Below, piece by piece: positions 1-46,432 of a stretch of 46,432 bases of DNA. A model generated the notes under the pieces. That model ran no database searches, was not told where the DNA came from, and saw nothing but the letters and a program-made list of their open reading frames with translations. The translations under genes and the position numbers were made by a program. Position 1 is the first letter of the stretch, and the number at the start of each line of letters is the position of its first letter. Source of the stretch: a virus; the IMG/VR virus record IMGVR_UViG_3300033388_003269, positions 1 through 46,432 of that record; one strand, 5' to 3'.

Positions 1-168
1 AAAGACATTCAAATGACCTATGGCTGGACCAGGTACTCCAGTAGCTTTTTGGAATACCTCGCCTAAGTCAATAAATCTATCTTTCTTATATTTTGTCTTA
101 CTACTGAACTTATCGGATAAAGCTTCTATATCGAAAGTTTTTTTCTTAATTGCTGCTTTTTTAGCCAT
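1..168 (-). CDS. uvsX: UvsX/RecA-like recombinase, N-terminal part (partial)
   Basis: An open frame starts with ATG at 168 and runs off the left edge, giving 56 residues. A Lys-rich start (MAKKAAIKKK) is followed by a segment ending VPGPAIGHLNVF. That resembles the stretch before the Walker A loop in phage UvsX/RecA recombinases, where a Pro/Gly turn, G-H and a hydrophobic strand lead into the P-loop. The P-loop itself lies outside the window. UvsX pairs homologous strands in recombination-dependent replication and works with gp32, whose gene lies directly upstream in the same direction, which supports the call. Only 11 bp separate the genes, so they are probably co-transcribed. Another RecA/DnaB-fold ATPase remains possible. 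Confidence 0.5.
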   Translation of the reverse strand, partial: MAKKAAIKKKTFDIEALSDKFSSKTKYKKDRFIDLGEVFQKATGVPGPAIGHLNVF

Positions 169-179
169 ATTATTTTTTT

Positions 180-1070
180 TTAGAATGGTTGTTCGTCATC
201 ATTTGATGATGTACTAAAAATCTCATCCTTTGTGTTTGTATTCGTGTTTGTGTTTGTGTTGGAACTTCTCATAGATGTTTCAGATTCACTATCATCACCT
301 TTAGCAACAAACTTATTTAAAGATTTGTCCCATTGTGGTGTTTCACCATCAGCGATAAGTTGTACATAATCTAGTGGTTGTGATTTGTATATATCTTTCC
401 AACTAGTCTCATCGGTCATCCAAGTTTTAGCTTTTTCAGACTTAGGGTCTGTTAAAACATCAACATCTTCTGCCATAATAGAAGTTATTTTAGAATAACC
501 CTTATTATCTCTACCTAAAATTAAAGTAAGGTCACGACCTTCTCTTGGGTCAGTAACATCACCTCTTTTAGTGAACAAAGGAATTATTTTATCTAAAGCT
601 CCTTCGCCTTTGTAGTTATGTGGAAATCTCCAAAATTTAACACCATCATCTTCCTTATCTCTATCAATCACCCTAGCTATGTAATATTTTTTAGCTGAGT
701 ACTGAGTAGCTAATTCTTTATCTGCTTTGTTACCAGTCTCTTTCCAAGATTTAAATAACTCATCAGCAACCTCACATAAAGGACAGTGTTCACCATCGTT
801 GTGTTTTCTACAATAAATTTTTCTCCATTTACCACCAACCTTTACTGAATGCCAATGACCTTCATCAAAAGGTGTATTTTCTTCTTTAATAAGTGGGTGT
901 GTTCCAGTTTTAGGTGGCATAATTCTAATGGTTGATTCACCATTATCAATACCTTCTTCTAATCTTACAGCAAAATATTTGCTCCAATCTTGTTCGTATG
1001 AATTACTACTGGAGTTCCCACCAGTTTTATTCTTTTCATACTGTTTCGCAATCGCATCGAGTACACTCAT
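180..1070 (-). CDS. 32: gp32-like single-stranded DNA-binding protein
   Basis: This 296-aa protein matches T4 gp32 (about 301 aa) in size and layout. A short basic N-terminus (MSVLDAIAKQYEKNK) would mediate cooperative binding. The zinc site is visible as H74, C87, C96 and C99, with spacing close to T4 gp32 (His64, Cys77, Cys87, Cys90). An OB-type core follows to about residue 245, then an Asn/Thr repeat linker and an acidic tail ending SSNDDEQPF. T4 gp32 uses its acidic C-terminus to recruit replication proteins. The Asp/Glu-then-Pro-Phe tip is unusual because it imitates the C-terminal hook of bacterial SSB. The protein should coat ssDNA during replication, recombination and repair. A terminator upstream and its own possible host-type promoter suggest separate expression from the structural genes. 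Confidence 0.9.
   Translation of the reverse strand: MSVLDAIAKQYEKNKTGGNSSSNSYEQDWSKYFAVRLEEGIDNGESTIRIMPPKTGTHPLIKEENTPFDEGHWHSVKVGGKWRKIYCRKHNDGEHCPLCEVADELFKSWKETGNKADKELATQYSAKKYYIARVIDRDKEDDGVKFWRFPHNYKGEGALDKIIPLFTKRGDVTDPREGRDLTLILGRDNKGYSKITSIMAEDVDVLTDPKSEKAKTWMTDETSWKDIYKSQPLDYVQLIADGETPQWDKSLNKFVAKGDDSESETSMRSSNTNTNTNTNTKDEIFSTSSNDDEQPF
228..262. repeat. Short tandem repeat encoding (Asn-Thr)n linker in gp32
   Basis: Imperfect GTGTTT hexamers in tandem encode alternating Asn-Thr residues between the gp32 core and its acidic tail. Such a tract is prone to slippage, so linker length may vary between relatives. Confidence 0.7.
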
Positions 1071-1120
1071 AATTTTTCTTTTTTTTATTATTAATTTATT
1101 TGATTGTTCTAATTATACTA

Positions 1121-1153
1121 CAAATAAAGTTTAATGTAAAGCCATAAAAACAA
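1121..1153 (-). promoter_or_regulatory. Possible host-type promoter for gp32
   Basis: On the minus strand a TTG (1153-1151) is followed by a 22-nt spacer and TTTATTTG (1128-1121). This is one mismatch from the Bacteroidetes -7 element TAnnTTTG, with spacing inside the usual range. It lies just after the terminator of the upstream gene and about 50 nt before the gp32 start. It is weaker than the other host-type promoters here. Confidence 0.35.
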
Positions 1154-1180
1154 AAAATGGGAACAAATTAATTGTTCCCA
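1145..1180 (-). terminator. Rho-independent terminator
   Basis: A perfect 9-bp stem (TGGGAACAA at 1158-1166 with TTGTTCCCA at 1172-1180) closes a 5-nt loop. On the minus strand it is followed by TTTTTTGTTTTT. It ends the transcript of the 252-aa gene and isolates gp32. Confidence 0.8.
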
Positions 1181-1207
1181 CTTATATATGTACTAATGTT
1201 TTATATT

Positions 1208-1966
1208 TTAGTTACTTTCTGGACTAAATGATTTTTCTATGTCGTTATCATTGAAGTTATCTATGTCTTCTGGTTTTATAACGTACTCTTTTTCTTCACC
1301 GTTTGATACTTCTTCACCACCAGATATTCTGTAATTTTTATCTCTAGAGGCTTTTTCTTCCCAATAATCTGTTAATTTCATATTAAATGGGTAACTATCT
1401 AAAGACCTTAATTCTAATTTTTCTTCTGGAGTTTTAACTTCTTGTTCTAATTTATCTATTTTGGTAGCTATCGTATCCATTTTAGATAAACTAGATTCTA
1501 AATTATTTAACTTATCCGTTAATGATTGTAAGAACTCAGTATTTTTTTCACCCACTGTTACAGCTTTTTGTGCTAAATCTTTAGCTTCTTCTGATTTACC
1601 GACTATCGCTGTGACATCTATTTCTTCAACTTCACCCTCATCCTCTAATTCATCAGACGCGGTAAATTCTTCAGCGGTACCAAACTCGTCTTCAACTGGT
1701 TCTTCTTCTTCTGCTGGTGCTTCTTCCGTTGGTTCTTCTTCACCTTCTGGAGAACCTTCATCACCAAAGTCAAAATCAGACCCATCTATTTCTTCTTCCT
1801 CAGCTGGTGCTTCTTCACCTTCTGGTTCTTCTTCTGATAAATAAGTTTTTCTAGTTTTAGCCTCAGATACTACGTTACCCTCTAATGGGTTATAATCTAT
1901 AAGATTATTAAATCTTTCTAAATCTTCATTTAAATTACTCTTTTCCATTTTATCTTGTGTATTCAC
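1208..1966 (-). CDS. Acidic Glu-rich protein with coiled coil, unknown function
   Basis: This 252-aa protein is not assigned to a family. Residues about 45-120 are extremely acidic, with blocks such as EEAPAEEEEPVEDEF, and probably disordered. Residues about 125-180 form a likely coiled coil (QSLTDKLNNLESSLSKMDTIATKIDKLEQEV). A more ordered C-terminal part contains YPFNMKLTDYWEEKASRDK. Acidic low-complexity plus coiled coil is typical of phage scaffold or core proteins or virion-associated linkers, but nothing here proves it. It overlaps the upstream 61-aa gene by 17 nt, so the two are translated from one transcript. That transcript probably starts at the late-type motif near 2150 and ends at the hairpin near 1165. 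Confidence 0.75.
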   Translation of the reverse strand: MNTQDKMEKSNLNEDLERFNNLIDYNPLEGNVVSEAKTRKTYLSEEEPEGEEAPAEEEEIDGSDFDFGDEGSPEGEEEPTEEAPAEEEEPVEDEFGTAEEFTASDELEDEGEVEEIDVTAIVGKSEEAKDLAQKAVTVGEKNTEFLQSLTDKLNNLESSLSKMDTIATKIDKLEQEVKTPEEKLELRSLDSYPFNMKLTDYWEEKASRDKNYRISGGEEVSNGEEKEYVIKPEDIDNFNDNDIEKSFSPESN

Positions 1967-2135
1967 TTAATAGTTGTCTACCATCATTGGTGACGATTTT
2001 TTTATGTTCTCTTTGAACTAACTCATCGTTATCTTTTATTAAACACTCGTCACCTTCACAACTTGGGTTTTTATCTAAAAAGTTGTTTAGGTTATTATTA
2101 AGTTCTTTTTCTTTATTTTTATTAGTGTTTTCCAT
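1950..2135 (-). CDS. Small hydrophilic protein, unknown
   Basis: This 61-aa charged protein begins MENTNKNKEKELNNNLNNF and carries a Cys pair (CEGDEC) around residues 26-31. No family is recognised. The start is supported by a late-type ATATTTATA motif 13 nt upstream. Its 3' end overlaps the 252-aa acidic protein gene by 17 nt in another frame, suggesting coupled translation. Confidence 0.6.
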   Translation of the reverse strand: MENTNKNKEKELNNNLNNFLDKNPSCEGDECLIKDNDELVQREHKKIVTNDGRQLLSEYTR

Positions 2136-2148
2136 AACTAGTTTTTCT

Positions 2149-2157
2149 TATAAATAT
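2149..2157 (-). promoter_or_regulatory. Late-type promoter motif
   Basis: The gene strand reads CATATTTATAAGAAAAA, with 13 nt from the motif to the ATG at 2135. It would drive the 61-aa and 252-aa genes. Confidence 0.55.
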
Positions 2158-2161
2158 GCCC

Positions 2162-2566
2162 TTATTCTATAATCTTTCTTTTTATGTCTAAAATCTCTAG
2201 TTCATTATTTTTTAATAATATCATCTTGTCAGAGTATTTTGACCAATCTACTTCATGGCTTTTATAATCTATGTTACCAGGTGTTAAATCAAAGTCTATT
2301 TCTATTAATCTATTTAAAGCATTAATAGTAAAAAAAGTTTTTCCTTTTTTGTGTACCTGTAGAGTTCTTCTGAATTCTTTCCTAATGTCTATTCGTTCCC
2401 CAATATTTAAAAATATCTTAAAAGTTAGTATTAAGTCTTCCCCTGTTGTTTCAAAAATAAAAACACCTTCCCTTTTGATGGAGTGTCTTTTTTCTAACAT
2501 GTTTAAAAAGTTTTCTAAATAAGAAGGATTAACAAATGTTGTTAATAATATTGTTTTTTTCTGCAT
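2162..2566 (-). CDS. Hypothetical protein
   Basis: This 134-aa protein mixes alpha and beta predictions, beginning MQKKTILLTTFVNPSYLENF and containing GKTFFTINALNRLI in the middle. It is not assigned to a family. Its first 38 nt overlap the end of the 184-aa gene in another frame, so the two form a compact pair. The pair is probably expressed from the host-type promoter near 3100 rather than a late-type motif, which argues for a non-structural role. No transmembrane helix or signal peptide is visible. Confidence 0.7.
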   Translation of the reverse strand: MQKKTILLTTFVNPSYLENFLNMLEKRHSIKREGVFIFETTGEDLILTFKIFLNIGERIDIRKEFRRTLQVHKKGKTFFTINALNRLIEIDFDLTPGNIDYKSHEVDWSKYSDKMILLKNNELEILDIKRKIIE

Positions 2567-3083
2567 CTATCAGATATGGTATATATTTTACTTCCAAGTT
2601 ATTATCAGTCACTTCTAAAGGTCTGATACTTATTTTACTCGTAATTTCATCAATTATGTTCCAGTTCATAAAATCTAAAAAACCTAAATCTAAGTGATAA
2701 ACTGTTTTATTTTTATAAAAATAGATTTTTTCTTTATATAAATATCCAATAAAATCGATAAGTTTGTCTAAAATAAAAGAGAGTACTTCTTCTTTTAAGT
2801 TATAGTCTAATGGGTTTATATTGTAGAATTTTATCTCACTTTTAATCTTATCAAAAACAATATTTTTAAATTCTTCTAATGATTCTTGAAATACTTTTCT
2901 TTTTTCTGTGGGTAAAAAAGTCCAATAAGTTCTTTCATCTATTTTATGATTTAAAATTGAAGCTCCATTTTCTTTAGCTAAATCCCAACCTATATAAACT
3001 GTGATAAACCCATTTTCAAAAGAAAAGTTAGAGTCTAGATATTTTTCAACAAGCTCTCTATTATTTGTTATAACTTTTATCAT
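2529..3083 (-). CDS. Hypothetical protein behind an operator-like promoter
   Basis: This 184-aa protein starts MIKVITNNRELVEKYLDSN and is rich in Asp, Ile, Lys and aromatic residues. It has no recognised catalytic motif. Its ATG lies about 6 nt downstream of a TATATTTG element, so the mRNA would be almost leaderless. An 18-bp perfect palindrome overlaps that element, implying repressor control. It overlaps the downstream 134-aa gene by 38 nt. Expression from a host-type promoter immediately after the 10-kb hub gene sets this pair apart from the surrounding late genes. Confidence 0.7.
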   Translation of the reverse strand: MIKVITNNRELVEKYLDSNFSFENGFITVYIGWDLAKENGASILNHKIDERTYWTFLPTEKRKVFQESLEEFKNIVFDKIKSEIKFYNINPLDYNLKEEVLSFILDKLIDFIGYLYKEKIYFYKNKTVYHLDLGFLDFMNWNIIDEITSKISIRPLEVTDNNLEVKYIPYLIDAEKNNIINNIC

Positions 3084-3088
3084 GTTAA

Positions 3089-3119
3089 CAAATATAGTTA
3101 ACTATATTAAATAATTCAA
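3089..3119 (-). promoter_or_regulatory. Host-type (Bacteroidetes) promoter
   Basis: On the minus strand TTG (3119-3117), a 20-nt spacer and TATATTTG (3096-3089) match the Bacteroidetes TTG/TAnnTTTG pattern exactly. The start codon at 3083 follows about 6 nt later. Confidence 0.65.
3091..3108. promoter_or_regulatory. 18-bp palindrome, candidate operator
   Basis: AATATAGTTAACTATATT is a perfect palindrome covering most of the -7 element and the adjacent spacer. A protein bound here would block the promoter. A second GTTAAC lies at 3084-3089. Confidence 0.5.
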
Positions 3120-3127
3120 CCAATAAA

Positions 3128-6100
3128 TTATTTAAAATTAGCTGCGTTTTTGAATGTTTGGAAATTTTCTTTAATTTTAGGTACACCTGCAGCAACTGTA
3201 GTTTCTATATCCCATTCTTGGTAATTATCATTATGTCCTTCCGATACTTTAATTTTAGCTAAAGTATCTTTAAAATAAGTAGTACTCATTTGGAACATAG
3301 TTTGATAACCAATTTTTTTATTAGTATCGGTTTGTAAACCGTTTTCTATCATACCAAAAGAAACTAACCCTTCGTAATCAAGTTCTGGTGGCGATTGGTA
3401 TTTCTCGAAAACTGATTTTATTTTACTATAAGGAACACCAGAACGATTTTTACCATCACTATTTATAAGACTTAACCCAGCTTCCGATTTTTTAGCGTAT
3501 TGTTGTCTCCATACATCCACAAAACCTTCAGCTAATTTACTTTGGTTAGTTCCATACAAATTGTTTATATCAGATTTTTTGACACCATTTTTAGCTACAA
3601 TATTACCAGGCCAATTCTTAGTAAGGTTTTCTGATTTTATAGTATATTTTGTTTTTTTACCATTTCTTTTCCATAAACTATAGTGTTGTGCGGCTCCAGA
3701 TGCACCTTGTTGCCAAGCTAAATAAGTAAACAACTGATAATCACTCACACCGTATTCAGATTTTGATGCTCCAGGTCCGTTAAGTTCTGTTTGAGAATCT
3801 GGGGATATAGCTGCGTCACTAGCTACAGCATCACCAGTAGGACTAGTTACATTATCATCATTTATTGCCCCTGGATTACTAAATGGGTATTTGTAAACTT
3901 TTTCCCTTTCAGAGGACTTAAGTGGTGGGTAAGGTAAATTGAATTTTTCTATAACTTCTTTATATGGTCTCCAATAACTTTCTAAAAATTCGTCTTTTAT
4001 TTGAAAATGATGAAATTCGTTCATAGTTAAATTCATACCACTAGGTGGTTTTCTAGATGTTATCTTACTCATATCTATATTAGGTATATTTCTACAATTT
4101 TTTGTTTTTTTACTACCAGAACACCAACCATAGAAAGTGGCTCCCCATGTGATTTGGGATTTCCACGGTTCTTGTGTTGTTATAAACTCAAAAATGGATT
4201 TTACGAATTCTACATCCTGTACAGCTGTTATATTACCATCTATATAACCATATCTTTTTTCTCCAGGAAAAGAATCTTTTTTATACGCATCACCTAAAGT
4301 TACTTCACTACCATCATCTTGTTTAAATGTACCTAAGAATTGTACATCTATAGCCAATCCCGCACCATGTAATGATTTAGTATCTCTATTAGGACCACCT
4401 TTTACTGTTTGTTCTAAAGATCTGGTAACTCCATTCCACCCAAAGGCCCAATTTTTACTTGGGTACTTAGTTATTCTAAAATTATTATAATCATCTATTA
4501 TTTTCTCTAAGAATGTACCCGCTAAACCTAATCTTTGATTTGCTATATATGTATTTCCACCTGACTTAAGATACAATCCTTCCGATCTATCTATAACTAT
4601 ACCAGATGCATCCCCTAAATTAGAATTACCTATTTGACTGCCACCACTTCTTGAGGTACTAATAGATTTTCTACCACCTGCTGGTGTTTGTGTCGGTGAT
4701 ATTTTAAATGTAGAAATAAAATCTTCTACTATAGGTACAACAGCCCTAGGTACTCTATCACCAGTAAAGGTGGTTTTCATATTATGGGGTCTAATACTAT
4801 GTTTAACCTCCCTAATTAAATAAGCTCCATAAAACATAGGTACGTTGGTTAGCTGGAAATACTGTAATGGTTGTATCATCATATTACCTAAACCTTCTAC
4901 GGTACAACTATAACTTCTATTTAAGAATATGGGGTATAAGGATTGGGACTTGGCTACAAAACCACCACTTCCACCTTCTTGACGGCTATTAGCTAACATA
5001 TCCATAGCAACCATCGCTTCTTGTGTGTTTTTATATTCCGCTTGGTCTAAATTAATTCCTTGGAAGTGACTTTGTGTATCACTACCAAAGCCAACCTTAA
5101 ACCCAACCACATTACCTTCAGTTAATGGTGAAGTTTCATCATCTAAGTTAACACCATCTCCACCTTTTTCTTTTTTTGCGTTTTTAGCAGTTTGTAAAGA
5201 GGTTAAACAAGTAGCGTCTTCTTTATTAATACTTAAATCTAATTCTTGTGAATTACCACCAACATATTGTGCTAAAAAGTGTGGTCCACCCATGTTTTTA
5301 ACTGTATCAGAAAAAACGTCTTGTTCATACAATGGGCTGAACATCCTACTTATAACATCATTTTTAGTTCTATTATTATCTTGTGCGTATTTGTTTATAC
5401 CAGAAGTTAAATCTACGTATGAAGCTAATGGGAAGAAATTAAAATTACTCTTGTCACAGACATCCGAACATACACCGAATATTGAGTTAGTGGAGTTGTT
5501 AAATAAATTTAAAACAACATCTAAATTTACTAAAGCTTTATCACCTATATCATTATTAATTCTATCAACAAAACTAAAATGGTCAATTAACAATCTATCT
5601 GGGCCTATAGGATTAAAGAACCTTTTTTTACCTAAATCAGTACCATCTGAAGCTGATATCCACTTATCATATAATACTTTGAATGAACGATAAATACTTA
5701 ATCTAATATCATCGTCCTGATTAGCTCCCAAAGCTTCCGCGTTTAAGTCTTGTAAGCTTTTATCTTTTATTTTTTCTAATAAATCAATATTTAAGTTAGC
5801 ACTTCTAAATTCACCAATGAAACCAGCTGTAAAAGCTAATAATTCTTGTTTAGAAAATCTAAAATAATCATTAGTAGTTTCTGTAAGATTACCATTCGAG
5901 TCCTTCTTTAGTGGAAACTCAGCTGAAAATGTTCTAGGTGTGGTGGATGTTAATATATAATAACTATTAAATATAGTGTTGTATAATTCTTGTACGTTCT
6001 CATTAGTCAAAATTGGACTTTGTTCTTTAACGGTGAAACCTCCTGCACTATTAACACTTTCTGGTGTTGGTTTAGATCCTATTCCTAATCTAAATAAATT

Positions 6101-9100
6101 TTTCCATTCTATTAGTGGTTTCGGTAATTTAGAAATACTTTGTTCGTCTAACTCAACATCTTTATATGTGACTTTTTCTTCCTCAGTAGTTGGTACAAAT
6201 ACCGTTGGAGCATCACTTAATTTAGTACCCGCTTCGTCTAGCATTAATGGGTAGGTTAATTCTTTACTAAATACACCAAATCTGTTTTTAACGTTAGTGT
6301 TTGGAAAATTAAGTGGGTCAATAGTTTTTAAGACTTGGTCTAATTCACTAACTTCACCATAATTATTGAAGTCACCAACAAAATCTTCAAATTCTTTTAT
6401 AAAAATTTCTTTTACAGATGTAGGTAAGAACCATATATCTGGGCCTATTGGTGTGTAACCTCTTAAGTATCCAGCGTCTTTTAATTCTAAAATGTATCTA
6501 GCATCTATCGAATCAGAACCACTCACAGTTGAATTATTTTCATTTGTGTTATTGTCTTCCGATGTTTCTTCACTTAATATTAAAACCTTAAACTTTCTTC
6601 CTTGCTTGGCTTTAAATGGTAAGTCTGTTCTGACACTAGTCATGTCTTCATAACTTGGTGTTCTACCTTCATATGAAATGGCGGGGTCGTATTTACCTAT
6701 ATATCTATATAGATTATCTGATTCAGTATCAATTTCAAAACCAGGTTCAAAATCAACTACTTTAGCTATTAAATTTCTTTTATGTTTATGTTCGTTTTCT
6801 TCCACTGAGGCCTCCCCAAAATAAGCTTTTGTTTTATAGGAAGAATACTTAGTGAAAGTAAAAGTATTATTACTAATAGTATCTTGTGATAAATTAACAA
6901 TAAGACTTTCTACATAAAATCTACCGTAATCCCATTCGTAGTTGATGATATCTGTTTCATCACTCCAATTTTGACCAGGTTCTATTATTACTTGCCCACA
7001 AGCTACCTTACCTTGAGTTGAGTTACCTGAAGAAGATGCTTGTAATTGAGCGGTTTGTGGTGTGTATACTTGTTGGGGTGATGGGGGTGCGTCTTCATAA
7101 ATTTCTTGGTCTGTAATTTCTTTTACAAATTCACAATTTATTGTTTCACCGTCTGATTTTGTGAATTTTTTATTGTTTAAAAGATTTTCTAATTCAGTAT
7201 ATGTTTTTATTTCTATGGTTAAGTATTCTAGTGAATCAACCTCACTGGTTTCGACTTCACCATTAGGTTTAGCTACTAAACTCTCTTTTTTTGGGATTTT
7301 ATCTTTCGATGTGTTGTAAAATCCCATTCTACCATTCTCTATCATAGAATAGTTATTTGCACTATTTACACTTGTTGACTCTTCTAAAGTACTACCTTTA
7401 AGTTTATAGAGTGATTCATTCTCATAATGACACAACATAGAGAACCTAGTAAAACCTTCTTCAGAACCACCTAAATATTCATTAGCCTCTAATTTAGCTA
7501 GGACTGTACCAGCACCTATTTTTTCTATCTCACTGTTATAAGTCTCTTGTGCTGCTTTAGATAGTTCTTTTGTTATGTTAGCTTTAGCGGATTCACTATA
7601 ATCGTTTAGTTTAGCAGTTTCCGTGGCTATCGCGGATTCTAAACTTTCCGCTAGTTTACCAACTTGTACCATACCTGTTGTATATCTAATGGATTGGTTG
7701 GTGTATCTTAATAACCTAGCGTTATTATTAGCGAAAATGGGTGTAAATATACGGTATTGTCTTTTAAATGGGTTTTGAACTCCTTTGTCTTTAAAGAAAT
7801 CATAAGCATGTATCATACCTGTATTAACCACTGGCCATTCGTCAGCTTGTGGGAAACAAACAATTGGGTTTTTACCATCTTTATTTCTATTAATACTTCC
7901 AATAAAAGAAGCTGTTGGTGGTCTAACTCCGTAGTTAGTTATATAACTCCCTGAGTCAATTAATTTAGATTCATCATTAGTTGTTATCCAATTTTCAAAA
8001 TCTAAATAAGTTTTACCACCGACACCGTTATTGTGTTCTACTCTTTTTGGTACTAAAGGGAAATTAACTGGGTCAACACCACCTGTGATTTTTGAGTCCA
8101 TATTCCACTTTGGATCGTCTGATAATAACAATCCACTTTCTCTCATTCTCCACAATACTGCACCTAACAGTAATACTGAGTGTCTAGGTAATTCTATACT
8201 CATAGATGATAAACTTAAAGCCCCCTGTTGTCCTAGATTTTTTAAAGAACTAGAGTAAAGACCAGTCCAAGGTTTGTGGTATTGGTTTGCTAAAAATAAA
8301 TAACCTAAAGACCCTTTCCAAGCTTTTGTTTTGTTATAAGCCGTGGATATGTCTTCTTGGATTATGTCTCCATCACTATTTCTTAAAATATCGAAATCAG
8401 TTTTGTTTTGGTTTGTTAATATTTGTTTTCTAGGTGTGGGTATACCGTTTTTTTTCTCCAAATCTTTACTGTAGTTCCAATCATCCATGTAATTACCCCC
8501 ACCCTCTTGTGAGAATCCGGCTGGGAAATATTTAGATGTGGTTGCCCAACTATCTAGGTCGTTCTGAACACCCATGTAAAATTGTTTATCTGAAGTCTCT
8601 TGTGAGTCAGAAGATAAACCTTTTTGGGTGTTCATGGAACCACCGCCAAAGAAGGAGTAGTACTGTTTTCTAACATTAGAACCAACTTCATCTGAGGGTA
8701 AATTGTGTTTCCAAAATGGTATGTCGGTTATTGAGTTACTAACATTTTCAGAATTACCGTTATGTTGTAAATCATTAAATGTGGAAATAGTGGGAACAGA
8801 TGAAATGGTTTCATCTGTTAGAGATTTTAGTATGGAGCCCTGTAGAGCAAATCCAGGTGCGTACACTGGTGGTGGAATTGTGGGTACTGTTGGTGGTGGT
8901 TCTGGTTCCTCTTGTTGTTCATTTGCTGCTTGACTAACTGGAAGTTGGAGAGTTTGGATATCGACCGCATATTGTGTGTATAAAGCATCTGCCTCATAAA
9001 CCTGAATGTTACTAAAATCAAGATCCAAGTCTTCGTAGTTAACTGGTGCTTGTGATCTACTTGTAATTGACTCCTTATAATCTTTAGGTGAAAAATATGT

Positions 9101-12100
9101 TTCAACAAAACCTAATGAATAGTGTGTTTGGTATTCTTTTTCCTGCAAAGGTGAAAATGACTGAGATTCTAGGAGGTCAAAATTATACCATGTGTTAGAT
9201 TTATTATAAAAATCTAAAGCTGTCCAACCCCAATTTACCGTAGCGAAATTACTATTTTTATACCAATATTTTAAGTCCCTTGAATTTTTCTTGTTTCTAT
9301 ATTCTGCTAAATCTTTAGAATATCTATAAGCAAAGTCACCACCCCATTTAGCTTTGTGAAAAACATTAGTCCAAGAGTCATAATCAAATTGTTTATCTGG
9401 AAAAATATCTACAGTTAAAAACTTATCTAAAATAGATAAGTTACTATTAGTGTAATTGTTGTATTGCCAAGGATTGGTATTTGTACCGCCTTCTAATGAT
9501 ATTGAGTCCTGTTTCCAACCCCCACGATATGGTAACAAATTTCCTGAAACGTATAGACCCTTTCCATTGAAGTGATACCCAACTTTTATTTGGTATGATA
9601 AATCATCTTCATTTGCATCTGATATTTTCGATGGTGTTTTTTCATAACCTGTCATTTTTACTAACCTTCTACTAGCATCTATACTGTATTGACTTTTAGT
9701 ATCATTAATGTTTTGAACATCAATTCCATATCTACCAAGCTCACCTTTTAGTTCAAAAGATTTTTTAAAAGTACTATCTTCACTTATCCCAAAACCCTTT
9801 CTACCAGATTTATTTTTATACCAATTTTTTGTTATAGAAGATCCATTACCATCAATATCAAAACCGTTTTCAGTAGCGTTATCAAATCTATTTAGTCTAA
9901 CTAAATCAGAACCATTCATTGTGTGTATGTCAGGTGTAAGTACTACTGGTCCACCATTTGACCTACCCATCCTATTTAAAACTATTGGTTTATCGTATCT
10001 ATAAGCTTCGTTAAGTAAATCTTCATATATGTCATTACCCGTTATACCTAATAACTCAATTATTTTTTCTTGTAGTTCTTTGAAGTTAGAGGTTTTATTC
10101 ATTATAGAACCTAAGAGTTGAACATTTTCTATAGAGTTATAAACATTTTGTGCCTCTATCGCTCCCAGCGTCCTCCATGTCTGAAGTTGATTAGTGTTTA
10201 TTTTTATATTAGGGTATTGATTTGGTTTAGACAGTTCGGTGGAGGTTAATTCTTGTTTCTTTGAAAGTTCCTCACCAGTTGTTTTTTCACTGACTGTATT
10301 TAACTTTATTATTTTTTCATCTAATACTATTGTACTTGTATCTAATATGTCGTCACCGTACTTATTAAACCAATCGTTTATTGCAGTCCCATGATTCAAC
10401 CCATTTACTTTTTCCGACTTACCACCACCGCCAATAATGGTAGCTTGTAATGTTTCATAGTTATTCGGACTATTATCTCCCCCAAATAAACTTATCATTC
10501 CAGGTGAACCCCATAACATAAACGTGTTTTGCCACTTGTTTGAATTGTTAATTTGTGTCGTATCTAAAGAAGGATCTATCAAACCTATTCTCCCACCTGT
10601 AGTTGTATTTTTAGTAATAGCTAACCCACCAGCAGAGTACCCAATAAATATTTGTGAATAAGCTGACTCAAATTCTGTTGAAAAATCTACTGTTGTGTTT
10701 GATAAAGATAACTTTCTTTTATTATTTTCCTCACCATAGAAAATAGAAAAAACATCTTGTAAATTCTTTAAAGTATTTTGTTTATTATTAGTAGTTCCAG
10801 CAGCCATTACAATAAAAGACTTGTCTTTAACATTTTGTGGTATCTGATTAAACTGCTCTTGTCTTGATATTACACTTTCCAATCCAGCCCAAAAATAGAT
10901 AATTCTTTTTGTATAAAAAATGGGTTCTGATATTATAAATAAATCGGTATCACCATTATTTGTTAGTTTTTCTGTAAAAAGTGATTTATCTACCGTACTT
11001 ACGTTAAAACCAGATGCTGAGTCGGCGTTAGTTTTTAAATAGTAGACTCTATCGTCTACCGAACTAACCAATTCTGTAGAGTCATTTAATAAAGGTTTTA
11101 CCTCACCACTATTATATATAAGATTTGTTAAAGCATCACCATTTGGGTCCTTTCCCGCTCGGTCTCCACTATAATTAGTAAAAGACCCTACACCCATTGG
11201 GCTTCTGGGTTTCCCTGGTATGATAGGTTGTATATAATTTGGGTATCCTAAAATAGAGTCGTCACGATTGATGATAGCACCTAAATCACTACTCCCCCAT
11301 TGTTTTGGGACAAATGGTACACCCATAGAAAAATATGGTGTAACTCTAGCATAATTAATTCTTTCATATATTGGGAAACCTTCTCCGAGTTGTACGTTAT
11401 CCCTTTTTACGACTTTTTCATTTCCTTGAGAATCAGTAAATGTTTCGGTGATAGTGATTGGTTCTGGGTTTTTTGCTTCATTTATTTGGTATGAATGGTG
11501 TATACCTCTTAAACCTAATGTTTTTTGTGCATCTTTACTTGCTGCAGATATTATAGATGTATTTATGTAATTAGAGTTAGCACTTGTAACATTTGTTAAG
11601 GTTATAAACCTTTCACCTAAAGCTTTATATATACTATCTAAATCAGATAAATTATAATAACTATTATTACATTCCTTGGTACCCGCTGGTGTTTCCATAG
11701 CGTTAACTGGTATATAGTTATCTCTACCAGGTATGTTATCGTAAGGGTCTACCTCTGGGTTATCTTCTTCAACTGCTGCTTCAATATCTTTTTGCATTTC
11801 TGTGTAAGCTTTCAAAAAGTCTTCCACAAATTTTACTTCTGGCCAATTAGCTGCTTTTGGGTCCACCCCTGGATAAACTTCAACATCCTTTTCAACCCCA
11901 TCTATTTCTTTTGTTTGTATAAAAGTAGGCCACGCAAACACAGTATTTGAAACTCTTTCATTATCTTCTCCTCTGTATCTGTATGTATCAGATTCTACTT
12001 CACTATGGAATACTTCCGCGTCATAAGATACCTTCCTCAATAATTCTAAAAATAAATCGGTATTACCAATTAAAGTTGTAAAGAAACTTCTAACTGTAGG

Positions 12101-13459
12101 TATAAAACCTATCGCTGATTTTATTTTTTGATTAGCAGCTTCTTTAAACCTAACTTTTGAATCTTCTGAGATAGCTGATATTTCAGACCTTTTAGTGTTT
12201 ATTATGGTATCAAGTTGGCTTAAATCTAAAGATAATAGATTATCACCTTCTGTTACTAGTAATATTGTACCAATATTTAATTCTCTAACATTTGTTATAC
12301 TACCCTCCGCTAAAACTTCATTGAAGACTTCTACCTCTATGTTTATTAAACCTAAAGAACCAAAATAAGTTGCGTATAGTTCATTAAACTCACCCGTTTT
12401 TATACCTGTATCTCCACCACCCGCAATACCATAAGAAAGTAGTGACCCATCAACAGTTCCACCCAAGGATTTCCATTCTTTTTTTAATTCATTTATTTTT
12501 TCATCTATATTGGTTAAAGTAGAGGATAGATCGTCTAATTTTTCTACCTCAAAAAGTTCTGTAGAATTTTGTATTTCAGCTATAGCCCCTTCATCTGAAT
12601 TACCTTGTCCAGTTAATTCTTGTAGTTTTTTTACGTAATTAAATATTGTTATGGGTCTACCATTGTTGGCGGTTATTGGGTTAAAATTTGCTGTACCTTG
12701 GTTATACCCCATTTCTTTGTAGTATTTTAGGTAGTTTTGGTATATGGAGGTTAATACCGCGTCACTACCCTCCATGTATGGAGCGGCCATAACATAACCT
12801 AATAATATATCTGATAAAAAGGCGTAGGAGTAAGCGTAAAATTCAGCCTTAGATTTATAGTTACCAGTACCCGCATCAAAACTAGTTGTGAAAGATTTAA
12901 CAGACAACCAGTATACTACTGGGTCTCCATAATAACCTTTTACCGTTAGTTCAAAAACTGGGTAGGGTTGTAAAAAGAATGCTGCGTAAGGAGAACAACT
13001 ACCTTGTTCAAATAAAGTAGCTCCCCTTATATCTTCAAAATCTATGGTTATGATTGGCCAAATAGCTGGTTTTAGATTTATGTCTATATTGGTCATACCA
13101 AAAGTTTCTAAATCTTGACCTAGTTTAGAATCTACACTACTTATTTCAGTCCAATTGGTTGATAAAAAGGAAGTACCTAGTGGTGCTTCACCTACTTGAG
13201 TTTGTTTTCCGTTTAAAAAATTTACTTCTAAAACTTTTTCATCTGCCTTACTATGTACTAAAGATTTTTGTTTTACACTAGCCTTTAAAGTGGCATAAAT
13301 GATAAAGTTTTCTTGGTCAACACCATTGTTTGCTATAGCACCCGCTGGATCTAAAACAGTTAAGTTACCGTATTCTTTACAGTACTGTTTAAATTGGTTT
13401 TCAACACCGTTTAACTTATTTATCTCAGAACAATAAGCTCTTTTTTTATCATTCGCCAT
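3128..13459 (-). CDS. Giant baseplate hub-like protein with C-terminal peptidoglycan-cleaving domains
   Basis: At 3443 aa this is the largest gene in the window. Residues about 100-215 (TIDFEDIRGATLFEQG... ELTVKGYYGDPVVYWL) look like a beta-rich tail-hub barrel. Near residue 2850, YSCTVEGLGNMMIQPLQYFQL followed by FYGAYLIREVKHSI resembles the C-terminal half of gp27/gpD-type hub proteins. The 2600 residues between contain Pro-rich linkers near 1523 (EPEPPPTVPTIPPP) and 2136. Residues about 2960-3160 hold an M15-type peptidase with zinc signatures SLHGAGLAID (about 3030) and HHFQI (about 3151). From about 3225 another domain starts with YLAWQQGASGAAQHYSLW, resembling phage tail muramidase or transglycosylase modules. 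I infer a hub that digests peptidoglycan during injection. It overlaps the upstream LysM gene by 11 nt. The middle is unassigned. Confidence 0.75.
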   Translation of the reverse strand: MANDKKRAYCSEINKLNGVENQFKQYCKEYGNLTVLDPAGAIANNGVDQENFIIYATLKASVKQKSLVHSKADEKVLEVNFLNGKQTQVGEAPLGTSFLSTNWTEISSVDSKLGQDLETFGMTNIDINLKPAIWPIITIDFEDIRGATLFEQGSCSPYAAFFLQPYPVFELTVKGYYGDPVVYWLSVKSFTTSFDAGTGNYKSKAEFYAYSYAFLSDILLGYVMAAPYMEGSDAVLTSIYQNYLKYYKEMGYNQGTANFNPITANNGRPITIFNYVKKLQELTGQGNSDEGAIAEIQNSTELFEVEKLDDLSSTLTNIDEKINELKKEWKSLGGTVDGSLLSYGIAGGGDTGIKTGEFNELYATYFGSLGLINIEVEVFNEVLAEGSITNVRELNIGTILLVTEGDNLLSLDLSQLDTIINTKRSEISAISEDSKVRFKEAANQKIKSAIGFIPTVRSFFTTLIGNTDLFLELLRKVSYDAEVFHSEVESDTYRYRGEDNERVSNTVFAWPTFIQTKEIDGVEKDVEVYPGVDPKAANWPEVKFVEDFLKAYTEMQKDIEAAVEEDNPEVDPYDNIPGRDNYIPVNAMETPAGTKECNNSYYNLSDLDSIYKALGERFITLTNVTSANSNYINTSIISAASKDAQKTLGLRGIHHSYQINEAKNPEPITITETFTDSQGNEKVVKRDNVQLGEGFPIYERINYARVTPYFSMGVPFVPKQWGSSDLGAIINRDDSILGYPNYIQPIIPGKPRSPMGVGSFTNYSGDRAGKDPNGDALTNLIYNSGEVKPLLNDSTELVSSVDDRVYYLKTNADSASGFNVSTVDKSLFTEKLTNNGDTDLFIISEPIFYTKRIIYFWAGLESVISRQEQFNQIPQNVKDKSFIVMAAGTTNNKQNTLKNLQDVFSIFYGEENNKRKLSLSNTTVDFSTEFESAYSQIFIGYSAGGLAITKNTTTGGRIGLIDPSLDTTQINNSNKWQNTFMLWGSPGMISLFGGDNSPNNYETLQATIIGGGGKSEKVNGLNHGTAINDWFNKYGDDILDTSTIVLDEKIIKLNTVSEKTTGEELSKKQELTSTELSKPNQYPNIKINTNQLQTWRTLGAIEAQNVYNSIENVQLLGSIMNKTSNFKELQEKIIELLGITGNDIYEDLLNEAYRYDKPIVLNRMGRSNGGPVVLTPDIHTMNGSDLVRLNRFDNATENGFDIDGNGSSITKNWYKNKSGRKGFGISEDSTFKKSFELKGELGRYGIDVQNINDTKSQYSIDASRRLVKMTGYEKTPSKISDANEDDLSYQIKVGYHFNGKGLYVSGNLLPYRGGWKQDSISLEGGTNTNPWQYNNYTNSNLSILDKFLTVDIFPDKQFDYDSWTNVFHKAKWGGDFAYRYSKDLAEYRNKKNSRDLKYWYKNSNFATVNWGWTALDFYNKSNTWYNFDLLESQSFSPLQEKEYQTHYSLGFVETYFSPKDYKESITSRSQAPVNYEDLDLDFSNIQVYEADALYTQYAVDIQTLQLPVSQAANEQQEEPEPPPTVPTIPPPVYAPGFALQGSILKSLTDETISSVPTISTFNDLQHNGNSENVSNSITDIPFWKHNLPSDEVGSNVRKQYYSFFGGGSMNTQKGLSSDSQETSDKQFYMGVQNDLDSWATTSKYFPAGFSQEGGGNYMDDWNYSKDLEKKNGIPTPRKQILTNQNKTDFDILRNSDGDIIQEDISTAYNKTKAWKGSLGYLFLANQYHKPWTGLYSSSLKNLGQQGALSLSSMSIELPRHSVLLLGAVLWRMRESGLLLSDDPKWNMDSKITGGVDPVNFPLVPKRVEHNNGVGGKTYLDFENWITTNDESKLIDSGSYITNYGVRPPTASFIGSINRNKDGKNPIVCFPQADEWPVVNTGMIHAYDFFKDKGVQNPFKRQYRIFTPIFANNNARLLRYTNQSIRYTTGMVQVGKLAESLESAIATETAKLNDYSESAKANITKELSKAAQETYNSEIEKIGAGTVLAKLEANEYLGGSEEGFTRFSMLCHYENESLYKLKGSTLEESTSVNSANNYSMIENGRMGFYNTSKDKIPKKESLVAKPNGEVETSEVDSLEYLTIEIKTYTELENLLNNKKFTKSDGETINCEFVKEITDQEIYEDAPPSPQQVYTPQTAQLQASSSGNSTQGKVACGQVIIEPGQNWSDETDIINYEWDYGRFYVESLIVNLSQDTISNNTFTFTKYSSYKTKAYFGEASVEENEHKHKRNLIAKVVDFEPGFEIDTESDNLYRYIGKYDPAISYEGRTPSYEDMTSVRTDLPFKAKQGRKFKVLILSEETSEDNNTNENNSTVSGSDSIDARYILELKDAGYLRGYTPIGPDIWFLPTSVKEIFIKEFEDFVGDFNNYGEVSELDQVLKTIDPLNFPNTNVKNRFGVFSKELTYPLMLDEAGTKLSDAPTVFVPTTEEEKVTYKDVELDEQSISKLPKPLIEWKNLFRLGIGSKPTPESVNSAGGFTVKEQSPILTNENVQELYNTIFNSYYILTSTTPRTFSAEFPLKKDSNGNLTETTNDYFRFSKQELLAFTAGFIGEFRSANLNIDLLEKIKDKSLQDLNAEALGANQDDDIRLSIYRSFKVLYDKWISASDGTDLGKKRFFNPIGPDRLLIDHFSFVDRINNDIGDKALVNLDVVLNLFNNSTNSIFGVCSDVCDKSNFNFFPLASYVDLTSGINKYAQDNNRTKNDVISRMFSPLYEQDVFSDTVKNMGGPHFLAQYVGGNSQELDLSINKEDATCLTSLQTAKNAKKEKGGDGVNLDDETSPLTEGNVVGFKVGFGSDTQSHFQGINLDQAEYKNTQEAMVAMDMLANSRQEGGSGGFVAKSQSLYPIFLNRSYSCTVEGLGNMMIQPLQYFQLTNVPMFYGAYLIREVKHSIRPHNMKTTFTGDRVPRAVVPIVEDFISTFKISPTQTPAGGRKSISTSRSGGSQIGNSNLGDASGIVIDRSEGLYLKSGGNTYIANQRLGLAGTFLEKIIDDYNNFRITKYPSKNWAFGWNGVTRSLEQTVKGGPNRDTKSLHGAGLAIDVQFLGTFKQDDGSEVTLGDAYKKDSFPGEKRYGYIDGNITAVQDVEFVKSIFEFITTQEPWKSQITWGATFYGWCSGSKKTKNCRNIPNIDMSKITSRKPPSGMNLTMNEFHHFQIKDEFLESYWRPYKEVIEKFNLPYPPLKSSEREKVYKYPFSNPGAINDDNVTSPTGDAVASDAAISPDSQTELNGPGASKSEYGVSDYQLFTYLAWQQGASGAAQHYSLWKRNGKKTKYTIKSENLTKNWPGNIVAKNGVKKSDINNLYGTNQSKLAEGFVDVWRQQYAKKSEAGLSLINSDGKNRSGVPYSKIKSVFEKYQSPPELDYEGLVSFGMIENGLQTDTNKKIGYQTMFQMSTTYFKDTLAKIKVSEGHNDNYQEWDIETTVAAGVPKIKENFQTFKNAANFK

Positions 13460-13769
13460 TATCTTTTAAAAACTTTTCTATTTTTTGTTGGTAGTCTTGT
13501 AGTGAGTCCATTAGTGGAAAGGGTATTCTTAAAGTACTACCTTCTGGTATATCAAACTCCATACTACCATATTGTGGGTTAGCTAACATTATTAACCAAC
13601 CGTAAAATGGGGTACCATATTTTTCACTAGATATTTTATCTAGTCTATTATATTTGCGCCAAGTTACACTTAAATCAGTGTTTTTTTTTGTTAGCTTAAT
13701 AAAGGGTATAAAAGTCATTTTATCCCCTCTTTTGAAATTTCCGTACCTATCAAAATAACTTTTAGACAT
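13449..13769 (-). CDS. 53: LysM-domain baseplate wedge protein, gp53-like
   Basis: This 106-aa protein is dominated by a LysM-like fold at residues about 35-92. It shows RLDKISSEKYGTPFYGWLIM, then LANPQYGSMEFDIPEGSTLRIP. The family logic is D-x-I-x-x-x-Y-G, then W, then an A-N doublet, then a G-x-x-L-x-I-P end. T4 gp53 and gpX-type tail proteins share this domain and size class; gp53 is a baseplate wedge component. Its position between two giant baseplate proteins fits. The final 11 nt overlap the start of the hub gene. A late-type motif lies 17 nt before the ATG. Confidence 0.7.
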   Translation of the reverse strand: MSKSYFDRYGNFKRGDKMTFIPFIKLTKKNTDLSVTWRKYNRLDKISSEKYGTPFYGWLIMLANPQYGSMEFDIPEGSTLRIPFPLMDSLQDYQQKIEKFLKDNGE

Positions 13770-13786
13770 ATCTTATTTAATTATTA

Positions 13787-13796
13787 GATAAATATC
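13787..13796 (-). promoter_or_regulatory. Late-type promoter motif
   Basis: The gene strand reads GAGATATTTATCTAATAATT, about 17 nt before the ATG at 13769. It would drive the LysM gene and the giant hub gene. Confidence 0.5.
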
Positions 13797-13825
13797 TCAA
13801 ATGTAAACTTTTTAAAGTGTTTTTA

Positions 13826-16800
13826 TTAAAAACCTATATCATCAAATGATTCGTTTATTATTTCTGGTACGACATAACTATCATTGTATAAATCAAATTC
13901 AAAAGATTCACTTATAGTTTTAAATCTTATATCACCCACCTTTTGTCCTGAATTTACTGTTACAGTATCTTCAACTACTTCTCTAGATATACTCCAATTT
14001 ATTGTTAGTTTATATTTACCGTTAATAGCTAGGTTTTCAAATATATCTACAGCTAATTTTTGAACGTCAACTTTACTAGTAATATTTAAATTAGTGGTAT
14101 CTATTTTAGTATATTCATCGAATGGTTGTTCATTTGTTAGGTCAGCAGTTTCATAGGTCATATAATCTTCTATATTACTCTGGTTACCTTCAATACCAGC
14201 GGGAGTAATATACTCTAAACTTTCTAAAGATTGTATATACCAACCTTGTTCATCTCCATCGACATTAGTGTCAAGTGTTGCTTCTGTGGTTGTAATACCA
14301 CCAGTTCCATCTGGTTTTGCGTATAATGGATTAATGTCAAAACTTCCTGTTTCTAAAAATACTGTTTTTTGCCCCACTTCTTCTGTACGAATTTCATACT
14401 GATCTTCTAAATAAACTTCATCGAAAGATGTGGTGATGTTTATATAACCTGCACTATCAATATCACTTTGAGAAATAAATCCACTGTTAGGATCACCAGG
14501 TACAAATCCAACTAAACCAGATTGGTCTCCTAATACGGTATCTACATCTAAATTATTGGCTTCAGCGTTTGTTATTGTATTACCACTAGAATCTGTTAAT
14601 ACTATGTTTTGTTTATTTATTGATTCTGAGGATGGATTTAAAATATTTTTATTTTCAGAAAAAGCTAATGTGTCAATATCACTAATAGTTTCTTGTACAT
14701 TTTTAGTTTGGTCAGCTTCTAAGTCTTTAATTAAATTTGCTTGTGGGTTAATATAGTCAGCTCCTAGAACTTCTAAATCAGCATCTGATTGTGTTTTAAA
14801 TCCACCAAAACCAACTCTACTACCACCAACCGTAACAGATTTAGCATTCTGTTCATCTTTTAACTCTTCTAAAGAAGTTATATCACCCGTTTCTAAATCA
14901 TAATATCTTCTAGGGTTATAGACCGAAGTGTTCGCGAAAAAGTTAAACGAAACAGCGTTCTGAAGTTGTCTTATTGGTCCGTCCAAACTAGAACCACCAA
15001 TAATACTAAAGTTTAAGTCTACTTTAGCTATCATAGGTTGTACACCAACACCCTCTGGGTTTAAATCCCACTGTAATGGTTCGTAGTTAATATTCATTGA
15101 ATCTGGTACTATTTTAGTATAGTAAAAATCACCTATTCTCAAAACTAAGATAGGTGGTTTTCCAAAAGCCATATTTTGTGTTCTATTATCACTATCTCTA
15201 AGACTAGGACCCTGCCTCATACATTGTTGTAGGAAAGTTAATCTAGAATTTAATCCTTCTGGTGTCATAGAATGGAAAGCGGGATGAAAAAACTTAACCT
15301 TCTCTTTGATACTATCGTATAAGAATGGGTCTGATACTTTTATTTTTTCAAAATAATCACACTCCCTAAATAACCTCTGTACTATTCTTTTAGTTATAAT
15401 TTCTCTTACTTCATCGTCCTTCACTAGTTCTGAACCATCACCTTCATTTGCGTTTGTGATGTCAGTGTTTTCTGTCTTATCAGCTTCTCTATTAGCTTGT
15501 GCAAGTAATCTACCCATAGACAATATCTGATTTTGTCCTTCTACAGATTCCACATATTTTCTGTCTTTTCTTTTTAATGGTAATGGTTCCCCTACTAGTT
15601 CTGGGACAGGATATGTAACTGCCTTTATATCAAAATCTACTACATCATCCAACAAGGTCGTACCCGATGCAAGAACTGGGTCTTGTTTTGGGAATGGTTT
15701 TATTATTGGTAAACGTTCTAATTCTAAATCAAAAAGATCTTCTTCTTCAGCTTTTTCTTTTTGTTTTTTCTCCTCTAGTTGATTGATGTACCTAGTGTTT
15801 TCAAAAACCCTAATAGTTACGGTTCTATCTTTTTTAGCTGAGTTTGAAAAGATTGATGAACTACTAGAGGTAGCTACTTGTGCCCCTTCTGCTTGTTCGT
15901 TCTCAATACCTTGGCCATCTTCATCTACTGATTGAGCGTCCCAACCGTTCCAAGATTCACCATTTGCGGTAACAACCCATCTATTATTAGAAAGTTCGGA
16001 GTCTGTACTAGGTTTATTTATTTCGTCTATCGCGACATACCAATAACCAGCTTTCTTTTTTCGACTGTCATATTTATAAACCGTTTCAGAACATTTAGTT
16101 AGATCTATGTTGGGTAAGTTTTTTTTATAATAAGGTGATGCTGGTAAGGAATCCTGTATTGTACCTGAAACAACTTTATCACCACCATCTTTACATTTAT
16201 ACCCATATTCACCAGTTGTAAAATTCTCTGGTATGTATGTATAACCAGAACCACCAGACTCACCTTTTTCTTTAACTCTCTCTTTTACATAGTTAGCGAC
16301 TCTAGTAACTCTATCTATTGATAATATCTGATTATAGTTATTGTTTGATAAAGCACTACAGTATCCTTGGAATTCTACACAATAATTTTGTCCGTCTTTT
16401 GTGGCTAAAAAATCTATTAAAGCATCTATACCTGGTCCGTTACCATCTTCTGCTTTTAACCACTCTTTTTCATTTAACATTAGGTAATCACCAGTTTTAG
16501 TTTTTGATACTTCATTTTGTACACCAGTATCATACTCTACACCTAATTCCACTTCAATACTTCTACCAGGTACTTTAGGTCCTTTTCTACCTTTAATACC
16601 ATAATCACTTGTAGCGTTTCTAAAATAGAAAGCGGCTTTTTCTATAGGTGGAGTTATTACAGGGGGTTCCTCTGGTGGTTTTGGTATAACTGGTGGTTTA
16701 CAACACTCTTCCGATCTACTTCCGTCACCACATGGACAACCTGTTTCTTCCTCTACTACTGTTTCCTCTATTATTATTCTATCTATTTCTTCACGACTAT

Positions 16801-19066
16801 AATAATCCATTATATCCACCCCACAACCAGCAAAGAAATTTGTTATTCTATCTTCTGCTTCGTTTTTTAAATCATTTAAAACAGATGGGTGGTCAGTTAT
16901 TATACTCCAACTTAAAGTACCTTTTCTTTCACTGTGGTTATATGTATATATCGGTTCTGCTCTACCAATAAAAACTGTTGAATCCCAATTAGCTGTTGTA
17001 TTATCAGTAAAATTAATGTCATAAGGTGGGAACCACATTATCCTACCACCATTAGGACCTAATTCACAAGGTTCTAAAGCTATTTTTTCTGGTGCTTCAG
17101 TCCAAGCCAAGTTCTCAATAGAAAACATATATCTTTTAACATCATTACCTATGTTTATAGTTTTATTACCAGAACCACCTATAGGTGAACCTACAAAGTT
17201 GTCGTCTGTTGGGTGTGGAGCTATTTTAACATGTCCTGTCTCCTCTAAAGTACTTTGATATTGACCAAAAAATGGGCCACTCGCTGTGTCACCTGGTCTG
17301 ATTTTACCACCCGCTCTATATAGTTTATCTCTTCTAATTAAGTCGTAATGGTTTTGATATGGGTTTCTAGTATTCCATGATCGACAATAGTGGTCACTAT
17401 TTTCTCCACCCCTTACTAAGTTACCCTTAGATACATTTGTCATCCTAGGAACATTCTGTAGTTTACCGTCACCAATATCTGTTTGTACATCTTTTAAGTT
17501 ACTATTACTATCAAAACGACCAATAAATTTAGCACCCCCTCTATAACCGTTAGAATCTTCATTATTAATCATTTTTTGTGTAAAATCTAATAAACCTCTT
17601 TTAGCTACTTCTTGTTTTCTATTTTGCCAATAGAACATTCCTCTAGTTCCTGGGGTTGTGTGTGAGAAATTATTTAAACTATCATCACTATCCTCAATAG
17701 ATGGTTTTAGTGTTGTTTTATTCGGATAATAATCAACGTCAGCCCCTGGTATATTGTATACTGGTGTTTCAAGTTCTAAATTAGTGAATGTTGAATTGGG
17801 ATCTAGATTGTCTATAGATGGGTATTGTCCGTCTACCCCCATAGTCACAAATGGGTCTGAGGGTGTTGTTAGTCTATCTGTTTTTGGTTGTAAAGTTTGA
17901 TCACCTTTAGTTGTTAAATCCCTTAACCAATTACCCAATCTACGTTCTCTAGTAGATTCGTCTTTATTTAATTTTTTATTTAGTTTTAAATAATTGTTAG
18001 GTTTTTTCTTACCCTCACCAAGAGATTCTGCTCCACGAGCGCTTAATGTATCGGCTCCCGCATTTTCTAAATCATAACCTTTTGTTAATAATTCTGGTGT
18101 GTACTTACTAGAGTAAACATTTTTATATAAAATTTTTCTTTGTGCTTTACCAGTGAAGTCTAATAAGTCCGATTGAAAAGCGTTACTTCCTAAGTCAGGA
18201 TTTTTACCACCTTTTAGTGGACTTCTAGGCCAATTAAAACCACCTAAACTAGCTGCGAATTGGGCAGCTTTACCGAGTATACCTTTTCTTTTAGTTATTG
18301 TATAATCTGGGAGAAAAATACTTTGTCCAGCTAATAATCCTAAAGGATCTAAATTTAATCTACCAACAGTATCATCAACAAAGTTTAATTTAACTCTATT
18401 TGTTAATTCTTCGATTCTTCTTTCCTTAGCTGTATCTTGTAGTGGTGATGGAAAATTAATAAAATTCTCAGGACTAAAACCTAGACTTCTGGCTATTACT
18501 GGTCCTATTACATCTCCACCAGCATCTGATGGGTATTGTTTATAACCTGTAGATTCTAGTGGTTGGTCTGGTTCATTATAAGTTTCTACGTATTCTGGTC
18601 CGTACTCATTGTTGGTTAAATTGTTAAAATTTCTAACTGAAAAAACATCTGTTGAAAATCCAGCACCTTCTACCCAAGAATCTATAGAACCAGGGTCTTC
18701 CAAAGCTCTTGTTGTCACAGAAAAAACCTCCTCATCTGTTTGGGAACCAATAAAAGGTTTTTCGTTTGTAAATAAATTTCTTTTTTTATTGTCTGGTCTA
18801 GGTGAAGTATTGTCGTTTACTGAACTAGGTAAGAAAGCTACTTCAGATAAATTAGGTAAATCATTTACCGTATCTGATGGATTAAATAATAATGGTGCGT
18901 AAACATTTAAACCATAATTGTCTATTCCATTACTAGCTAAAACTGGATCTAAACCAGGTAAATTGTGGTTTAGTACATAATCCCTAAAGTCTTGAACTTT
19001 GATTGGTCCTAGTGTTTGACTGTTGAAACTATTTATGTTGTAATTTTCGGGATTTATAGAAGGCAT
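13826..19066 (-). CDS. Giant baseplate/tail structural protein with OmpA-like domain
   Basis: This is a 1746-aa protein. Residues about 640-760 contain MFSIENLAWTEAPEKIALEP and GGRIMWFPPYDINF, then FIGRAEPIYTYNHSERKGTLSW, a tail/baseplate-like beta segment. A Cys/Pro-rich hinge follows at about 770-800 (CPCGDGSRSEECCKPPVIPK). Residues about 860-960 resemble an OmpA-type peptidoglycan-binding domain (VEFQGYCSALSNNNYNQILS, DRVTRVANYVKE). Near residue 1340, MNINYEPLQWDLNPEGVGVQ and DLNFSIIGGSSLDGPIRQLQ look like another baseplate assembly segment. The OmpA-like part suggests contact with the host cell wall. The gene has its own late-type motif 16 nt upstream and lies between the tape measure and the LysM/hub genes. 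Exact T4 equivalents (gp6, gp7, gp10) cannot be assigned. Confidence 0.7.
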   Translation of the reverse strand: MPSINPENYNINSFNSQTLGPIKVQDFRDYVLNHNLPGLDPVLASNGIDNYGLNVYAPLLFNPSDTVNDLPNLSEVAFLPSSVNDNTSPRPDNKKRNLFTNEKPFIGSQTDEEVFSVTTRALEDPGSIDSWVEGAGFSTDVFSVRNFNNLTNNEYGPEYVETYNEPDQPLESTGYKQYPSDAGGDVIGPVIARSLGFSPENFINFPSPLQDTAKERRIEELTNRVKLNFVDDTVGRLNLDPLGLLAGQSIFLPDYTITKRKGILGKAAQFAASLGGFNWPRSPLKGGKNPDLGSNAFQSDLLDFTGKAQRKILYKNVYSSKYTPELLTKGYDLENAGADTLSARGAESLGEGKKKPNNYLKLNKKLNKDESTRERRLGNWLRDLTTKGDQTLQPKTDRLTTPSDPFVTMGVDGQYPSIDNLDPNSTFTNLELETPVYNIPGADVDYYPNKTTLKPSIEDSDDSLNNFSHTTPGTRGMFYWQNRKQEVAKRGLLDFTQKMINNEDSNGYRGGAKFIGRFDSNSNLKDVQTDIGDGKLQNVPRMTNVSKGNLVRGGENSDHYCRSWNTRNPYQNHYDLIRRDKLYRAGGKIRPGDTASGPFFGQYQSTLEETGHVKIAPHPTDDNFVGSPIGGSGNKTINIGNDVKRYMFSIENLAWTEAPEKIALEPCELGPNGGRIMWFPPYDINFTDNTTANWDSTVFIGRAEPIYTYNHSERKGTLSWSIITDHPSVLNDLKNEAEDRITNFFAGCGVDIMDYYSREEIDRIIIEETVVEEETGCPCGDGSRSEECCKPPVIPKPPEEPPVITPPIEKAAFYFRNATSDYGIKGRKGPKVPGRSIEVELGVEYDTGVQNEVSKTKTGDYLMLNEKEWLKAEDGNGPGIDALIDFLATKDGQNYCVEFQGYCSALSNNNYNQILSIDRVTRVANYVKERVKEKGESGGSGYTYIPENFTTGEYGYKCKDGGDKVVSGTIQDSLPASPYYKKNLPNIDLTKCSETVYKYDSRKKKAGYWYVAIDEINKPSTDSELSNNRWVVTANGESWNGWDAQSVDEDGQGIENEQAEGAQVATSSSSSIFSNSAKKDRTVTIRVFENTRYINQLEEKKQKEKAEEEDLFDLELERLPIIKPFPKQDPVLASGTTLLDDVVDFDIKAVTYPVPELVGEPLPLKRKDRKYVESVEGQNQILSMGRLLAQANREADKTENTDITNANEGDGSELVKDDEVREIITKRIVQRLFRECDYFEKIKVSDPFLYDSIKEKVKFFHPAFHSMTPEGLNSRLTFLQQCMRQGPSLRDSDNRTQNMAFGKPPILVLRIGDFYYTKIVPDSMNINYEPLQWDLNPEGVGVQPMIAKVDLNFSIIGGSSLDGPIRQLQNAVSFNFFANTSVYNPRRYYDLETGDITSLEELKDEQNAKSVTVGGSRVGFGGFKTQSDADLEVLGADYINPQANLIKDLEADQTKNVQETISDIDTLAFSENKNILNPSSESINKQNIVLTDSSGNTITNAEANNLDVDTVLGDQSGLVGFVPGDPNSGFISQSDIDSAGYINITTSFDEVYLEDQYEIRTEEVGQKTVFLETGSFDINPLYAKPDGTGGITTTEATLDTNVDGDEQGWYIQSLESLEYITPAGIEGNQSNIEDYMTYETADLTNEQPFDEYTKIDTTNLNITSKVDVQKLAVDIFENLAINGKYKLTINWSISREVVEDTVTVNSGQKVGDIRFKTISESFEFDLYNDSYVVPEIINESFDDIGF

Positions 19067-19082
19067 ATTGTTTAACTTTTTT

Positions 19083-19091
19083 AATAAATAT
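19083..19091 (-). promoter_or_regulatory. Late-type promoter motif
   Basis: The gene strand reads AAATATTTATTAAAAAAG, 16 nt before the ATG at 19066. It separates the 1746-aa gene from the tape measure gene. Confidence 0.5.
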
Positions 19092-19095
19092 TTAG

Positions 19096-21909
19096 TTATC
19101 GATTTTGTTCTTTCATTCCTTTAACAACTATTTTAGTTATCTCAGATTTAAATGTTGGGTCACTCATAATATTATTTAATGATATAGATGAACCACCCGA
19201 ACTTAAGTTAATGGTACCACTAATATTAACATTAACATTACCACCAACAGAACTAGAACTTCCACCTCCTGGTTGTCCTATAGAAACAACGTCTTTAGGT
19301 GCTAAACCATACATTTGACCTTTAGCTGTTTTAATTACGTTACCATCAGGTAAAACAGCTCCATCCGCCATCCTACTAGTACTACCTAAGGCTAGTTTAT
19401 TTTCATTTATGTTAGATTTAGCAGTTGCCATATCATAATCCTTCATACCTTTGGTAGTTAATTCTTTATACATACTTCTACCAAAACCTATAACACCACC
19501 AATAATACCACCCAAAGCAGTACCTACACCAGGAATGATACTACCTATCATAGCTCCTGTAGCGGCGTCACCAGCTGTTGTACCTATAACACCTAACGTT
19601 TTACCCATTGCGGTATCTGGGTCATCTAAGAAAGAACGACCAATATCAGCACCCATACCGACTAAACCTAAACCAGTGAAAGCTCTCATACCCTTCATAG
19701 CTGAAGCACCAAAACTCATACCACCCCTCATAGCACCAGCTCTACCAAACATAGTACCACTTCTACCAAATATACCCTGTAAACCTTTACTCATCCTGTT
19801 GTTACCCAACATTCTAATCAAACCTCTTCTACCTGCGGTAGACCTACCACCAGTTAACCCACCACCACGCATCATGTCCATAGGTCCTCCCCCCATAGGT
19901 CCTCCTCCCATAGCTCCCATGTTGGTTACGGTTACTAATTGTGGTGTACTTTTACCCATACCCATCAGACTAGATAAACCAGTCATCAAACCTTTTAATA
20001 TACTAGGGAATTTTATGAGTAATATAGCCGCTACAGCACCTCCAGCACCAAATGTTTCAGCAATCCATTTAGCCGCTTTCCACATTCCTGAGGCAATCAT
20101 ACCAGCAGCAGTCGCGAAAGTCTTTACAGTTTCCCCATTTTCTTTCCAAAACTTAGCAAACATTTCTTGACCTTTGGATATAATACCACCTAACTTCGCA
20201 TTGGCGTTTTTAATCCATTCAGCTGTTTTTCCAGCCATCTCAGTTAATTTACCAACCATTCCACCTAACATAGGTAAACCTTGAGATAAGAAAGGTTGTA
20301 CTACAGTAGTTAGGAAACCACCAAATTCCTGACCCATTTGAAAGACATTGTCACTTAGTTTAGCTAATCCTCCTCCTGAACCTAATTGGTCTAGTAGTTT
20401 ACCTAATGGTGAAGAGTCCATACCAGCAAAGAAAGACATAGCTAGATTTTTAAGGGACTCAAATATATTTTTTAACCTAGTCATAAACCCTTGGGATTGT
20501 TCGGCTCTCTTTTTAAGACTCGCATCTTGTGCCATTAAAGACTCTACTTGTTTTTGTGATAATCTAGATATATCAACCATTTTACCATCAACATCTACTT
20601 GGAATTTACCGTCTTTACTCAATTGAGCAATACTTTTAATAAATTCCCTACTTTCACCCTTTACTCTAGGATTTAACATTTTACCGATATCATTTCTTTT
20701 AGCTGAAGTTTTAGCGGTTTCAACTAATTCTTCAAAAGATATACCTGTTTGAGCAGCAACTTCTTTTAATTTTTGAAGTTGCATAGCTGGGATATCATAA
20801 GTACCATCACTTAATCTTGTAGCTACAGAACCAGCCGCTGATGCTAAATCTTCCATTAATTTAGCTGGATTGTTTCTAGCGTTAAACATTAATTGTATAG
20901 GGTCCGCCATTCTAGCGAAAGCTCCACCCATCATTTGAAGTGTTGCCGCGGTTTCAATCGCTTTTTCTGGTTCAAATAGTTGGTTAGCTAAATCTAGAGT
21001 AGCCCCCATGTCCATTCTAAGAGCCGCTGATTTAGCAGCCATCTTAGCCATACCTTCAACACCACCTTTGAATCTAACTGTTTGTGCTTTCCTTAAATTT
21101 TGTTGTAATATTTTTAAGGTTTTACCAGAACTAACACCCATTTTCTCAGACATATTAACAACGTCTTCAACGTAACCAGCAGTACTTTCAATGGACATAC
21201 CAAATACTTCCATACTAGCCGCCATTTGTGCTGCTCCTTGTGAACCTAAATTAGTACCTTTACTCATGTAAGCCATTGCTTTACCAGCACTAACTGTTAA
21301 AGGTATTAATCTACCAACTTCATCGACATAACCACCATAAGATTCTACTAATTCTTTCGCGTCTACACCAATTCTTTGTGTTACTAAAGCTGCTTTATAA
21401 GCGTTTTTACGTAACATATCGAACTGTTTACCCATCACACCTATGTTGACAGCAGTTCTTCTTATAACATCATCATTTTCTGAAAATTCTTTCCCTAGTT
21501 CTACAGCTTTTTTAGTTACCTTAGTTAAAGCTTTAAAGGTATCCCTACCTAAGGCTACCGCTAAATTTTTAACACTACCTACTTGACTAGATAAAGCTTT
21601 GGATAGAGCCTCTTGTTTTTTAAGTATATCTTCAGTGGCTTTCTTTTCTTGTTGTACCGCCTTTAATTTTTCTTGAGCTATTCTTAATTGTTCACCTTCA
21701 AGTTTAGTTATATCTTCTTGAAGTTTCTTCTCTTCTTTTTCTAACCTATTAAAATCTTTTTTAATCTTTCTTAGATCATTAGCAGCTTTTAAGGCATCTT
21801 TGGCTCCAACAGCAAAAGATTTAGTTCCTTTACTAATTGTCTCCGAAATTTTCTGTTGTGTATTTAGAAACTCTTTATAAGCGTTAAGATCTTTAGGATT
21901 AAATGCCAA
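19096..21909 (-). CDS. Tail tape measure protein
   Basis: This 937-aa protein has the standard tape-measure make-up. A long charged coiled coil covers residues about 45-110 (DLRKIKKDFNRLEKEEKKLQ...). A helical TMP-like region follows (about 120-440), with sequences such as GVDAKELVESYGGYVDEVGR and MAASMEVFGMSIESTAGYVE. Then come hydrophobic or amphipathic helices (about 590-680), a Gly/Met-rich basic stretch (about 690-760), a small-residue membrane-like segment (GAMIGSIIPGVGTALGGIIG) and a Ser/Gly C-terminus. Tape measures set tail length and are released through the tail. The gene follows an unknown 534-aa gene with a 20-nt gap and no motif of its own, so it is probably expressed as part of that transcript. 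Confidence 0.9.
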   Translation of the reverse strand: MAFNPKDLNAYKEFLNTQQKISETISKGTKSFAVGAKDALKAANDLRKIKKDFNRLEKEEKKLQEDITKLEGEQLRIAQEKLKAVQQEKKATEDILKKQEALSKALSSQVGSVKNLAVALGRDTFKALTKVTKKAVELGKEFSENDDVIRRTAVNIGVMGKQFDMLRKNAYKAALVTQRIGVDAKELVESYGGYVDEVGRLIPLTVSAGKAMAYMSKGTNLGSQGAAQMAASMEVFGMSIESTAGYVEDVVNMSEKMGVSSGKTLKILQQNLRKAQTVRFKGGVEGMAKMAAKSAALRMDMGATLDLANQLFEPEKAIETAATLQMMGGAFARMADPIQLMFNARNNPAKLMEDLASAAGSVATRLSDGTYDIPAMQLQKLKEVAAQTGISFEELVETAKTSAKRNDIGKMLNPRVKGESREFIKSIAQLSKDGKFQVDVDGKMVDISRLSQKQVESLMAQDASLKKRAEQSQGFMTRLKNIFESLKNLAMSFFAGMDSSPLGKLLDQLGSGGGLAKLSDNVFQMGQEFGGFLTTVVQPFLSQGLPMLGGMVGKLTEMAGKTAEWIKNANAKLGGIISKGQEMFAKFWKENGETVKTFATAAGMIASGMWKAAKWIAETFGAGGAVAAILLIKFPSILKGLMTGLSSLMGMGKSTPQLVTVTNMGAMGGGPMGGGPMDMMRGGGLTGGRSTAGRRGLIRMLGNNRMSKGLQGIFGRSGTMFGRAGAMRGGMSFGASAMKGMRAFTGLGLVGMGADIGRSFLDDPDTAMGKTLGVIGTTAGDAATGAMIGSIIPGVGTALGGIIGGVIGFGRSMYKELTTKGMKDYDMATAKSNINENKLALGSTSRMADGAVLPDGNVIKTAKGQMYGLAPKDVVSIGQPGGGSSSSVGGNVNVNISGTINLSSGGSSISLNNIMSDPTFKSEITKIVVKGMKEQNR

Positions 21910-21929
21910 CTTTTTATTTTTTTAATTTA

Positions 21930-23534
21930 TTATTTATTTGAGGTGTCTACTATTGTAAATCTAACTTTGTAGTTTGGGTTCTTCTCTAGTATCCCACCTT
22001 TAATAGGTATTATTTTAGTTATTTTTTCATTATAAGATTTACCTTTCTCTGGTTTATCGTCTATTTCTATAAAAATTTGGCTGACGTTTTGGAATTTTTT
22101 ACCACTAGTTTTATGTACTAAAACTTTTTGAGACTGATTATAATTAAATATTTTTTCTTCTCCCCTATCAATTTTTATTTTAATCCCATTTTTAACATCT
22201 TCAATGTTTACATCGGTATCGAATTTTAATTTATATTTAGGTGTGTTTTCCATACTCTTAGAACTACTACCTCCAACCATAGAGTCTAGGTTGTATATCC
22301 CATATTTATCAGCTAACTTATCTTGTCTAGTTTGTATACCACCAACACCAATACCCATGAAGTTTTTAATATCTCTAAATTTTAAAGATAGTTTAGGGAA
22401 AAATTTACCAGCGTCTTTTCCGTAAAGTTTGAAAGCTAATCTTTCTAATTCTTTAGGACTCATAGCCTCATTGTCAAACATATCCCTAGCTTTATCAAAA
22501 ACTTCCGAATTATTAGTGTTAAAATCTTTAAATGTTATTTTTGTAACTTTAGGTTCTTCTTTTATTATATTTTCTGTTTTTTGTCCTTGATTACTGAAAT
22601 TACTAGTTTTAGATATATAACTTATAATGTCACTCATTGACATAATTATTTTGGTATAAGCTAAGTCACGTTGTTTTTCATCTTTGTATTTACCTCTGAC
22701 ATTTTTTAAAGCGTCATATAATTCTTTTAAGAATTTTTTTATTCTTATGTATAATTCATTTTCTTTACAACATTTATGTAGTTCACTAAATAGTTTTAGT
22801 AAATCATTGAAAAATTTTGATACTTCGTCTGTCCATTTTACCTCATCTTTTTCAACTATTTTATCGTCAGAAAGTTTTTTTAACATGTCGAATAAAGACT
22901 CTCCTTGTATTTTAATATTTGTTTTACTAGAATTAGCAAAATTTAAAACTACATTTCTTCTAAAATTTGGGTCTTTATCACCTCTACCACTTATATTTAG
23001 TGATTTTAGACTTGGTGTTTGTGATTTTAGATTTTTTAAACTAGAATCTAAATCTTTAAAAGTTTCCTCATCTGTAGATACATTCTGTTCATCACTATTT
23101 TCTTCTTGCTCTTTTTCGGTTGTATCATCACTATCAGTACCTACCTTATCGGTTAAGGTATTATAACCTCTATCCATCTCAAGTGCGGGAGTTTTAATAT
23201 TTGGGTTGTACATATCACTACCCTTAATTTTAATTATAAACTCGTCACCCTTTTTTATTTTCCCATCTGATGTTGGAATTGGTATGTAATTAAAAGTATA
23301 TGTTTCTAGGGGTTTACCTTCACCTTTTTCATGTGAATTATAATCATCAGCGGTTAAGGTCATTTCCCCTTCTGTCTCAACACCACCAATGACCATTTTT
23401 GTCTTTACTGGTTCATTGAAAAATTGTATCGGTATATAGTCTTTGAATATTTCACCCTTACCTATAGTGAAGAATTCTTTTATTAATAAATCATCAACAC
23501 TTGAATTCAGTACACTCCCTAATTTTAAGTCCAT
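21930..23534 (-). CDS. Tail-region structural protein, unknown
   Basis: This is a 534-aa protein. The N-terminal 120 residues are beta-rich (KDYIPIQFFNEPVKTKMVIG, EGEMTLTADDYNSHEKGEG). A Thr/Asp/Glu-rich acidic linker follows (about 130-165), then a helical segment (about 210-320, with KFFNDLLKLFSELHKCCKEN) and a C-terminal beta-rich domain (about 420-534). No family is recognised. Position between gp26 and the tape measure, together with its own late-type motif 13 nt upstream, supports a tail or baseplate assembly role. It could replace one of the T4 hub assembly proteins such as gp51 or gp28, but I see no sequence proof. Confidence 0.65.
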   Translation of the reverse strand: MDLKLGSVLNSSVDDLLIKEFFTIGKGEIFKDYIPIQFFNEPVKTKMVIGGVETEGEMTLTADDYNSHEKGEGKPLETYTFNYIPIPTSDGKIKKGDEFIIKIKGSDMYNPNIKTPALEMDRGYNTLTDKVGTDSDDTTEKEQEENSDEQNVSTDEETFKDLDSSLKNLKSQTPSLKSLNISGRGDKDPNFRRNVVLNFANSSKTNIKIQGESLFDMLKKLSDDKIVEKDEVKWTDEVSKFFNDLLKLFSELHKCCKENELYIRIKKFLKELYDALKNVRGKYKDEKQRDLAYTKIIMSMSDIISYISKTSNFSNQGQKTENIIKEEPKVTKITFKDFNTNNSEVFDKARDMFDNEAMSPKELERLAFKLYGKDAGKFFPKLSLKFRDIKNFMGIGVGGIQTRQDKLADKYGIYNLDSMVGGSSSKSMENTPKYKLKFDTDVNIEDVKNGIKIKIDRGEEKIFNYNQSQKVLVHKTSGKKFQNVSQIFIEIDDKPEKGKSYNEKITKIIPIKGGILEKNPNYKVRFTIVDTSNK

Positions 23535-23547
23535 ACTTTCTTTTTAT

Positions 23548-23556
23548 TATAAATAT
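23548..23556 (-). promoter_or_regulatory. Late-type promoter motif
   Basis: The gene strand reads GTATATTTATAATAAAAAG, 13 nt before the ATG at 23534 and directly after the terminator of the gp26 unit. Confidence 0.6.
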
Positions 23557-23561
23557 ACAAG

Positions 23562-23595
23562 AAAGAAAAAAAGAGTGACTTAAGTAGACACTCTT
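23562..23595 (-). terminator. Rho-independent terminator
   Basis: A 7-bp stem (AAGAGTG at 23571-23577 with CACTCTT at 23589-23595) has an 11-nt loop and, on the minus strand, a TTTTTTTC tail. The stop codon of the small protein lies inside the loop. It closes the gp26 unit. Confidence 0.65.
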
Positions 23596-23828
23596 CTAGT
23601 TCTTTTTCCACCACTACTAGATGATGTACTATTAGCTTTATCCATTTGTTTTTTTTCTTCATCAACCTCGTTTAGTAATTGTTGAATATAATTTCTTCTT
23701 TCCCATACTGGCATTGACAATACATCGTACCTACTAAACCCTATATGTTTGGTACACACATATAACTCGTTTAATAAATAATTTTTATAGTCCAAATTCA
23801 GGCCAAAGAAAGTCTGGTCCAAGGACAA
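23580..23828 (-). CDS. Small gp26-adjacent protein with TTG start or frameshift expression
   Basis: This frame of up to 82 aa contains YLLNELYVCTKHIGFSRYDV followed by LSMPVWERR, a pattern seen in small proteins encoded beside baseplate or tail-chaperone genes of T4-like phages. No ATG is available before the conserved region; candidate starts are TTG at 23828 and 23822. The frame is +1 relative to gp26, overlaps its last 44 nt, and stays open upstream only to a TAG at about 23838. It is therefore either initiated at TTG or made as a +1 frameshift extension of gp26. The C-terminus is Ser-rich then basic (GGKRTRRVST). An assembly role in the baseplate hub or tail is inferred from position only. 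Confidence 0.6.
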   Translation of the reverse strand: MSLDQTFFGLNLDYKNYLLNELYVCTKHIGFSRYDVLSMPVWERRNYIQQLLNEVDEEKKQMDKANSTSSSSGGKRTRRVST

Positions 23829-24600
23829 GAAAGCTCTCTATAGGGTCACCTCCAGGACCCTCCACAGTGATATTTAAATCAACACCTGGTTCAATATCAT
23901 TAATATATTTTCTTAAAGCTAAAGAATCTCTAGCTGGCATTACTCTAACATAGTTATGAATCCATTCTTTATCAGTTCTACCATCGATACTCATTATATG
24001 TGTACCTAACTTGTGTGTTAAAGAATCTGAAAACTCCGCTTTTCTTTTTTGTTGTGCTTCTTCTCTCTTACTTAACTCTTCTTCATCTCTCACAGTTAAA
24101 AGTCTAAACTTAACTTTCTTCTTAGACATTGGGAATGTAAAATCAAATAAATTATTTTCATCTGGTTTAGCTCCGATTGGTTTTTGTTTTAACTTGGTTA
24201 GGTCAACCTCCGTTTCAAACTCTTCTCCTTCTGGGGTTTGTACTGTTACTGGATATTTTTCACCGTAACCAGTCGCTCTAACCCATATAATAATAGAATT
24301 TCTATCACCAGTTAATAAGTCTTTATGGTTTAATTGTCCTTTTCTTATTTTTCTTTCCATTAAAACATCTAAAAACTTACCAGATTGTAGTAGGTTTGGG
24401 GAAGTTAGTATGTTTTCATCCATAGCGGTTAAGTACTCAACTTCTATTGTAGGTTTTTTACCTGGATATAGAACACCTTCAGATGGGAGAGGTATTATAT
24501 CGTAAGGAACTTCAACCTGATTACTTTGTACATTTTGATGTACTGTTTGCGTGTTGTTTTGGATTGGTTGTTTTTCTTCAACATTACTTTGTACGTTCAT
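23785..24600 (-). CDS. 26: gp26-like baseplate hub protein (T4_baseplate family)
   Basis: This is a 271-aa protein. After a Gln/Asn-rich N-terminus of about 30 residues it shows the family core: IPLPSEGVLYPGKKPTIEVE, then YLTAMDENILTSPNLLQSGK and LLTGDRNSIIIWVRATGYGE. The Pro-Ser-x-G-x-x-Tyr start, Thr-x-x-Asp-Glu-x-Leu and Gly-Asp-Arg-Asn motifs are typical of the T4 gp26 baseplate family. A helical region (EEELSKREEAQQKRKAEFSD) and WIHNYVRVMPARDSLALRKY follow. T4 gp26 (208 aa) is part of the baseplate hub; this version is somewhat longer. It is the first gene of a divergent pair with the M20 peptidase and overlaps the next small frame by 44 nt. Confidence 0.85.
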   Translation of the reverse strand: MNVQSNVEEKQPIQNNTQTVHQNVQSNQVEVPYDIIPLPSEGVLYPGKKPTIEVEYLTAMDENILTSPNLLQSGKFLDVLMERKIRKGQLNHKDLLTGDRNSIIIWVRATGYGEKYPVTVQTPEGEEFETEVDLTKLKQKPIGAKPDENNLFDFTFPMSKKKVKFRLLTVRDEEELSKREEAQQKRKAEFSDSLTHKLGTHIMSIDGRTDKEWIHNYVRVMPARDSLALRKYINDIEPGVDLNITVEGPGGDPIESFLVLGPDFLWPEFGL

Positions 24601-24641
24601 TAATATTTTTTTTATAAAACTTTTATTATACTATTTACATT

Positions 24642-24650
24642 CATAAATAT
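24642..24650 (-). promoter_or_regulatory. Late-type promoter motif
   Basis: The gene strand reads AAATATTTATGAATG, 41 nt before the gp26 start. This is the longest leader among these motifs. Confidence 0.4.
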
Positions 24651-24769
24651 TTTGTTTTTATTTTTTTAAGCAGCTTTTAGATCAATATTCTTAATGTGCT
24701 TTTACTTAATATAATATACATATAAGCTTAAAGAAAAGCTTTTGCTAGCAAAAAAAAATCATAAAAATT
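24651..24769. other. Divergent intergenic region with AGCTTTT repeats and a palindrome
   Basis: This is the spacer between gp26 (minus) and the M20 peptidase (plus). It is very AT-rich and contains AGCTTTT at 24672-24678 and 24738-24744. A 14-bp perfect palindrome TTTTGCTAGCAAAA lies at 24740-24753, about 20 nt upstream of the -33 element of the peptidase promoter. No open frame of note is present. A regulatory role is inferred from position. Confidence 0.35.
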
Positions 24770-24800
24770 TTGTTTAATAGAAAAAAAGTCTTTATATTTG
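24770..24800 (+). promoter_or_regulatory. Host-type (Bacteroidetes) promoter
   Basis: TTG (24770-24772), a 20-nt spacer and TATATTTG (24793-24800) match the Bacteroidetes pattern exactly. The peptidase ATG lies 24 nt after the -7 element. This would drive the peptidase, 63-aa and Fpg genes. Confidence 0.7.
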
Positions 24801-24823
24801 TCTAAATATTAAAAGATTTTAAA

Positions 24824-25663
24824 ATGGAAGACTATAATTTAAACAGATTAAAAGAAGTATTATCAATACCTACACATTCTAGAAATGAAGAATTAATGAT
24901 AAACTATTTAAGGGGAGTCTTAGATGGTAAGGGTTATGAGTATTATGTTGATGATATAGGTAATATATACGTTACTAAAGGTGTTACGGATAATTACCCT
25001 TGTTTTGTAGCACATACAGATACAGTTCACAGAGTAAATAAAAACCTTAAAGTTGTTCAATTAGAAGAAGAAGGTAAAACCATATTAACTGGTGTAGATT
25101 CTACAACAATGAGACCATCTGGAATTGGTGGGGATGATAAGTGTGGTGTCTATCTTTGTTTGGAAATGTTAGATAAGTTAGATAACGTCAAAGTTGCTTT
25201 ATTTGTTTCTGAAGAGATAGGTTGTATAGGTTCTAATCAAGCAGACCATAACTTCTTTAAAGACGTAGGGTACGCTATCCAATACGACTCACCCAAAGGT
25301 AATTCAATGAGTTTAACCTTAATGGGTAAAAGACTCTTCTCTGAAAATAGTGATTTCGCTGAAAAAGTTTCTGAACCAATTTTAGAACACGGTGTTGATA
25401 GTTGGGAAAGACATCCATACACAGATATTTGGCCTTTAATGGAGAAATTCAACTTTGCTTGTCTTAATCTAGCCGCTGGTTATCATAGATATCACACTGA
25501 CAATGAATATGTTGTGGTTGAAGAAGTACAAAACGCGTTTAATTTAGGTATTAAACTTCATAGTATTTTAGGTGAGAACTTTTATGAAGGTTCCAAAAGT
25601 GAATTATTAACAAATAAACCTAACTACTCTACGATTGTAGAGGAAGATGGTGATGAAAACTAA
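24824..25663 (+). CDS. M20-type metallopeptidase (peptidase T-like)
   Basis: This 279-aa protein has the dinuclear zinc sites of M20/M28 co-catalytic peptidases. H64 and D66 lie in VAHTDTVH, D104/D105 in GIGGDDKCGV, E130/E131 in VSEEIGCIGS, and H221/H224 in AAGYHRYHTDNEYV. D154 (AIQYDSP) is a likely further ligand. It is shorter than host peptidase T (about 400 aa) because the insertion or dimerisation domain seems reduced to a short segment between about 155 and 205. All main metal ligands are kept, so it is probably active on small peptides or a related amide. No signal peptide is visible, so it should act in the cytoplasm. It is the first gene of a plus-strand trio. Confidence 0.8.
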   Translation: MEDYNLNRLKEVLSIPTHSRNEELMINYLRGVLDGKGYEYYVDDIGNIYVTKGVTDNYPCFVAHTDTVHRVNKNLKVVQLEEEGKTILTGVDSTTMRPSGIGGDDKCGVYLCLEMLDKLDNVKVALFVSEEIGCIGSNQADHNFFKDVGYAIQYDSPKGNSMSLTLMGKRLFSENSDFAEKVSEPILEHGVDSWERHPYTDIWPLMEKFNFACLNLAAGYHRYHTDNEYVVVEEVQNAFNLGIKLHSILGENFYEGSKSELLTNKPNYSTIVEEDGDEN

Positions 25664-25671
25664 TAAGATAA

Positions 25672-25863
25672 ATGACGATAAACAAAGGGTTAGACCTTTT
25701 ACTAGAACTAAAAGGTAGATTAACGAAGTTAAGGAGAAACACTTCAGATATATCATCAATAACTGATGAATTGTTAACTATAAAAATGGAGTTCGGTGGT
25801 AGAATGAAAATGGATGACTCTATGGTCGAGACTATAGAAAAAATAATAAATAAAAATAAATAA
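25672..25863 (+). CDS. Small helical protein, unknown
   Basis: This 63-aa protein (MTINKGLDLLLELKGRLTKL... EKIINKNK) is mostly charged amphipathic helix, with no cysteine or catalytic motif. It lies 8 nt after the peptidase stop and 2 nt before the glycosylase start, so the three genes form one operon. No function can be assigned. Confidence 0.65.
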   Translation: MTINKGLDLLLELKGRLTKLRRNTSDISSITDELLTIKMEFGGRMKMDDSMVETIEKIINKNK

Positions 25864-25865
25864 TA

Positions 25866-26645
25866 ATGCCTGAATTAGCGGAAGTTAAAATCATGTCTGA
25901 ATATATTAACTATGTTAGTAAAGACGAAACATATGTTAGTGTTGAAAAGTCTGAAAAAAATAAAAATCCAAAACTAGATATAACTTACAACTCCTTTAAA
26001 ATTAATTCTTTTAGTAGGGGTAAGGAGTTGATGTTGGTTATTAAAGACAACGAAACCAAAGAAAATAAAAAATTTTTAATGGGTATGGGTATGTCTGGTA
26101 ATTGGGTTTTTGTAGAGAAGGGTGGTATACCAAAACATTCACACATAGTTTTTGAAACAAAAAATGGTGGTAAATTATGTATGTATGATGTTAGAAGATT
26201 TTCTAGATGGAAAGAAAGTGGTGAATGGTCTCACAATAGAGGTCCTTGTATGTTAACTGAATGGGAAGATTTTGTAAATAACCTATATAATAATTCTCAT
26301 AAAAAAATATTTGACAAACCAATTTACGAACTAATGTTAGACCAAAAATATTTCAACGGAATGGGTAACTACCTTAGAGCTGAAATCTTAGATAGGGCGG
26401 ACCAAAACCCTTTTGTATCATCTAGAGAAGCTATTAAAAATAAAAACATGTTATCATTATGTGACACTGTAGTTGAAGAAGCTTATCAATTAGGTGGAGG
26501 TCAACTATCACAATGGATGAATCCATACTTTAATGATAAACAAACATTTAGACAGTGGATGAGGTGTTATACTAAAAAAGAAAAAATAAAAGATAAAAAC
26601 GGTAGAACTTTTTGGTTCGATTCAAAGCATAAAAAAACCCTCTAA
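25866..26645 (+). CDS. Fpg/Nei-family DNA glycosylase with zincless finger
   Basis: This 259-aa protein begins MPELAEV, giving the catalytic Pro2 and Glu3 of formamidopyrimidine/endonuclease VIII glycosylases. The GK of RGKELMLVI corresponds to the catalytic beta-hairpin lysine. MGMSGNWVF and YDVRRFSRW are family segments, and DQKYFNGMGNYLRAEIL is the helix-two-turn-helix motif. The C-terminal finger (WMRCYTKKEKIKDKNGRTFW) keeps GRT but has only one cysteine, so it cannot bind zinc as Fpg does. It looks like the zincless finger of NEIL1. The enzyme should excise oxidised bases and nick the abasic site (beta/delta elimination). It ends inside the stem-loop of a terminator. It is the last gene of the peptidase operon. 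Confidence 0.9.
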   Translation: MPELAEVKIMSEYINYVSKDETYVSVEKSEKNKNPKLDITYNSFKINSFSRGKELMLVIKDNETKENKKFLMGMGMSGNWVFVEKGGIPKHSHIVFETKNGGKLCMYDVRRFSRWKESGEWSHNRGPCMLTEWEDFVNNLYNNSHKKIFDKPIYELMLDQKYFNGMGNYLRAEILDRADQNPFVSSREAIKNKNMLSLCDTVVEEAYQLGGGQLSQWMNPYFNDKQTFRQWMRCYTKKEKIKDKNGRTFWFDSKHKKTL

Positions 26646-26664
26646 TAAAGAGGGTTTTATTTTT
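26631..26664. terminator. Bidirectional terminator between fpg-like gene and tail tube gene
   Basis: A perfect 10-bp stem (AAAACCCTCT at 26634-26643 with AGAGGGTTTT at 26649-26658) closes a 5-nt loop. It is flanked by A-rich and T-rich runs and can work for both convergent transcripts. The glycosylase stop codon is in the loop. Confidence 0.85.
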
Positions 26665-26680
26665 AATAACTAATTTTTTA

Positions 26681-27169
26681 TTAAAATACGTGTATAGCTC
26701 TATCAAATCTTAGAGTAGCGTTAATATCAGCGACATCCGATGAACCATAATCTAAGTCGTTAAAGTTAACGTTTGTTAACATAGTTCCTTGTAGTATCCA
26801 TTTTTCAATGACAACACCTGTAGGGTCTAATAATTCTAACTCTACATCTTTTTTGTAACCTGCTGCATAACCCATACGACCTGTTACCGATTCTGCGTGT
26901 AAACGAACCCACTCCATAAGAGCTTGAGCCGCTGAAGGACCAATAGGGTCACGGAATGTTACATCGATACTTTCCCAATTAAATCTACCCGCTACATATG
27001 TCTCAGTGTTTAGGAATTGAATAGCCACCTCCTCTATAGAAATCGCTGGTCTAGAACCAGAAGCTACAAACCACTCTTGAATACCAAGAGGTGTAGGGAA
27101 TCTAAATATAAACCTGTTCTTTTTCTTTGGTTCGTAAGGAACAGGCATTCTCATTAATAAATCTGCCAT
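26681..27169 (-). CDS. 19: Tail tube protein (gp19)
   Basis: At 162 aa this protein is almost the same length as T4 gp19 (163 aa). It begins MADLLMRMPVPYEPKKKNRF. It then shows FRFPTPLGIQEWFVASGSRP, SIDVTFRDPIGPSAAQALME and FNDLDYGSSDVADINATLRF, which match the conserved core of T4-type tail tube subunits. Hexameric rings of this protein stack into the inner tube inside the sheath. It has its own late-type motif 34 nt upstream and a strong terminator downstream, as expected for a protein needed in high copy. It is separated from the sheath gene by about 9 kb of accessory genes, which is unlike T4. Confidence 0.95.
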   Translation of the reverse strand: MADLLMRMPVPYEPKKKNRFIFRFPTPLGIQEWFVASGSRPAISIEEVAIQFLNTETYVAGRFNWESIDVTFRDPIGPSAAQALMEWVRLHAESVTGRMGYAAGYKKDVELELLDPTGVVIEKWILQGTMLTNVNFNDLDYGSSDVADINATLRFDRAIHVF

Positions 27170-27203
27170 TGTTTATGTTTTTATTTTTTTTATTATCTTT
27201 TAT

Positions 27204-27212
27204 TATAAATAT
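27204..27212 (-). promoter_or_regulatory. Late-type promoter motif
   Basis: The gene strand reads GCATATTTATAATAAAAG, 34 nt before the tail tube ATG. Confidence 0.55.
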
Positions 27213-27226
27213 GCGACAATTTTGTT

Positions 27227-29584
27227 TTATTTCATTAATTGTCTTATTCTTGTTATTTCCTCTTTTAAAGTTTTTTCATTATCTAATACTCGATTATCTA
27301 TCAAATAGTAATCATCTGATACACTTTTATCGAACTCTTTCGATGATGTTGATTTACAACCATATTTTTTACATTTATCTAATACAGCCTTCTCATTATA
27401 ATACAACTTACTACCTTTAGCTCCGTAATACATTGAAGCTAACATTTTCATAAATTGTGGTAAATTTTTCATGAAAGTAGATTCATCAAAACCAGCTTGA
27501 TTGGCTGTACTACCTAAACCAGCTTCTATTATCAAATCGTATCTAATATCTGTTGAGTTATTTATACTACCCGCTGTTCCAGCTCCTTTACCTCTTTCAC
27601 CAGGTTTTGAAATACCAGCCTTAGCCCTAGTACTAATCTCAAATTCTGGAAACGCGTCTTTGAGTTTCTTAAAAAACGACCCAATACCCTTTCTAGTATT
27701 CCTAATCCATGCGACTAAAGCTAAATTATCTTTCTTAAATAAACCTTTCTTCCATTTATCAAAACTAATATCCTTAAGTAAGTCACCGTCTTTTTTTAGT
27801 TTATTGAAAAAGGCTTTTAAATACTTGTCTTGGTCTACTTTACCTTGTCCTAAAGCTGCGTCAAAAAGTCCAGAAGGTAAAACAGTACCCTCTTTTAACC
27901 CAAGTCTATCCCACAAACTCTTACCACCAGGTAAAAAGTTTTTAGATAAATAAGCTAATTGCATGTTTCTATTACCATCTAGGAAATCTTTAGGTATACT
28001 AGGTTCACCAGTACCTCCACCTGTTGTTCCACCACCAGAACCTCCTTTAGGTTCATCTACCTCATCTCCTTTAGGGTCATCCACTTCACCTCCTTTAGGG
28101 TCATCACCTTTAGGTTCATCTACCTCATCTCCTTTAGGGTCATCTATAATTTCATCTGGATCTTCTTCGTCCTCTGGTTTAATATCTATGATAGGTGGAT
28201 TTTCTTTTGTAGGTTTAACTAATTGTAGTGACTGTAATAAATCATCTAAAGTTTTAGATCTAGATTGTCTCTTACCTTTCTCCCTCATTAATTTAACAAC
28301 AACACCCCCACCAAATAAAGCAATACCCAATATCTTAAGTATTGGTGCGGCTATCAATATTTTACTACCACCAACTATAGTTTTCTTAGTTGTCCATTTA
28401 ATAATACTTTTAACAATCATACCTTTCAAAGTACCACCTGGTACAGTAACTAAAGTATCACCAGCATTTTTTCCAGTACCTGCCCAATCACCTTTAAATA
28501 CTTCTCCTAAACTATCACCATGACCATTTGGGTTACTAACTATCTCACTCAATGTTGCTTTAGCCGCAACTGGGTCTTGAAATATACCACCTTTTTGTGT
28601 GATTATATCTATACCCACGTTTGGGTCACCATCACCTAATTTAGATAAACCAGCAACAACATCATTAGGGTCTGAACCTGGCCCTAAATCCATATCCATT
28701 GTTCTGTTCAGTATTTGAGTAAACCCTTCACCTGGTTGAATATTTCCCAAAGTACCCTCACTAGCCGACCTTATTTCTTCAGGTGACATTTGAGTAATTT
28801 CTTGAGGGTCAAAAAGATAGTGAATTAACCAACTTAAAGCTCCAAAAGAAGCTCCTGTACCTAATAAAGCTAATGGTAATTTCCAAGACTTCAAAGTCTT
28901 CATTCTTTGAGAATCTATTTTTTCAGCGTCCTTACCTACTTTAGACTGTAATTTTTTTCTAACATCCTTAGACCTATCTTCTTCGATGGTATTATCAACT
29001 ATTAGTTCACTTTCTTTCTCTTCCTCAGAATCCATAACAGAATAGGAAGCTGATAAATCAACATCTAAAAATTTCTTAACATACTCTCTTAAATCTAATA
29101 TAATTGAATTAGCAGCATCTATCGGTAAAAACCCTTTTTCTTCAGACTTCTTTTTAGTAGCTTCCACTATAGAATCGTAAACAGCTGCTATTGACTCTAT
29201 TATATTTAAAAATATTTCTGGGTCTTGGTTATTTGGAAAATCTCCTTTACCCTTAGAACTTTGTTGTTTTATTAAAGAATCTAATTCTTTTAAAGACTCA
29301 TTACCCTTTTTATCTAATATTCTAACTATTTTAGCTGCGGTCTCTTGATCTATTTTTCGTTTACCTAAAATCTTACCCCCAGCTTTATATCTACCTAATT
29401 TTGATAGTCCGTACTTAACCTTACTCCATAGTGATACCTTCTCTAACAATAAATGATTTTCTGGTATTAATTTATTTTCCAAACCATCTAATTCATCAAT
29501 AGTTTCTATTAAATCTTTTTTTATTAAATCAATCTTATTATCTAATAAATCTAATAAAGCATTATTATCTCTTTTTAATGACAT
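27227..29584 (-). CDS. Large virion-type protein with hydrophobic segments and DPKGDE repeats, unknown
   Basis: This 785-aa protein has a helical charged N-terminal third and a hydrophobic segment near residue 240 (LPLALLGTGASFGALSWLIH). A second hydrophobic segment lies around 400-430 (ILIAAPILKILGIALFGGGV). An acidic repeat linker (DPKGDEVDEPKGDDPKGGEV type) is followed by GSGGGTTGGGTG. The C-terminal 240 residues end TLKEEITRIRQLMK. No enzyme motif is recognised. Size, membrane-like segments and its own late-type motif 12 nt upstream suggest a virion or ejected protein. Its C-terminal (L)-x-E-E-I-x-R-I-x-x-L-M peptide may be a targeting tag, but this is a guess. Confidence 0.65.
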   Translation of the reverse strand: MSLKRDNNALLDLLDNKIDLIKKDLIETIDELDGLENKLIPENHLLLEKVSLWSKVKYGLSKLGRYKAGGKILGKRKIDQETAAKIVRILDKKGNESLKELDSLIKQQSSKGKGDFPNNQDPEIFLNIIESIAAVYDSIVEATKKKSEEKGFLPIDAANSIILDLREYVKKFLDVDLSASYSVMDSEEEKESELIVDNTIEEDRSKDVRKKLQSKVGKDAEKIDSQRMKTLKSWKLPLALLGTGASFGALSWLIHYLFDPQEITQMSPEEIRSASEGTLGNIQPGEGFTQILNRTMDMDLGPGSDPNDVVAGLSKLGDGDPNVGIDIITQKGGIFQDPVAAKATLSEIVSNPNGHGDSLGEVFKGDWAGTGKNAGDTLVTVPGGTLKGMIVKSIIKWTTKKTIVGGSKILIAAPILKILGIALFGGGVVVKLMREKGKRQSRSKTLDDLLQSLQLVKPTKENPPIIDIKPEDEEDPDEIIDDPKGDEVDEPKGDDPKGGEVDDPKGDEVDEPKGGSGGGTTGGGTGEPSIPKDFLDGNRNMQLAYLSKNFLPGGKSLWDRLGLKEGTVLPSGLFDAALGQGKVDQDKYLKAFFNKLKKDGDLLKDISFDKWKKGLFKKDNLALVAWIRNTRKGIGSFFKKLKDAFPEFEISTRAKAGISKPGERGKGAGTAGSINNSTDIRYDLIIEAGLGSTANQAGFDESTFMKNLPQFMKMLASMYYGAKGSKLYYNEKAVLDKCKKYGCKSTSSKEFDKSVSDDYYLIDNRVLDNEKTLKEEITRIRQLMK
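28044..28144. repeat. 38-bp direct repeat in linker of the 785-aa gene
   Basis: Identical 38-bp copies lie at 28044-28081 and 28107-28144 (63-bp period), with related fragments between. They encode the DPKGDEVDEPKG linker. This is coding repeat expansion, not CRISPR. Confidence 0.8.
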
Positions 29585-29596
29585 AAATCTTTTTTA

Positions 29597-29605
29597 TATA
29601 AATAT
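29597..29605 (-). promoter_or_regulatory. Late-type promoter motif
   Basis: The gene strand reads TAATATTTATATAAAAAAG, 12 nt before the ATG of the 785-aa gene. Confidence 0.6.
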
Positions 29606-29628
29606 TAGGTATTTTATAAAAAATTAAT

Positions 29629-29659
29629 TTGACTTATTATAATAATTAAACTATGATTA
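29629..29659 (+). promoter_or_regulatory. Weak candidate host-type promoter for clpP
   Basis: TTG (29629-29631), a 20-nt spacer and TATGATTA (29652-29659) keep the spacing and TA but deviate from TAnnTTTG at two positions. The clpP ATG is 27 nt further on. Confidence 0.3.
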
Positions 29660-29685
29660 TAAAAAAACAATAAATTTCAAAAAAC

Positions 29686-30360
29686 ATGTCAGAATTTAAT
29701 AAGTACGCAACAAAACACCTAGGTCTAAACGAAAAAATGATTAATTCGTACCAAGAACTACAATCTGTAGCACCAAATGTGTCAGCTTCGGTTACCCCAA
29801 CTATTATAGAAGAGAGACAATTAAATATGGCTGTAATGTCTGTATTTGATAGACTAATGATGGATAGAATTATTTGGTGTGCTGGTCCAGTAGATGATAG
29901 AATGGCTATAACAGTACAAGCACAATTACTTTATTTATCACAACAAGATCCAAAGAAAACTATAACAATGCATATAGATAGTCCTGGTGGAAGTGTAAAA
30001 GCTGGTTTATCTATGGTAGATGTTATGAATTATATTCCAACAAATATACAAACAATTAATACTGGTATGGCCGCTTCAATGGGTTCTGTATTGTTAGGTG
30101 CTGGTACAAAAGGTATGAGAGCTTCTTTACCACACTCAAGAACTATGTTACACCAATCTAGTGGTGGAGCAGCTGGTAACATACAAGATGCTAGAATACA
30201 ATTTGATGAGTGGGAGAAAATAAATAAGACTTTATTTGAGTTATTAGGTAAGTATTGTGGTAAAACAGCCAAGAGAGTTGAGAAAGACGCTCAAAGAGAT
30301 TTGTGGTTAAGTTCAAAAGAGGCTTTAGACTATGGTATTATAGATGAGGTTATTGGATAA
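29686..30360 (+). CDS. clpP: ClpP-family serine protease, Bacteroidetes type
   Basis: This 224-aa protein carries the complete catalytic triad: S131 in GMAASMGS, H156 in MLHQ and D205 in AQRDLW. The triad spacing (25 and 49 residues) is identical to E. coli ClpP. The oxyanion segment SPGGS is present at 99-103. The N-terminus (EFNKYATKHLG) and IIEERQLNMAVMSVF with RLMMDRIIW follow the Bacteroidetes ClpP pattern, including the long N-terminal extension, so a host origin is likely. It may replace or mix with host ClpP in a ClpX-driven protease. A prohead-protease role is possible but less likely, because it lacks neighbouring capsid genes and is on the opposite strand. It stands alone, closed by a terminator. 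Confidence 0.95.
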   Translation: MSEFNKYATKHLGLNEKMINSYQELQSVAPNVSASVTPTIIEERQLNMAVMSVFDRLMMDRIIWCAGPVDDRMAITVQAQLLYLSQQDPKKTITMHIDSPGGSVKAGLSMVDVMNYIPTNIQTINTGMAASMGSVLLGAGTKGMRASLPHSRTMLHQSSGGAAGNIQDARIQFDEWEKINKTLFELLGKYCGKTAKRVEKDAQRDLWLSSKEALDYGIIDEVIG

Positions 30361-30361
30361 C

Positions 30362-30391
30362 AAAAAAGGACTGAAAAGTCCTTTTTTTTTT
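30362..30391. terminator. Bidirectional terminator after clpP
   Basis: An 11-bp stem (AAAAAAGGACT at 30362-30372 with AGTCCTTTTTT at 30377-30387) has a GAAA tetraloop and a T run. It also serves the convergent minus-strand gene ending at 30390. Confidence 0.85.
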
Positions 30392-30926
30392 AAATACTAT
30401 TTACCTTAACAATATGTTCCACACCATTTTTATCAAAATAGGTTACTTTCCAATCCTCAATTGGTGCTGGTCTACCCGAATAATCGTCTAAATCCCATAA
30501 ACCATAATCTTGTAAGATTTCCTGTATCCATTCTTCAGCTGTCTCTTCTTGTTCAGATGAATTTAATTTATCGTAACCCTTAGTTTTCCAATCTTTTAAG
30601 TACGGACCCATAATCCATTCTTGACCACTCAAAAATGCTGAAGATAAAGCACCCAAATCAAAAGTACCTTTATTATCTTCTTGAAACTCAATTAATCTAA
30701 TTAACCATTGTAAATTTTTTGTAGATTTTTCATCATTATTAAATTGAACCCAATCCGAAGACCATCTACTAAAATCTTCACCATAACCCAAATTAAAATG
30801 TAACCTCCACATATCTTTCGGATTTCTATTACTTACTGGTTGTAAAACCTCCAAGAAACTAGGGATATCACCAGCCCAATCAAAATCACCAGATTCCTTC
30901 AATATTTTTAATATTTTACTTCTCAT
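30390..30926 (-). CDS. Tagged accessory protein, unknown (ILKES-DFDW N-terminus)
   Basis: This 178-aa protein begins MRSKILKILKESGDFDWAGD. The segment ILKE-x(1-3)-DFDW also starts the 173-aa protein two genes upstream, although the rest differs. The body is Trp-rich and acidic (MWRLHFNLGYGEDFSRWSSD, EEWIQEILQDYGLWDLDDY) with no known domain. The shared start followed by L-K-E suggests a removable targeting peptide. It is the last gene of a four-gene operon and its ATG overlaps the previous stop by 4 nt (ATGA), implying coupled translation. Confidence 0.7.
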   Translation of the reverse strand: MRSKILKILKESGDFDWAGDIPSFLEVLQPVSNRNPKDMWRLHFNLGYGEDFSRWSSDWVQFNNDEKSTKNLQWLIRLIEFQEDNKGTFDLGALSSAFLSGQEWIMGPYLKDWKTKGYDKLNSSEQEETAEEWIQEILQDYGLWDLDDYSGRPAPIEDWKVTYFDKNGVEHIVKVNSI

Positions 30927-32713
30927 CGTCTACTTTTCCATTTTAAAGGTCTAGATTGTAACCTATACCTATGAACCTTACCCTGTGTCCATTTTTCGTA
31001 ATTAGGCCCTAAATAGTATTTTAGTTCACCGTGTCTACCCTTTTTGGTTTTAACAATACCAGCATCTCTTAAATTAGGTGTTAACGCACTATTTAAACCT
31101 GGATAATAGTCACGTTGGTAAACATCCCAGTAAAACTGTTTAGATGTAGAACCTGGATTTTCTTTTATGTACTCTATAAAGTTATAACTTAAAGAACCTT
31201 TCTTCAGTGGGTATTTAAATACAAATGTAGAAGAAGAATTAGCAGACACCCAATAGACCTCACCATCTGATGTTGTATGATACGTTTTTTCACTATTTTC
31301 ACCACCCCACTCTCTCCTCCATGAGTTATCCCTAATAAAATCTACAACTTTATTATACAATTTGTTAATTATTATTTCGGGTCTAATATTAAAAAATTCA
31401 TCTTTTTTCTTATTTAAAAACCTTAACCACGCTTCCCAGTTAGGATGTGAAGTATTAATGTTTCTCACAAATTTAGAACCAAAAATACGTCCAAACCCAT
31501 CGTAGTCCATAACCAATTCATGGGTTTCTAAATTAACACCCTCCTCATCTGTTAACATTATTTCTAAAAATTGTTCCTTACCAGTCATGTCCTGTGTACC
31601 TAAAACAAAACCACTATAAATGGGAATTCCACCATCTAAATCGTGTTCCATTGAAGTATATTCATTTAATGTAAACCAAAATGTGTGTGTTGAGGAATCT
31701 GTTTCTAATTCATCGATACCACCGTTAAGTTTAACCACCTGTTCTTTAGGTAAATCTCTCTTTAGTTTACTCATAAATTTACTAACTAGACCACTATCAA
31801 CTAATTTTTGTTGAAAATCATTTAGTATAAGTTTAAGAGCCAAATCATTCTTTTGTCGTTCTTTGTTTTTAGATTGGATGGTTTGTCTATAATAATTTTC
31901 CATCGAATCAATCATATCTTTCGGTAGTAAGGGTATTATATGTGATATTTTTATTCTATTATCTTTAATATCATACATTTCTACTTCACCCCTATCTAAA
32001 ATAGAATAACCTACGTATTTGTTTTTATCATCATCGAAATGATACCTCCAATTAATAGCTATTTTATACATGATATTATCATTTACCTCACCCATAGATT
32101 GTGTAGTTGGTATTTCATTTTTATCTAAAATATAAAACAATAATGCGTCATCTGTGTAATCATCGAAATGACTTGGGTTGTTTTTACTGGCGGTACACCA
32201 CTTAGTTCCAGCACCATACTTACAAGAGGCTAAATGTGATTTAGGTACTATCACGACCCATCTACTACCATCATATATAACATCTCTCTCACTAGTTAAC
32301 TTTGTTTTTAACTCTTTTTTTCTTTCTACTTCTTTAGCCCCTTCTATTACCGATATTAAAAATTTAAAATCAGTATCACCCCTATATTCCTTCGAGTATA
32401 TGTCTTTATTTTTAATAAAACCTTTTTCCGATAATTCATGGAAATCAATCAACATGTTAAGTATTGAGTTAGGTACATCCCACTTTACACCACAACACAT
32501 ATTTTTCAAGGCAAACTCTAAATACTTTGGGTGTGGTATCTCCTCCTCAAGTACACTTATGAAAGAATCGAAATCATCATAATCACCACCACGAATCTCT
32601 ATACCACCGACTGTATCAAAATCCTTTTCATACAATTCACGATACTTATTCATCAAATCTTTTCTACGTGATTCAAGTATCAAATCCTTTAATATGTAAT
32701 TTATTTTATTCAT
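30923..32713 (-). CDS. GTKWCTA-domain protein with C-terminal winged-helix-like region
   Basis: This is a 596-aa protein. Residues about 145-235 hold a recognisable phage-associated module: YDGSRWVVIVPKSH, then CKYGAGTKWCTASKNNPSHF and LLFYILDKN. The KWCTA box (170-175) is its hallmark, and the module's function is not known to me. The C-terminal 90 residues (KENPGSTSKQFYWDVYQRDY... LNSALTPNLRDAGIVKTKKG) resemble a winged-helix DNA-binding fold. The N-terminus (INYILKDLILESRRKD) contains an I-L-E site comparable with the tags of its neighbours. It overlaps the upstream gene by 1 nt (TAATG) and the downstream gene by 4 nt. A capsid-delivered effector is a hypothesis only. Confidence 0.7.
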   Translation of the reverse strand: MNKINYILKDLILESRRKDLMNKYRELYEKDFDTVGGIEIRGGDYDDFDSFISVLEEEIPHPKYLEFALKNMCCGVKWDVPNSILNMLIDFHELSEKGFIKNKDIYSKEYRGDTDFKFLISVIEGAKEVERKKELKTKLTSERDVIYDGSRWVVIVPKSHLASCKYGAGTKWCTASKNNPSHFDDYTDDALLFYILDKNEIPTTQSMGEVNDNIMYKIAINWRYHFDDDKNKYVGYSILDRGEVEMYDIKDNRIKISHIIPLLPKDMIDSMENYYRQTIQSKNKERQKNDLALKLILNDFQQKLVDSGLVSKFMSKLKRDLPKEQVVKLNGGIDELETDSSTHTFWFTLNEYTSMEHDLDGGIPIYSGFVLGTQDMTGKEQFLEIMLTDEEGVNLETHELVMDYDGFGRIFGSKFVRNINTSHPNWEAWLRFLNKKKDEFFNIRPEIIINKLYNKVVDFIRDNSWRREWGGENSEKTYHTTSDGEVYWVSANSSSTFVFKYPLKKGSLSYNFIEYIKENPGSTSKQFYWDVYQRDYYPGLNSALTPNLRDAGIVKTKKGRHGELKYYLGPNYEKWTQGKVHRYRLQSRPLKWKSRR

Positions 32714-33234
32714 TAGTCTATATTAAAACTTTGACCATCTTCAACATGTAGTGGCCTTCCCTCTTTTTTTCTTTTATTTAACCACCTATCAAATACATCC
32801 ATTACTTGTAAGATATTTAAATTATTATTATTGGCGTAAAGACCAAAAGAATCATAAGCATCCTTTATATCACCAGAACTTTCTTGAAAAGTAGTTTTAC
32901 CCCTACGAGATCTAACATAGTCATAAACATCATCAGCTAATATTGTATATTCTTTCTTACCCCCATCTATTGGATTAACCAATTCTTTTACCATCTCCGC
33001 AAACTCCTCAACATCTTCTTCAATTACCGCATGAGCTCCATACACATTCATAATCCAATTCCTCCACCATTCTATATCTCTTTTGATATATATACCTGGT
33101 GCATTTCTTCTATTACTTTTATATTCACCTTCACCATAAAAGTAATCTTCAAAATCTTGTTCAGTGTCTACGTCACTAACCCAATCAAAATCCTCTGTTT
33201 TCTCTTTCAATATTTTACGTATTAAATTTTTCAT
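32713..33234 (-). CDS. Tagged accessory protein, unknown (ILKEK-DFDW N-terminus)
   Basis: This 173-aa protein begins MKNLIRKILKEKTEDFDWVS, sharing the ILKE...DFDW start with the 178-aa product of the same operon. Beyond residue 25 the sequences diverge. This one is acidic and Tyr-rich (EDYFYGEGEYKSNRRNAPG, IEWWRNWIMNVYGAHAVIEE) with a C-terminal helical part (LNILQVMDVFDRWLNKRKKE). No family is recognised. It overlaps the HAD gene by 4 nt and the 596-aa gene by 1 nt. Confidence 0.7.
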   Translation of the reverse strand: MKNLIRKILKEKTEDFDWVSDVDTEQDFEDYFYGEGEYKSNRRNAPGIYIKRDIEWWRNWIMNVYGAHAVIEEDVEEFAEMVKELVNPIDGGKKEYTILADDVYDYVRSRRGKTTFQESSGDIKDAYDSFGLYANNNNLNILQVMDVFDRWLNKRKKEGRPLHVEDGQSFNID

Positions 33235-34091
33235 TCTTTTTCTATTACCATTTTTCTCTTACCCTTCTCAGAGGTATCATAAACCACAAAATGAAATTCT
33301 GGATACATTTTATTGAGTTCTTCTTCAATAAATAGTTCCATAGACCTAACATTTCTAACATCATCATCAGAAAACCCTAATGACATTTTTTTATAATCAC
33401 TATTCACCAAAGTTTTTACATTATCAAACACCTTTTTTATAAAATGTTCGATAGCTATTTTTTTTGCGTGTTCTGGATTAGATGCTGTGAGAGACGTATC
33501 AATACCAAACCTTTGACCGAACTCCTTAGATGACACTGGATAGTATTCACCCATCTCATCTAAATAAAAATCAATTGTTTGTTCATCGTTTAAATCTCTA
33601 GTACTTCTCACACTTTTCTTTATATTACTAACCATTTTTTCTTTTTCCTCTTCAGTAAAAGTTTTATCTATAAAAAACTTAACACCATCCCGTAAAGTTT
33701 GGGGTTTATGTGACCTAGCTGTGTTTATACCGAAAGGGTTCGCGAAAATAAGAGCTTCTTTAAATTTATCATAACTAGGAGCAAACATTTTATTTTCTAA
33801 AGCCTTTTTAATATCTCTGATAAATGATTTAGAATCTCTAAAGTCTTTAAAGGCTATATTGGGATCATTATCTCTAAGTCTATAATTAGAATCAGTCCTA
33901 ACCTTAGAATAATCCTCAGTAGAGACATCAATAGGTTCCCACCCACCAGAAGTACTAACATCCATTTTAATGGTGGTAGGCATGTAAAGTATATTATCAT
34001 CCCAATCAAATACATAGGATCTAAGATTGTTTTCTTGTAATTTACTTTTAACCAAATTTAGTTGTGATTCAGTAATAACATACTTTTTCAT
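33231..34091 (-). CDS. HAD-superfamily phosphatase-like protein with N-terminal tag
   Basis: This is a 286-aa protein. After an N-terminal tag (MKKYVITESQLNLVKSKLQE) it shows HAD motif I, YVFDWDDNIL, with nucleophile D29 and D31. A cap region follows, then a motif II-like INTARSHKP around residue 122. A motif IV-like GFSDDDVRNV lies near 250. These are the elements of haloacid dehalogenase hydrolases such as polynucleotide or nucleotide phosphatases. The substrate is unknown. The tag resembles the starts of the 194-aa and 235-aa proteins and ends in L-Q-E directly before the catalytic domain, consistent with cleavage after Glu20. It is the first gene of the operon, 20 nt after a late-type motif. 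Confidence 0.75.
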   Translation of the reverse strand: MKKYVITESQLNLVKSKLQENNLRSYVFDWDDNILYMPTTIKMDVSTSGGWEPIDVSTEDYSKVRTDSNYRLRDNDPNIAFKDFRDSKSFIRDIKKALENKMFAPSYDKFKEALIFANPFGINTARSHKPQTLRDGVKFFIDKTFTEEEKEKMVSNIKKSVRSTRDLNDEQTIDFYLDEMGEYYPVSSKEFGQRFGIDTSLTASNPEHAKKIAIEHFIKKVFDNVKTLVNSDYKKMSLGFSDDDVRNVRSMELFIEEELNKMYPEFHFVVYDTSEKGKRKMVIEKE

Positions 34092-34111
34092 ATAAAATAT
34101 TTATATTTATA

Positions 34112-34120
34112 TATAAATAT
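34112..34120 (-). promoter_or_regulatory. Late-type promoter motif
   Basis: The gene strand reads TGATATTTATATATAAATAT, 20 nt before the ATG at 34091. It would drive the four-gene tagged-protein operon. Confidence 0.55.
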
Positions 34121-34141
34121 CACTCTTTTTAATAAAAAATA

Positions 34142-34173
34142 TTGGTATTATTAGGTGTTTTAGGATAATTTTT
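34142..34173 (+). promoter_or_regulatory. Candidate host-type promoter, one mismatch
   Basis: TTG (34142-34144), a 21-nt spacer and TAATTTTT (34166-34173; G to T at the last position) lie upstream of the 124-aa membrane protein gene. Confidence 0.35.
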
Positions 34174-34194
34174 TTAATTTTATAAAAAAATAAT

Positions 34195-34569
34195 ATGTCA
34201 GATTTAAGATATTACGTAGAGGACAAAGGTCTCACAGAAGAAGAAATGGTAAAAAACATATCTATCATAGTGGACGATATTAATCACAAAGGGGATAAGG
34301 TTAAGGAAAGTGTAAAACATTTTTGGTTTTTAATCCTTGGGGTGATTATTTCTTTGGTATTGAGTCTACCATATTTTGTACCTATGTTATTCGGTATTGC
34401 CTCTTTTATGGTTTTACTTTTATGTGGGTTTTTTTCTAATAAAAGAAAGGAAAGAATAAATGATTATTGGTTTATTGTTATAAAATGTAAGGAGAGTGGT
34501 GTTCTAAACAAAGATAACCTTAAAAAGTTAGAAAAATTTGAGATTAATGAGTTATTTGGTAATAAATAA
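34195..34569 (+). CDS. Small two-helix membrane protein, unknown
   Basis: This 124-aa protein has a charged N-terminal 40 residues (MSDLRYYVEDKGLTEEEMVK). Two adjacent transmembrane helices follow (FWFLILGVIISLVLSLPYF and MLFGIASFMVLLLCGFF), then a basic cytoplasmic tail (NKRKERINDYW). No family is recognised. It is convergent or divergent with late genes and probably expressed from its own promoter, like the next membrane gene. Early host-membrane functions (superinfection exclusion, holin-like or envelope modulation) are possible, but nothing in the sequence decides. Confidence 0.65.
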   Translation: MSDLRYYVEDKGLTEEEMVKNISIIVDDINHKGDKVKESVKHFWFLILGVIISLVLSLPYFVPMLFGIASFMVLLLCGFFSNKRKERINDYWFIVIKCKESGVLNKDNLKKLEKFEINELFGNK

Positions 34570-34571
34570 TT

Positions 34572-34601
34572 TTGTTAATTAAATAATAATTATTATATTT
34601 G
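34572..34601 (+). promoter_or_regulatory. Host-type (Bacteroidetes) promoter with near-leaderless gene
   Basis: TTG (34572-34574), a 19-nt spacer and TATATTTG (34594-34601) match the consensus exactly. The ATG at 34605 is 4 nt after the -7 element, so transcription would begin at or next to the start codon. Confidence 0.65.
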
Positions 34602-34604
34602 TAT

Positions 34605-34871
34605 ATGAAAAAATTAAAAATATTAAAAAGTATTTTGTTTCTAACAATAATTAGAAATGGTCTGAGTATTATTTTTATTTGGTTATTAGTGTTCCAAGCC
34701 TTCCTAGGTTGGTTATTTGAATTACCTTTATTATTTTCCTTGTTTTCACATTTTATTGTGTGGTATTCAATTATGGTCATTAAAATAAAACCAATACAAA
34801 AAGAATATGATGATGATATGTTGGAGATATCCAATATGATAAAAGAACTAAAACAAGAAATCTCCCAATAA
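34605..34871 (+). CDS. Small membrane protein, unknown
   Basis: This 88-aa protein starts at the ATG at 34605. A TTG two codons upstream overlaps the promoter -7 element and is rejected as the start. It has a basic start (MKKLKILKSILFLTIIRNG), two hydrophobic helices (IIFIWLLVFQAFLGWLFELP and LLFSLFSHFIVWYSIMVIKI) and an acidic coiled tail (DDDMLEISNMIKELKQEIS). The small size and two-helix form recall phage membrane modulators, but no holin or antiholin family is recognised. It probably acts in the inner membrane with the positive end inside. Confidence 0.6.
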   Translation: MKKLKILKSILFLTIIRNGLSIIFIWLLVFQAFLGWLFELPLLFSLFSHFIVWYSIMVIKIKPIQKEYDDDMLEISNMIKELKQEISQ

Positions 34872-34900
34872 AAAACCCCCACAGTATTGTGAGGGTTTAA
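34871..34900. terminator. Bidirectional terminator
   Basis: A 10-bp stem with one mismatch (AAACCCCCAC at 34873-34882 with GTGAGGGTTT at 34889-34898) has a 6-nt loop. It lies between the convergent membrane gene and the 194-aa gene. Confidence 0.75.
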
Positions 34901-34920
34901 TTAATATTTAAGGTTTTTTA

Positions 34921-35505
34921 TTAATATCTAATATCACCAGTTTTATCTCTTGTTCTTTTATTAGTAGCCGAACCACCTATAACAGCTCCAGGTACTAATA
35001 TAGCTAACATAATCATAACCACTAAACCAACTGGTAAACCAAGTGTGTACATACCCGCTCCTATAGCCGCTTTAAGTAAAACACCTACCGCAGTTACAAA
35101 GGCTGCACCAGCAGTACCCCATCCACCAATCTCTTTAACTCTATTGATAGCTCTATCTACTTTACTCATTTTACCCTTTTCAGATTCGTTGATTAAATTA
35201 CCCATACTTAAAATAGCTTCCATAACTTCTTTGTTGTCCTCTATTTCTTCAGTAGGTACATCTTCTGCATCTACTTTAGAAGCTGTTGATTTAACAGTAG
35301 CTAAAGCATCTTGTACTTCTGGGTCGTCAGATTGACTTAATTTATCTAAAAATGCTTCTACTTTAGATTTGAATTTCATTTTAAGTCTATCAAACATACC
35401 TTCTCCTAAAACTTCTTCTTTGTTTTCCACTAAAGAATTGTCAGAAACTAGAGACTCGACTACCATCTCTAATTGTTCTTTTGTTACTTTATATCTTTTT
35501 TTCAT
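34921..35505 (-). CDS. Tagged two-helix membrane protein, unknown
   Basis: This 194-aa protein has an N-terminus (MKKRYKVTKEQLEMVVESLV) that matches the tag of the HAD protein. It reaches L-G-E (VLGEGMFDRL) at about residue 36, a plausible processing site. A charged helical stretch follows, then two hydrophobic helices (AGAAFVTAVGVLLKAAIGAG and TLGLPVGLVVMIMLAILVPG) and a basic tail (NKRTRDKTGDIRY). If packaged, it could act on the host membrane during entry. It lies 7 nt after the 235-aa gene and shares its transcript. Confidence 0.7.
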   Translation of the reverse strand: MKKRYKVTKEQLEMVVESLVSDNSLVENKEEVLGEGMFDRLKMKFKSKVEAFLDKLSQSDDPEVQDALATVKSTASKVDAEDVPTEEIEDNKEVMEAILSMGNLINESEKGKMSKVDRAINRVKEIGGWGTAGAAFVTAVGVLLKAAIGAGMYTLGLPVGLVVMIMLAILVPGAVIGGSATNKRTRDKTGDIRY

Positions 35506-35512
35506 TTTAATA

Positions 35513-36220
35513 TTACTTTTTATAATTTACCATTTTATTGAAGAAATCCATATCTTCTTTTATAATTTCTTTATTAGTTGTGTTAGATAAAGCCTCAGTC
35601 AAACCATTTACCGATTCTTCTACTGAAGTATTCTCACCTTCTTTAACTTCTTCTTCTTTAACTTCTGTAACAGTATAAGTTTTACCATCTACTTTGAACG
35701 TATTCTCACCTTTTTCTTTTGCTTTAGCTAAAGCTCCAGAAAACTCATTACCCTCATCAACACCTGCTTCAGACATACCTTCACAACCTTCACATACACC
35801 CTCAACCATTCTACCACCACATTCGTTACACATTTGTTCTTCATTCATATGGTCACCCATATCGTTCATATAATCACCTTCCTTCATCTCATCTTCGTAA
35901 GAAAGAGTAACATTATTGTTACAATCACATTTACCATCTTTGTGTAACATATCCATTTGTTCTTTAGAAATAACAACACAGTCCATTTTTTCTGAACCTA
36001 ATTTTTCTAATAGTTCAGCCATTTTTTTATCATCACCTTTAATATCTTCGGTGTATACTAGACATTTATCACCACACATACAATGACCTTCTTTATGAAG
36101 TTCATCCATTTGGTCTTTAGTGACTTTCATTTCGTCTTTAGACTCTACCACATTATTCATTTCACTCATGGTATTTTCCATAACTAAGTCTAGTTGTTTT
36201 TTTGTTACAATTTTTGACAT
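35513..36220 (-). CDS. Tagged acidic protein with duplicated motif and zinc ribbon
   Basis: This 235-aa protein starts MSKIVTKKQLDLVMENTMSE, matching the neighbouring tags. Residues 31-58 and 82-109 are two copies of one module (VTKDQMDELHKEGHCMCGDK and ISKEQMDMLHKDGKCDCNNN), each with a Cys pair. A zinc ribbon-like C-x2-C...C-x2-C follows (C131, C134, C143, C146; CNECGGRMVEGVCEGC). Residues about 160-200 contain ALAKAKEKGENTFKVDGKTY, a small beta segment. The protein is strongly acidic. No function is known; a core or internal virion protein is plausible. It is first in a two-gene unit with a late-type motif 15 nt upstream. Confidence 0.7.
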   Translation of the reverse strand: MSKIVTKKQLDLVMENTMSEMNNVVESKDEMKVTKDQMDELHKEGHCMCGDKCLVYTEDIKGDDKKMAELLEKLGSEKMDCVVISKEQMDMLHKDGKCDCNNNVTLSYEDEMKEGDYMNDMGDHMNEEQMCNECGGRMVEGVCEGCEGMSEAGVDEGNEFSGALAKAKEKGENTFKVDGKTYTVTEVKEEEVKEGENTSVEESVNGLTEALSNTTNKEIIKEDMDFFNKMVNYKK

Positions 36221-36235
36221 AATATTCTTTTTTAA

Positions 36236-36244
36236 TATAAATAT
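36236..36244 (-). promoter_or_regulatory. Late-type promoter motif
   Basis: The gene strand reads ACATATTTATATTAAAAAAG, 15 nt before the ATG at 36220 and immediately after the sheath terminator. Confidence 0.6.
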
Positions 36245-36245
36245 G

Positions 36246-36280
36246 TTAAAATGGGGAAAACTGTTTAGTAATCCCCATTT
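36246..36280 (-). terminator. Terminator of the tail sheath gene
   Basis: A 9-bp stem (AAATGGGGA at 36249-36257 with TCCCCATTT at 36272-36280) has a 14-nt loop, and the minus strand continues with T-rich sequence. It follows the sheath stop by about 15 nt. Confidence 0.65.
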
Positions 36281-36294
36281 ATTAATTTCACATC

Positions 36295-39111
36295 TTAGAT
36301 ATCATCGAATGACGCTCCAGTAGGAGTTACATTAAACTCTAAGATTATAAATTCTAAGGTAGGAATTGGTTTTAAAAATATCTTACCTCTCATTTCATTT
36401 CTATCAATTTCTTCAGGGTCACTAGAAAGTTGAACTCTAAAGTCTGATAAACCTCTTTCTCTTCTAATATTATCTAAAATTGGATTTACTAAGTTTAAGA
36501 ATTGATTTCTAACTATTTGGTCGTTTTGTTCAAATAACAATCTTACCGCTACTGCTGAAATTAATTTTCTAGTTTGTAGTAACAATCTTCTAATATTTAA
36601 TCTATCTAAAGCTGAATCAGCAACTTGTAGGTTTTTGTTACCCCAGATTAAAGTACCCTCATCAGAATAGAACGCCATTGGGTTAATTCTACCTTCATAA
36701 AGTGTATCTCTTTGTGATTCAGTTAATTTAGTTCTTGGTTGAATAGCTACAGTTCTACCTCTTGTATAACCTGCTGTTGCGTACCATGGGAAAGCTATAT
36801 TATCTGTAAGTGCTATATCTTTTACCACTTCTAGTGTTGGTGGTAAGAATATGTTTATAGAGTTCTCACTATCTTTCATTTGAATCCAAGGCCAGTAAGT
36901 GGCTGTATAGTTAGAATCTAAATCAGCGTCACTTAAGATGTCTACTATAGCATCTGGTGATAACTTATCTATTGTGTTAAAACCTAATCCATTTAAGTCA
37001 AATGAAGAATCTTCTTGAACAGCTCCGTCTGGAGAAGTAACTAAATAAATTGAGTCAGCTCTATCTTCCTCTACCATATCGATAGTCTCCTCAACTAAAC
37101 TTAAGTTAGATTGATAATCTATACCTGGTGTTGTAAACACATTTATGTTAACACTCTCTGGATTTTGGAAAGTTTGTATAGCTTCTAAATAAGCGTAGTA
37201 ATCTGAAGTACCAATAGTATTACTTAGTTGACTAAATTCAGATGATGTTAAACCAGCTGTAAAACCAGCCTTACCTATTCTATATCTATCAGTGTTTGTT
37301 CTTGGTGTAGTACCAGACTCTCTATGACAATTCCAACCATCAAAACCTAAGTAAGGTACTAATGTGAATTTTCTAGCGTTAACACTTTCATAAACAGTAT
37401 CTTGTATCGCTAAAGCGTCAGTAAATGGACAACAACCAACAATAAACTCACCAGCTACAGTAGCTCCACTGTCCATATGGAAACCTTTAGTAGTGGCTGT
37501 CCATGGATTTGGTGATGAATCATTAGTATAACCCTTCCAATCAAACATGTCTTGGTCGATTCCTACAGTGTTAGATATACCTAAATAAACTTTTCTTAAT
37601 TTATCATTAGTTAAGTCATAAGAACTTTTATACTCTAATTCTGGTGCTAAAGCCGTAGTTAAAGAATCACTAGTTACATAATCTCTAACTCTATACCCCT
37701 CAAATCCTGATGGGAAAGCGTCTGTTGGTGCGTCAGGATTAAGTACTAACATGATAAATCTACTTCTAAGTGGATACTCACCATCTGCTGTACCTATTCT
37801 TTCACCAATAAATGAATTATCGTTAGGGTCTAACGAACATCTAGAGAATCTTTCTAATATTTGTGGTCTAGAATCTAAATCGTAGAATTCTCTAACAACA
37901 ACATCAAAAGTCTTATCTTCTAAATTAATTCTTTGTATTGATATTTTTATTTCTTTATTTGCTCCGCTACCGTCTGAAATAGAAATAAACTTAAATAGTT
38001 TATCTACTTGATTACCTCGTAGTTCAGAAACTATCCAAGGAGTCTCAGGTGTTTGCCATTGTTGTTGGTAGTTATCAAAACTATCAAAATGTAATAATTG
38101 TGATTTTAAACCTAAAATTTTACCGTTAGTAATTAAATCAGATAACATGTTAGGGTAAATTTCTTCTACCCATACTCTAGTATCTCTATCAGAACAACTC
38201 TGACCAATAACCCTAGGTAAATAATTTCTTTTTGTAGAATCTAAAGAAGCTTTATAAGTTTCTACACTAGTAAATCCAGAACTAGAAGCTGATAGAGTAA
38301 AGTTACCTAAAGGATCAGTTGATGTTAAACTAAAGTCACCCACTAAACCAGTTGTTGATTGGTCCGTTCTCCAATAAAGAACATCACTAATAACGTCAGC
38401 TCTAGACCTTACCATCGCTAATATTTTGTTTTCACAATCATAAGCGTCCGCCGTAAATGTACTTGTTACACCACTTATTGTACCAGTAAGTCCTGTTGAG
38501 TTAACTGATGTAACCTCACCAGCTATAGCAGAACCATCGAAAGTACCACCACTAACTTTAGTGAATGCTATCTCACCACCACCTGGTAATGAAAAATCAG
38601 TACCAACACCCGTATAAGGATTTACGTTGATACCAGCGTTATCGTCTATTAAGTTTTCAGCTTCAGTAGCTCCCGCTCCAGCAAATCCAAAGAACTCTAA
38701 TGTAGCTCCCGCTCCTGAGAAAGAAGCTGTGAATGTACCAGTAGAAGCAGTTGTTATTGTACTAGGGTCGTAATCAGCATCAGCTACAATTGCCCAAGCC
38801 GCTCCAGCATCATAACCAGTTAAACCTAATATTCTAGTTACAAATAACTGATTAGATTCTGTTAAATACTGTTTAGCTATATAAGAAGCTTCAAATTGAG
38901 GTTTACCATTTAAAAATATTCTAGGATTTAGTCCACCGAATATTGTGGTATACTCTTCATAATTTGTTATAAAAATAGGTTCGAAAGCTGGACCTTTAAC
39001 AGTCTCACCAACTATACCTAATGTTGTAACACCAACTTGTTGTGCTACAAATGTTAAATCTTTTTCTGATGTAAACACACCTGGTGATACATATACTTTA
39101 TTGTCTGCCAT
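36295..39111 (-). CDS. 18: Tail sheath protein (gp18)
   Basis: This 938-aa protein begins MADNKVYVSPGVFTSEKDLT, with the YVSPGVFxxE start typical of contractile sheath subunits. It continues with LGIVGETVKGPAFEPIFITN. The C-terminal domain has NIRRLLLQTRKLISAVAVRL, FEQND and an FLKPIPTLEFIILEF-type end, also typical. It is larger than T4 gp18 (659 aa). An Ala/Gly/Thr-rich insertion around residues 110-250 (TASTGTFTASFSGAGATLEF...) is probably an exposed surface domain. Sheath subunits wrap the tube and contract to drive it into the host. It has a late-type motif upstream and a terminator downstream, as expected for a high-copy gene. Confidence 0.95.
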   Translation of the reverse strand: MADNKVYVSPGVFTSEKDLTFVAQQVGVTTLGIVGETVKGPAFEPIFITNYEEYTTIFGGLNPRIFLNGKPQFEASYIAKQYLTESNQLFVTRILGLTGYDAGAAWAIVADADYDPSTITTASTGTFTASFSGAGATLEFFGFAGAGATEAENLIDDNAGINVNPYTGVGTDFSLPGGGEIAFTKVSGGTFDGSAIAGEVTSVNSTGLTGTISGVTSTFTADAYDCENKILAMVRSRADVISDVLYWRTDQSTTGLVGDFSLTSTDPLGNFTLSASSSGFTSVETYKASLDSTKRNYLPRVIGQSCSDRDTRVWVEEIYPNMLSDLITNGKILGLKSQLLHFDSFDNYQQQWQTPETPWIVSELRGNQVDKLFKFISISDGSGANKEIKISIQRINLEDKTFDVVVREFYDLDSRPQILERFSRCSLDPNDNSFIGERIGTADGEYPLRSRFIMLVLNPDAPTDAFPSGFEGYRVRDYVTSDSLTTALAPELEYKSSYDLTNDKLRKVYLGISNTVGIDQDMFDWKGYTNDSSPNPWTATTKGFHMDSGATVAGEFIVGCCPFTDALAIQDTVYESVNARKFTLVPYLGFDGWNCHRESGTTPRTNTDRYRIGKAGFTAGLTSSEFSQLSNTIGTSDYYAYLEAIQTFQNPESVNINVFTTPGIDYQSNLSLVEETIDMVEEDRADSIYLVTSPDGAVQEDSSFDLNGLGFNTIDKLSPDAIVDILSDADLDSNYTATYWPWIQMKDSENSINIFLPPTLEVVKDIALTDNIAFPWYATAGYTRGRTVAIQPRTKLTESQRDTLYEGRINPMAFYSDEGTLIWGNKNLQVADSALDRLNIRRLLLQTRKLISAVAVRLLFEQNDQIVRNQFLNLVNPILDNIRRERGLSDFRVQLSSDPEEIDRNEMRGKIFLKPIPTLEFIILEFNVTPTGASFDDI

Positions 39112-39147
39112 TGAAAAATGTTTTTTCTTTTTATGTTATTTTCTAAT

Positions 39148-39156
39148 AATAAATAT
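39148..39156 (-). promoter_or_regulatory. Late-type promoter motif
   Basis: The gene strand reads TAATATTTATTATTAGAAAA, 36 nt before the sheath ATG. Confidence 0.5.
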
Positions 39157-39180
39157 TAGATAAAAACTCAAAAAATTTAT

Positions 39181-39200
39181 TTTATGGTATATACCATAAA
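39181..39200. promoter_or_regulatory. 20-bp perfect palindrome, candidate operator
   Basis: TTTATGGTATATACCATAAA is perfectly palindromic. It lies between the sheath promoter motif and the ribbon-helix-helix gene, so a bound dimer pair could regulate either side. Confidence 0.6.
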
Positions 39201-39237
39201 ATAAGTATGAAAAAAAAGATACTTTTATCATACTTAT
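39201..39237. promoter_or_regulatory. 10-bp inverted repeat adjoining the palindrome
   Basis: ATAAGTATGA (39201-39210) and TCATACTTAT (39228-39237) are exact inverted copies separated by 17 nt. This could be a second operator or an mRNA hairpin just upstream of the small regulator gene. Confidence 0.5.
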
Positions 39238-39250
39238 AGAGAAAAGCCAT

Positions 39251-39412
39251 ATGAAAAGAGATAAAAACTTGAAAATTACACCTCAAACACATAAAATATT
39301 AAAAGACTATTGTGACAAAAATGGTTTAAAAATGTTCGCTTTTGTTGAAAAGTTAATAAAAGATAAATGTAAAACTAAGATAGATATTTACGGTGATGAG
39401 ATATTACAATAA
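39251..39412 (+). CDS. Small ribbon-helix-helix-like regulator
   Basis: This 53-aa protein reads MKRDKNLKITPQTHKILKDY followed by CDKNGLKMFAFVEKLIKDKC. The layout is a short basic beta strand (NLKIT), helix A (PQTHKILKDYCDKN), a Gly turn and helix B (KMFAFVEKLIKDK). This fits the MetJ/Arc ribbon-helix-helix fold, whose dimers bind palindromic DNA. It starts 14 nt after the inverted-repeat array, pointing to autoregulation. It is convergent with the 143-aa gene, whose stop lies 6 nt away, with no terminator between them. The frame is short, but the fold match and the upstream palindromes make it convincing. Confidence 0.75.
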   Translation: MKRDKNLKITPQTHKILKDYCDKNGLKMFAFVEKLIKDKCKTKIDIYGDEILQ

Positions 39413-39417
39413 ATATT

Positions 39418-39849
39418 TTAAAAAGTTAATAATTGATAAGTCACCTCAATATTTACAAAACCATCCCCACCAGTGATTAGACCAAACCTTAAATTCGTAG
39501 TTAAAGGTTGACCCAATTCTGTTACAGTATTAAAACCACTCATTATCTCATTACTACTTCCTGTCGGTATTGTAGCGGAAACAGTCATATTACCAGTAAT
39601 GTTATTTAACTTTAAAAAATCAAAACCACCAACAACGTAGGGTGTGGTACCATATACATATTTAAAAACCCCTGAGATTTGATAATATTCATTTGGGTTT
39701 GGAGTTGGTAAGACGGTTACCAAATCATTATTCAATATATTGGGTGATGTGTAACTTACAGTAGTAAAGTTAGAATTTGTAGAACCAGTAGAACCACTTT
39801 CTACAATAAAGTATTTTATAATATCAGGACCACAATTCTTATTCATCAT
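39418..39849 (-). CDS. Probable small virion protein, unknown
   Basis: This 143-aa protein is rich in Thr, Ser, Asn, Gly and Val and predicted mainly beta (LTTNLRFGLITGGDGFVNIE, VSATIPTGSSNEIM). It is like a decoration, collar or fibre-type domain. No family is recognised. It is translated last in a three-gene unit with the 346-aa and 172-aa genes (ATGA overlap of 4 nt upstream). Its neighbours suggest a neck or tail-end role. Confidence 0.6.
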   Translation of the reverse strand: MMNKNCGPDIIKYFIVESGSTGSTNSNFTTVSYTSPNILNNDLVTVLPTPNPNEYYQISGVFKYVYGTTPYVVGGFDFLKLNNITGNMTVSATIPTGSSNEIMSGFNTVTELGQPLTTNLRFGLITGGDGFVNIEVTYQLLTF

Positions 39850-40886
39850 ATTGTTATTAAACCATTTATTATTATTTCAGCCGTTTTATTGGAATCTACC
39901 TTTACCACAGTTATCTCAATAACATCACTAGGTTCTACACTAAAAGGTACGTTAACTACCGAACCGTTTTTATAAATAGTGTAAGTAGTTATATTATTAG
40001 TATCTATAGTTGTAAAATCAGTTTTATTATCAACATTAAATTTTATACTAGTACCTGCTCCAGGTAAAAATTGTATCACACATTTTAAACTTTGGTTATC
40101 AGATGTATCATCTTTAATAAACTTAGTTATATTTTTAGGTTTTTTAGAATCTAACTCTGTAGTTAAAAACACTCTACTAATAGCTGGTTTAACCTCGAAC
40201 TCTTCAGTATCAACCAAATAACCCATTAACTTCATTTCATAACTTTGAACATAATATCTCTTACCGTTTATATCATCAACCTGACTTTCATCACCTATAC
40301 CCTCCAACATTATTGGGAAATAGTGTCCTTTAATATTAACATAAGCTTGAGCTGAAGCAAAGGTTTGTAATATTTTTTTAGTTAATTTATTTAACTCCCT
40401 CATTCTAAAAGTAAAAAATCTAACTGTGTAATACATATCCACACCAACTGGGTTGGGTATACCGTATATGTCAGCTCCCTTTCTGTTACCATCCCAAATA
40501 GGTATCTGCATATAAGGAAATTCTTTTCTAACAGGTATCTTGAAATCGGCTGGGTTAGTACCTTGTTCTGGGTTAGGTCTTCTAACAATGGACATGAATG
40601 GTATTTTCATATTTTTATACTTATCACTAGTCCTCCAAGTTTTAGCAAACTCATTCCACCTTTGTAGTGTTAAAAAATGTACTGGTATTTTCTTACCTTC
40701 TATAGTTATCTCTAAATCATTACCCACAAATTCTACAAAACCTTTATCTAAATCGTCTATAGCAACTTCTCTCGGTAAGAACTGTTTATTTTGTTCTAAA
40801 AATTGTTCAGACCAGTTTTGAGGGCCGTCATATGGACCATTAACCTTTATATCTATATCTTTTTTTATTTTCTTTGGTAGAGACAT
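39846..40886 (-). CDS. Probable neck / tail-completion protein
   Basis: This is a 346-aa protein. The first 240 residues form one domain (IPFMSIVRRPNPEQGTNPAD, IPIWDGNRKGADIYGIPNPV, VDMYYTVRFFTFRMRELNKL). It resembles structural proteins encoded just before the sheath in T4-like phages. The final 100 residues (QFLPGAGTSIKFNVDNKTDF... EIIINGLITI) form a separate beta sandwich. Position upstream of the sheath corresponds to T4 genes 13-15, so it could take the place of the sheath terminator gp15 or a neck protein, but I cannot prove which. It overlaps both neighbours by 1-4 nt. Confidence 0.6.
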   Translation of the reverse strand: MSLPKKIKKDIDIKVNGPYDGPQNWSEQFLEQNKQFLPREVAIDDLDKGFVEFVGNDLEITIEGKKIPVHFLTLQRWNEFAKTWRTSDKYKNMKIPFMSIVRRPNPEQGTNPADFKIPVRKEFPYMQIPIWDGNRKGADIYGIPNPVGVDMYYTVRFFTFRMRELNKLTKKILQTFASAQAYVNIKGHYFPIMLEGIGDESQVDDINGKRYYVQSYEMKLMGYLVDTEEFEVKPAISRVFLTTELDSKKPKNITKFIKDDTSDNQSLKCVIQFLPGAGTSIKFNVDNKTDFTTIDTNNITTYTIYKNGSVVNVPFSVEPSDVIEITVVKVDSNKTAEIIINGLITI

Positions 40887-41404
40887 TAGTAGTTTGGATT
40901 AAATTCATTTTCATCAGCTGTAGTACAAACAACAGTTCTATAATAACCCTTATACCCAAGTCTGGTATGTTGATTATCTGAAAATATTTTACCATCATCT
41001 ACAACAGTAAAATACTTAATATTATCTTCTCTATCTGAGTAACCTATATAATCACCATAAGTGATGTCCACATTAAGTTCTTCTAAATGAGTAACAAAAA
41101 CAGTGAAAGTAAAATTACCATACTCCTCTATTCTACCATAACCTTCGGAATAAGCTTTGGATTCTGATTTTTCTAATTGGGGTCTGACCTTTATCTCAAT
41201 AGGTGGTTTAAACCTTATTTCTTGAGTACTAGACTCACCGTAAACATCGTCTGTTTGACTCTTAATTCTATCAACTCTAAATAATACTACGGTAAAATTT
41301 AAATCACCTTCTACAAATTCACGAGCCATCTCATCTTCTAGATTAAAATCAGTGTAGTCATAGAATCTATGTAATCTTGAAATAGGGAATTTCTTCTTAC
41401 TCAT
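40886..41404 (-). CDS. Probable head-tail neck protein
   Basis: This 172-aa protein starts MSKKKFPISRLHRFYDYTDF and contains FRVDRIKSQTDDVYGESSTQ, EIRFKPPIEI, VDITYGDYIGYSDR and DNQHTRLGYKGYYRT. The beta-rich pattern with GDYIGY and a C-terminal Tyr-rich segment resembles head-closure or adaptor-type proteins. The family name is not certain. It is first in the three-gene unit and lies 12 nt after a strong late-type motif. Neck position is inferred from gene order before the sheath. Confidence 0.6.
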   Translation of the reverse strand: MSKKKFPISRLHRFYDYTDFNLEDEMAREFVEGDLNFTVVLFRVDRIKSQTDDVYGESSTQEIRFKPPIEIKVRPQLEKSESKAYSEGYGRIEEYGNFTFTVFVTHLEELNVDITYGDYIGYSDREDNIKYFTVVDDGKIFSDNQHTRLGYKGYYRTVVCTTADENEFNPNY

Positions 41405-41416
41405 AAATGTTTTTTA

Positions 41417-41425
41417 TATAAATAT
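41417..41425 (-). promoter_or_regulatory. Late-type promoter motif
   Basis: The gene strand reads AGATATTTATATAAAAAAC, 12 nt before the ATG at 41404. It drives the neck gene unit. Confidence 0.6.
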
Positions 41426-41480
41426 CTATTAAATACCATTTCATTTATTTTATTAAAAATGTTTATATATTTAATAAGTT

Positions 41481-43304
41481 ATGTTAGATATTAGTAAGTT
41501 GAAAAACAGAAAAGCTCTAGTTAGACTTAAGAGTTATAGTGGTACTAATGAGTACTTAATATCTCTAAGGGATAGAATAGAAAAAGAGGGGGACTTCCCA
41601 ATATCACCCAGTACGGCAGAATATATAGAATCTAATTTCGACAGAGACCCTGTAGAAATAAATAAAGTCGTAGATATAAATGAATTTTTAGGTAAACAAT
41701 TACAAACTAAGTTTGAATTAAATCACATACCACAAAAAGTTTTAGTGGAGTGGGTGTTAGGTGAAACGGAAAAAAGTTATCACGTAAGAGGTAAGTTATT
41801 TAAAAACCAAAAGTACTCCCCAATATTCTACCTATCTAAAACACAAGTTTATGAAAATTTATTAGATATCGAAATGGATGTTGATGTAGACTTTGACGAG
41901 TATCAAAAGATGGATAAAAGGGGTTGGAGGGTATTCCCACATCAAGAATCTGGTATTAAATTCTTGTTAAGTAAAAATAATCGTATTTTAGGTGATGACA
42001 TGGGTTTGGGTAAAACATTGATGTCTACAATAGCCTCTATAGAATCCAAGTCAGAAAAAATATTAATTGTTTGTCCAGCTAATGCTAAGATAAATTGGTT
42101 TCGTGAAATAAATGCGTATATACCAGAAGAAGATATATCAATCATTAAATCAGGTCATTGGAATCCTAAAAAATATACAATAATAAATTACGATATTTTA
42201 AAAAACTTTCATACCATTACTGATGGTAGAAAAAAATATAAAGACCATGAAATACGTAGAGAACTAGTGGAAGAAGGTTTTGAATTAGTTATAATGGATG
42301 AAGCTCATATGGTTAAAAACCCAAAAGCTAATAGAACCAAAATAATGAATCAAGTAACAGAAAAAATTAAAAAACGTTGGTTACTAACGGGTACCCCTAT
42401 AGCAAATAGACCAATGGATTTCTTTAATTTATTAAACATATGTGACTCCCCAGTTACAGCTAGTTGGAAACAGTTCGCGTTTAGGTATTGTGACGGTAAA
42501 AAATTTAAAAAAAGATTGAAGTCTGGTGCATATAAAGATATATGGATAACTGATGGAGCTTCTAACTTAGAAGAACTACATGATAGGACTAAAAATTTAA
42601 TACTTAGAAGAAAAAAAGAAGACCATCTAGATTTACCACCTAAAATAGTGGCACCATACTACGTAGAAATAGAGGATATGAATCAGTATCATAAAGTTTT
42701 TGATGAATACTTAGCTTGGGCCAAATCAGAGGGTAAAAAATTAGGGTCAGGTAGACATATGGTAGAATTAATAGTTTTGAGAAAATACCTATCTCTAGAA
42801 AAAACTAAATTAACCATTGAATTAGCTGAACAGGCGGTAGAAAATGGTCAAAAAGTTATTATATTCACTAACTTTACCCACTCTTTTGATTATTTAATGA
42901 ACCATTTTGGAGGGTTAGCGGTTGGTCATAACGGTAAAATGAATGCAAACAGTAAACAAAATTCGATAGATAGATTCCAAGAAGATGACAATGTTAGGGT
43001 TTTTGTTGGTAATCTTATCTCAGCTGGTACAGCCATAACCCTAACCAAAGCTGAAACAGTTATTATGAATGATTTAGATTTTGTACCCTCAAACCACTCA
43101 CAAGCGGAAGATAGAGCTCATAGAATAGGTAGTACATCAACAACCAATGTGTATTACCCTATAGCTGTAGGTACTATTGATGAGATGATGTTTAAAATAC
43201 TAGAAAAGAAAAGAAAAATAATAGACACTGTAATAGGTGATGAACACGTCTCTATGGATATAGAAAATGATTTGTTTGGTGAGTTACTTAGTGGTTATTT
43301 TTAA
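41481..43304 (+). CDS. SNF2-family helicase/translocase (SMARCAL1-like)
   Basis: This is a 607-aa protein. A roughly 150-residue N-terminal region precedes the SNF2 motor. The motor shows motif I GDDMGLGKT (K178), Ia LIVCPANAKINW, II DEAH (273-276) and III LLTGTP (302-306). The second lobe has FTNFTHSFDYLM, VGHNGKMNANSKQNSIDRFQ, GTAITLTKAETVIMNDLDFV and the motif VI segment SQAEDRAHRIGS. The build resembles SMARCAL1/HARP-type annealing translocases, and phages encode similar proteins alongside or instead of UvsW. It should remodel branched DNA during replication restart and recombination, together with UvsX and gp32. Its stop codon directly abuts the stop of the convergent gene, without a visible terminator. 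A TATATTTA element lies 8 nt before the ATG but lacks a clear TTG. Confidence 0.9.
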   Translation: MLDISKLKNRKALVRLKSYSGTNEYLISLRDRIEKEGDFPISPSTAEYIESNFDRDPVEINKVVDINEFLGKQLQTKFELNHIPQKVLVEWVLGETEKSYHVRGKLFKNQKYSPIFYLSKTQVYENLLDIEMDVDVDFDEYQKMDKRGWRVFPHQESGIKFLLSKNNRILGDDMGLGKTLMSTIASIESKSEKILIVCPANAKINWFREINAYIPEEDISIIKSGHWNPKKYTIINYDILKNFHTITDGRKKYKDHEIRRELVEEGFELVIMDEAHMVKNPKANRTKIMNQVTEKIKKRWLLTGTPIANRPMDFFNLLNICDSPVTASWKQFAFRYCDGKKFKKRLKSGAYKDIWITDGASNLEELHDRTKNLILRRKKEDHLDLPPKIVAPYYVEIEDMNQYHKVFDEYLAWAKSEGKKLGSGRHMVELIVLRKYLSLEKTKLTIELAEQAVENGQKVIIFTNFTHSFDYLMNHFGGLAVGHNGKMNANSKQNSIDRFQEDDNVRVFVGNLISAGTAITLTKAETVIMNDLDFVPSNHSQAEDRAHRIGSTSTTNVYYPIAVGTIDEMMFKILEKKRKIIDTVIGDEHVSMDIENDLFGELLSGYF

Positions 43305-43700
43305 TTAACAAACTATCTTAGAATTAACAAAACTATCTATTACGTTTATAAATAATTCCTCGTATATTGGTAATATTAATGAACAACCATCACTGAAAGT
43401 ATCTATTTTAAATTCACCTTTATACACACCAGCCGTATTTACCTCTCTTTTTTTAAATTGATACCCTAAATAATATTCTTGTTGTATTGTTAAACAATTA
43501 TCAGTTTCAACTGGTATTATTAAAGCGGGTTGATTAAAAACCTTATACCTACCCGTTTCTATATTTAACATTGAAAATGTTATAGCTGCATTCTCTAATT
43601 CCTCAAATATCTTTTTATAGTCATTTCTACCATCGTTAATGATTTTCATTTGTAGTATTGGTAGTTGTGAATTTTTTCTAATGAAGAAGTTTTGTGCCAT
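43305..43700 (-). CDS. Probable baseplate/fibre structural protein, unknown
   Basis: This 131-aa protein begins MAQNFFIRKNSQLPILQMKI. Its beta-rich sequence includes NAAITFSMLNIETGRYKVFN, TIQQEYYLGYQFKKREV and AGVYKGEFKIDTF. It recalls small immunoglobulin-like domains at the start of phage baseplate or fibre-upper proteins (BppU type). The match is loose. It is a single-gene unit with its own late-type motif 12 nt upstream, supporting a virion role. Confidence 0.55.
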   Translation of the reverse strand: MAQNFFIRKNSQLPILQMKIINDGRNDYKKIFEELENAAITFSMLNIETGRYKVFNQPALIIPVETDNCLTIQQEYYLGYQFKKREVNTAGVYKGEFKIDTFSDGCSLILPIYEELFINVIDSFVNSKIVC

Positions 43701-43712
43701 TTTCTATTTTTA

Positions 43713-43721
43713 TATAAATAT
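43713..43721 (-). promoter_or_regulatory. Late-type promoter motif
   Basis: The gene strand reads ACATATTTATATAAAAATAG, 12 nt before the ATG at 43700. Confidence 0.6.
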
Positions 43722-43731
43722 GTTTCAAATA

Positions 43732-44115
43732 TTAATTATCGAACTTATTAAAGAAGAATGTGAAAGATAACCCAAATATAACTCTTGCTACAATAACAAA
43801 AATTAGACATTCCATTTTAGAACTACAAGGTATAAATAGAAAAAATATACCAGAAAAAATAAAAAAGGTTCTTAGTAGTTTAAATAGATGCCAAGCATCA
43901 GTAAACCCAACAAGAAGACTTTTAGATAAAAAAAACTTTTCACCAGCCAAAGGGTCACCGTTCCTATATTTATTTCTCCAAGACTCCCTAGGGTCCCAAA
44001 ATAATTGATTTTTTTTTCTTTTAAATATAGAACCATCATAATGAAATTGTATTTTATCCATGACCGCTTCACAAATTCCAGAAATTAGAAACAATATAAA
44101 TCCAATGTATATCAT
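43732..44115 (-). CDS. Membrane protein with WDPRESWRNKY motif, unknown
   Basis: This 127-aa protein has an N-terminal hydrophobic helix (MIYIGFILFLISGICEAVMD). A polar middle with FWDPRESWRNKYRNGDPLAG and FTDAWHLFKLLR follows, then two further hydrophobic stretches (FFIFSGIFFLFIPC and LIFVIVARVIFGLSFTFFF). The Asp-Pro-x-x-Ser-Trp-x-Asn-Lys-Tyr and Asp-Ala-Trp-His motifs recur in phage and bacterial membrane proteins of unknown role. It follows a late-type motif by 11 nt. The conserved His/Trp/Arg residues between helices might form an active site, which is speculation. Confidence 0.65.
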   Translation of the reverse strand: MIYIGFILFLISGICEAVMDKIQFHYDGSIFKRKKNQLFWDPRESWRNKYRNGDPLAGEKFFLSKSLLVGFTDAWHLFKLLRTFFIFSGIFFLFIPCSSKMECLIFVIVARVIFGLSFTFFFNKFDN

Positions 44116-44126
44116 AATCTTTTTAT

Positions 44127-44135
44127 TATAAATAT
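44127..44135 (-). promoter_or_regulatory. Late-type promoter motif
   Basis: The gene strand reads CTAATATTTATAATAAAAAG, 11 nt before the ATG at 44115. Confidence 0.6.
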
Positions 44136-44152
44136 TAGTATGATTAATAAAC

Positions 44153-44506
44153 CTATGAATTAGGTTCCCAGTCCTTCGATTTATTATTTAAACCTTTAAA
44201 AATATCTTTCTCATAATCATACATCTCGTCCCACGTTTGTGGGTCTATTTTAAAATAAATCCAAGTAATAGGTATGAAAACCCAGCACATAATAAATGGT
44301 AAGGCCCAATTATCATTACCTTTAGAGTATAAAATATAGGATGTTATAAACGCGATTAACATAATATAAGTTATCGGATGTAGTTTAAATAAAAATAGTT
44401 TTTTTTCAATTGAGATGGGTCTGTACAAATTAAATAAAACTCTTCTAATTTTTTTATACCCTTTAGGGTGCACTCTTAATAAGTTTTCTATTTTACTTTT
44501 TTCCAT
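44153..44506 (-). CDS. Small membrane protein, unknown
   Basis: This 117-aa protein has a basic N-terminus (MEKSKIENLLRVHPKGYKKI), then two hydrophobic helices (TYIMLIAFITSYILYSKG and WALPFIMCWVFIPITWIYF). A short acidic tail follows (QTWDEMYDYEKDIF). No family is recognised. It lies 2 nt after the glycosyltransferase gene, so it belongs to the same transcript and may anchor or assist surface modification. Confidence 0.6.
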   Translation of the reverse strand: MEKSKIENLLRVHPKGYKKIRRVLFNLYRPISIEKKLFLFKLHPITYIMLIAFITSYILYSKGNDNWALPFIMCWVFIPITWIYFKIDPQTWDEMYDYEKDIFKGLNNKSKDWEPNS

Positions 44507-44507
44507 T

Positions 44508-45257
44508 TTATTCTTTATTTTTAGGTCTACCCTCTTTGTCTAGGGTTATTTTTATATGTTCTATACCAGTAAACTCATTCACATCCGTTATCCACCCACC
44601 TTCCCATTGTCCACTATAAACATGTTCTACGTAGTTATTATAAATATCGTAAGATTCGTGTACATACATATTTTCATTTTTATAGATATCTGTATACTTC
44701 TTCCTATCTTTGGGTTCAAAAGTTATTAACCCTTTATCACTTAAATAAGACTCTATTGCGTCAGTAAATAACCACGGACCAGTTAATACGTGAACCATAT
44801 GTTCATATTTAAAATCAATACATTTCTTAACTCTATCGACACATTCATCTATAACACGTTTTAATATTGGACTTCCTTTAGGTGCCGCAAAAACCCACTG
44901 ACATATACCTTGATCTTGTGGATACTCTGTGGTTAATATTATGTCTGATTTTTTTTGGAATATAGGGTCAATATCTTTATTGAGTAACTTAGTATCCATA
45001 TCTGCGTATATACCACCGTAATGGTATATAATACAATACCGCCATAAGTCTGCCTTCATTACGGGTAGTGGTAAATTGGTGTAAACTTCATATATATCAC
45101 CAAAATTATCTTTCATGAATTGGTCGGCCTTTTCATCACTATAAAAAATGTGGTCATAACCATCTACATCCCAAGATAAATAACAATTGAATAACCTATC
45201 ATTATCCATTACATAGGTCATGGACTTATGTGTTTGATATATCTTTTTAGGTATCAA
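44508..45257 (-). CDS. DXD glycosyltransferase (Gly_transf_sug / GT32-like)
   Basis: This 249-aa protein starts MIPKKIYQTHKS, the IPKxIxQxxK start of this family. It has the hallmark KADLWRYCIIYHYGGIYADMD, with the metal-binding DMD at residues 86-88. Later family features include GICQWVFAAPKGSP and a histidine near GPWLF. It should transfer a sugar from a nucleotide sugar to an acceptor in the cytoplasm or at the membrane. It overlaps the FkbM gene by 4 nt and is part of the right-end cassette. Targets could be phage virion proteins, phage DNA or host surface polysaccharide; the sequence does not say which. Confidence 0.85.
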   Translation of the reverse strand: MIPKKIYQTHKSMTYVMDNDRLFNCYLSWDVDGYDHIFYSDEKADQFMKDNFGDIYEVYTNLPLPVMKADLWRYCIIYHYGGIYADMDTKLLNKDIDPIFQKKSDIILTTEYPQDQGICQWVFAAPKGSPILKRVIDECVDRVKKCIDFKYEHMVHVLTGPWLFTDAIESYLSDKGLITFEPKDRKKYTDIYKNENMYVHESYDIYNNYVEHVYSGQWEGGWITDVNEFTGIEHIKITLDKEGRPKNKE

Positions 45258-45958
45258 TTTATGAAAGATAACTGTAATTCAGACCTTAAAGGGTCATTAG
45301 GGTAATCCACCCCACTAATAGGGTATTTACGTGTATCTAATGTATAATCACCGACTAGTTTTTTATTAATGAAAGATAACTCCATTACATTGGGAATATC
45401 AAACCCATGATAATTAAAAGTAGATCCAATATTGTTATCATGTACGTGGTTTAATAAGAAAAACTCATTAAGTTCATTCATTAATTTTATGAACCTACCT
45501 AGTATTATGGGATTATCCATGTAGTGAACCTCAATTATTATACCAGTAGTAACCTCACTTATTTTAAGTATATTAGTTCTATCGAAATAATCATATTCAT
45601 TACCCTCAATGTCTATTTTAAGTAGAACATCACCAGACACACCACATTCATCGTAATGTTGTAAAAAATCCTTACAACTATGTTCGTACCCTAAACCCTC
45701 TGGTATGTAAGTTAATAACCCTTTCTCCCATTTATTTTGGTTTATAGTGTGGTCAAAAAGAAAACACGGTTTTCCATAAGTAACAGCAAAATCTTCCTCA
45801 TATTTAATATCATCGTCAACACCGTAAGTGAATAGATTAGTACATTTGTTTAAGGCCAATTCTGATATTACATAACCACCATCACAATTAGGACCTAGTC
45901 TTTTTTTTGGTGAGTTTACATCATAAGGTTTTAATAATTCTATAATATTTAAATTCAT
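45254..45958 (-). CDS. FkbM-family methyltransferase-like protein
   Basis: This 234-aa protein contains GPNCDGGYVI near residue 22, YGVDDDIKYEEDF near 45 and VLLKIDIEGNEYDYF near 111-125. The last is the characteristic LKIDIEGxE segment of FkbM methyltransferases. These usually methylate hydroxyl groups of sugars or similar small acceptors using S-adenosylmethionine. It overlaps the glycosyltransferase gene by 4 nt and the DUF1796-like gene by 4 nt, so all three are co-translated. Together they suggest glycan synthesis with O-methylation. Confidence 0.8.
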   Translation of the reverse strand: MNLNIIELLKPYDVNSPKKRLGPNCDGGYVISELALNKCTNLFTYGVDDDIKYEEDFAVTYGKPCFLFDHTINQNKWEKGLLTYIPEGLGYEHSCKDFLQHYDECGVSGDVLLKIDIEGNEYDYFDRTNILKISEVTTGIIIEVHYMDNPIILGRFIKLMNELNEFFLLNHVHDNNIGSTFNYHGFDIPNVMELSFINKKLVGDYTLDTRKYPISGVDYPNDPLRSELQLSFIN

Positions 45959-46432
45959 TTTTTTATTTTAAATAATTCGTTAAAAATTTTAAAAAAAAAT
46001 TCATTATCCTCATCGTTCCCATAACCTAAACCATGATTATCTTGTTTTGTATATAATTCAAAAAAAGTGACATTACCTATCTCAGAAATCTCATAGTCTA
46101 GTTCATCACTATTTGAGTAATTAATATGACATAAAAGATGGTAATTCTGAGTCATATCCGATAATGAGTTATTCAACTCAAAAACATCAGACATAATAGA
46201 CTCACCCATTTTACTTTTTAAATTTTTATAAGAACATATAAATAATTTTTTATCTTTTATTTTCATAAATTCCCTAAACCTATCAACACATCTAACATAG
46301 TAATCATAATCTCTCTTATCTCTAGGATTCTTATGGTTAAAAAAGTTTTTATGGTATAAAGTGTGACCAGCCTGTCTCCCACCATGTGATAACCCAACAT
46401 CGTAGATATCTGTATAATATTTTGGGTTTAAA
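45955..46432 (-). CDS. DUF1796-like (putative papain-like) protein, partial
   Basis: The frame stays open from the right edge, so the gene continues outside the window; the ATG at 46266 is internal. The visible 158 residues start LNPKYYTDIYDVGLSHGGRQ. They include TLYHKNFFNHKNPRDKRDYD, a Tyr-Tyr-Val-Arg-x-x-x-Arg-Phe segment and KKLFICSYKNLKS. This arrangement (N-terminal His/Asn-rich loop, then an arginine helix, then a strand) resembles DUF1796, a family proposed to be papain-like peptidases often encoded among glycan genes. The catalytic Cys would lie upstream of the window. It overlaps the FkbM gene by 4 nt. The function is not established. Confidence 0.6.
   Translation of the reverse strand, partial: LNPKYYTDIYDVGLSHGGRQAGHTLYHKNFFNHKNPRDKRDYDYYVRCVDRFREFMKIKDKKLFICSYKNLKSKMGESIMSDVFELNNSLSDMTQNYHLLCHINYSNSDELDYEISEIGNVTFFELYTKQDNHGLGYGNDEDNEFFFKIFNELFKIKK

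Follow-up and report, generated by a model that had tools for sequence, protein, structure and literature searches.

Introduction

The hub ring of a contractile tail is normally compact. In bacteriophage T4, the hub protein gp27 (44.4 kDa; gp5 is 63.7 kDa) contains two homologous barrels in one chain, formed by residues 2-111 and by residues 207-239 plus 307-368, and its trimer is a pseudo-sixfold torus (PMC3004832). Enzymes can be built into such hubs: gp15 of Anabaena phage A-1(L) carries a lysozyme (residues 56-265), an endoglucanase (266-430) and a peptidase (736-899), two of which were shown to be active (PMC10966104).

Here we describe a variant of these enzyme-bearing hubs, giant and apparently split, encoded by a virus fragment of 46,432 bases (the window, by which we mean the whole stretch of DNA analysed). 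We consider it likely that this 3443-aa protein is the central baseplate hub, in the position of gp27, of an uncultured T4-like contractile-tailed phage, with its two barrels drawn apart and envelope-opening enzymes attached. No longer member was found in its hub subfamily, which is abundant and apparently undescribed, and a description of a comparable hub was not found in the open-access literature searched.

The giant hub resembles T4 gp27 (with gp5, PDB 1k28) in the fold of its C-terminal block, in a weak match of its N-terminal block and in its operon position as central hub. By contrast, gp27 is an enzyme-free protein of 44 kDa, whereas the giant hub has barrels ~2,600 residues apart together with enzymes, and a preliminary description of the locus was correct that its size is far beyond that of gp27 plus gp5. 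A-1(L) gp15 (PMC10966104, PDB 8kea), which ranks second among the Foldseek structural matches of the giant hub's C half, is alike in being a barrel hub with enzymes on both sides of the barrel region, a C-terminal peptidase and a LysM gp53-like partner; however, it has ~900 aa and nothing approaching 2,600 residues between barrels. Flavobacterium phage immuto has the operon order of the window, with the slot of the giant hub filled by immuto35A_237, a 938-aa protein annotated 'carboxypeptidase'. This protein likewise consists of a hub and then an M15-type domain (SPHGWGGALDF, WHFEYW), and its C-end motif matches the C block described below, but its hub part is just ~730 aa. Microcystis phage Mel-JY01 shows a similar order, with a 671-aa gene behind a gp53-sized gene. 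BLASTP of the giant hub against the immuto and Mel-JY01 hubs gave nothing significant.

Results

The tail operon and its relatives

The giant hub gene lies exactly where it had been claimed, at 3128..13459 on the minus strand (13459 -> 3128), and runs from ATG to stop as a single uninterrupted frame with no internal stops. It belongs to a T4-like contractile-tail operon, also on the minus strand, that runs in the order sheath (36295..39111; phrog_23, E 3e-49), tube (26681..27169; phrog_4542, E 6e-29), gp26-like baseplate hub assembly protein (23785..24600; phrog_150, E 2e-9), tape measure protein (19096..21909; phrog_23574, E 9e-5), a conserved 1746-aa protein in tube-initiator position (13826..19066), a 106-aa gp53-like baseplate wedge protein (13449..13769; phrog_7145, E 3e-6) and hub. 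The gp53-like gene and the start of the giant hub overlap by 11 bases. This location, after the tape measure and gp53-like wedge genes, is that of gp27/gp44/VgrG-type hubs. The 1746-aa neighbour stands at the same place in relatives, and we infer from its position that it is gp48/54-like. A stretch of this neighbour (residues ~881-928) resembles an OmpA-like peptidoglycan-binding domain below the cut-off (PF00691, E 0.02). A weak match between hub residues 535-607 and the upstream neighbour, seen with three relatives, disappeared on direct comparison.

Relatives in IMG/VR were reached through the tail tube of the window phage, not through the bare window hub. The tube has at least 600 relatives there; most of the contigs of 26 of these carry hub matches at both ends of a single ORF of ~1.9-2.6 kaa, and a scan with the N-terminal block found at least 566 relatives. 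Sixty-four non-redundant intact ORFs, selected because they contain both blocks in an uninterrupted frame, measure 1.3-2.8 kaa (median 2,122 aa, s.d. 226, longest 2,804), and the 3,443 aa of the giant hub fall far outside this range. Simple BLAST aligns every one of the 64 with residues 51-200 and 2601-2900 of the giant hub. Across 15 relatives, identity to the giant hub ranges from 33 to 48% for the N block and from 28 to 41% for the C block. Further, two proteins deposited in UniProt without described function match the N-terminal model structurally when compared as predicted models of chain segments: A0A8S5LAH1, named 'Lysozyme' (Myoviridae sp. ctPuP5; E 6e-26), and A0A6J5L837 (uncultured Caudovirales phage; E 7e-28). 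On these models, both probably belong to the giant-hub subfamily.

The two ends as probable hub halves

Since the two barrels of T4 gp27 are homologous, a split hub predicts one barrel at each end. The N block (residues 30-232; 12764..13372, minus strand), found in all relatives by alignment and BLAST coverage, contains a tube/hub-like barrel at 120-210. An AF2 model of the N-terminal region, built with 47 relatives, is ordered over most of residues 120-690, with strands at 120-128 and 136-143, helices at 144-162, strands at 168-174, 181-195 and 200-210, and then a long helical region; the mainly helical, conserved residues 401-625 behind the barrel (11585..12259, minus strand) are kept in most relatives. 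The C block (residues 2576-2912; 4724..5734, minus strand) was delimited by alignment, and its AF2 model is ordered at 2786-2902, with a strand and helix order much like that of the N model. Hub-like segments had earlier been proposed near residues 100-215 and ~2850, and the modelled barrels at 120-210 and ~2786-2902 bear this out. Confidence in the models is absent for most of residues 700-1200 and 2244-2510 and for the M15 and C-terminal domains.

In Foldseek comparisons with the PDB, the N model matched tube, Hcp, Dit, hub and baseplate chains almost throughout (best E 3e-3; T4 gp27 E 0.13), and hubs held most top ranks for the C model (probability up to 1.00, E 0.014-0.2); these E-values are modest, with query models of 1,200 aa that partly lack confidence, and none reaches E 0.001. 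Leading the C-model matches were hub or baseplate chains of Pam3, A-1(L), diffocin, a Neisseria tail protein, the PVC central spike, P1 and T4 gp27, the last (1wth_D) superposing at 2.1-2.2 A across 59 residues with probability 0.99. A profile of the C block also aligned with one built from four compact hubs (LR756508.1, immuto, Mel-JY01 and RM378), at their C-terminus (hhalign, E 2.2e-5), and the corresponding N-block profile gave no detectable match to them. Alignments of the N block, the C block and the middle gave no hits or spurious ones in PDB profile searches, and Pfam and PHROGs scans of the whole giant hub and its segments yielded nothing convincing. We therefore regard the C block as shown, by its modelled fold, to be a hub half, an identity that profile homology to compact hubs supports as well at the level of sequence; the N block, judged by modelled fold only, is likely the other half. 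To this extent the proposal that one very long chain unites both hub halves, with a cell-wall peptidase behind the second, holds, strongly for the C half.

The lack of a profile match between the N block and compact hubs leaves room for a tube- or Dit-like barrel of another role. The N block would then be a barrel of its own, tube-like or distal-tail, joined to a hub with both of its barrels in the C region, a reading with which the tail tubes, Hcp and Dit proteins among the N-model matches also agree. We find it unlikely: the C region models as one barrel only, strand and helix order is alike at both ends, as for the homologous barrels of gp27, and the compact hubs of immuto and LR756508.1 have, by eye, their first barrel-like region close to the N-terminus, with the C-block motif at the opposite end.

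The middle region

The preliminary description had left a huge unassigned middle between the hub halves. Family libraries indeed give no match there, but comparison with relatives revealed conserved blocks and a hydrolase-like module. The giant hub is collinear with its closest relative (L159, 2804 aa) over residues 8-642, 1096-1415, 1565-1821, 1834-2011, 2238-2386 and 2486-2974. Among these, residues 1565-1821 (7997..8767, minus strand) form a conserved middle block with 41% identity to that relative, and a motif, AYLFLNSLPL..HK.PYAW.LK.GS.WHRYK, is common to the relatives' middles. The extra residues of the giant hub relative to L159 are chiefly 643-1095, ~2012-2237 and the C-terminus.

Within the first of these extras lies an inserted module, residues 853-1035 (10355..10903, minus strand), which matches a 651-aa protein encoded directly downstream of the hub in another relative, L165 (32.5% identity, E 6e-18). 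Invariant between the two homologues are GYSAGG, GLIDPSL, WGS and GL.H..AI..WF..YG, and with them a G-x-S-x-G nucleophile elbow followed by Asp and then His (S942, D962, H1023). BLAST detected no match to residues 751-1050 in any of the 64 intact hubs of relatives. Profile searches of 853-1035 for an alpha/beta-hydrolase profile or fold were negative, and AF2 is not confident there; the motif order in two homologues provides a lead that the module may be alpha/beta-hydrolase-like. The conserved residues 401-625, the collinear blocks and this module speak against the earlier view of the middle as mere spacer. The L165 protein itself (L165:17859-19811) appears by eye to have a lysozyme-like N-terminus (AGRYQ), a serine-hydrolase-like middle and an M15-like C-terminus, the serine-hydrolase-like part being the one in common with the inside of the giant hub.

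A long middle with blocks collinear with the closest relative could alternatively replace a gp5-type spike, so that one chain would be hub plus needle, and in keeping with this no gp5-like gene could be identified in the window. PAAR proteins were not detected among 17 relatives. However, three large relatives have gpV/gp5-type OB-domain matches elsewhere, in frames of 316-449 aa; these matches are weak and below the cut-off, and they suggest a separate spike. With the alternative thus weakened, we hold a spike function for the middle to be quite improbable.

Reading-frame integrity and split hub genes

It is very improbable that the giant hub is an artefact in which an assembly or frameshift error has fused adjacent genes for the hub N part, the hub C part and a lysin, even with hub parts encoded as separate genes in some relatives: the 64 non-redundant intact relatives, picked for both blocks and an uncut frame, come from many metagenomes and each encode the two blocks in a single ORF (1.3-2.8 kaa), which excludes, for the hub itself, the assembly error that the preliminary description had raised as a concern; the closest relative is collinear through much of the middle; and codon-position GC (~0.42/0.37/0.21) is uniform across the ORF, so no out-of-frame segment has been fused into it.

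Several lineages do break the hub gene between the N and C blocks. L147 is split into 1055 and 1112 aa, yet is ~87% identical to the intact L148; L224 is split into 879 and 1008 aa; and L200 and L229, 54-57% identical to one another, are split at a common position. The most elaborate arrangement occurs in L139, L162 and L163, whose identity across 14.7 kb indicates one virus in three assemblies. Here (L139:2245-13967) a gene for a 1725-aa N half is followed by three tandem C-half genes of 642, 661 and 845 aa, 67-73% identical in their hub part (dN/dS 0.25-0.33), with a VanY, an unrecognised and a Phage_lysozyme2 tail. Because of the low dN/dS and the distinct tails, all three C halves look functional at the level of sequence.

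Three kinds of C half, together with the three-fold ring of known hubs, suggest, as speculation, a hetero-trimer. More broadly, and with considerable doubt, we propose that the hub ring may be a modular scaffold in which N and C barrels need not share a chain: the split C halves of this virus would co-assemble as a hetero-trimer with a different tool on each arm, and the window phage would achieve likewise by stacking enzymes in one chain.

Putative C-terminal enzyme domains

Behind the C block, residues 2951-3187 (3899..4609, minus strand) bear the signature of an M15-type peptidase (S-x-H3031, D3038, H3150/H3151), as had been noted from the sequence. The zinc-ligand motifs S-x-HGAGLA-x-D and E-x-HHF are invariant in five proteins, the giant hub and four phage homologues. 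The giant hub does not reach the curated Pfam profile cut-off for M15; among the homologues, P0005 comes close with 24.2 bits (cut-off 25), and PF13539 is matched at E 5e-5, slightly below the cut-off. When the giant hub was searched against phage records, the sole match was of the M15 part, in LR745206.1. Motif and homology thus support the assignment of residues 2951-3187 as a putative M15-type peptidase.

The last domain, residues 3188-3443 (3131..3898, minus strand), had been called muramidase-like, which our searches did not confirm: this domain matched nothing in Pfam, NCBIfam or the PDB, lysozyme-like families included. Of the two cell-wall-cutting activities proposed, the M15 peptidase is supported by motif and homology, and the muramidase was not confirmed; a serine-hydrolase-like module in the middle was found instead. 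Among 70 relatives, the tail behind the C block is M23 in 11, VanY in five, Amidase_2 in five and Phage_lysozyme2 in four, the rest being unrecognised, a variety that marks the C-terminal slot as a swappable hydrolase site. M15-type peptidases akin to that of the hub also occur after short leaders (e.g. MIIDEKYLREIIRSSIIKE) of the capsid-targeting-like kind described below for the window, as if head-packaged (L240:16-786 and L241:3872-4588).

A model for the giant hub

If the protein is a split central hub, its N and C barrels would, as a trimer, form a pseudo-sixfold ring that connects tail tube and spike. The ~2,000-residue middle would exit the ring past the helical region behind the first barrel and re-enter ahead of the second. 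Tail contraction would drive the hub through the envelope, where the attached C-terminal M15 domain and, in the window phage only, the serine-hydrolase-like module in the middle may open the envelope locally.

Hundreds of uncultured phages carry hubs several-fold larger than T4 gp27, yet shorter than that of the window. Enzymes are exchanged at the hub end or inserted between the halves that would form the ring, where some lineages break the chain. The size of insertion tolerated without loss of tail contraction, the existence of hetero-trimeric hubs and the envelope bonds cut can now be tested. Current profile libraries also overlook the hub modules, which are unannotated candidates for enzymes that degrade the envelope.

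Host and other features of the window

The host is probably a member of the Bacteroidota, as a best guess. Four GTDB genomes gave matches: two MAGs of Bacteroidota, one MAG of Christensenella and a single-cell genome of Prochlorococcus. Judged by the tail tube, phages of Microcystis, Rhodothermus and Flavobacterium are among the nearest cultured relatives, and a Shine-Dalgarno sequence is absent in 30 of the window's 31 genes.

A short repeat, TATTTATATAAAAA, occurs in 11 copies in the window at up to one mismatch (0.6 expected by shuffling), including 29591-29604, 41411-41424 and 43707-43720; three exact copies each end 6 bases ahead of a start codon. On the plus strand, opposing the tail operon, 24824-25663 and 41481-43304 encode a PepT-like peptidase (TIGR01883, E 1e-8) and an SNF2-type helicase (NF058637, E 3e-38), both below the cut-off. 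Finally, several unrelated proteins encoded at 30390-36220 on the minus strand share a similar kind of short N-terminal leader, for example MKNLIRKILKE, MRSKILKILKE and MKKYVITESQLNLVKSKLQE; these leaders resemble T4-type capsid-targeting peptides with a terminal (I/L)xE cleavage site.
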